IMG/VR virus record: IMGVR_UViG_3300032240_002652
Coordinates: 1 to 35,843 of that record
Strand: one strand, 5' to 3'
Source: a virus
Length of the DNA stretch: 35,843 nucleotides
Below, piece after piece: positions 1 through 35,843 of this stretch; position 1 is the stretch's first letter, and each line of letters begins with the position of its first letter. A model generated the notes under the pieces. It was given only the letters and a program-made list of their open reading frames with translations. It was not told the DNA's origin and did not search any database. The position numbers were made by a program, and so were the translations under genes.

Positions 1-2
1 CA

Positions 3-3000
3 TTTAATCCAAATGTTTATAATGGTTCTGTAAGATGTTTATGGCCAGCACCAAATTATGGATATTTTGATAATAATCAAATTGCTTATCCACAACCAGA
101 TTCATATATAAATCATATTAAATCAGGTAATACCCAATCGCCATTTTCATTGCTGAGTGTAAATGAATATTCAAAAATTGAAGAAATATTTTCAGTTTTT
201 GATAAAAAAATACTTGACCAATTTGAAGTAGAATTTTTAAATTTTTCTAAACCAATAGTGGACGCGAATATGGAGGGACAAGGGAATTTAGTAGGAACAT
301 CACCAATAGATATTAATGCTAATTTTAAAAACTTCCAATCAATTTTTAAAACACTGATGGGTGTTCCATCTCAACCATCAACACAAACTGAAACTGAATA
401 TTTTAATAATGTAATTAATAGCCAATATAGTGTATTTTATAATGGTATTAAGGCTTTCATGCAATTTGATATTTTAATTAGATATGGAAATCCATCAAAT
501 TATAATAGAAGAGTTTTTGATTCTTATTTATCTTATTTAAGTTCACAAAAAGTTACCGACCCAATAGCATTTAAACCTTATGTACCAGGGTCATTACCAC
601 AAAAGGGAACTAACGTTTCATTAACACAATCAAGAACACAAAACCCCGCGGCTTGGACTGCATTGTTAACTTATGTAGGGTTCTCAACAATTACAGGAGT
701 CACTTACAGCTCAACAGGTTCATACTTTACAGATTTCTTCATTGATAATAATATAGAGTTTACATCACAAAATGTGGTAATATTGGCTCCATTGGTTAAA
801 ATGTATGCAACTCAAAAACTTAGAACACCATCATTAACAGTTGCTCAGTTTAAAAATCAAATAACTAATTATTTGAACCAAGAATCAAATCTTCAAAATA
901 ACTTTTTGAATGGAGTTTTAACAAGAGTAAGAAAAGATTTACCAGACCAATTCCAATTACCTGGAGGCACAGTAAAAAGCGCAATTAGTGGAGAACAAAG
1001 TAAAGTCGAAAACTACGAAGTCTTTAAAGCGCTTAATGATAAGTGGATTGCGGGTGGTGATTATAAAACAAAAACATTGTTTGAAGATATAATGTTTTTG
1101 GATAGGGCATCTAGAAACATTGGAGATACTATATTAGTTGATATTTTTGAAATGAAGAACATGTTTGGTGTTGGTGATAATGAAGGAGAATATTCTCTTA
1201 ACCAAGCCATGAGTGTTTATACATTCATTAGTGGAATGTTAATAAAAAATAATTTCAATGTGATGAATTTACCCGCATACGTTAACTTTTATAATGTACA
1301 AGATGTGGATGGAACTACAAATTCTAACGCCACGGAAGGAAGTTTACAATTTGCGGATAGAATGTGGGGAACCTTTTTAGACGTTGATTATAGAAACTCT
1401 AGTCCAAAAATGGTTTGTTTCTACGCAGGTAAACCATCACAATATTTAGATTTACCTAAAGGTAATTTTAGATTCAGAGATGATGCATTTGAAATGAGAA
1501 GAGCATCTGAGAACCCATTGCTCGAAAACCAACAAGGTAAAAAAGATTGGGCGGTTTCTAATAAATGCGTAGGATTTACAGTTGATTTAGGAATTAGAAA
1601 TCAAAATATATTTTATTCATTCAGTGTATCACAAGACAATGGAGTTGCAACTTCAGAATCTATTAATACCCAATTGAATATGGTTAACCAAGCTACAGGT
1701 AGAAATACTGCGACACAAAATGTTAGCTTGTATAACTTATATAAAAACAGAAGTTATAAATGTAATGTTGTTTGTTTAGGTAATGCGTTGTTACAACCAA
1801 CAATGTATTTCAATTTGAGACATGTACCAATGTTTAACGGTCCGTACATGATTATGGACGTACAACATTCAATACAACAAGGTAATTTCCAAACATCTTT
1901 TACAGGAGTTAGACAAGGTATATTTGATTTACCTGCAATTGATAGTTTTTTACAAAGTATTAATCAAAATCTTTTAACAAAATTAGAAGAAGCCCTTAAG
2001 ATAAAACAAAATGACTTTACTGTTACAGGTACAACAAACGAAATTAAAACAAATCAAGTTGTACAAAAAGCGGATAATAGTTTAGATACAACAAATTCAT
2101 GTGTTAGTAACTTGAATCCAATATATGCGACGGCTAAATTCCAATCAATAAATGGAACATCAACACCAATTCAACCTATAGTTTTTGCCGACGCTCTGAA
2201 AAGGTTGTTACCAAATTCACCACAACTTCAAACAATTATTTACGGTATATCATACGTTAGAACATTCCAAGCAGCATCTAGTACAGATATTGGTTCATTT
2301 AATGGGTGGAATTATAATCTTGGTACAATATCTTTAAATTTAGATTGGGGGGCTAGTAGTTCTGATTTTCTACAATCGTATAGTTGTGTTAATGTTAAAA
2401 CTAATGCCGCGTCAAGTTCTTCCCAACCTATGGCTCAATTTACAGACCTTGATAAGTACATCAACTTTATGTCAAGTAGATTGTATAATAATGTTGATAG
2501 GATTTTAGAAATGGGGTTAGCCAAGTATTATGTTTGTTATTGGCCAAAAAACAATGTGGACCCTGCGTATTATGATTCTCATGTAGCAGATTATGCAGTT
2601 GTTAAAGACACTTTATTTAAAGGATTAAATTCTGCGGTTAAAGTTGGACTATCAACAACCGATAATGTTAAAGAACTTAAGATTACAATTAAGAAAACAG
2701 AGTCAAAAGGTAAAACGCCAGGAGTAACACCTACACCAACACCTTTACCAAAATCTACAACACAAACTTGTCCTCCTCCATTAATGACATCTTTCAGCCC
2801 ATTGTCAGGAAATACAGGTACAATACTTCAAATAAATGGTAGAAATTTATCAAGTGTAACAGGAGTTACTTTCATAAGTCAAACTACACAAGCACAACCA
2901 CAATTAATTTTTGTTAAAGTACTTGCTAAAGATATAACTTATCTAAATGATGAAACAATTAGATTGTCCATACCAAAATTAGGTACAGGTAACCTTGTAG

Positions 3001-3986
3001 TATCAACCAAAGTTACAGTTATTAGCGAAAATGGATTATTTAGTCCTCCTACCTTGTTCAAATATGACCCAGCAATTAATGCCGCGTCAGCCTCATCTCC
3101 AGGTGGATATAACGGAAATAATCTGGTTCCATCACCATCAACCACTTCAACTCAGAACGCAAGTAATATTAATCCTCAAACAACAGGCCCAATTACATTG
3201 ATTGGAACTGCAGTTCAATTAAATGAAAGTAAGACACAATCTTTAAATGTTAAAGTTAATCCTCAATTGACAGGATGGGTTTTAGGTTCTCAAGCTGTAA
3301 TGAATTATAGCGTTTATGAACTTCAAGAAGAAAACGGAAAAATCAATAGAGTACTCATAAAAAAAGATAATATATCTGTTGGGGGTCAAGTAACTAACAA
3401 TGAATTTAATATAACTTTAGACCAAATATTAACATATAATTTTATTACTACTCCGAAATATGAAGGTAAAACTGAAATCGATATTGTTTGGGTTTTAAAG
3501 GCTTATAGTGGGGAAAAACAGCCTGTTGAGCAACAATTTCCATTCAAGATATATTACACGGCTCCAAACCAATCGCAAGTTCCTGTTATTAATGTGCCAA
3601 CAACACAAACCAAACCAACTTTTGCACAAAAATCATTGTCAATCATTAAAGCTAGTGAATCTACAGTAACGTATGGCAATGGATGGAGTTATTATAACAT
3701 TAAAAAACCTGGTGGAGGATATGTCACAATGCAATTTGTTTTACCTCCAGGTGAAGAAATTAATACTCAATGGATTTATAGTACTAATATATTGAAAGAA
3801 CCTAATTATGAAAATACAAGCTTTAGTAGTATTGGGGGACCAGACACTCAATATACTAATGTAATTACTGTTGTTGGATTAGGCGCATTTAGGTTGGAAA
3901 TTGTTTATTATCCATATGGATTGACATCACCAAACAATGGAGAAATATTAAAACAAACAGTATTGAGTCCAATATTCACTTTATAA
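3..3986 (+). CDS. Large baseplate-hub-like structural protein with IPT/TIG domain (5' partial)
   Basis: The reading frame is open from the first bases of the window, so the gene begins upstream; the TTG at 150 is not a credible start. About 1,327 residues are visible. The stretch encoded at about 1560-1950 (VDLGIRNQNIFYSF, then YKCNVVCLGN, PTMYFNLRHVPMFNGPY, VQHSIQQGNFQTSFTGVRQ) has the pattern of phage baseplate hub proteins (gp27/gpD-like): a Gly-Asn-Pro-type segment, a 'FNG-Y' strand and a 'H-I-G-F-T-F-R' strand. This is pattern recognition, not a search result. A Thr/Pro linker (about 2725-2780) leads to an IPT/TIG Ig-like domain at about 2769-3069 (SFSPLSGNTGTILQINGRNL). The rest is beta-rich and Ser/Thr/Asn-rich, probably more Ig-like modules. 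It could instead be another large tail protein. Role inferred: virion tail/baseplate, with surface-exposed C-terminal modules. Confidence 0.6.
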   Translation, partial: FNPNVYNGSVRCLWPAPNYGYFDNNQIAYPQPDSYINHIKSGNTQSPFSLLSVNEYSKIEEIFSVFDKKILDQFEVEFLNFSKPIVDANMEGQGNLVGTSPIDINANFKNFQSIFKTLMGVPSQPSTQTETEYFNNVINSQYSVFYNGIKAFMQFDILIRYGNPSNYNRRVFDSYLSYLSSQKVTDPIAFKPYVPGSLPQKGTNVSLTQSRTQNPAAWTALLTYVGFSTITGVTYSSTGSYFTDFFIDNNIEFTSQNVVILAPLVKMYATQKLRTPSLTVAQFKNQITNYLNQESNLQNNFLNGVLTRVRKDLPDQFQLPGGTVKSAISGEQSKVENYEVFKALNDKWIAGGDYKTKTLFEDIMFLDRASRNIGDTILVDIFEMKNMFGVGDNEGEYSLNQAMSVYTFISGMLIKNNFNVMNLPAYVNFYNVQDVDGTTNSNATEGSLQFADRMWGTFLDVDYRNSSPKMVCFYAGKPSQYLDLPKGNFRFRDDAFEMRRASENPLLENQQGKKDWAVSNKCVGFTVDLGIRNQNIFYSFSVSQDNGVATSESINTQLNMVNQATGRNTATQNVSLYNLYKNRSYKCNVVCLGNALLQPTMYFNLRHVPMFNGPYMIMDVQHSIQQGNFQTSFTGVRQGIFDLPAIDSFLQSINQNLLTKLEEALKIKQNDFTVTGTTNEIKTNQVVQKADNSLDTTNSCVSNLNPIYATAKFQSINGTSTPIQPIVFADALKRLLPNSPQLQTIIYGISYVRTFQAASSTDIGSFNGWNYNLGTISLNLDWGASSSDFLQSYSCVNVKTNAASSSSQPMAQFTDLDKYINFMSSRLYNNVDRILEMGLAKYYVCYWPKNNVDPAYYDSHVADYAVVKDTLFKGLNSAVKVGLSTTDNVKELKITIKKTESKGKTPGVTPTPTPLPKSTTQTCPPPLMTSFSPLSGNTGTILQINGRNLSSVTGVTFISQTTQAQPQLIFVKVLAKDITYLNDETIRLSIPKLGTGNLVVSTKVTVISENGLFSPPTLFKYDPAINAASASSPGGYNGNNLVPSPSTTSTQNASNINPQTTGPITLIGTAVQLNESKTQSLNVKVNPQLTGWVLGSQAVMNYSVYELQEENGKINRVLIKKDNISVGGQVTNNEFNITLDQILTYNFITTPKYEGKTEIDIVWVLKAYSGEKQPVEQQFPFKIYYTAPNQSQVPVINVPTTQTKPTFAQKSLSIIKASESTVTYGNGWSYYNIKKPGGGYVTMQFVLPPGEEINTQWIYSTNILKEPNYENTSFSSIGGPDTQYTNVITVVGLGAFRLEIVYYPYGLTSPNNGEILKQTVLSPIFTL

Positions 3987-3996
3987 CATAACAATA

Positions 3997-4004
3997 TATT
4001 TATA
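3997..4004 (+). promoter_or_regulatory. Candidate late-promoter element TATTTATA
   Basis: TATTTATA ends 13 bases before the ATG at 4018. The same 8-mer occurs at similar spacing before 16031 and 24991, with a one-mismatch copy before 31459. It is the reverse complement of the T4 late-promoter core. The assignment rests on recurrence and spacing only. Confidence 0.35.
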
Positions 4005-4017
4005 TAGAAAGAATTTT

Positions 4018-4242
4018 ATGAATTTAAAATCAGCATTAGACAATTATCTTGGAAAATCTATAAGATATTCTGAAGAAGATAATGGAGACGGAACAAAACA
4101 AGTTTGTGACTTAGACACAGGCGATTGCTACACAGTTAGAGAAAGAGATGGTCTTATCGAAAGAGCAGGACATCAAACTACAGCTAACAGAAAAGTAAGA
4201 GTAGAAACAGCTAAAGGAATAAAACAATTATTAAACGGATAA
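4018..4242 (+). CDS. Small unassigned protein, 74 aa
   Basis: I do not recognise this protein. It is charged and soluble-looking, with an Asp/Gly-rich segment (EEDNGDGTKQVCDLDTGDCY) holding two Cys, then a basic Arg-rich half (RERDGLIERAGHQTTANRK) and a short possible helix at the C-terminus. The Cys-Asp-x-Asp/Gly-x-Cys arrangement (CDLDTGDC) looks like a beta-hairpin, perhaps joined by a disulfide or metal. It starts 31 bases after the hub-like gene and is separated from the next gene by three bases, so it is probably cotranscribed with that gene under the TATTTATA element upstream. Its position among tail genes suggests a small virion or assembly protein, but nothing in the sequence proves this. 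Confidence 0.6.
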   Translation: MNLKSALDNYLGKSIRYSEEDNGDGTKQVCDLDTGDCYTVRERDGLIERAGHQTTANRKVRVETAKGIKQLLNG

Positions 4243-4245
4243 AAA

Positions 4246-4938
4246 ATGAGTTTAGATAAAAAAATATTAAGTGAAATTGAAAGATATAGAAATATCAACA
4301 AATATATCACTGAGCAAGCTTTAGACGTACCACCAACAGATGCGCCGCCAGCTGATTTGGGGCCATTGGCACCACCACCAGGAGCGGGAGCACCACCTCC
4401 ACCACCACCATCAGATGCAGTACCTCCTCCGCCACCAGGTCCAGCAGGTAATGAACCAATTGATGTTGCAAATGACCCTGACGTTGAAAAGATTGATGAT
4501 GATGGCGAATCAGAGGAAGGTAAAGAAGAATCAGGTAGTGAGGAACTTGATATTACTGAGCTTGTAGATTCTCAAAAAAACATCGAATCAAAACAAGAAG
4601 AATACTTTAATAATTTATTTGGACAACTAAATGACTTACAATCAAGATTAGGAGAGATGGACCAAATAATGAACAAGTTGAATAGTCTTGAGGCTAAGAT
4701 TGAAAAATACAGAGAAAAAACGCCACAAGAAAAATTGGAATTAAGAACGTATGATTCATACCCCTTCAATCAAAAACTTTCAGATTTCTTTGATGATAAA
4801 TCAGAAGAGATGGAAAAGACAGGAAAAAATGATTATGTTTTAACACCTGATGATATTAAAGACATTAATGTTAATGATATTAAAAATTCATTTCAACCTG
4901 GAAAAGTTGATAGTTACGACAACGAATTTAAAAGATAA
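4246..4938 (+). CDS. Unassigned 230-aa protein: Pro-rich linker, acidic segment, coiled coil
   Basis: Not recognised as a family. Visible parts in order: a helical N-terminus (residues 1-25); an Ala/Pro-rich low-complexity linker with several PPPP runs (about 28-72); a very acidic segment (about 75-108, DDDGESEEGKEESGSEE); a heptad-like coiled coil (about 108-160, with FNNLFGQLNDLQSRL and MNKLNSLEAKI); and a charged C-terminal tail. It starts three bases after the preceding stop and is followed at once by a strong terminator, so it ends the first transcription unit. A rod-like, acidic, coiled-coil protein among tail genes could be a scaffold, chaperone or spacer; this is speculation. A +1-frame reading of the Pro-rich stretch gives a His/Gln-rich product, which is an artefact. 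Confidence 0.65.
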   Translation: MSLDKKILSEIERYRNINKYITEQALDVPPTDAPPADLGPLAPPPGAGAPPPPPPSDAVPPPPPGPAGNEPIDVANDPDVEKIDDDGESEEGKEESGSEELDITELVDSQKNIESKQEEYFNNLFGQLNDLQSRLGEMDQIMNKLNSLEAKIEKYREKTPQEKLELRTYDSYPFNQKLSDFFDDKSEEMEKTGKNDYVLTPDDIKDINVNDIKNSFQPGKVDSYDNEFKR

Positions 4939-4950
4939 GAAATAACAAGG

Positions 4951-4973
4951 AGGTGTCGAAAGACACCTTTTTT
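4951..4973 (+). terminator. Rho-independent terminator
   Basis: Perfect 7-bp stem AGGTGTC / GACACCT with a GAAA tetraloop, followed by a run of T (4968-4973). It lies 12 bases after the stop of the 230-aa gene and separates that unit from the gp32-like gene. Confidence 0.85.
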
Positions 4974-4974
4974 A

Positions 4975-5006
4975 TTTGACTAAAGTCACATTTATACCTA
5001 TATTTA
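4975..5006 (+). promoter_or_regulatory. Possible Bacteroidota-type -33/-7 promoter for the gp32-like gene
   Basis: TTTG at 4975-4978 and TATATTTA at 4999-5006, separated by 20 bases, resemble the Bacteroidota vegetative promoter (TTTG, about 19-21 bases, TAnnTTTG), with one mismatch in the -7 element. The terminator just upstream means the gp32-like gene needs its own promoter. An AT-rich leader of about 30 bases follows. The match could be chance in this AT-rich DNA. Confidence 0.35.
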
Positions 5007-5040
5007 ATAAACAATTTAATTAATTTAAAAACTTAAAAAC

Positions 5041-5895
5041 ATGAGTTCATTAGACGCCGTATTGGCACAGTACGAAAAATCACAACAATCAGGGGGCGGG
5101 GCCCAATCGAAAATGTCGCAAGACGAAAGAATGAAAAAGTATTTCGCTTTAATCCTTGGGGATAAAGAGAAATCAGGTCAAAGAAGAGTAAGAATTCTTC
5201 CTACACCAGATGGTTCTTCACCATTCAAAGAAGCTTGGTACCACGAAATCCAAGTTGGTGGCCAATGGCAAAAATTTTATGACCCAGGAAAAAATGACAA
5301 CGAACGTTCACCTTTGAATGAGGTTTACGAAGAGTTAATGTCTACGGGTAAAGAATCAGATAAAGAGTTGGCGAAACAATATAAGTCTCGTAAGTTCTAT
5401 ATCGTAAAAGTAATCGACAGAGACCACGAAGATGATGGTCCAAAATTTTGGAGATTCAAACACAACTACAAGAATGATGGTATTCTTGACAAAATTATTC
5501 CAATTTGGAGAAACAAAGGTGATATTACGGACCCTCAAAATGGTCGCGACCTTATCATTGAATTATCTAAGGCTAAAACACCAAAAGGAAAAGAGTACAC
5601 AACTGTATCTACAATTATGTATGATGACCCAGCTCCTGTTCACACAGACCCTTTATTGGCAAGCAACTGGGTGGCAGATGAATTGACTTGGTTAGATGTT
5701 TATTCTAAAAAACCTGTTGAATATCTTGAAGCAATTGCTGAAGGTAAAACACCAAAATGGGACAATGATAAAGGTGGTTATGTTTATGGAGACGAAGAAG
5801 TTTCTCAAACATCTATCGGAGGAGCTAAAGCTAAAGAAACGACTATTGTTGACCCTCAAGCAGACGCTGACGTAGATTCGGATTTACCATTTTAA
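5041..5895 (+). CDS. 32: gp32-like single-stranded DNA-binding protein
   Basis: 284 residues; T4 gp32 is 301. The family is recognised from the N-terminal region (RRVRILPTPDG, WYHEIQVGGQW), the central OB-fold pattern (KFYIVKVIDRDHEDDGPKFW, then a basic/aromatic segment ending ILDKII) and an acidic C-terminus. It would coat ssDNA at the fork and recruit replication and recombination enzymes. There is no cysteine in the whole protein, so the zinc module of T4 gp32 (Cys/His ligands) is absent. The C-terminus is DSDLPF, resembling the partner-binding tip of cellular SSBs, including the DLPF ending common in Bacteroidota. The gene stands alone between two strong terminators, consistent with high independent expression. 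No Shine-Dalgarno is seen before the ATG; the leader is A/T-rich. Confidence 0.88.
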   Translation: MSSLDAVLAQYEKSQQSGGGAQSKMSQDERMKKYFALILGDKEKSGQRRVRILPTPDGSSPFKEAWYHEIQVGGQWQKFYDPGKNDNERSPLNEVYEELMSTGKESDKELAKQYKSRKFYIVKVIDRDHEDDGPKFWRFKHNYKNDGILDKIIPIWRNKGDITDPQNGRDLIIELSKAKTPKGKEYTTVSTIMYDDPAPVHTDPLLASNWVADELTWLDVYSKKPVEYLEAIAEGKTPKWDNDKGGYVYGDEEVSQTSIGGAKAKETTIVDPQADADVDSDLPF

Positions 5896-5903
5896 TTTAT
5901 AAC

Positions 5904-5938
5904 AAGGGTGGAGAATCCTCCACCCTTTAATTTTTTTT
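5904..5938 (+). terminator. Rho-independent terminator after the gp32-like gene
   Basis: Perfect 10-bp stem AAGGGTGGAG / CTCCACCCTT with an AATC loop, followed by a T-rich tract (5928-5938). It begins nine bases after the gp32-like stop codon. Confidence 0.88.
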
Positions 5939-5941
5939 AAC

Positions 5942-6235
5942 ATGACGTTTAAAGAAGAAATTGACTTACAGTTAAGAGACAATAAAACATTGTCTTATGA
6001 ATTCCTAAGTCAACTTAAAGATAAAAATTACTTCTCAGGTAGAGGTAAACAAATCGGTGATACTATTTTGTTTGGTATGTTGAAAGAAGAGGATGAGAGA
6101 GGAGATACTCATCTTAGATTAGTGACTTTCCATGAAGAAGAAATTGGAGTTTTGTATGAACAAGATGAAACATTTTATAAAGGACTAAAACAGAATAAAT
6201 TACCAAATATTAAAAGAATAGAAAATGGCAATTAA
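5942..6235 (+). CDS. Unassigned 97-aa protein upstream of uvsX
   Basis: Family not recognised. It is small, acidic and Glu/Lys-rich, with predicted N-terminal helices (FKEEIDLQLRDNKTLSYEFL) and a beta-rich middle (DTILFGMLKEED, HLRLVTFHEEEIGVLY). Its 3' end overlaps the start of the UvsX gene by 11 bases, implying translational coupling, so it may act with UvsX or the gp32-like protein. In T4 the small recombination mediator is UvsY, but I see no sequence basis for equating them. The ATG at 5942 lies directly behind the terminator of the previous gene, so the promoter for this unit is either inside that terminator region or further upstream with read-through. Confidence 0.6.
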   Translation: MTFKEEIDLQLRDNKTLSYEFLSQLKDKNYFSGRGKQIGDTILFGMLKEEDERGDTHLRLVTFHEEEIGVLYEQDETFYKGLKQNKLPNIKRIENGN

Positions 6236-7226
6236 GAAAAATGATTTCAAGTCCATCAAGGACAAATTCTCAACTTCGGCAAAATATAAACCACAGAGGT
6301 TTTTTGACTTAGGTCCTGATTTCTTGGATGCTGTAGGTTTGCCAGGTCCTGCAATCGGACATTTGAATATGTTCCTTGGTCACTCAGACACAGGAAAGAC
6401 AACTGCACTTGTAAAAGCTGCGGTCGATGCTCAGAAGAAAAATATACTTCCTGTGTTTATTATCACAGAACAAAAGTGGTCATTTGAACACGCTAAGTTG
6501 ATGGGGTTCCAATGTGAGGAGGTGGTTGATGAATCAACTGGAGAATTGGATTGGGATGGGTTTTACATCTTCAACAACAACTTTGACTACATCGAACAAA
6601 TTACTGACTACATCAATTCATTGTTGGATGCACAAGAAAAAGGTGAGTTGGATTACAGTTTATTATTCTTATGGGATTCAGTTGGTTCTGTTCCTTGTAA
6701 GATGACTTACGAAGGTAAGGGTGGTAAACAACATAACGCATCTACATTGGCAGACAAAATTGGTATGGGTATTAACCAAAGAATTTCAGGGTCTCGTAAA
6801 GCAGATTCCAAATATGAAAATACCTTAATTATTGTAAACCAACCATGGGTTGAATTACCTGATAATCCTTTTGGACAACCAAAGATTAAGGCTAAAGGTG
6901 GTGAGGCTATTTGGTTAAACTCATCATTGGTATTCTTATTTGGAAACCAAAAAGGTGCGGGTACTAATAAGATTACCGCAACAAAAGACAAGAGAAGTGT
7001 TAAGTTCGCAATCAGAACAAAAATCTCTGTTATGAAAAACCACATCAACGGATTGGGTTATGAAGACGGAAAGATTATTGTTACACCACACGGATTCTTG
7101 GCAGGTAAAGAAGCGGCTGAAGAGAAAGTTTCAATCGAGAATTACAAAAAAGAATATGCGGACTATTGGAAGGACATCATCGGAAACGAAGGTGATTTCG
7201 ACCTAAAAGAAGAAAAAGAAGATTAG
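6225..7226 (+). CDS. uvsX: UvsX/RecA-type recombinase
   Basis: 333 residues. It has a RecA-fold ATPase core: Walker A GHSDTGKT at residues 52-59, a following IITEQKWSFEHA segment carrying the likely catalytic Glu, Walker B LLFLWDSVGS at about 145-154, and a RecA-like KGGEAIWLNSS segment at about 225-235 corresponding to the L2/post-L2 region. T4 UvsX is about 390 residues, so this is a compact form. It would form presynaptic filaments on ssDNA with the gp32-like protein for strand exchange and recombination-dependent replication. The acidic C-terminus (DFDLKEEKED) is typical of RecA-like proteins. The start overlaps the preceding gene; the 5' nuclease gene follows after 31 bases. Confidence 0.85.
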   Translation: MAIKKNDFKSIKDKFSTSAKYKPQRFFDLGPDFLDAVGLPGPAIGHLNMFLGHSDTGKTTALVKAAVDAQKKNILPVFIITEQKWSFEHAKLMGFQCEEVVDESTGELDWDGFYIFNNNFDYIEQITDYINSLLDAQEKGELDYSLLFLWDSVGSVPCKMTYEGKGGKQHNASTLADKIGMGINQRISGSRKADSKYENTLIIVNQPWVELPDNPFGQPKIKAKGGEAIWLNSSLVFLFGNQKGAGTNKITATKDKRSVKFAIRTKISVMKNHINGLGYEDGKIIVTPHGFLAGKEAAEEKVSIENYKKEYADYWKDIIGNEGDFDLKEEKED

Positions 7227-7257
7227 TATATATTGTTTCACACTTTAAATCACGGAT

Positions 7258-8259
7258 GTGATTAAGACATTATTAGTAGACGGAGATAATCTGTTTAAAA
7301 TTGGATTTCATGGGGTAAAAGAGATGTATGCAGGTGGTGACCACTTAGGGGGGATATACCACTTCATCAACATCTTAAGAAAGTTTCTTGAGGAGCACAA
7401 TCACGATAAGGTGGTAGTGTTTTGGGATGGGGATTCAAACTCATCAATGAGAAAGTCGTTATACCCACTATACAAAGCAAATAGAAGACAAGATATGAAT
7501 GAGTACAAGTACGAATCATATCTCCAACAAAAGGCTCGAGTTAAACAATACCTTGAGGAAATATTTGTACGCCAAGTTGAAATGAATAACAATGAAGCAG
7601 ACGACCTAATTGCTTATTATTGTAAAATTGCAACCGATGAAAAAATTATCATCTTCTCGGGTGATAAAGACCTTACACAACTTATATCGGAAAACATCAC
7701 AATCTATTCCCCTGTATCTAAACAATACTATAAGAATGGGGATATGATTACAATTAACAGAGTTGATATACCACACTACAATGTTTTGATTACAAAAATC
7801 TTTACAGGGGACAAGTCTGACAATATCGAAGGGATTGAAGGATTGGGGGAAAAGACTTTATTAAAGTTCTTTCCTGATTTGCAGGAAAAACCATGCACTA
7901 TGGAAGAATTACTCTATATTGCACGAAATAACGAGCAAAAGAAAAAACCAAAAGCCCTTGAGAATATTTTGACTGGTAAAACAAAAAGCGGTATACTTGG
8001 AGAAGACTTCTACAGAGTAAATAAAAAGATTGTAGACCTTCAGTCACCACTCATTACTTTCGAGGGTATTGAGTTAGTAAAACAAATCCAAACCGACACA
8101 ATTGACCCCACCGATAGAGGATACAAAAATTTGATGAGAATGATGATGGAAGACGGACTCTTCAAATACCTCCCTAAGAACGATGAGGCTTGGGTAAACT
8201 TCCTAACACCATTTATGAAATTAACAAGAAAAGAAAAACGAAACACAAACAAAAATTAA
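7258..8259 (+). CDS. 5'-3' exonuclease / RNase H (T4 Rnh, FEN-like)
   Basis: 333 residues with a GTG start; the ATG two bases upstream is out of frame and stops immediately. The PIN/FEN metal-binding acids are visible: D8 (LLVDGDN), D57/D59 (VVFWDGDSN), E113/D115/D116 (NNEADDLIAYY), D136/D138 (FSGDKDL) and D185/D188 (TGDKSDNI). The last sits in a helix-three-turn-helix DNA-binding motif (GIEGLGEKT). The substrate-clamping YKANRR (72-77) matches the FEN arch region. T4 RNase H is 305 residues. The enzyme should remove RNA primers and 5' flaps on the lagging strand and fits between uvsX and the helicase gene. It could be called a Pol I-like 5' nuclease domain; no polymerase is fused to it. Confidence 0.88.
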   Translation: MIKTLLVDGDNLFKIGFHGVKEMYAGGDHLGGIYHFINILRKFLEEHNHDKVVVFWDGDSNSSMRKSLYPLYKANRRQDMNEYKYESYLQQKARVKQYLEEIFVRQVEMNNNEADDLIAYYCKIATDEKIIIFSGDKDLTQLISENITIYSPVSKQYYKNGDMITINRVDIPHYNVLITKIFTGDKSDNIEGIEGLGEKTLLKFFPDLQEKPCTMEELLYIARNNEQKKKPKALENILTGKTKSGILGEDFYRVNKKIVDLQSPLITFEGIELVKQIQTDTIDPTDRGYKNLMRMMMEDGLFKYLPKNDEAWVNFLTPFMKLTRKEKRNTNKN

Positions 8260-8262
8260 ATT

Positions 8263-8715
8263 ATGAAAGAGCAGGACAGCACCAAAATGGAATTCCTTTT
8301 GACACTGAATGACAACATTGTAGTTCAAAGATTTTTCAACGTTAGAGGGTATAACCCAAAGGCAAAAAACTCACTTGAATTGTATGAGTTCATCTCAAGC
8401 TTAAAAGACGAGCTTAAGTATGCATTGAAAATGAAAACAGTTGTTTATATGTTGGACAACAAGGACGCTATTATTCATGACCCCGCAATTATGAACACAT
8501 CATATACTGAAGGTCCAGAAGTTTTTAACATTTATGTTAAAGTAGGAGACACGACAATTTGTCATAGAGTTTTTGACGGAAAATTTTATCCACCAAAAGT
8601 TCGTTATACAGTGGACGTAAGACCATTTTTAAAAGAGGTTCTTCGTGAATTGACTGACATTTTTTCAAACAAGAAATTAACTTACGAGTATTTGGAATTT
8701 GACTTGAGTAAGTAA
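8263..8715 (+). CDS. Unassigned 150-aa protein in the replication cluster
   Basis: Not recognised. It begins three bases after the nuclease stop and ends 37 bases before the helicase gene. It appears to be an alpha/beta protein: a beta-rich N-terminus (KMEFLLTLNDNIVVQRFFNVRGY), a helical middle (ELYEFISSLKDELKYALK), a second beta segment (EVFNIYVKVGDTTICHRVFDG) and a C-terminal helix pair (FLKEVLRELTDIFSN). There is no signal peptide, membrane segment or nucleotide-binding motif. Tight placement between the 5' nuclease and the helicase suggests a replication accessory role, for example helicase loading, but sequence alone does not support more. Confidence 0.65.
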   Translation: MKEQDSTKMEFLLTLNDNIVVQRFFNVRGYNPKAKNSLELYEFISSLKDELKYALKMKTVVYMLDNKDAIIHDPAIMNTSYTEGPEVFNIYVKVGDTTICHRVFDGKFYPPKVRYTVDVRPFLKEVLRELTDIFSNKKLTYEYLEFDLSK

Positions 8716-8752
8716 GTATTTAATAATATAGGGGGGATAATTTAGGACACGT

Positions 8753-10126
8753 ATGAACAAAAATTTTGATTATTTAGGGAACACATTTCAGATTCAGTTG
8801 CTGAATCAAATCATTGAAGACAAGGACTTTTCATCATCTATTATGGATGTAATTGAGGCTTCTTACTTTGATAATAAGTACTTTAAAATCATTTTACAGA
8901 TGATTAAAGAGTACCACTCTAAGTATGAATCAACACCTAACTTTGAAACTCTTGACCAAATTGTAAAGTCTGAGATTACTCAGGAATTGGTTGCTAAGAT
9001 TGTTTTGGATACACTTAAACAAGTTAAAGAAGCACCGTTTGAGGGTACATCATTTGTCCAAGAAAAAGCTTTGAAATTCTGTAAACAACAAGAGTTACAA
9101 AAAGCTATGGATAAAGCTCAGAAGATTATTACAGAAGGTGATTTTGAATCTTATGATAAAGTCGAAGGATTAGTTAGAGAAGCGTTACAAGTTGGTGAAA
9201 TTGAAAAGAATGTTTCAGACATCTTCACAGGACTTGATACAGTATTGGATGAAGATTATAGACACCCAATACCTATGGGAATACCTGGTATTGACAACCT
9301 ACTTAAAGGTGGTTTGGCTAAAGGTGAGATTGGGGTTATTCTTGCACCAACAGGTGTAGGTAAAACTACTATCTTAACAAAGATTGCGAACACAGCATTT
9401 AACATGGGATATAATGTTCTTCAAATATTTTTTGAGGACAATCCAAAGATTGTACAAAGAAAACACTTCACAATATGGACAGGTATTGAACCAGATAATT
9501 TGGCTCTTCACAAAGAAGAAGTTATATCCAAAATTACTGAGATTCAAGAAACAATGAAGAATAAGCTAATTCTTAAGAAATTGGCTTCTGATACTATGAC
9601 TATGAATCACATTAAAAATCAAGTCAGAAAAATGATTGCTGACGGTACAAAAATTGATTTGGTGTTAGTAGACTACATTGATTGTATATTACCTGAATCA
9701 AGTGCTAAAGATGAGTGGAAAGCAGAAGGTTCAGTTATGAGAGGGTTTGAAGCCATGTGTCACGAACTTAACCTTGCAGGTTGGACAGCAACACAAGGTA
9801 ACAGAAGTTCAATCTCTTCTGAGGTTGTGACAACTGACCAAATGGGTGGTTCAATTAAGAAAGCTCAAGTTGGACACGTAATTATAACTGTGGCTAAAAG
9901 CCTTCAACAAAAGGAGATGAATTTAGCAACAATCGCCATCACTAAATCACGTCTTGGTAAAGACGGAGTCGTATTTGAAAACTGCAAATTCAATAACGAA
10001 TTACTTGAAATCGACACTGAAAGTTCAGTGACCTTCTTAGGTTTCGAGGAACAACAAGAAGAAAGAAAAAGAGATAGAGTTAAAGAACTATTAGAGAAAA
10101 GAAAACAAAGAGAACAAAAATCTTAA
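8753..10126 (+). CDS. 41: Replicative DNA helicase (T4 gp41 / DnaB type)
   Basis: 457 residues. The helical N-terminal domain (about 1-150) resembles the DnaB N-domain. A RecA-like motor follows: Walker A APTGVGKTT (198-206), an FFEDN segment (226-230), Walker B LVLVDYID (303-310), a TQGNRSS sensor segment (347-353) and KSRLGKDG (398-405), which carries the Arg-finger-type residues of hexameric helicases. T4 gp41 is 475 residues. It should unwind the fork 5'-3' and pair with a primase not present in this window. The C-terminus is strongly charged and helical. G-rich sequence (GGGGGGA, 8731-8738) lies 15 bases before the ATG, further away than a normal Shine-Dalgarno. Confidence 0.92.
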   Translation: MNKNFDYLGNTFQIQLLNQIIEDKDFSSSIMDVIEASYFDNKYFKIILQMIKEYHSKYESTPNFETLDQIVKSEITQELVAKIVLDTLKQVKEAPFEGTSFVQEKALKFCKQQELQKAMDKAQKIITEGDFESYDKVEGLVREALQVGEIEKNVSDIFTGLDTVLDEDYRHPIPMGIPGIDNLLKGGLAKGEIGVILAPTGVGKTTILTKIANTAFNMGYNVLQIFFEDNPKIVQRKHFTIWTGIEPDNLALHKEEVISKITEIQETMKNKLILKKLASDTMTMNHIKNQVRKMIADGTKIDLVLVDYIDCILPESSAKDEWKAEGSVMRGFEAMCHELNLAGWTATQGNRSSISSEVVTTDQMGGSIKKAQVGHVIITVAKSLQQKEMNLATIAITKSRLGKDGVVFENCKFNNELLEIDTESSVTFLGFEEQQEERKRDRVKELLEKRKQREQKS

Positions 10127-10147
10127 TACAAAAAACAAAAAATAATT

Positions 10148-11095
10148 ATGGAAAAAATTTTAGTAGAGAATCCGAATAGGTTTGTCATCTTCCCAATTCA
10201 ATATAATGACATTTGGGAATTTTATAAAACACACCAAGCAGCATTTTGGACTGCGGAAGAAGTTGATTTGACAAACGATATTAGAGATTGGAATAATTTA
10301 TCTGAGAATGAACAATATTTCATTAAAAATATATTATCATTTTTTGCAGCGTCTGATGGTATTGTTAATGAAAATTTAGCCGAAAACTTCCTAAAAGAAG
10401 TTCAATACCCTGAAGCAAAATTCTTCTACGGATTCCAATTAATGATGGAAAACATTCACGGGTTGATGTATTCATTATTAATCGATACATACATTTCGAA
10501 TGAAGAAGAAAAACAAAAATGTTTCACTGCGTTGGATAATTTACCTGCAGTTCAGAAGAAAGCAAAGTGGGCTCTTGATTGGATTGAACAAGCTTCATTT
10601 CAAGATAGACTTATTGCATTTGCAGCAGTTGAAGGTATATTCTTTTCAGGTTCATTCTGCTCAATCTTTTGGTTAAAGTCAAGAGGTATTATGCAAGGTT
10701 TATGTAATGCAAATTCTTTAATTTTTAAAGATGAAAACTTACATTGTGATTTTGCAATTCACTTGGTAAATAACCACTTAGAGAACAAACCAACAGAAAA
10801 GAGAATTAGAGAAATATTATTATCTGCATTAGAAATTGAAAAAGAGTTTATTACAGAATCACTACCAGTTTCACTTATCGGAATGAATTCAAATTTGATG
10901 AAACAATATCTAGAATTTGTAACCGATGGGTTATTAGTTAAATTTGGTTGTAAAAAAGAATTTAATGTTGAACAACCATTTAAGTTTATGGAACAAATCG
11001 CTGTTGAAACAAAGGGTAATTTCTTTGAGTCAAGAACGATGGAATACCAAAAAGCTAAACTAAATGAAACATTATCATTTGATTCTGATTTCTAA
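10148..11095 (+). CDS. nrdB: Class I ribonucleotide reductase, beta subunit NrdB
   Basis: 315 residues, close to the eukaryotic/Bacteroidota type of R2. All metal ligands are recognisable: D70 (FFAASDG), E101 and H104 (MENIHGLMY), E162 (VEGIFFSG), E196 and H199 (DENLHCDFA). The radical Tyr is present as Y108 (MYSLL). Spacing D70-E101-H104-Y108 equals that of mouse R2 (139-170-173-177). The C-terminal LSFDSDF matches the peptide that docks on NrdA. The enzyme generates the tyrosyl radical needed to reduce NDPs to dNDPs. It lies directly before nrdA with an 18-base gap. In eukaryotic-type R2 the FWTAEEVDL segment near residue 33 is also conserved, as it is here. Confidence 0.95.
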
Positions 11096-11113
11096 TTAAT
11101 TACTTTTAAATTT

Positions 11114-13540
11114 ATGATGTCACTAAAAATTAAAAAAAGAGGGGGAGAAGACACGTCTTTTAATCCACAAAAAATATACAACAGAATTAAAAGAGCCGCT
11201 AAAGGTTTGAATGTTAATTCTGATGAAATATTCATTAAGGTTATTACTTCAGTACCAACTGAAGGTCTTATTACAACTAAGGAGTTAGATAAACTTGTAT
11301 ATGAAATTGCTGCGGCTTACACAGGTAGTCACCATGATTATTCAAGACTAGCATCTTCAGTTGCCATTTCTTCATATCACAAAGAAACTGACCCAAGTTT
11401 TTCAAATACAATGCACACGCTACATGCTCAAGGTATTGTGCATGATGAACTAATGGCCATCATTGGAAAATATGACCCAAGTAAGATTGATGAAGTTATT
11501 AATCATGAAGGTGATTACAATTTTGATTATTTCGCTTGGAGGTCGTTACAAGAAATGTATTTGTTGAAAACACCTGAAGGTAAAGTAATTGAAAGACCTC
11601 AACATATGTATATGAGAGTTGCTCTATGGGTGACTAATACATTTGAAGAAGCGATAGATTATTACATTTCATTATCTAACCAACGTATTTCAAAGGCAAC
11701 ACCAATTATGATTAATGCGGGTACTAAAGTACCTCAATTAGCGTCTTGTGTACTACACTATAATAACTCCGATTCAAGAGAAGGATTGTTAAAAACTTTG
11801 AATGATATTTCAACGTATTCTTCAGATGCTGCGGGTATTGGATTATCAATGTCTAATATTAGAAGTAAAGAAAGTAGAATTAAATCATCAGGAGGATTTG
11901 CTGGAGGCTTATTAAAGTACTTAAAAATAGTTAATGAATCATTGAGATTCTTTAATCAACAAGGAAGAAGACCTGGTAGTGCCGCAATCTACTTAGAACC
12001 ATGGCACAAAGATATTATAGACTTATTGGAAATTAAAAAAAATACAGGTGCTGAAGAGTTAAGAGCGAGAGACTTATTCACAGCGTTATGGATTCCTGAC
12101 AATTTCATGAGAGCAGTTAAGAATAATCAAGATTGGTACCTATTCTGTCCTAATGATATTATCAAGGCTGGTATTAAACCATTACAAGAATGTTACGGTG
12201 ATGAGTACGAAGAAAACTACATAAAGGCAGTTAATTTAGGTCTCGGTAGAAAAGTTAAAGCTCAAGAGATTTGGTCTAAAATTATTGAATCCCAAGTTGA
12301 AACAGGAGTCCCTTACTTGTGTGCTAAAGACAGTGCAAATAAGAAAACTAACCATCAAAACATAGGTGTGATTAAACAATCAAACTTATGTAATGAGATT
12401 TATCAATACACAGATGAAGAGACTACAGCAATCTGTACATTGTCTTCTATTGTGTTGAAAAACTTTATTGTTGACGGTAAATTCGATTTCAAATTATTAA
12501 TTGAAGAAGTTAGAAGAGCTGTAAAAGCATTGAATAATGTTGTAGATAAAAATAACTACTCAACAGAAAAAGGATTAAAAGGTGGTCTTGAACAAAGAGC
12601 AATCGCAATTGGAACTCAAGGATTGGCAGACGTATTCTACATATTAGATTATATCTTTACATCCGAAGAGGCAAAAAGTTTAAATAAAAATATATTTGAA
12701 GCAATATACTTTGCAGCTATTACTGAAAGTAATGATTTGTGTAAGAAGGGTATTAGAAAACCATACAAATTCTTTGAAGGGTCACCAATGTCAAAAGGTA
12801 TTTTTCAGTTTGATATGTGGGGACTAAATGAGTCTGATTTATTCTTAGATTGGTCAACTTTAAAAGAAGATGTTAAACAGTATGGTGTTTGTAATTCATT
12901 GTTTACTGCTCAAATGCCTGTTGCATCATCTGCAAAAATTACAGGTTCATTTGAAATGACAGAACCAGCTCACTCAGCGTTATTTAATAGAAGAGTTGTT
13001 GGTGGTGAAATTATGATTGTAAACAAGTATTTGATTAATGACTTTGAAAAGATTGGTATTTGGAGTGAAGATTTAAAAAATGAAATTATTTTAAATGAAG
13101 GTTCAATTCAAAACATAAACTTCAATCATTATCTTGACCCTGAAGATAAAAACTATATTAAAAAAGTTAAAAGAATCGAACATTTAATTAATAAGTACAA
13201 AACTATTTGGGAAATCTCCCAAAGAGAGCTTATTGATATGGCTGCTGACAGAGCGCCATTTGTTGACCAATCACAATCGATGAATATCTACATGGCAAAT
13301 CCAACGTTGTCTAAGATTACATCATCTCACTTCCATTCATGGGAGAAAGGATTGAAAACATTATGTTATTATGTTAGAACCAAAGCAATTTCAACAGGAG
13401 CTAAACACTTAGCGGTTGATGTATCAAAAATACAAAAATCTAAACCTAACGTCGAAGTTCCTAAAGTAGATTACAGTAGTATGAATTTACCACCAAAACC
13501 TGAAGGAATTGAAATTGAATGTTTTGGATGTTCATCTTAA
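11114..13540 (+). CDS. nrdA: Class I ribonucleotide reductase, alpha subunit NrdA
   Basis: 808 residues. An N-terminal ATP-cone occupies about residues 4-95, so allosteric activity control is likely kept. Catalytic residues are present: C212 (QLASCVL), N424/C426/E428 (NLCNEI), C441 (CTLSSI). The radical-transfer Tyr pair sits in LCYYVRT near residue 756. The C-terminal shuttle cysteines are C803 and C806 (CFGCSS). The substrate/phosphate loop MPVASSAK and the GIGLSMSNIR segment are typical of class I. It reduces ribonucleotides with NrdB and depends on thioredoxin or glutaredoxin, which are not encoded here. Two ATGs are adjacent (11114 and 11117); either could be used. A strong terminator follows, ending this transcription unit. 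Confidence 0.95.
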   Translation: MMSLKIKKRGGEDTSFNPQKIYNRIKRAAKGLNVNSDEIFIKVITSVPTEGLITTKELDKLVYEIAAAYTGSHHDYSRLASSVAISSYHKETDPSFSNTMHTLHAQGIVHDELMAIIGKYDPSKIDEVINHEGDYNFDYFAWRSLQEMYLLKTPEGKVIERPQHMYMRVALWVTNTFEEAIDYYISLSNQRISKATPIMINAGTKVPQLASCVLHYNNSDSREGLLKTLNDISTYSSDAAGIGLSMSNIRSKESRIKSSGGFAGGLLKYLKIVNESLRFFNQQGRRPGSAAIYLEPWHKDIIDLLEIKKNTGAEELRARDLFTALWIPDNFMRAVKNNQDWYLFCPNDIIKAGIKPLQECYGDEYEENYIKAVNLGLGRKVKAQEIWSKIIESQVETGVPYLCAKDSANKKTNHQNIGVIKQSNLCNEIYQYTDEETTAICTLSSIVLKNFIVDGKFDFKLLIEEVRRAVKALNNVVDKNNYSTEKGLKGGLEQRAIAIGTQGLADVFYILDYIFTSEEAKSLNKNIFEAIYFAAITESNDLCKKGIRKPYKFFEGSPMSKGIFQFDMWGLNESDLFLDWSTLKEDVKQYGVCNSLFTAQMPVASSAKITGSFEMTEPAHSALFNRRVVGGEIMIVNKYLINDFEKIGIWSEDLKNEIILNEGSIQNINFNHYLDPEDKNYIKKVKRIEHLINKYKTIWEISQRELIDMAADRAPFVDQSQSMNIYMANPTLSKITSSHFHSWEKGLKTLCYYVRTKAISTGAKHLAVDVSKIQKSKPNVEVPKVDYSSMNLPPKPEGIEIECFGCSS

Positions 13541-13546
13541 TTAATT

Positions 13547-13577
13547 AATCCCGACAACCGTCGGGATTATTTATTTT
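13547..13577 (+). terminator. Rho-independent terminator after nrdA
   Basis: Perfect 9-bp stem AATCCCGAC / GTCGGGATT with an AACC loop (13547-13568), followed by the T-rich ATTTATTTT. It separates the metabolism block from the baseplate block. Confidence 0.85.
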
Positions 13578-13580
13578 AAT

Positions 13581-13590
13581 CTATTTATAA
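13581..13590 (+). promoter_or_regulatory. Candidate late-promoter element CTATTTATAA
   Basis: CTATTTATAA lies directly behind the nrdA terminator and 29 bases before the gp25 start. The identical 10-mer precedes the genes at 16031 and 24991. A second TATTTATA (13609-13616) lies three bases before the ATG, so which copy is used is unclear. Confidence 0.4.
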
Positions 13591-13619
13591 GGAAAAAAGA
13601 GGACATTATATTTATAGTT

Positions 13620-14090
13620 ATGGCAGATGGTATTACTTATGGTCTTAATTTTCCATTTAGAGATTCTAGAAAGGGAGATTACCTACAATTAACGGAGTTA
13701 GAATCCCAAGAAATTAAAGCGGATTTAATTCATTTGTTGTTGACAAGAAAAGGTACAAGATATTATTTACCCGATTTTGGAACAAGATTATATGAATTTT
13801 TATTCGAACCTTTTGATGGTTTAACATTCAACGCTATTGAATCTGATATTAGAGATGCGGTAGCAATGTTTATGCCAAACTTATTGTTAAATAATATAAC
13901 AATTACACCAGCTGACCCTCAACAAGAAGTTGATATAGCAACAGGTCAGAATTTAATCGGAACTAGTGAATCTTCAATATATAGATTCCCTGGTAAAGGT
14001 ACTTCAGAATACACTGCAAAAATTAAAATAGACTACTCTACAAACAAAAGTACTTATTCACAGAGTGATTTTGTTATTATCAATATTTAA
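13620..14090 (+). CDS. 25: Baseplate wedge protein gp25
   Basis: 156 residues; T4 gp25 is 132. The GPW/gp25 family signature is visible in the middle: a helix LIHLLLTRKGTRYYLPDFGT followed by RLYEFLFEPFD, then an amphipathic helix (FNAIESDIRDAVAMFMP) and beta strands. In contractile tails this small protein links the sheath to the baseplate wedge and helps nucleate sheath assembly. The next gene (gp6-like) starts five bases after the stop, a gp25-gp6 pairing that is conserved in many contractile injection systems. About 20 extra residues near the C-terminus (ATGQNLIGTSESS) form a low-complexity loop. Confidence 0.9.
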   Translation: MADGITYGLNFPFRDSRKGDYLQLTELESQEIKADLIHLLLTRKGTRYYLPDFGTRLYEFLFEPFDGLTFNAIESDIRDAVAMFMPNLLLNNITITPADPQQEVDIATGQNLIGTSESSIYRFPGKGTSEYTAKIKIDYSTNKSTYSQSDFVIINI

Positions 14091-14095
14091 TATAA

Positions 14096-15934
14096 ATGGC
14101 AAATCGTACAATATCATATACTACCAGAGATTATCAGGGGATAAGAACCGAGTTACTTAACTATGTTAGAACATATTATCCTGAGTTAATTCAAGATTTT
14201 AATGATGCATCAGTCTTCTCTGTGTTCTTAGATTTGAATGCCGCGGTTGCAGACAACCTTCATTATCATATTGATAGAAGTATCCAAGAAACTGTGTTAC
14301 AATACGCACAGCAAAGGTCTTCAATATATAACATAGCCCGAACTTATGGATTAAAACTTCCTGGTCAAAGACCGTCAGTTTCGCTTGTCGACTTTTCAAT
14401 CACAGTTCCAGCGTTTGGTGATAAAGAAGACGAAAGATATTTGGGTGTATTAACAAGAGGTTCACAAGTTAGTGGTGCAGGTATTGTTTTTGAAAACATT
14501 TATGATATTGATTTTGCATCACCATATAATGCTCAAGGATTTCCAAACAGGTTAAAAATACCTAATTTCAATGCAAACAATGTATTAATTAATTATACAA
14601 TTACTAAAAGAGAAATTGTTGTTAATGGTATTACTAAAGTATTCAAAAGAGTGATTACTCCAAATGATGTTAAACCGTTCTTTGAATTGTTCTTACCTGA
14701 AAAGAACGTATTAGGTATTACAAGTGTCTTATTAAAGAGTGGAACTGAATATACTAACATCCCATCAACATCAGAATTTTTAGGTATTTCAAATAAATGG
14801 TATGAAGTTGATGCTTTAGCTGAGGATAGAGTATTTGTTGAAGACCCTACAAAAGTTTCAGACCAGCCAGGTATTAAAGTCGGTAGATACATCCAAACTC
14901 AAAATAGATTTATTACCGAGTATACACCAGAAGGATTTAAAAAGATGACATTTGGTGGGGGAACCAATACAGCACAAGACCAATTAGACCAATTTACAAC
15001 TGTGGGCGCAACATTAGACCTACAAAGATATTCAAATAACTTCTCATTAGGTTCAGCACTAACTCCAAACTCAACATTGTTTGTTCAATATAGAGTTGGT
15101 GGTGGATTAGCGACAAACTTAGGAACTAACGTTATTAATCAAATTGGAACTGTATCATTTTACGTAAATGGTCCTTCTGAATTAACTAACTCATCAGTAG
15201 TAAATTCATTAAGATGTAATAACGTAACCGCAGCAATCGGTGGGGCGGGAATACCATCACTTGAAGAAATTAGAAACTATGTTTCTTTCAACTTCTCAGC
15301 ACAAAAAAGAGCCGTTACTGTTCAGGATTATGAATCAATAATTAGAAACATGCCTTCAGAGTTTGGTGCACCTGCAAAGGTTTCAATCACTGAAAATAAT
15401 AACAAAATATTGATTCAACTTTTATCTTACGATACGTCAGGTAAACTAACAAGTATTGTGTCTGATACGTTAAGACAAAATGTTGCCACATATTTGTCTA
15501 ACTACAGAATGATGAACGATTATATTTCTATATTAACGGCTCAGGTAATTGACTTAAGCTTTGATATTCAAATCGTTTTAGATTCCGCACAAAACTCAGG
15601 ACAAGTTATATCTGACGTTGTAGATAAGATTTCAACATACATGAATCCACAAACAAGACAACTTGGACAAAATGTAAATTTATCTGAAATTAGAAGTATC
15701 GTTCAAAATCAAAATGGGGTATTGACCGTTGCTGGATTAAAAGTATATAATAACGTTGGGGGTCAATACTCATCTGCAGAAACATCTATGGAATATGCTG
15801 ACCCTGAAACTAAAGAAATCGCTCCTGTTGACAATACAATTTTTGCTCAACCATCACAAGTGTATCAAATTAGGTACCCAAATAAAGATATTAAAGTTTC
15901 AGTCAAAAACTTCCAATCTGTTACATTCTCCTAA
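14096..15934 (+). CDS. 6: Baseplate wedge protein gp6 (baseplate J-like)
   Basis: 612 residues; T4 gp6 is 660. The N-terminus (ISYTTRDYQGIRTELLNYV) and helix HYHIDRSIQETVLQYAQQRSS match the start of gp6/baseplate-J proteins. The C-terminal part (AVTVQDYESIIRNMPSEFGAPAK, then a ferredoxin-like domain with ISILTAQVIDLSFDIQIVLD) also fits that family. It forms the inner wedge ring around the hub and expands on tail contraction. The gene is coupled to gp25 (five-base gap). The 96 bases after its stop hold only an imperfect hairpin and the next promoter-like element. Confidence 0.88.
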   Translation: MANRTISYTTRDYQGIRTELLNYVRTYYPELIQDFNDASVFSVFLDLNAAVADNLHYHIDRSIQETVLQYAQQRSSIYNIARTYGLKLPGQRPSVSLVDFSITVPAFGDKEDERYLGVLTRGSQVSGAGIVFENIYDIDFASPYNAQGFPNRLKIPNFNANNVLINYTITKREIVVNGITKVFKRVITPNDVKPFFELFLPEKNVLGITSVLLKSGTEYTNIPSTSEFLGISNKWYEVDALAEDRVFVEDPTKVSDQPGIKVGRYIQTQNRFITEYTPEGFKKMTFGGGTNTAQDQLDQFTTVGATLDLQRYSNNFSLGSALTPNSTLFVQYRVGGGLATNLGTNVINQIGTVSFYVNGPSELTNSSVVNSLRCNNVTAAIGGAGIPSLEEIRNYVSFNFSAQKRAVTVQDYESIIRNMPSEFGAPAKVSITENNNKILIQLLSYDTSGKLTSIVSDTLRQNVATYLSNYRMMNDYISILTAQVIDLSFDIQIVLDSAQNSGQVISDVVDKISTYMNPQTRQLGQNVNLSEIRSIVQNQNGVLTVAGLKVYNNVGGQYSSAETSMEYADPETKEIAPVDNTIFAQPSQVYQIRYPNKDIKVSVKNFQSVTFS

Positions 15935-16006
15935 TAGGTTTATTCTCGGAGTGTTTAGTTTATAATTTAAAAAGAGTGTGTTTTTACTTTAAAAATAACA
16001 CATAAA

Positions 16007-16017
16007 CTATTTATAAA
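16007..16017 (+). promoter_or_regulatory. Candidate late-promoter element CTATTTATAAA
   Basis: CTATTTATAAA lies within AAACTATTTATAAA; the same 14 bases occur before the gene at 24991. The TATTTATA core ends 15 bases before the ATG at 16031, where an AAAGG at 16020-16024 could serve as a weak ribosome site. Confidence 0.45.
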
Positions 16018-16030
16018 TTAAAGGTATTAC

Positions 16031-19000
16031 ATGGGTCAATCATATAGAATAAGAACTGAGCTTGGGATTAATAAAACAATCAATTTAGAATTAGACCAAG
16101 ATTTTGAGTTCTTAGAGATATTGTCATTAAAAATTCAACAGACAGATATATTCACAAGAAATTGTGCTGACTATGGTGTGGCTGTTGGTAGAGTGACCGC
16201 AAACAATGGATTTGGATTACCTAACGCAAGAGTTTCTATCTTTATACCTGTTGAAGCTGTAGACCAATCGAACCCAATTATTTCAAGTATATATCCATAT
16301 AAATCAACAACTGATAAAAATAGTGATGGATATAGATACAACTTATTACCTTACGAAAAATCATATTCAACTCACGCAGCAACAGGTACATTACCATCAA
16401 GAACTGATGCTTTAACAGGAAGTACTGCTGTTGAGATATACGACAAATATTACAAATTTACCACTAAAACTAATGAAAGTGGTGATTATATGATTATGGG
16501 AATTCCATTGGGTGCTCAAACCGTGGTTATGGATGTTGACCTCTCAGACATTGGTGAGTTTTCTTTAACACCAAATGACTTAATTAGAATGGGTAGAGCG
16601 TCTGAAGGTCAAGTGGCGGGTAATAGATTCAAAACATCAACAGACCTTAATTCTTTACCTCAAATAGTCTCTTTAGTTAAACAAGTTGAAGTAACTCCAT
16701 TGTGGGGAGACCCTGAAACTTGCCAAATTGCGGTTTGTAGATTAGACTTTGATTTAAGAGATGATGCAAATATTGATATTCAGCCAACTTCAGTTTTTAT
16801 GGGGTCGATGTACTCAACCTCAGACACATATCGATTAAGGTCAGAAAGTTTATTTGGAGTTGATTTTCCTCCAAAACCAAGAGATAATATGGGTAACCTT
16901 TGTAATTTAATTGCAGGACCTGGACAAATTTTGGCAATACGACAAACAATACAGCAAGACTCTAATGGAAATCCAATATTGGAACAACATCAGTTAGAAC
17001 AGGGAGGTAATATTATAGATGGTAATGGTACATGGTTGACAGAATTACCGATGAATTTAGACTATGTTATAACAAATGAGTTTGGTGAAAAAATATTATC
17101 AAATGACCCTGCAGTTGGTATACCAACAAAAGGGAAATATAGGTTCAAAATTAAATGGTCCCAACCAAATTCTTTGACTGAACAAGTTAGAAGACCATAT
17201 TATTTGGTTCCAAATATAAAAGAATATGGGTGGGTAACATCTTCTTCCGACCCAAGTAACTCAAATGCTGATTCACAATCTAAAACAAGGCAACGTTCCT
17301 CTTATTATTTTGGTTTAGACTGGTCAGGGTATACACAAGGATTTACAGATAAAACTGTTGTAAGTAATTTATTAAATGAAAAAATTGATTGTCAAGATAC
17401 ATTTTATCAATTTGATTTTAACAGAGTATATACAGTGGCAGGACTAATTGACGAGTTTAAAAATGGTGTCAAAGGTAGATTTATAGGTATTAAAGAAATT
17501 GATAGTGAGGATTGTGCAAGTACGATTAATAAATTTCCTGTAAATGATGGGTTTAGAAATTTTGATTTATTGTATTTTATATTTGCGATTCTTATGCAAG
17601 TTATACAATTAGTCGGATTACCATTATTAATTGTATATCATTTTATTGCGTTTTTATGGAATAACTTTGCGGTAGTTATTCTTGCGTATTTTATTTTACA
17701 ATTTGCGGCTAACGCCGCTTTTGAATTTTCATTAGCAATTGCCGCAGCGTCAGGTGCGGGAGCTTTTTCTTGGGGATTGTTATTATTAATTGCACCGTTT
17801 GTTGGTAAGGGTCTTTTGTGGTCAGCAATTGCATTATTTTTAGCTCTCAAATTTAAAGATATTGTTTCATACAAATTTGGTAGAATAAAACTACCAATGA
17901 TACAATACCCCGATTGTCAAGCATGCGAATGCGTTCCTGAAACTACACAACAAGGTGGAGAAGACGCAACTGAGATGCCACCAGCTCCAGGGTTTTTAAG
18001 TCAACTTTCTAACCCTAATTTTTATATTGAAAATATAACAACTAATCAATCGACTTTACCATGTGAATATGGTACAAATAATGTTGGATGGAACCTCCAT
18101 TATCCTGCAAATTGTGTTGTTAATGAAGGAGATAGTGCCGAAGATTATAATACAGTAATTGCGGTTAGTAAATCTGACGCAGTCGCGGGATATGCGTCAA
18201 AAAGTAATAATCCTAAATTGTTTAAACTGAATCAAAGTACTGCAATTAGTGAACCAAATGGTATGAGAATTTTTACAGTTGGATATTCATTACCACCAGG
18301 AGAAAGAATCAATATCTACAACACAAGAAAAAAATATTTTGATGGAGAAAATAAAATAAAAGTTACTTTCAATTTACCTGGAAATATATCAACATCTCAT
18401 TATGATAATACTTTAACAATATTATCGCCTTTTGATGTAAATGCTGGTGATTTATTAACGTTTGTTTCACCAACAAAATCCAAAGATGTTAATTATCGTT
18501 GGACAGGACAAACAAGTATTGGAGGAAACGTAATTAATGGGATTGTTGGTAAATCAAATCTACACGGAGGCCCAATTAACGTCAATTATGCTACCACACA
18601 AACAGGGCCCGCATCAACGGTTGTTTATAATTTACCCATTGTTCAGTCTGATTGTGTGGATAGTGTTACAATTGACGTTGTAAGTGCGGGCACAATAACA
18701 TATTCAAATTGTTATAATGATTTAGTTGATGGAGGTACACTTACCCAAGGTACTAAAACAATTACAAATACTAGTGGCATTACCATTAGCACTTTAGGAG
18801 GTACTGCAGTTTATAATATAACGGCAAGTGGTGATTCAGTTCAAAGATACATTTATCCTTCAGATATAGAATATTATCAAGTATTAACTGCAATTACAAT
18901 TACAACAAAACTTGTAAATGGGCAAGTTGTTTACACCAATCCTAATTTTGATGGAACAACTGGATTTTGGGGAGCATTGAACGCGCCAAACGTAATTCAA

Positions 19001-21358
19001 CCATGGAACGAAATTGAGGGGGAAGGATGGTGGCCAATAATTCCAAAACAATCAATATCAACAAGTACGTTTACAGAGTTTAGTACTCAAAAAGTTGTAA
19101 TTTTACAAAGAGGTGTTGACCCATACTCACCACAATATATAAACAAATATGGTATTGGTAAAATATTAGGATATACTAATGAAGATGATGTGGTTATTAC
19201 TGCAAGTACAAGGTTAAATATACCCATACAACCAATATCAAGTGGAGGTGCTTCTGTACAAAATCACGGAAATCAAAATAATATTTTTTACTCAAATTAT
19301 TTATACACACCAGGAACCAACGGAGGAACCTATGCTGATGGTACGGCATGGAATCAATTCTCAACAGACAACGTTGGGTATTATGGGGCGTTGGATTCAA
19401 CAATTAATACAAATTTAAAAATAAATTTTAATTTTGATAATACAACTGGAGTTGCATCACAACCAGCAGGTATTAACTCATATGGGAGTGGTAATAGATA
19501 TTATGGCATATTTAGTAGTAATTCTAACGATAATTACAGTTTGTCTGAAGATTTATCTGGAGCTGGTGTTATGGTGGGGGATTATACAACTTATACATTT
19601 TATGTAGGACCTGGAAGTGGAAGAGGAAAAGGAAGATGGCAAATTAATGGACAATGGATGTATTATAAATACAACGGAGCTCCTGCCCAACAATACTATA
19701 GTCCAAATTTATATCCAAAATATACAGGAACAAGCCAAGTTCAAATAACAAATAGTTCAAAATTAGTTATGAGAACAGATAGATTACCTTCTTCGGATTA
19801 TACTGATAATAAAAATGGGTGGACTGATAATGTGAGTTTATTACAACAAAATTTAGGATTTGCGGTTTATTCAATATCATCGGCAGGAGGTGTTTTTACA
19901 AGTGCTGGATTTAGTACGGGGGCTGGTCAAGTTAGTCCAAATATTGGAGGGCAAGTGGCGTCATTAAATGTCATAGAAACTTTGAATACTTGTTCCAAAA
20001 TGGTGGGATTAAATTGTTATAGTGGTAATAGTGTTGATTTTGGCGTCAAATTAGGTTGTCAGGCTAGTGATGTTGTAGAGAATGGATGCTACATAATGAT
20101 GAATAAACCATTGAAAGATTTGACTAAAGATTTAAAAACATTTGCGGAATGGGGATTTAGATTTAGATTTTTTTATGGATTATGTAGGGGAGTTCTTTCA
20201 CAATCTTTTGTTAACAATTGGGTAAATGGTTCTTTATATGCATTTCCAATTCAAGTTGATACATACTATGATAGTAAAAATAAACCAATGGAGCCAGAAT
20301 ATCCAAAAGCGGTTGTCTATTTTGATAATAAAAGTAATAATTTTTATTATAGAAGTTCACCCTATTTGATAAATTCAGGTAATTTCTGTGGAAGACCAAC
20401 AACAAGTGATACATTACCTGTAAACAAAAGAAATTTATTGTATCCAACAACAGTTATTAATTTAGGTATTAAAGACGACTTTTATAAAGAAATTATTTTT
20501 GATGCTTCTGTTAAAGGTTATATAATGAAAACTCTTAATTCAACGAGTTATTCTGATACATCTGATTTAGTAAATCTATTTGTTATTTCAAGAATAACTG
20601 ACGAAGGATTCTTGCAACAAATTTTATCTTTAAATAGTAATAATAATTTAGACCAATTATTTTCGAGACCTGAAAAAAGAATTGACGGAGATTTAGCTCA
20701 AATGATGTCAATAAATTCTGAATATGGAGTAATTCCGTTCTCACCTCAGTTTTATAAATCAGATGGTAGAGGAAGTTCACCTGTAAAAATTTACGGTGAT
20801 TTGGCAATCAACCCTACTTTGGCAATTTATTATTCTTCAACAACAGTTGATTTACAAAATAAAGATTTTTTATCTCCAGGAGTAATTGATTTTAGACCAC
20901 AAAATAATAGAAATGCTATAACTTATCCTTATGGTATTAAATCGCAAAGAGTCCCATTTTATCAGTGGGAAATAAAAGATAATCCTTTAAGTGGAGTGTT
21001 TGGTACTGAAAAAAATAGTTGGAAGACCACATATTCTTCAGATGTCAATACAACTGGAATTTTTTCAAACAACTACCAATCTTTAGATAGAAGAAATGTG
21101 AATACACCAACTTACATGATTAATAGTGGTAACGCAAATGTATCTGACACCTTAGCTAGAGGTTACATCTTTAACGTGAAATTAGACCCTGCAAACGTTG
21201 GTTTAACTTTAGATAATTTAAATTATTCATACACACCGACTGGTGGAACATATTCATCTCATTTTTTAGTTGGAGCACCAAATCATTTTTACTTTGGAAT
21301 TATTAAAGGAGAAAGTGCTTTGGATAAATTTAAACAAAAATATTCTGTAGATGAATAA
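16031..21358 (+). CDS. 1775-aa baseplate-locus structural protein with internal membrane-like block
   Basis: The giant protein occupies the place that gp7 has in T4 (downstream of gp25-gp6), but I see no similarity to gp7. The N-terminal region (about 50-175) contains a carboxypeptidase-regulatory-like beta fold pattern (VGRVTANNGFGLPNARVSIF ... TNESGDYMIMGIPLGA). Residues 511-606 are strongly hydrophobic, with room for three or four membrane helices (FDLLYFIFAILMQVIQLVG, FAVVILAYFILQFAANAAF, WGLLLLIAPFVGKGLLWSAI). A Cys cluster follows (C629, C632, C634). The remaining 1,100 residues are Asn/Gly/Ser/Tyr-rich and beta-like. There is no signal peptide. Likely a virion baseplate protein; the hydrophobic block might be buried in the particle or inserted into the host envelope. 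Start chosen at the first ATG, after the promoter-like element. The next gene overlaps the end by eight bases. Confidence 0.7.
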   Translation: MGQSYRIRTELGINKTINLELDQDFEFLEILSLKIQQTDIFTRNCADYGVAVGRVTANNGFGLPNARVSIFIPVEAVDQSNPIISSIYPYKSTTDKNSDGYRYNLLPYEKSYSTHAATGTLPSRTDALTGSTAVEIYDKYYKFTTKTNESGDYMIMGIPLGAQTVVMDVDLSDIGEFSLTPNDLIRMGRASEGQVAGNRFKTSTDLNSLPQIVSLVKQVEVTPLWGDPETCQIAVCRLDFDLRDDANIDIQPTSVFMGSMYSTSDTYRLRSESLFGVDFPPKPRDNMGNLCNLIAGPGQILAIRQTIQQDSNGNPILEQHQLEQGGNIIDGNGTWLTELPMNLDYVITNEFGEKILSNDPAVGIPTKGKYRFKIKWSQPNSLTEQVRRPYYLVPNIKEYGWVTSSSDPSNSNADSQSKTRQRSSYYFGLDWSGYTQGFTDKTVVSNLLNEKIDCQDTFYQFDFNRVYTVAGLIDEFKNGVKGRFIGIKEIDSEDCASTINKFPVNDGFRNFDLLYFIFAILMQVIQLVGLPLLIVYHFIAFLWNNFAVVILAYFILQFAANAAFEFSLAIAAASGAGAFSWGLLLLIAPFVGKGLLWSAIALFLALKFKDIVSYKFGRIKLPMIQYPDCQACECVPETTQQGGEDATEMPPAPGFLSQLSNPNFYIENITTNQSTLPCEYGTNNVGWNLHYPANCVVNEGDSAEDYNTVIAVSKSDAVAGYASKSNNPKLFKLNQSTAISEPNGMRIFTVGYSLPPGERINIYNTRKKYFDGENKIKVTFNLPGNISTSHYDNTLTILSPFDVNAGDLLTFVSPTKSKDVNYRWTGQTSIGGNVINGIVGKSNLHGGPINVNYATTQTGPASTVVYNLPIVQSDCVDSVTIDVVSAGTITYSNCYNDLVDGGTLTQGTKTITNTSGITISTLGGTAVYNITASGDSVQRYIYPSDIEYYQVLTAITITTKLVNGQVVYTNPNFDGTTGFWGALNAPNVIQPWNEIEGEGWWPIIPKQSISTSTFTEFSTQKVVILQRGVDPYSPQYINKYGIGKILGYTNEDDVVITASTRLNIPIQPISSGGASVQNHGNQNNIFYSNYLYTPGTNGGTYADGTAWNQFSTDNVGYYGALDSTINTNLKINFNFDNTTGVASQPAGINSYGSGNRYYGIFSSNSNDNYSLSEDLSGAGVMVGDYTTYTFYVGPGSGRGKGRWQINGQWMYYKYNGAPAQQYYSPNLYPKYTGTSQVQITNSSKLVMRTDRLPSSDYTDNKNGWTDNVSLLQQNLGFAVYSISSAGGVFTSAGFSTGAGQVSPNIGGQVASLNVIETLNTCSKMVGLNCYSGNSVDFGVKLGCQASDVVENGCYIMMNKPLKDLTKDLKTFAEWGFRFRFFYGLCRGVLSQSFVNNWVNGSLYAFPIQVDTYYDSKNKPMEPEYPKAVVYFDNKSNNFYYRSSPYLINSGNFCGRPTTSDTLPVNKRNLLYPTTVINLGIKDDFYKEIIFDASVKGYIMKTLNSTSYSDTSDLVNLFVISRITDEGFLQQILSLNSNNNLDQLFSRPEKRIDGDLAQMMSINSEYGVIPFSPQFYKSDGRGSSPVKIYGDLAINPTLAIYYSSTTVDLQNKDFLSPGVIDFRPQNNRNAITYPYGIKSQRVPFYQWEIKDNPLSGVFGTEKNSWKTTYSSDVNTTGIFSNNYQSLDRRNVNTPTYMINSGNANVSDTLARGYIFNVKLDPANVGLTLDNLNYSYTPTGGTYSSHFLVGAPNHFYFGIIKGESALDKFKQKYSVDE

Positions 21359-23048
21359 GTACACAATCATACCTAGTAATCTAAAATATAAAGGGGCTCC
21401 TTCGGTAAATGAAGAAATCACATTAACTCTTGAAGAACAGAGTCAACAACTCACAGAATATGATAGAAGTGCGACAATTAATCTTGCACAAATTTATGAT
21501 GATGAAAGACAAAGTTGCACAATATTCAGACCAACCTTTAAAGTAAGTTACTTGTATGCAAATGTTTATACAGGGACAACCACTTATTTGCCGTTTCAAT
21601 ATAATCTTTATTATGTCAATCCTGATGTTTCAACGGTTACGGGAACATGGAAAGGATTCCCACAATATTATGAATTTGACTTTTATAGACCTGATGTTCA
21701 AGACCAACATTTCAACTATAAATCAAAGAGTGCTTATACATATAATTGGACGTATTATTTAACTTACCCTGTTGAAAATGATTATACAAGACAAATGTCT
21801 TATTATACTACAGACACAAATAATATAACTTGGAAAGTTGGGGATGGTATACCATTTGTTATTTCGAATGGTACTCAAAATGGAAATAGTGTTGTTGAGT
21901 TTAATTGTATTTCATCACACGGACTTACTCCTGGGGAATATGTTGAATTGTCTTTAACATATAGGAATTCAAATATATTTCAAGTTTATTCGATAGGTAA
22001 TGGATTATTTGATAGTTCGCCTTATGTCTTTACAGTGTTGAATATTGGATACACAGGAACAACATTTAATAATGGGGTTACAGGTACATTCAAAAGAGTA
22101 CTCAATCCTGATAATTTAACGGAAACGACTTCAAAATATTATATAAGAAAACATAAAGTTATTACAAACGTCGAAGACCTTGCAATTACAAAAGCGGGAT
22201 TTGAAAGAAATGTTTTTTCTGAAGAAAAAAAATTTGAGTATAGCTCAATTACGCCAAACAACGTATCAAGAATATCACAAAAGACTAGTAGTAATGTGTA
22301 TAATTTAACTTCAAATTACGATTTGGAATTTGCAGGATTGAAAGATAATCAAAAAAGACCTATCAACCAATTATATTTGACTATTATTAATAAGGGGTAT
22401 TCTGGATATTTTAATTTACCCTATAACGGAATTGGGATTAAGCAAGGTTGGGAATTTAATCTTACTAAAAAAACAAACCCTTGGTGGAAATCAACTAATG
22501 ACGCTTCAAATACAAACATTCAAACATCGGCATATACATTAACAAATGGTGCAACTAAAACTTTTTATTATAACCTTGATTTGAAGAAAGATAATTTTAT
22601 TGATGGAGATGTTTGTGAATGGAATGATTTTGAACAAATAGAACGAGTGGTCTCACCCTACTATCAAAAAATAAAATTCAATCAAAACGTATTTCAAACT
22701 ACTAATGTATCGGATTCAAATCCACCTGGTTATTATTATAAACCACACAATTTGATGACACTAAGAGTATTTTCAGATTATGTGGAGACAGGTACTGTCA
22801 ATTTTATTGATGGAGTCCCAAGTTATGCTTTTTATTCAAGTGCGAACCAACAATTTATGTGGAGAGATTTATATACATATGGATTTAAAGATAGTTTAAA
22901 TAGAGGTGTTGATTATCCATATTTGAACAGTTCTCAATACCCATTTGCGGAAGTTATATTTAGATTAATACCTGAAGGAATAAACTATAACGAAAGCCTT
23001 GAAGGGGTTGACGTTTCAATTAAACCTTTAATTGATGGATGTGAATAA
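21351..23048 (+). CDS. Unassigned 565-aa structural protein
   Basis: No family recognised. It starts inside the last codons of the 1775-aa gene (8-base overlap), so translation is coupled. The protein is Tyr/Asn/Thr-rich and beta-like without signal peptide or membrane segments. Aromatic-rich stretches (FPQYYEFDFYRP, YTYNWTYYLTYP) and several Gly-Tyr segments (GYSGYFNLPYNGIG) look like phage tail or baseplate building blocks. It carries a few Cys residues (near the N-terminus, centre and C-terminus). Context within the baseplate operon suggests a structural role, possibly replacing T4 wedge proteins such as gp8 or gp10; this is inference from position only. Confidence 0.65.
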   Translation: MNKYTIIPSNLKYKGAPSVNEEITLTLEEQSQQLTEYDRSATINLAQIYDDERQSCTIFRPTFKVSYLYANVYTGTTTYLPFQYNLYYVNPDVSTVTGTWKGFPQYYEFDFYRPDVQDQHFNYKSKSAYTYNWTYYLTYPVENDYTRQMSYYTTDTNNITWKVGDGIPFVISNGTQNGNSVVEFNCISSHGLTPGEYVELSLTYRNSNIFQVYSIGNGLFDSSPYVFTVLNIGYTGTTFNNGVTGTFKRVLNPDNLTETTSKYYIRKHKVITNVEDLAITKAGFERNVFSEEKKFEYSSITPNNVSRISQKTSSNVYNLTSNYDLEFAGLKDNQKRPINQLYLTIINKGYSGYFNLPYNGIGIKQGWEFNLTKKTNPWWKSTNDASNTNIQTSAYTLTNGATKTFYYNLDLKKDNFIDGDVCEWNDFEQIERVVSPYYQKIKFNQNVFQTTNVSDSNPPGYYYKPHNLMTLRVFSDYVETGTVNFIDGVPSYAFYSSANQQFMWRDLYTYGFKDSLNRGVDYPYLNSSQYPFAEVIFRLIPEGINYNESLEGVDVSIKPLIDGCE

Positions 23049-23856
23049 ATTTGTAATAAGACAAGATGGTGCAACCGATAAGGTTGTTAATATTCCTGTA
23101 CAGTTAAATTGGGATTACCTTGGATTAGACATGGCTATAGATGAGTATGAAGTAGACATGATTACTCAAGTAATTGGTAAGGGTAATGATTTTGAGGTTA
23201 CAAGATTTCCACATGCGCCTGAAACAGGAACGACAGATAATACGCAAGTTAATTATGAATTTTATTTTTACTCAGGAGGAACTATGACTGATGAAAATAA
23301 TTGGACAGTTAACTATATGAGTGAAGGATTTACACCACAAGAATTGTATTACTATTCAAACAATTTTACAAATTCATTTTTTAAATTGGATTTCTATGAT
23401 ACTTCTGATGAAAAAAGACAAATTAATTATTTAACAATAATATTACCAACACAACAGGGTTTAAAAATGGATACTCAAATGCAAAGAACAACAGTTTCCG
23501 TCAAAAAACCAAAATTTATTTTAGATTATATTGGAGATAAAGAAGGGTTTTTTATGTATTGGTTAAAGAAAAGAAATTTTTTGAATATCGATACTTTTTA
23601 TGTTACTGCAAAGTTCTATAATGCCAAAACTGGCAAATTCACTAAAATGATGAATTTACCGCAATCAAGTAATACATTAGATAGTGGTAATAGATACATG
23701 TTTGATAATCAAATGTATTTCTATTATCAGTACAAGATAGATTATGCGAAACAAAACTATCAAGTATTTGATATAAACAAGTTTAGTGTGAATTACAACA
23801 AAAGAGTTGGAACCACAATACCAATCAAATGGTATGAATATGTAAATCCGATATAA
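23035..23856 (+). CDS. Unassigned 273-aa structural protein
   Basis: No family recognised. I prefer the ATG at 23035 over the in-frame TTG at 23032; it overlaps the previous gene by 14 bases. A GTG at 23041 is another in-frame option. The protein is beta-rich with many aromatics and Asn: VNIPVQLNWDYLGLDMAIDEY at the start, NYEFYFYSGGTMTDENNW in the middle, and MYFYYQYKIDYAKQNYQVF near the end. There are no Cys and no membrane segment. It shares composition and operon with the flanking 565-aa and 364-aa proteins; the next start overlaps its stop by one base (TAATG). A minor baseplate component is the likeliest guess. Confidence 0.65.
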   Translation: MDVNKFVIRQDGATDKVVNIPVQLNWDYLGLDMAIDEYEVDMITQVIGKGNDFEVTRFPHAPETGTTDNTQVNYEFYFYSGGTMTDENNWTVNYMSEGFTPQELYYYSNNFTNSFFKLDFYDTSDEKRQINYLTIILPTQQGLKMDTQMQRTTVSVKKPKFILDYIGDKEGFFMYWLKKRNFLNIDTFYVTAKFYNAKTGKFTKMMNLPQSSNTLDSGNRYMFDNQMYFYYQYKIDYAKQNYQVFDINKFSVNYNKRVGTTIPIKWYEYVNPI

Positions 23857-24950
23857 TGCAAGATTATTATAACATCATAGTATCACCCGAGAACATCAAA
23901 GGAGACCTATCTGTAGTCAACTACAATGGTACTCCTGTTGGAGTTTACTCTGCTATGACACAAGTAGTTAGTTCTGGACCTAATGGTACTTCACTATTAA
24001 CAAATTTGTCGGTTCCTATTTTATTAAGACAAACAGCAACAGATGTTGGATACTATAGTCCATTTGATGGTGCGGTTTTACAAAAAGACGTTGTCACTAA
24101 CTTTATATTCTCATCTACAACAACAAACCCATATGTTTATGACATTTATAATACCTCAAGTGAATTTCAAAAATTTCTTGATTTATCGGCATATAAAGTA
24201 GATTGGGGGGACGATTCGCCAAAACAAACAATCACAACCTACGCTCCAAACTATTTAAGTCATACTTATCCAAAAGCAACTAAGAGTTATACTATTACTT
24301 TAGAACAAACAAATCCTTGGGGAATTACTAAAGTATCTAAAACTATTAATGTACCGTATACAAATATCACTGTTTATAATCCAAAAGGTGAAGCGTTCTT
24401 TATGCCTTCTACAGGAAATTGGGTTGGAACCGCAATTTCTTATGACTATATATTTTCGGGAGATGCAATTAATGAAGTTTCAGCCCAAACCTCAAATAAC
24501 TACGTTACTGTTCCGTTTACAATTTCAGGAATAACTAAGTCTAGAATAAATGAATTAAAACCATATGGTACGCCAACACTTCAACAAAGAATTGGATTAC
24601 CAATAATTAATAACGGTCAAATATGGGGCACTATTACAAATATTAATACTGTATTTACTGCTTACACTATAACAGGAATAGACTATTATGATTATTCAGA
24701 TGGTACAACAATATTCTTTGAACAATCATCAGGATTAACAACTAATAATTTAACTGCGGTTCCTATCACTAAAGATGAGGTTTTATTAAAAGTTATTGAC
24801 CAAGCGCAAATACAAACAAATGTTTTTGTTGAAAGAGGTAAAAATAGTGCTTATGAAAGAGTACAAAGACTTGGAGAGGTAGATAATCTTGGTGATATGA
24901 TAAATTACGGATATGGATTTTTTAATGTAATAAATCGAGCTGTTAAATAA
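23856..24950 (+). CDS. 364-aa structural protein with PKD-like domain
   Basis: ATG overlaps the preceding TAA by one base. Residues about 108-166 have the PKD fold pattern: VDWGDDSP (115-122), then SHTYPKATKSYTITLEQTNPWG (135-156) and a final KTINV strand; WGDG-type and HTY-type motifs are the hallmarks. The N-terminus (about 1-100) and C-terminus (about 170-364) are not assigned. A helical C-terminal end (YERVQRLGEVDNLGDMINYG) contrasts with the beta-rich body and may be an attachment part. PKD modules mediate protein or glycan contacts on surfaces and occur in Bacteroidota secreted proteins. Here it probably decorates the baseplate or a fibre network. It is the last gene before the 40-base gap with the next promoter-like element. 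Confidence 0.65.
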   Translation: MQDYYNIIVSPENIKGDLSVVNYNGTPVGVYSAMTQVVSSGPNGTSLLTNLSVPILLRQTATDVGYYSPFDGAVLQKDVVTNFIFSSTTTNPYVYDIYNTSSEFQKFLDLSAYKVDWGDDSPKQTITTYAPNYLSHTYPKATKSYTITLEQTNPWGITKVSKTINVPYTNITVYNPKGEAFFMPSTGNWVGTAISYDYIFSGDAINEVSAQTSNNYVTVPFTISGITKSRINELKPYGTPTLQQRIGLPIINNGQIWGTITNINTVFTAYTITGIDYYDYSDGTTIFFEQSSGLTTNNLTAVPITKDEVLLKVIDQAQIQTNVFVERGKNSAYERVQRLGEVDNLGDMINYGYGFFNVINRAVK

Positions 24951-24968
24951 ATGAAAAAAAGATATAAA

Positions 24969-24979
24969 CTATTTATAAA
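24969..24979 (+). promoter_or_regulatory. Candidate late-promoter element CTATTTATAAA
   Basis: CTATTTATAAA lies in the 40-base gap between the 364-aa and 302-aa genes. The core TATTTATA ends 13 bases before the ATG at 24991; a purine-rich AAAGAAGA precedes the start. Confidence 0.45.
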
Positions 24980-24990
24980 ATAAAGAAGAC

Positions 24991-25899
24991 ATGGCAATAG
25001 GTTCATATGGTACAATAAGACCGAGTGATGTTTCACCAGCAGATGTTGAAATAATCATGAATTACACACCCACAAGAGATGCGACAGACCAATTCGTACT
25101 AACAACTTTGGATGCGCAAACAATTTTGAGACCATACTTTAATAATACAGAAACAGGAGGAAACGCTGGAGTTGAAGTTTTAGGTGGATTATACAATTTA
25201 ACATTGCCAGCAAATCAATTCAACGCTCTTGGAATTTACACCTTATATATAAGACCTGCTCAAATCAGAACAAGTATTACCGATTGTGGTGTATTGAGTG
25301 CATTACCAAACGTAAAAGGAATTGTAATTGACATTACAAACGTGCCAACACAATATCAAAATAATTTTGTTGCTCAAGGATTAGTTGGATTCAGAATTGA
25401 ATACTTAAATCCCGACGGTTCAAAAATACCAAATTTCTTTAGAGTGGTTACTTCAAGTTTCTTCTGTGAACCAGTGGTTACAAATGAGGTTAATACAACA
25501 CAAAAATCTATAAGATATAGGTATGTAGACGGAGATTCAAATTTGTTATTCCTAACACTTTCACCATCATCATCACCAACAAACAAACCAAATGCGACTC
25601 CATTTATTGGACAACCTAACCAAAATATTATAATAACAAATACATTTTTTAATCCTGTTACTGTAGAAGTTGAAATGGTTGAATATGACATTTCATCTCT
25701 TGCAATTGCCCTTTACGGTAATCAAACTAAATCTATTGATGACGGTATTTACACAATCTATGACTCTGCAAACAATATCTACAGACAATACAACTTGTAT
25801 GAGATTAGAGACCAATTTAATGCATTGTTATACGAGGTTAGACAAAGCAGAGGTAATAATATTGATTTCAGTAAAAACTTTACAAATATAACTAGCTAA
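24991..25899 (+). CDS. Unassigned 302-aa structural protein
   Basis: Not recognised. It follows a promoter-like element and ends overlapping the next ATG by one base, so it is the first gene of the last baseplate sub-operon. Composition is Asn/Thr/Ile-rich and beta-like; the middle (about residues 75-165) has an Ig-like rhythm (GIYTLYIRPAQIRTSITDCG, GIVIDITNVP, GFRIEYLNPDGSKIPNFF). The C-terminus turns helical and charged (YNLYEIRDQFNALLYEVRQS). Two Cys are visible. No membrane segment or signal peptide. Position immediately before the tail-I-like gene suggests a wedge or fibre-connector protein, for example in the role of T4 gp8 or gp9, but no sequence match supports a name. Confidence 0.65.
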   Translation: MAIGSYGTIRPSDVSPADVEIIMNYTPTRDATDQFVLTTLDAQTILRPYFNNTETGGNAGVEVLGGLYNLTLPANQFNALGIYTLYIRPAQIRTSITDCGVLSALPNVKGIVIDITNVPTQYQNNFVAQGLVGFRIEYLNPDGSKIPNFFRVVTSSFFCEPVVTNEVNTTQKSIRYRYVDGDSNLLFLTLSPSSSPTNKPNATPFIGQPNQNIIITNTFFNPVTVEVEMVEYDISSLAIALYGNQTKSIDDGIYTIYDSANNIYRQYNLYEIRDQFNALLYEVRQSRGNNIDFSKNFTNITS

Positions 25900-28886
25900 T
25901 GGCGGTAACAATAAACACAACAAAATATTTTTATCCACCAAGACCTGGTAGTGGTGCGGCAACATTCTCGGACAATATTGTAGGATTACAAACTGTTCAA
26001 GGTGGTGGACTTACGCAAGGTAATTTTGAATTTACAACAAGTGTAACAGAAAAGGTTAATAGAAAATTTAATGTTGGAGCGTTTTCTGAACCTGTTAACT
26101 TAAGTGATTTAGATATTGATGACTTGACTCAAAGTAGAAGAATCATGGCGACACAATTCAGAGTTTATCCAAACTATGATGTGTCACAAGTTTTGAATTT
26201 TTCTATGTATGGTTCATTAGCAAAAAGATTTCAAGTTTCTGTAACTCAAATTATTAACTATTTTCCCGCTTCTTTAGATGTTCAATTTCAAAATTTAGAA
26301 TTTGTAACAGCCGCGACAGCAACAAATATTCAATACGATTCACTTTCTGATGAAACTTATTTTGAAGTAGATGTTGATAGAATTAATAATCCTTTTAATA
26401 TTGATTATTCAGTTAGTGCCGCAACCAATCTTAATCTCAGAGAAATAACAGTTTCACCATATAGAAATTTATATAACACTTATTTGGATTATTGTATTAG
26501 TATCAATGATAATATCTATAAAGTTGTATCTTTTAAACCATCCGATAATTTAAGTTCAGGTTACATTGCTTTTTATGTATCAGGGGCACCTTTTGGAACA
26601 ACTGCTACTACGGTGTATAATGATTATCAAATAAGACCAAATGATTTTGTTGTTGATAGAGTGTTTGCTGAAACTTTTGATGAAGTCGAAAAGTTTTTGG
26701 TTAACAGATTAGTTAGACCTGAATATACGGCAATATTCCAAGTACCACAACAAAACGAGGATGGTCAATACTATACATCTTATCAACAAGTTACATGGCC
26801 AAAAGATGGGGTTTGGAATTTAGACATAAGGTCATTCTTATTTGACGATTACTTGGCAAAATTAGAAGACATTGCAGTTAATTTAGACTCATTTAAAACT
26901 AATTTAATCTCAAGATTTTTAGTCACAGATTCATTAAAAGAATTTGATACTTTAGGACAAAAAGTTGAAAAAATATTTCAAATTTATGGTAGAAGTTTTG
27001 ACCAAATCAAACAATTTATTGATGCATTAGCGTATATGAATTCAGTTAATTATAATCCTGAAAATGATATACCATCACAACTTCTTGTTAATTTAGCCCA
27101 AACATTAGGATGGACTTCAAATTTTTCACCAATTACAAATGAAGATTTTTTAGCATCTGTATTTGGTAACACCTCAACACCAACATATCCAGGTTATGCT
27201 CGTGCACTTACGCCAACTGAATTAAACTATTCGTTTTACAGGAATTTAATATTAAACGCAGCATATCTTTTCAAATCTAAAGGAACAAGAAGGTCAGTTG
27301 AGTTTATGATGAGATTAATTGGTGCACCTGAATCTTTAATTGAATTTAATGAACATATATATCTTGCAGACCAAAGAATTAATTTAGACCAATTCTATAC
27401 ACAATGGGCAGCAATATCTGGAGGGACATATGTTCAGAGTAGTCCTTCATATTTACCTGGTAGTACTTACAAAATAAAAGGAAAAATATATACAGGATAT
27501 ACTTCAACAAATACCTATCAAGATGTTTCAATTAGATTGGTTGATTACCCTATGGATAAAGAAGGATTTCCTAAAGCGCCACTTAACACTGAAGATTACT
27601 TTTTTCAATTAGGTTCGGGTTGGTATGAAACAACACCACAACATAGAAGTCCTGACCAAGTTGTTATTACGGGAAACGTATATACAGGACAAAACTACGA
27701 TGTTCAAACTCAACTGCAACCATTTACATATGGACAACCATATCTAAATAGATTTAGAGATTTTCCATATATGACTGAAGGATTCAAACTTCAGAAAGTT
27801 GTGGACAATAATAAATCTTGGTTAGAAGAAGATAATAAAATAAGAGTATCGGTTAATGCTGATTACAATGCATATTATTATGTTGATAATGAAAAACTTG
27901 TATTAAACGTTAAGAATGTGGATTTATTCTTGAACCCATCCCAAGGACTTGTGTATGACGTTTGGAATCAATCGAGAACTTATGATTATCCATTCCCTGA
28001 ATCGGGGCTTACAGTTGGGTACCCTGTGCCAGGGGGAGTTGATTGGACTTATGTTGACCCTAAGCCAAAGAAAAAAACATTCTTTGAATTTTCTCAAACG
28101 TTTTGGGAAAATATGATTAATGTTAGAAATAGACAATACATAACGGATGGTAAGACTGGTGGTTACCCAACATTACAATCTATTTGGTGGAAATACATTG
28201 AATCAGAACAAACAGTTGGATTACCAAATAACAAGTATACTTACCAAAAGTTAATTGACTATGTTAATGGTATTGGTCCTTATTGGATGAAACTGGTTGA
28301 ACAAATGGTGCCTGCAACTACTATTTGGAATACAGGGGTCAAATTAGAAAATTCAATTTTACATAAACAAAAGTTTGTTTATAGAAGACAAAGAGGATGT
28401 CAATTCATACCAGTACCTGTTGACCCATGTTATATTATTTCAAACATTTTTGATTATACCTGTACAACTGATTATACTGACTTTAACATTTACCCATGGT
28501 TGAACGGAGATACTAATGTAAGTAATTTCAATAGTATTTTGGCAAATAGAATTAATAATATGTTAGCGTCAAGTGGTTTAACATTAAATGATTGTGTTCA
28601 AAATTCAGTTCAAACTTCTTGGTATGTTGACTTAAGAATAGGAGGTGACGTATTAATATCAGAACCATTCTATTATGGTTATGGATATACTGATGTACCC
28701 ACAAACAGACAATGGAGAAACGCCTTAATTCAATATCTACCTGAGTTATATGATTATGGGTATACTTATTTCTTGAACGGTAATGTTCTTACCATAACAA
28801 GTTTAACTTGTACTGAAAGAAATAAAGGAGAAACACTTTCATTAAATACAGGAATAAACATTAGTATAAATTGTAACAATCAATAA
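25899..28886 (+). CDS. 995-aa baseplate protein with tail-protein-I-like region
   Basis: The central region resembles the phage P2 gpI / wedge family: a helical VEKIFQIYGRSFDQIKQFID, a QLLVNLAQTLGW segment, and at about residues 446-486 YRNLILNAAYLFKSKGTRRS followed by VEFMMRLIGAPESLIEF. The 'YR..L...YL.KSKGT..S.E....L.G' pattern is characteristic of that group. Further on, a WWKYIESEQTVG ... YWMKLVEQMVPATTIWNTG segment and a Cys-containing RRQRGCQF resemble the C-terminal parts of such proteins. T4 gp7 is 1,032 residues, so a gp7-like role is possible by size and position. The last 120 residues form a small Cys-containing domain. Both ends overlap neighbours by one base. Confidence 0.65.
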   Translation: MAVTINTTKYFYPPRPGSGAATFSDNIVGLQTVQGGGLTQGNFEFTTSVTEKVNRKFNVGAFSEPVNLSDLDIDDLTQSRRIMATQFRVYPNYDVSQVLNFSMYGSLAKRFQVSVTQIINYFPASLDVQFQNLEFVTAATATNIQYDSLSDETYFEVDVDRINNPFNIDYSVSAATNLNLREITVSPYRNLYNTYLDYCISINDNIYKVVSFKPSDNLSSGYIAFYVSGAPFGTTATTVYNDYQIRPNDFVVDRVFAETFDEVEKFLVNRLVRPEYTAIFQVPQQNEDGQYYTSYQQVTWPKDGVWNLDIRSFLFDDYLAKLEDIAVNLDSFKTNLISRFLVTDSLKEFDTLGQKVEKIFQIYGRSFDQIKQFIDALAYMNSVNYNPENDIPSQLLVNLAQTLGWTSNFSPITNEDFLASVFGNTSTPTYPGYARALTPTELNYSFYRNLILNAAYLFKSKGTRRSVEFMMRLIGAPESLIEFNEHIYLADQRINLDQFYTQWAAISGGTYVQSSPSYLPGSTYKIKGKIYTGYTSTNTYQDVSIRLVDYPMDKEGFPKAPLNTEDYFFQLGSGWYETTPQHRSPDQVVITGNVYTGQNYDVQTQLQPFTYGQPYLNRFRDFPYMTEGFKLQKVVDNNKSWLEEDNKIRVSVNADYNAYYYVDNEKLVLNVKNVDLFLNPSQGLVYDVWNQSRTYDYPFPESGLTVGYPVPGGVDWTYVDPKPKKKTFFEFSQTFWENMINVRNRQYITDGKTGGYPTLQSIWWKYIESEQTVGLPNNKYTYQKLIDYVNGIGPYWMKLVEQMVPATTIWNTGVKLENSILHKQKFVYRRQRGCQFIPVPVDPCYIISNIFDYTCTTDYTDFNIYPWLNGDTNVSNFNSILANRINNMLASSGLTLNDCVQNSVQTSWYVDLRIGGDVLISEPFYYGYGYTDVPTNRQWRNALIQYLPELYDYGYTYFLNGNVLTITSLTCTERNKGETLSLNTGINISINCNNQ

Positions 28887-31018
28887 TGTCATTTAATTAT
28901 TTTTTATCAGTAACAGGAGATTGTCAAAGTACTAATACAGGTATTGCAACATTGTATTTGTCAGGAGGGGTAACGCCTTACACCGTTGAATGGATTTCGC
29001 CATCATTACCAACCGATATAAATGTTTTTAGTTCAATTACTAAAACAAATTTATCAACTGGTGTTTATAATGTAAGGGTAAATGATAGTACGCTACCCGT
29101 CAATCAAAATTTATACATTAATATACCAATATCTAGCGGAGTTTGTGCAAGTATTCTTGGTGTTCAAGATACAACATGTGCATTAAACAATGGCTCTGTA
29201 ACAGGTTCATCGAGTTCGGTGTATTCGTCAAACAGTTATTTTTTATATCATTCTGATGGTACATTTTCACAGTCGGCAACAACAAGTCAAGCAAACGTGG
29301 TTTTTGGCAACTTAACTGCAGGGACCTACTATATGACTGTTTTAGATTTGGGCGGTTGTACAGGGCAAAGCCAAAGTTTTATTATTGATGAATCAACACC
29401 ATTAAGTTTCGGTTTGTATAGTGTTCCAAATACATCTTGTGGAGGAATACCAATGGGTAAAATAACCGTGACAGGTATTACGGGTCATGCACCATATCAA
29501 TACTTGTGGAGTAATGCTCAAACTGGGTCAACTATTACGGGGTTAACTTCAGGGCAATATTCTGTACAAGTTACTGACGCATATGGATGTGTGTTAACTC
29601 AAACAGCAACAGTTGACAGTCTACAACCTTTAGGTTTTGGTACTTTTTCAGTTACACAACCAACTTGTTTTTCAAGTGATGGGGTAGTTACATTAACTGT
29701 AACAGGAGGAACTGCTCCGTTTTATTATTCTGCTTCAACAGGAAACGTTTTAATATCGTACAACACTTCATATACTCTTTCAGGATTATCTTCAGGTAAT
29801 ATTAATTTTCAAGTAACCGATGCGGCGTTTTGTAAATTTGTTGCAGGAACTACTTTAGTTACACCACAAGGAATTAGTTCAGTTAATATAAATTCATTAA
29901 ATTCAACTTGTTCAAGTAATAATGGACAAATCACCGTTACAGTCAATGGAGGTTCAATACCTTTTGTTTATACATTAATTTATCCTAATGGTGATACTTT
30001 GAATATCAGTAGTAATCAAACAACACAGTTATTTTCAAATTTAACTTCAGGTACTTATGGTGTTGCTGTTCAAGATAGTACAGGATGTTCATATTTTCAA
30101 GAAGTAACAATAATAGCGGAAAACAAATTTACAATTTCAACAAACGCAGTTTCAACTTCATGTAATCAACGTAATGGTCAAATTCAAATTACAACAACTA
30201 CAGGATACACTTTACCATTAGATTATTCTGTTGATGGATTGTATAATATAATTGACACAAATTTAACGGCAACTACTTTTAATAATATTTCAGGAGGAAC
30301 TCACGTAGTTACTGTCACAGATGCTGACGGATGTACTCAAACAGCAAATGTTTATGTACCATATAGCCAACCGTTAGATTTTTCTTTATATAGTACATCT
30401 TGTGGGGACGGTGGTAGTGGTACAATAACGGCATTTATTACATCAGGTAATCCTCCATTTAATTTTAATTGGTCTGACAATGTTCCAAATGAACCACAAC
30501 AAATACAAGTTTCAGGTTTAACCGCTGGAACATATAGTTTAACGGTTGTTGATAGTAATTCATGTTCTTTAACTAGAACAACATCAATTAATTGTAACAC
30601 AAATTATGTATCGTATCAAACATATGTAATGGGTGCTGAAGTGTTTAATATCAAATCACCAACTAAGTATGGATTGTTACAAATGTTGAACGAAGGATTT
30701 TATGATTTAACTACAGGTAACACAAGTTGTGATTTAATTAATGCGACGTTTACTGCAAAAGTTTCGGTTAGTCCTTTAGGTTTAAGTACTAGCCAAACAT
30801 TCTTTACATCAACATCATTAGTAAGTGCTCCAACAGACAATCAATACTATAATACGGTCAAAGATTTGTTATTGAGTATACCAGGTGTTGGTAATGTAAC
30901 GATTGACCAATTAAATAACCAAATAACTATTGAAACAAGTCGAAGTAATACCTCATTACAAGGACAAGAAATTATTATCGATTTAGTTATAGTTTATGAT
31001 ATAATGTGCTTAAAATGA
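28886..31018 (+). CDS. SprB-repeat tail/adhesin-like protein
   Basis: 710 residues with seven tandem beta modules of 65-85 residues. Each contains a GG-x-PY/PF-type strand, a 'NLTAGTYxVTVTD' type strand and usually a closing D-x-x-G-C. Closing motifs: VNDSTLP (near 65, no Cys), VLDLGGC (158), VTDAYGC (235), VTDAAFC (316), VQDSTGC (401), VTDADGC (483), VVDSNSC (560). A second Cys opens most modules (TTC, TSC, PTC, STC, TSC). This is the pattern of the SprB repeat, known from the flavobacterial gliding adhesin SprB and other Bacteroidota surface proteins. Residues 571-710 form a different C-terminal domain. No secretion signal or type IX sorting domain is seen, as expected for a phage protein. 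It sits at the end of the baseplate operon, so a distal tail or receptor-contacting protein is likely. Confidence 0.75.
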   Translation: MSFNYFLSVTGDCQSTNTGIATLYLSGGVTPYTVEWISPSLPTDINVFSSITKTNLSTGVYNVRVNDSTLPVNQNLYINIPISSGVCASILGVQDTTCALNNGSVTGSSSSVYSSNSYFLYHSDGTFSQSATTSQANVVFGNLTAGTYYMTVLDLGGCTGQSQSFIIDESTPLSFGLYSVPNTSCGGIPMGKITVTGITGHAPYQYLWSNAQTGSTITGLTSGQYSVQVTDAYGCVLTQTATVDSLQPLGFGTFSVTQPTCFSSDGVVTLTVTGGTAPFYYSASTGNVLISYNTSYTLSGLSSGNINFQVTDAAFCKFVAGTTLVTPQGISSVNINSLNSTCSSNNGQITVTVNGGSIPFVYTLIYPNGDTLNISSNQTTQLFSNLTSGTYGVAVQDSTGCSYFQEVTIIAENKFTISTNAVSTSCNQRNGQIQITTTTGYTLPLDYSVDGLYNIIDTNLTATTFNNISGGTHVVTVTDADGCTQTANVYVPYSQPLDFSLYSTSCGDGGSGTITAFITSGNPPFNFNWSDNVPNEPQQIQVSGLTAGTYSLTVVDSNSCSLTRTTSINCNTNYVSYQTYVMGAEVFNIKSPTKYGLLQMLNEGFYDLTTGNTSCDLINATFTAKVSVSPLGLSTSQTFFTSTSLVSAPTDNQYYNTVKDLLLSIPGVGNVTIDQLNNQITIETSRSNTSLQGQEIIIDLVIVYDIMCLK

Positions 31019-31374
31019 CACAGGTAAGAATTACAGACATATCTGGGGGTACATATCCCATTAGTGTTTACATATCAGATGTTTATGGAAATAACCAAAC
31101 ATTACTTGGAACAATAAGTTCTGGGCCTGTGCCGCCTACGGTTCAATACAATACCACAATACCCTCTATATTCAACACCGCTCCTCAGATATTATTGACA
31201 TTGGTGGATGCCAACAACTGTTCAATATTCAAACTTTTAGATTGTACATTTGGTTGCACATTTCAAATTACTATCGAAATGGCTTCTTGTATTGTTAATA
31301 TGGATATTCAAGAGGCTAACTGTAATTTTTCAATTTATTCGACAGACCCATCTTGTAGTTTTAGTATAATTTAA
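31015..31374 (+). CDS. Small Cys-rich 119-aa protein
   Basis: I start this gene at the ATG at 31015, whose ATGA overlaps the stop of the SprB-repeat gene; a GTG nine bases upstream is also in frame. The N-terminal half is one beta module (ISGGTYPISVYISDVYGN ... LLTLVDANNC) whose end resembles the closing motif of a SprB repeat. The C-terminal half is a regular alternation of short strands and Cys: about eight Cys in the last 45 residues (DCTFGCTF, EMASCIV, QEANCNFSIY, DPSCSFSII). No membrane segment. It is tightly coupled to the SprB-repeat gene and may be its partner, chaperone or a capping piece. Family not recognised. Confidence 0.6.
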   Translation: MTQVRITDISGGTYPISVYISDVYGNNQTLLGTISSGPVPPTVQYNTTIPSIFNTAPQILLTLVDANNCSIFKLLDCTFGCTFQITIEMASCIVNMDIQEANCNFSIYSTDPSCSFSII

Positions 31375-31435
31375 AGTAAAAAAAGAATAACAGATATTTT
31401 TTATAAATGTAAGAATGGAAATAGGATAGTTGCGG

Positions 31436-31443
31436 TATTTATT
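31436..31443 (+). promoter_or_regulatory. Degenerate late-promoter-like element TATTTATT
   Basis: One mismatch to TATTTATA, ending 15 bases before the ATG at 31459, in an 84-base gap that otherwise shows no hairpin. Spacing agrees with the other copies. Confidence 0.3.
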
Positions 31444-31458
31444 TAATAAAAACTGCGG

Positions 31459-33717
31459 ATGTCTACATATTCTATTCTCGTAACAAATAATGCGCCTGGT
31501 TGTAGTACTGAAATCGAACAACAACTCACGGTAACTGGGTGTACTTCATACATTGTAAGACTTGCGTCTAATTCTAATGCCTTAGGCCCGTTTAATGTTT
31601 TTGTAGACAATTCAATTTATTATTCTAGTGTAACAAGAAACGACATGTTCAATGGAGTTGTTGTTAATTTAGCTTGTGTAACTCCTTCACCAACTGCAAC
31701 ACCAACACAAACTCCGTCACCAACACCAAAAGTTTACAACCCAATCATTGTTAATGGTTATTATTTCTCAGGTTCGATTGGTGCGGGTTATTCTGCAAAT
31801 GCGACTTACACAGTTGATACTAATGTATCTGTCAATTTTAATGCAATTTTACAAACAACAACAGGAAGCCCAATTACGCAAAACGTAACAGTTGTTATTC
31901 CATCAGGACAAATTTCAGGATTTACTCAAACATTTATTAATGGATTATATGTTGATTTGAATCAAACTGCTAGTTTAACTGCATTCACTACGACTGTTTC
32001 TGGTGGAACGGGATATGATTATTCCGCAAACACAGGTACAACAGTATTTGATGTTACACCAACACCAACACCATCAATTACACCATCACCAACAGCAACA
32101 CAAACTTCTACACCAACAAATACACAAACGCCAACAAATAGTCCAACAGGAACTCCTGGGGCGACACCAACAGCAACACAAACTTCTACACCAACAAATA
32201 CTCAAACAAACACAGAAACTCCAACAAACACTCCTACAGTAACTCCAACTAATACTGAAACTCCAACACCTACAGCGAGTGAAACTCCGACACAGACTCC
32301 AAGTGAGACTCCTACAAACACACCTACAGTAACTCCGACTAACACGGAAACACCTACATCAACTGCAACTGAGACTCCAACACAGACTCCAAGTGAAACT
32401 CCTACAAATACTCCTACAGTAACTCCAACTAATACAGAAACTCCAACCAATACACCAAGTGAGACTCCTACAAATACACCAAGTGAGACTCCTACAAATA
32501 CGCCTACAGTAACTCCAACCAATACAGAAACTCCAACACAGACTCCAAGTGAGACTCCTACAAACACGCCTACAGAAACTCCAACACAGACTCCGACTAA
32601 TACCGCAACTAACACAGAAACTCCAACTCCAACTCCAACTAATACTGCTACCAATACAGAAACTCCAACACCAACTCCAAGTGTCACGCCAACTAATACT
32701 CCAAGTGTAACTCAAACTTCAACTGCGACATTAACACCAACTGCAACTCAAACTGCAACAACAACCGCAACAGTTACACCAACAATGACCCAAACACCTT
32801 CACCAACTGAAACAGCGACACCAACGGCAACATTAACTCCAACAGCAACTGAAACTGCAACATTAACACCGACACCAACAACAACCGCAACTTTAACACC
32901 AACAGCTACAACAACCGCAACTTTAACACCAACAGCTACAACAACAGCTACTCCAACACCGACAGCAACTGAAACGGCAACATTAACACCAACACCAACT
33001 GAAACTGCAACTGCAACACCAACCGCTACAACAACTGCAACAGTTACACCGACAATGACACAGACACCAACTGTAACTCAAACACCAACTAATACCGCAA
33101 GTCCAACTCAGACAGCAACTCCAACAATGACACAAACACCGTCATCAACAGGAGCGGCATTATTGGCGTATGTGACAATTGAACCACAAGGACAAACTGC
33201 TAACTTTAATGGATGGATGGCATCTCAAGGTTCAGCATGGCGTGGATTCTTTATTAATGGAGCGACTACCGCAAACTCTGTAACATTTAACCAACAATTT
33301 AATGCATACTTGAACTACTCAGGATGGGGTGGAAACTCACCAGCTATTATCACAGGTACAATCTCTCCAACATCAGGTGGAAACGATGCATATGGTAATC
33401 CAATTCAAGCTTACTTGTTCCAAACAACACAAGTTCCTGCAGGTACTACACCATCAAACGCTTGGTATACTTGGTACATTTCAACAGGAGCGACAAACGG
33501 TCAAATTATGACTCAAGTTGGTACAAATACAGCAGGAAATCCAAATTCATTAACAGCAAGAAACATGAACTCTGGATATTATAATAATATAGTAAACTAT
33601 ACAGGTAACACAATTCCAAAAGGAATATACCGTGTTTATACCACATATGGTTCTACAGAATTTAGAATAAATGCCTCAGTAAATAATATTTACTTTAAAG
33701 GAAACACCTTAATATAA
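31459..33717 (+). CDS. Thr/Pro-rich mucin-like repeat protein, 752 aa
   Basis: Visible parts: an N-terminal module (1-74) with Cys residues and a SprB-like rhythm ([14 protein letters not shown]); a short Pro/Thr stretch (75-91); a beta domain (about 92-198); a Pro/Thr-rich low-complexity region of 365 residues (200-564) built from TPTxT units with Thr, Pro, Glu, Ser, Asn, Gln and Ala; and a C-terminal domain (565-752) rich in Gly, Asn, Trp and Tyr. The Thr/Pro region has essentially no Lys or Arg and should be an extended stalk, like mucin or cellulosomal linkers. The C-terminal domain may be the receptor-binding or capsule-contacting tip. DNA repeats inside favour slippage. No signal peptide or anchor. 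Reverse-strand open frames across the repeats are artefacts. Confidence 0.75.
32056..33150 (+). repeat. Degenerate Thr/Pro-coding tandem repeat tract
   Basis: About 1.1 kb of short repeats coding TPTxT units. The unit is degenerate at the DNA level, with locally exact copies such as the 30-base pair at 32881-32940. The first half is dominated by ETPTNTPT and SETPTQTP phrases, the second by ATxTATLTPT phrases, so at least two expansion histories are visible. Confidence 0.9.
32881..32940 (+). repeat. Exact 30-base tandem duplication
   Basis: Bases 32881-32910 and 32911-32940 are identical; a diverged third copy follows. The unit keeps the reading frame (10 codons) and codes [10 protein letters not shown]. 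Confidence 0.95.
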
Positions 33718-33741
33718 AAATAAAGAAAAGAAAAAAAGACC

Positions 33742-35843
33742 ATGAGCTTTAACTATCAAAATCCACTTGCAGGAACAATTTACGAAGGACCAATCGGGGT
33801 TGCTCTTGACAACAGTACGGGAACAAATTTTAGTGTATTCTCCATCGGAGGATACATGGAAGTTTATTCACACCAAGACTTAATATATACAATACCTCCA
33901 GGAACAGAAGGAAGTGTATTGTATTCAGGAAATACAATTCCAATTGCATTTAATTATAATGTACCATTCTCATCACCTAATGTTTTAACACTTTATAGTG
34001 ATGAAATTTCTTCAGGAAGAAGAAGATTAGGTATGATGGTGTATGTTATATCTGCTGATACAACGTATCAATATGTGATTGACGATTATCCAACATTATG
34101 GAACGCAGCACAAATTTCAGGGGCATTAGGTTTCGATGGTACAGTTTGGACCTGTGAAAGTAGTACTGCTGCAGGTGAGGCATTTATTAATGCTTGGACA
34201 GGGTCAACTATTGAAGGTATTAGTGGAGCGACTCATGAAACTGCAAGATGGAAGATTGCAAATATGAATGATACTGTTATTACAGGTGGTACATATTATT
34301 CTGCAACAACATCTTTGGCTTTATATAACAATTATGGTGGAACTGTTACAATAACAGGATTTACAGGTACAGTAACGGGAGGAACTTATGATAGTGGTTC
34401 TTCAACGTTAACTCTTAATAATAGTGACGGTAGTAGTGTATCTATTACAGGAATTACTTCAGGCTCTGGTTCGGCTTTACAAGTTAGTGATGGCACAACA
34501 ACAGTTTTTCCTGTTTCAGGAATTACTTTCAATGGTGCGTCAGTAACTGATGATTTAAACGGAAATATTACAGTAACAATAACAGGTGGAACATCTGGTA
34601 CAGATGGAACAAGTGGTACATCAGGTACATCAGGATTAAGTGGCGTAAATGGAACCGATGGTTCTTCAGGAACAAGTGGTACATCAGGTACATCAGGTAC
34701 AGATGGAACAAGTGGTACCGATGGTACTTCAGGAACAGACGGAACAAGTGGTACAGATGGTACTTCAGGAACTGATGGTACAAGTGGTTCTTCAGGAACT
34801 AGCGGAACATCGGGAACAGATGGTACAAGTGGTTCTTCAGGAACTAGCGGAACATCGGGAACAGATGGTACAAGTGGAACAGATGGAACTTCAGGTACCG
34901 ATGGTACAAGTGGAACGGATGGTACTTCAGGTACCGATGGTACAAGTGGAACGGATGGTACTTCAGGTTCGTCAGGAACTTCAGGAACAAGTGGTTCTAC
35001 AGGAACTAGTGGTACTTCAGGTACAGATGGAACATCAGGAACTGATGGTACAAGTGGTACAGACGGAACATCAGGAACTGATGGTACAAGTGGTACAGAC
35101 GGAACAAGTGGAACAGACGGTTCTTCAGGAACAAGTGGTGTTTCAGGAAACTCTGGAACAAATGGAACTTCAGGTTCTTCAGGTACCTCAGGTTCTTCAG
35201 GAACATCAGGAACAAGTGGTACTGACGGTACTTCAGGTACATCAGGCTCAACAGGAACAAGTGGTACTTCAGGTTCGACAGGAACAAGTGGAACAAGTGG
35301 TACATCAGGAATAAGTGGCGTTAATGGAACTAGTGGTACAAGTGGTTCTACAGGAACTTCAGGTACATCAGGTTCAACAGGAACAAGTGGAACATCAGGT
35401 TCTTCAGGAACATCAGGTTCTACAGGTACATCAGGTACAAGCGGTTCAGCAGGAACATCAGGTACAAGTGGTTCAGCAGGAACATCAGGTACAAGTGGTA
35501 CAGACGGAACAAGCGGAACAGATGGTACATCAGGTTCAACAGGAACTAGCGGTACAAGTGGTTCTTCTGGAACATCAGGTTCAAGTGGAACAACAGGAAC
35601 AAGTGGTACTTCAGGAACAGACGGAACTAGCGGTTCATCAGGAACTTCAGGTTCAAGTGGTACAACAGGTACATCAGGAACAAGTGGTACAGATGGTACT
35701 TCAGGTTCAAGCGGAACTAGCGGTTCATCAGGTACAACAGGAACAAGTGGTTCATCAGGAACAAGCGGCACTTCGGGTTCTACAGGAACAAGTGGAACTT
35801 CAGGTTCAGATGGAACTTCAGGTTCAGATGGAACTTCAGGGTC
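33742..35843 (+). CDS. Collagen-like Gly-X-Y structural protein (3' partial)
   Basis: The frame is open from the ATG at 33742 to the window end, 700 complete codons, so the 3' end is missing. Residues 1-282 form a globular or beta-rich N-terminus (for example GFDGTVWTCESSTAAGEAF), probably the particle attachment part. From G283 onward Gly stands at every third position without a break for 139 triplets. Triplets are mainly GTS, GTD, GSS, GST, with a few GVN, GLS, GIS, GSA, GNS. No Pro, Lys or Arg occurs in the array. Collagen-like arrays are common in phage tail fibres and bacterial surface filaments, where they form trimeric rods. It starts 24 bases after the mucin-like gene, behind an A/G-rich leader. 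The distal, likely receptor-facing end lies outside the window. Confidence 0.8.
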   Translation, partial: MSFNYQNPLAGTIYEGPIGVALDNSTGTNFSVFSIGGYMEVYSHQDLIYTIPPGTEGSVLYSGNTIPIAFNYNVPFSSPNVLTLYSDEISSGRRRLGMMVYVISADTTYQYVIDDYPTLWNAAQISGALGFDGTVWTCESSTAAGEAFINAWTGSTIEGISGATHETARWKIANMNDTVITGGTYYSATTSLALYNNYGGTVTITGFTGTVTGGTYDSGSSTLTLNNSDGSSVSITGITSGSGSALQVSDGTTTVFPVSGITFNGASVTDDLNGNITVTITGGTSGTDGTSGTSGTSGLSGVNGTDGSSGTSGTSGTSGTDGTSGTDGTSGTDGTSGTDGTSGTDGTSGSSGTSGTSGTDGTSGSSGTSGTSGTDGTSGTDGTSGTDGTSGTDGTSGTDGTSGTDGTSGSSGTSGTSGSTGTSGTSGTDGTSGTDGTSGTDGTSGTDGTSGTDGTSGTDGSSGTSGVSGNSGTNGTSGSSGTSGSSGTSGTSGTDGTSGTSGSTGTSGTSGSTGTSGTSGTSGISGVNGTSGTSGSTGTSGTSGSTGTSGTSGSSGTSGSTGTSGTSGSAGTSGTSGSAGTSGTSGTDGTSGTDGTSGSTGTSGTSGSSGTSGSSGTTGTSGTSGTDGTSGSSGTSGSSGTTGTSGTSGTDGTSGSSGTSGSSGTTGTSGSSGTSGTSGSTGTSGTSGSDGTSGSDGTSG
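34774..34863 (+). repeat. Exact 45-base tandem duplication
   Basis: Bases 34774-34818 and 34819-34863 are identical, a unit of 15 codons (five Gly-X-Y triplets). Confidence 0.95.
34864..34971 (+). repeat. 36-base tandem triplication
   Basis: Units at 34864-34899, 34900-34935 and 34936-34971. The second and third are identical except at the last bases; the first differs at two positions. Each unit is four Gly-X-Y triplets and keeps the frame. Confidence 0.9.

Follow-up and report, generated by a model that had tools for sequence, protein, structure and literature searches.

Organization of the tail locus

The window, by which is meant the whole 35,843-nucleotide stretch of viral DNA analysed here, contains a tail cluster that opens with gp25-like and gp6-like baseplate wedge genes (13620..15934, plus strand, with starts at 13620 and 14096) and includes the gene of a seven-module protein, g710 (28886..31018, plus strand; 710 aa, ATG start), which overlaps the stop codon of the gene upstream. 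The baseplate-operon setting that an earlier note on this DNA had assigned to the gene is upheld by these wedge genes. Directly upstream of g710 lies g995 (25899..28886, plus strand; 995 aa), a conserved tail-cluster protein, and downstream follow g122 (31006..31374, plus strand; 122 aa, GTG start), a small gene found in close relatives only, and g752 (31459..33717, plus strand; 752 aa), which encodes a PT-rich stalk ending in a variable C-terminal tip and is a probable distal fibre.

Upstream of the tail cluster, the window encodes an ssDNA-binding protein, a UvsX-like recombinase, a 5'-3' exonuclease, a DnaB-like helicase and NrdA/NrdB. No capsid gene is present in the window itself; Gp23, the T4-type capsid protein, is encoded in five of eight related contigs and, together with the gp25 and gp6 baseplate genes of the window, identifies the phage family as T4-like. 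Two long open reading frames, 16031-21358 (1775 aa) and 150-3986 (1278 aa), are without Pfam or PHROGs matches, and a third, 34386-35771 (461 aa), is without a Pfam match and corresponds in PHROGs to phrog_31248, of unknown function.

The search for homologues in phage genomes proposed in the earlier note was productive: 70 IMG/VR loci encode a g710 homologue (35-69% identity, nearly all full length), and the gene order g565-g274-g364-g302-g995-g710 is kept in 70 of 70. Among close relatives, identity falls from about 90% for g302 through about 85% for g995 to about 65% for g710, and the tip protein g752 is mosaic, the tips downstream of g710 being the most exchanged part of the locus.

The hosts of this phage family are probably Bacteroidota. 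The low GC content (33.6%) and the scarcity of Shine-Dalgarno motifs, which a crude test detected in 2 of 18 genes, are compatible with such a host, short of proof; in the upstream regions tested, no TAnnTTTG, a promoter motif typical of Bacteroidota, turned up.

Modular architecture of g710

The whole of g710 matches the Pfam SprB profile PF13573 with 75.7 bits (E 2e-21, cut-off 28 bits), as do all 26 of the 26 aligned family sequences, and no match was obtained in the 14 control genomes. The Pfam model is short (37 positions), and of the single modules one lies above the cut-off and four score 15-27 bits, two being missed by PF13573 and picked up by the phage-family profile only. With this family-derived profile, seven copies are detected in g710, and the AF2 model (mean pLDDT 83) shows seven seven-strand Ig/FnIII-like sandwiches over residues 1-569, the mutual placement of which is not readable from the model because its pTM is 0.33. 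Tandem copies of a sandwich module, one of the features by which SprB-family membership was judged, are present by both profile and model, and the seven tandem SprB-type modules described in the earlier note are borne out by the profile search and the structure prediction that it had named as checks.

The sequence hallmarks claimed for every module hold for most of them. Four of seven modules close with an exact D-x-x-G-C (protein positions 154, 231, 397 and 479; shuffled g710 gives a mean of 0.07 and a maximum of 2 in 5000 trials), the relaxed form D-x-x-x-C occurs in six, and module 1 has neither; the GG..PY-type strand is present in six modules and absent from module 2. All seven lie on the plus strand. 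Module 1 (residues 1-83, 28886..29134) is the most divergent, varies more than the others across the family, and has hand-set, approximate boundaries. Modules 2 (residues 84-172, 29135..29401; DLGGC), 3 (residues 173-246, 29402..29623; DAYGC), 5 (residues 332-412, 29879..30121; DSTGC), 6 (residues 413-493, 30122..30364; DADGC) and 7 (residues 494-569, 30365..30592; DSNSC) are seen in the AF2 model and with the family profile, and module 4 (residues 247-331, 29624..29878; DAAFC) gives the top single PF13573 match, at 35.7 bits. Modules 2-6 each contain one cysteine pair, 50-59 residues apart and invariant or nearly so across the family (protein positions 98/158, 185/235, 261/316, 342/401 and 426/483), and these pairs are possible disulfides.

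Both the number and the order of the modules are fixed. Exactly seven were found with the family profile in the g710 of the window and in 16 of the 16 relatives tested, and in 140 of the 147 cases compared across two distant phage groups, a module lies nearest to its positional counterpart.

The C-terminal domain and its relation to g995

The description of g710 in the earlier note as a protein built of repeats applies to residues 1-569; residues 570-710, overlooked there, form a separate conserved part. It consists of a flexible linker (residues 570-594, 30593..30667, plus strand; pLDDT below 50 at 572-594) and an alpha-b-b-alpha-b-b-b domain (residues 595-710, 30668..31015, plus strand) with the motif QMLNEGFYDLT, of which QMLNEG is the longest invariant stretch of the whole g710 family.

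A related domain lies within the C-terminal part of g995 (residues 840-995, 28416..28883, plus strand). Comparison of the two by hhalign gives E 3.8e-6 at a probability of 87%, hmmsearch gives E 5e-5 in the window and 1.3e-7 in a relative, and the order of helices and strands is identical in two separate AF2 models, that of g995 being usable only in this domain and in parts of the N-terminal third. The similarity was missed by BLASTP (E 0.22) and detected by profiles, so that the link is to be read as a profile result from shallow alignments. In structure comparisons, the g995 domain resembles tail sheath proteins and T7-type nozzle proteins (the latter at Z 4.4-5.7, rmsd 3.8-5.6), but these matches stay below a trustworthy level and are retained as leads only.

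Behind this C-terminal domain, the g710 homologues of four relatives (L050, L051, L058 and L066) carry a fused PT-rich segment followed by a further domain that differs among them; the window has a separate gene, g752, for PT-rich segment and tip. The more distant group also encodes a second tail-cluster protein with one or two SprB-type modules (L050:11839-13266, with counterparts in L052, L056, L058, L061, L066 and L068); this protein has about 450-480 residues and is encoded at most two genes downstream of the g710 homologue.

A proposed stalk of the adhesion fibre

On balance, g710 more likely than not forms the proximal, fixed-length stalk of a baseplate-attached adhesion fibre, in a T4-like phage family probably living on Bacteroidota. 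The fused PT-rich stalks and tips of the relatives, together with conservation that falls from g302 towards the tip, lead to the assignment of g710 as proximal stalk and of its C-terminal domain as joint, and gene order, the domain common to g995 and the PT-rich fusions argue for a position at the baseplate. In the proposed arrangement, the seven Ig/FnIII-like modules would make up a fixed-length, semi-rigid rod giving reach, and the flexible linker would connect this rod to the C-terminal domain, which would act as a joint by docking beside g995 and/or carrying the PT-rich distal fibre and tip; receptor choice would reside mainly at the tip of that distal fibre. We infer that g710 is a virion component and serves there as a stalk, and the choice of its baseplate-facing end is similarly conditional.

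A whisker-like neck appendage or a Hoc-like head decoration, instead of a baseplate fibre, is an unlikely identity for g710. The family profile does match phage decoration proteins as well as 9occ, a putative neck whiskers protein (E 3.6e-4), and weak PHROGs matches lead to a Hoc-like head decoration (2.8e-7) and to a protein of the head-and-packaging category (2.7e-4); in T4, moreover, the whisker gene wac follows the baseplate genes. The whisker and Hoc-like matches, however, cover single Ig-like domains and would fit any Ig-like module, whereas the tight linkage and common domain with g995 and the fusions to PT-rich fibre and tip point to a tail fibre.

Export of g710 to the surface of the infected cell, as a host-type adhesin encoded by an accessory phage gene rather than a part of the virion, is extremely improbable, even though such proteins exist in two phage records considered below (LR756502 and L160). 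No N-terminal signal peptide was seen by eye in g710, which starts MSFNYFLSVTGDC, nor in its homologues, which start MAFNY or MASFNY. The search for a C-terminal type IX sorting domain gave no CHU_C match, and the sole Por_Secre_tail match (15.2 bits, cut-off 27) falls inside module 7; an open reading frame of LR756502, used as positive control, reached 52.6 bits with CHU_C. In all 70 loci, furthermore, the gene is preceded by a tail-cluster gene with which it overlaps.

If the stalk assignment holds, the modules, joint domain, PT-rich stalk and tip would provide a simple anatomy for spotting fibre genes in uncultivated Bacteroidota phages. At the level of the locus, g710 represents a defined and recurrent case in which a surface-adhesin module of bacteria is now a constant component of a tail locus in phages, and it may serve to test whether Ig-like modules of host type, when built into a virion, bind or act as passive spacers.

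Origin of the modules and the question of surface binding

The bacterial relatives of the repeat part belong, by record title, to Bacteroidota in 77 of 79 loci, and therefore a source of the g710 modules in this phylum is likely on present sequence comparisons; the part of the earlier proposal by which a host-type surface module serves as a stalk in a phage tail locus is retained. The bacterial SprB-repeat proteins align to g710 residues from about 13 to 570, nearly all loci ending near 570. They include Flavobacterium johnsoniae SprB, share the same Pfam repeat, and in individual modules reach up to 55% identity with phage module 3. They differ from g710 in being secreted, g710 having no visible signal peptide or significant sorting domain; in module number, with a median of 12 and up to 62 modules in the open reading frames sampled against seven; and in the likeness of modules within one protein, which is about 39% in the sampled bacterial proteins and about 25% in the phage.

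In a tree that includes bacterial modules, the phage modules fall into position-specific groups and form no single phage clade, although the roughly 75 residues on which the tree rests leave its deep branching unresolved and the acquisitions neither datable nor countable. Nearest-neighbour comparisons are biased towards bacterial neighbours, bacterial modules outnumbering those of phages. Position-specific groups without a phage clade fit either descent from an already diversified array or a very old divergence. A fuller version of the former, in which the phage lineage took up a diversified Bacteroidota adhesin array and froze it at seven modules that still interact with the surface layer of the phylum, is very unlikely in our estimate; were it true, the virion would touch its host with an adhesin module of the kind that the host itself makes.

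A further question is whether the SprB-type modules themselves bind the host surface, with mobile adhesins, the polysaccharides that partner these, or other glycans as targets; g710 would then be a receptor-binding adhesin, and adsorption would be tied to cells that glide. In favour of such binding, modules of this type belong to the surface proteins of Bacteroidota, the other six modules vary less than module 1, and some flavobacterial phages need gliding proteins, with SprB and RemA proposed as receptors (PMC13288928; PMC7345892). These studies nevertheless lend the modules no gliding role, because the proposed receptor there is a host protein, and neither states that one SprB repeat binds another. 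The Ig/FnIII-like sandwich is, in addition, a common extracellular spacer; module number and order are fixed, as in a spacer, and the mosaic part of the locus is the downstream tip. A binding role of this kind is thus regarded as quite unlikely. The suggestions of the earlier note, mimicry or binding of the moving adhesin layer by the modules and a link of adsorption to gliding cells, are not supported: SprB repeats are widespread in Bacteroidota rather than specific to gliding adhesins, and their nearest solved relatives lie elsewhere. The solved structures nearest to the g710 modules are the repeats of the Aureispira grappling hook protein GhpA (PDB 9flp and others), likewise tandem sandwich repeats (profile E 6.6e-6; Foldseek E 1.7e-18; VIA Z 12.5), and structure searches score highest with Ig/FnIII chains of a generic kind. 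GhpA differs in being a 5898-residue bacterial surface protein in which the g710 C-terminal domain is unmatched.

Relation to known phage proteins

Already known are a phage protein named for the repeat and phages with other Bacteroidota-type Ig-like modules. The former, UniProt A0A6J5LD72 ('SprB repeat', uncultured Caudovirales phage, 714 aa), has the length of g710 and, by structure comparison, its architecture, with 34% identity over 734 columns (E 6.4e-61); its name is automatic, and no account of fixed modules, a terminal domain or a role was found for it. Among the uncultured Caudovirales phage entries there is also a homologue of g995 (A0A6J5L8T1, 45% identity). Host-type Ig-like, BACON and PKD modules near structural genes have been described for Hoc and for crAss-like and other Bacteroidota phages (PMC13370021); these are module families other than SprB, which that paper does not mention, and text searches of the literature brought up no publication on phage tails with SprB repeats. 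As far as could be found, what is new is the fixed seven-module architecture, its conservation throughout a family of T4-like phages, and a terminal domain that g710 has in common with the upstream protein.

Among isolated flavobacterial phages, the nearest by its gp6-like wedge protein is Flavobacterium phage vB_FspM_immuto (MW353176; 28% identity), in the tail cluster of which neither a SprB module nor a homologue of g995 or g710 was detected. Searches with profiles of the neighbouring tail genes gave no counterparts in the examined regions of immuto, Mel-JY01, LR756502 and LR756508, and tblastn of g995 against Mel-JY01 gave a weak match of 122 residues.

INPHARED contained no true g710 homologue; its sole match, in the huge phage LR756502, was rejected as a bacterial-type, T9SS-secreted SprB protein without the g710 C-terminal domain. 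This protein (L157:12523-17547, about 514363-519387 of the 642-kb record LR756502.1) has about 1670 residues and combines a signal-like N-terminus with 14 SprB-type modules and a type IX secretion signal of the CHU_C kind; either the phage genome encodes a surface protein of host type, or the assembly contains bacterial DNA. A 177-kb phage contig with a g710 homologue of 40% identity carries two adjacent open reading frames of 179 and 338 aa (L160:3120-4678), both with signal-like N-termini and the longer with a SprB repeat (32.6 bits), by which this phage may add secreted proteins to the surface of its host.
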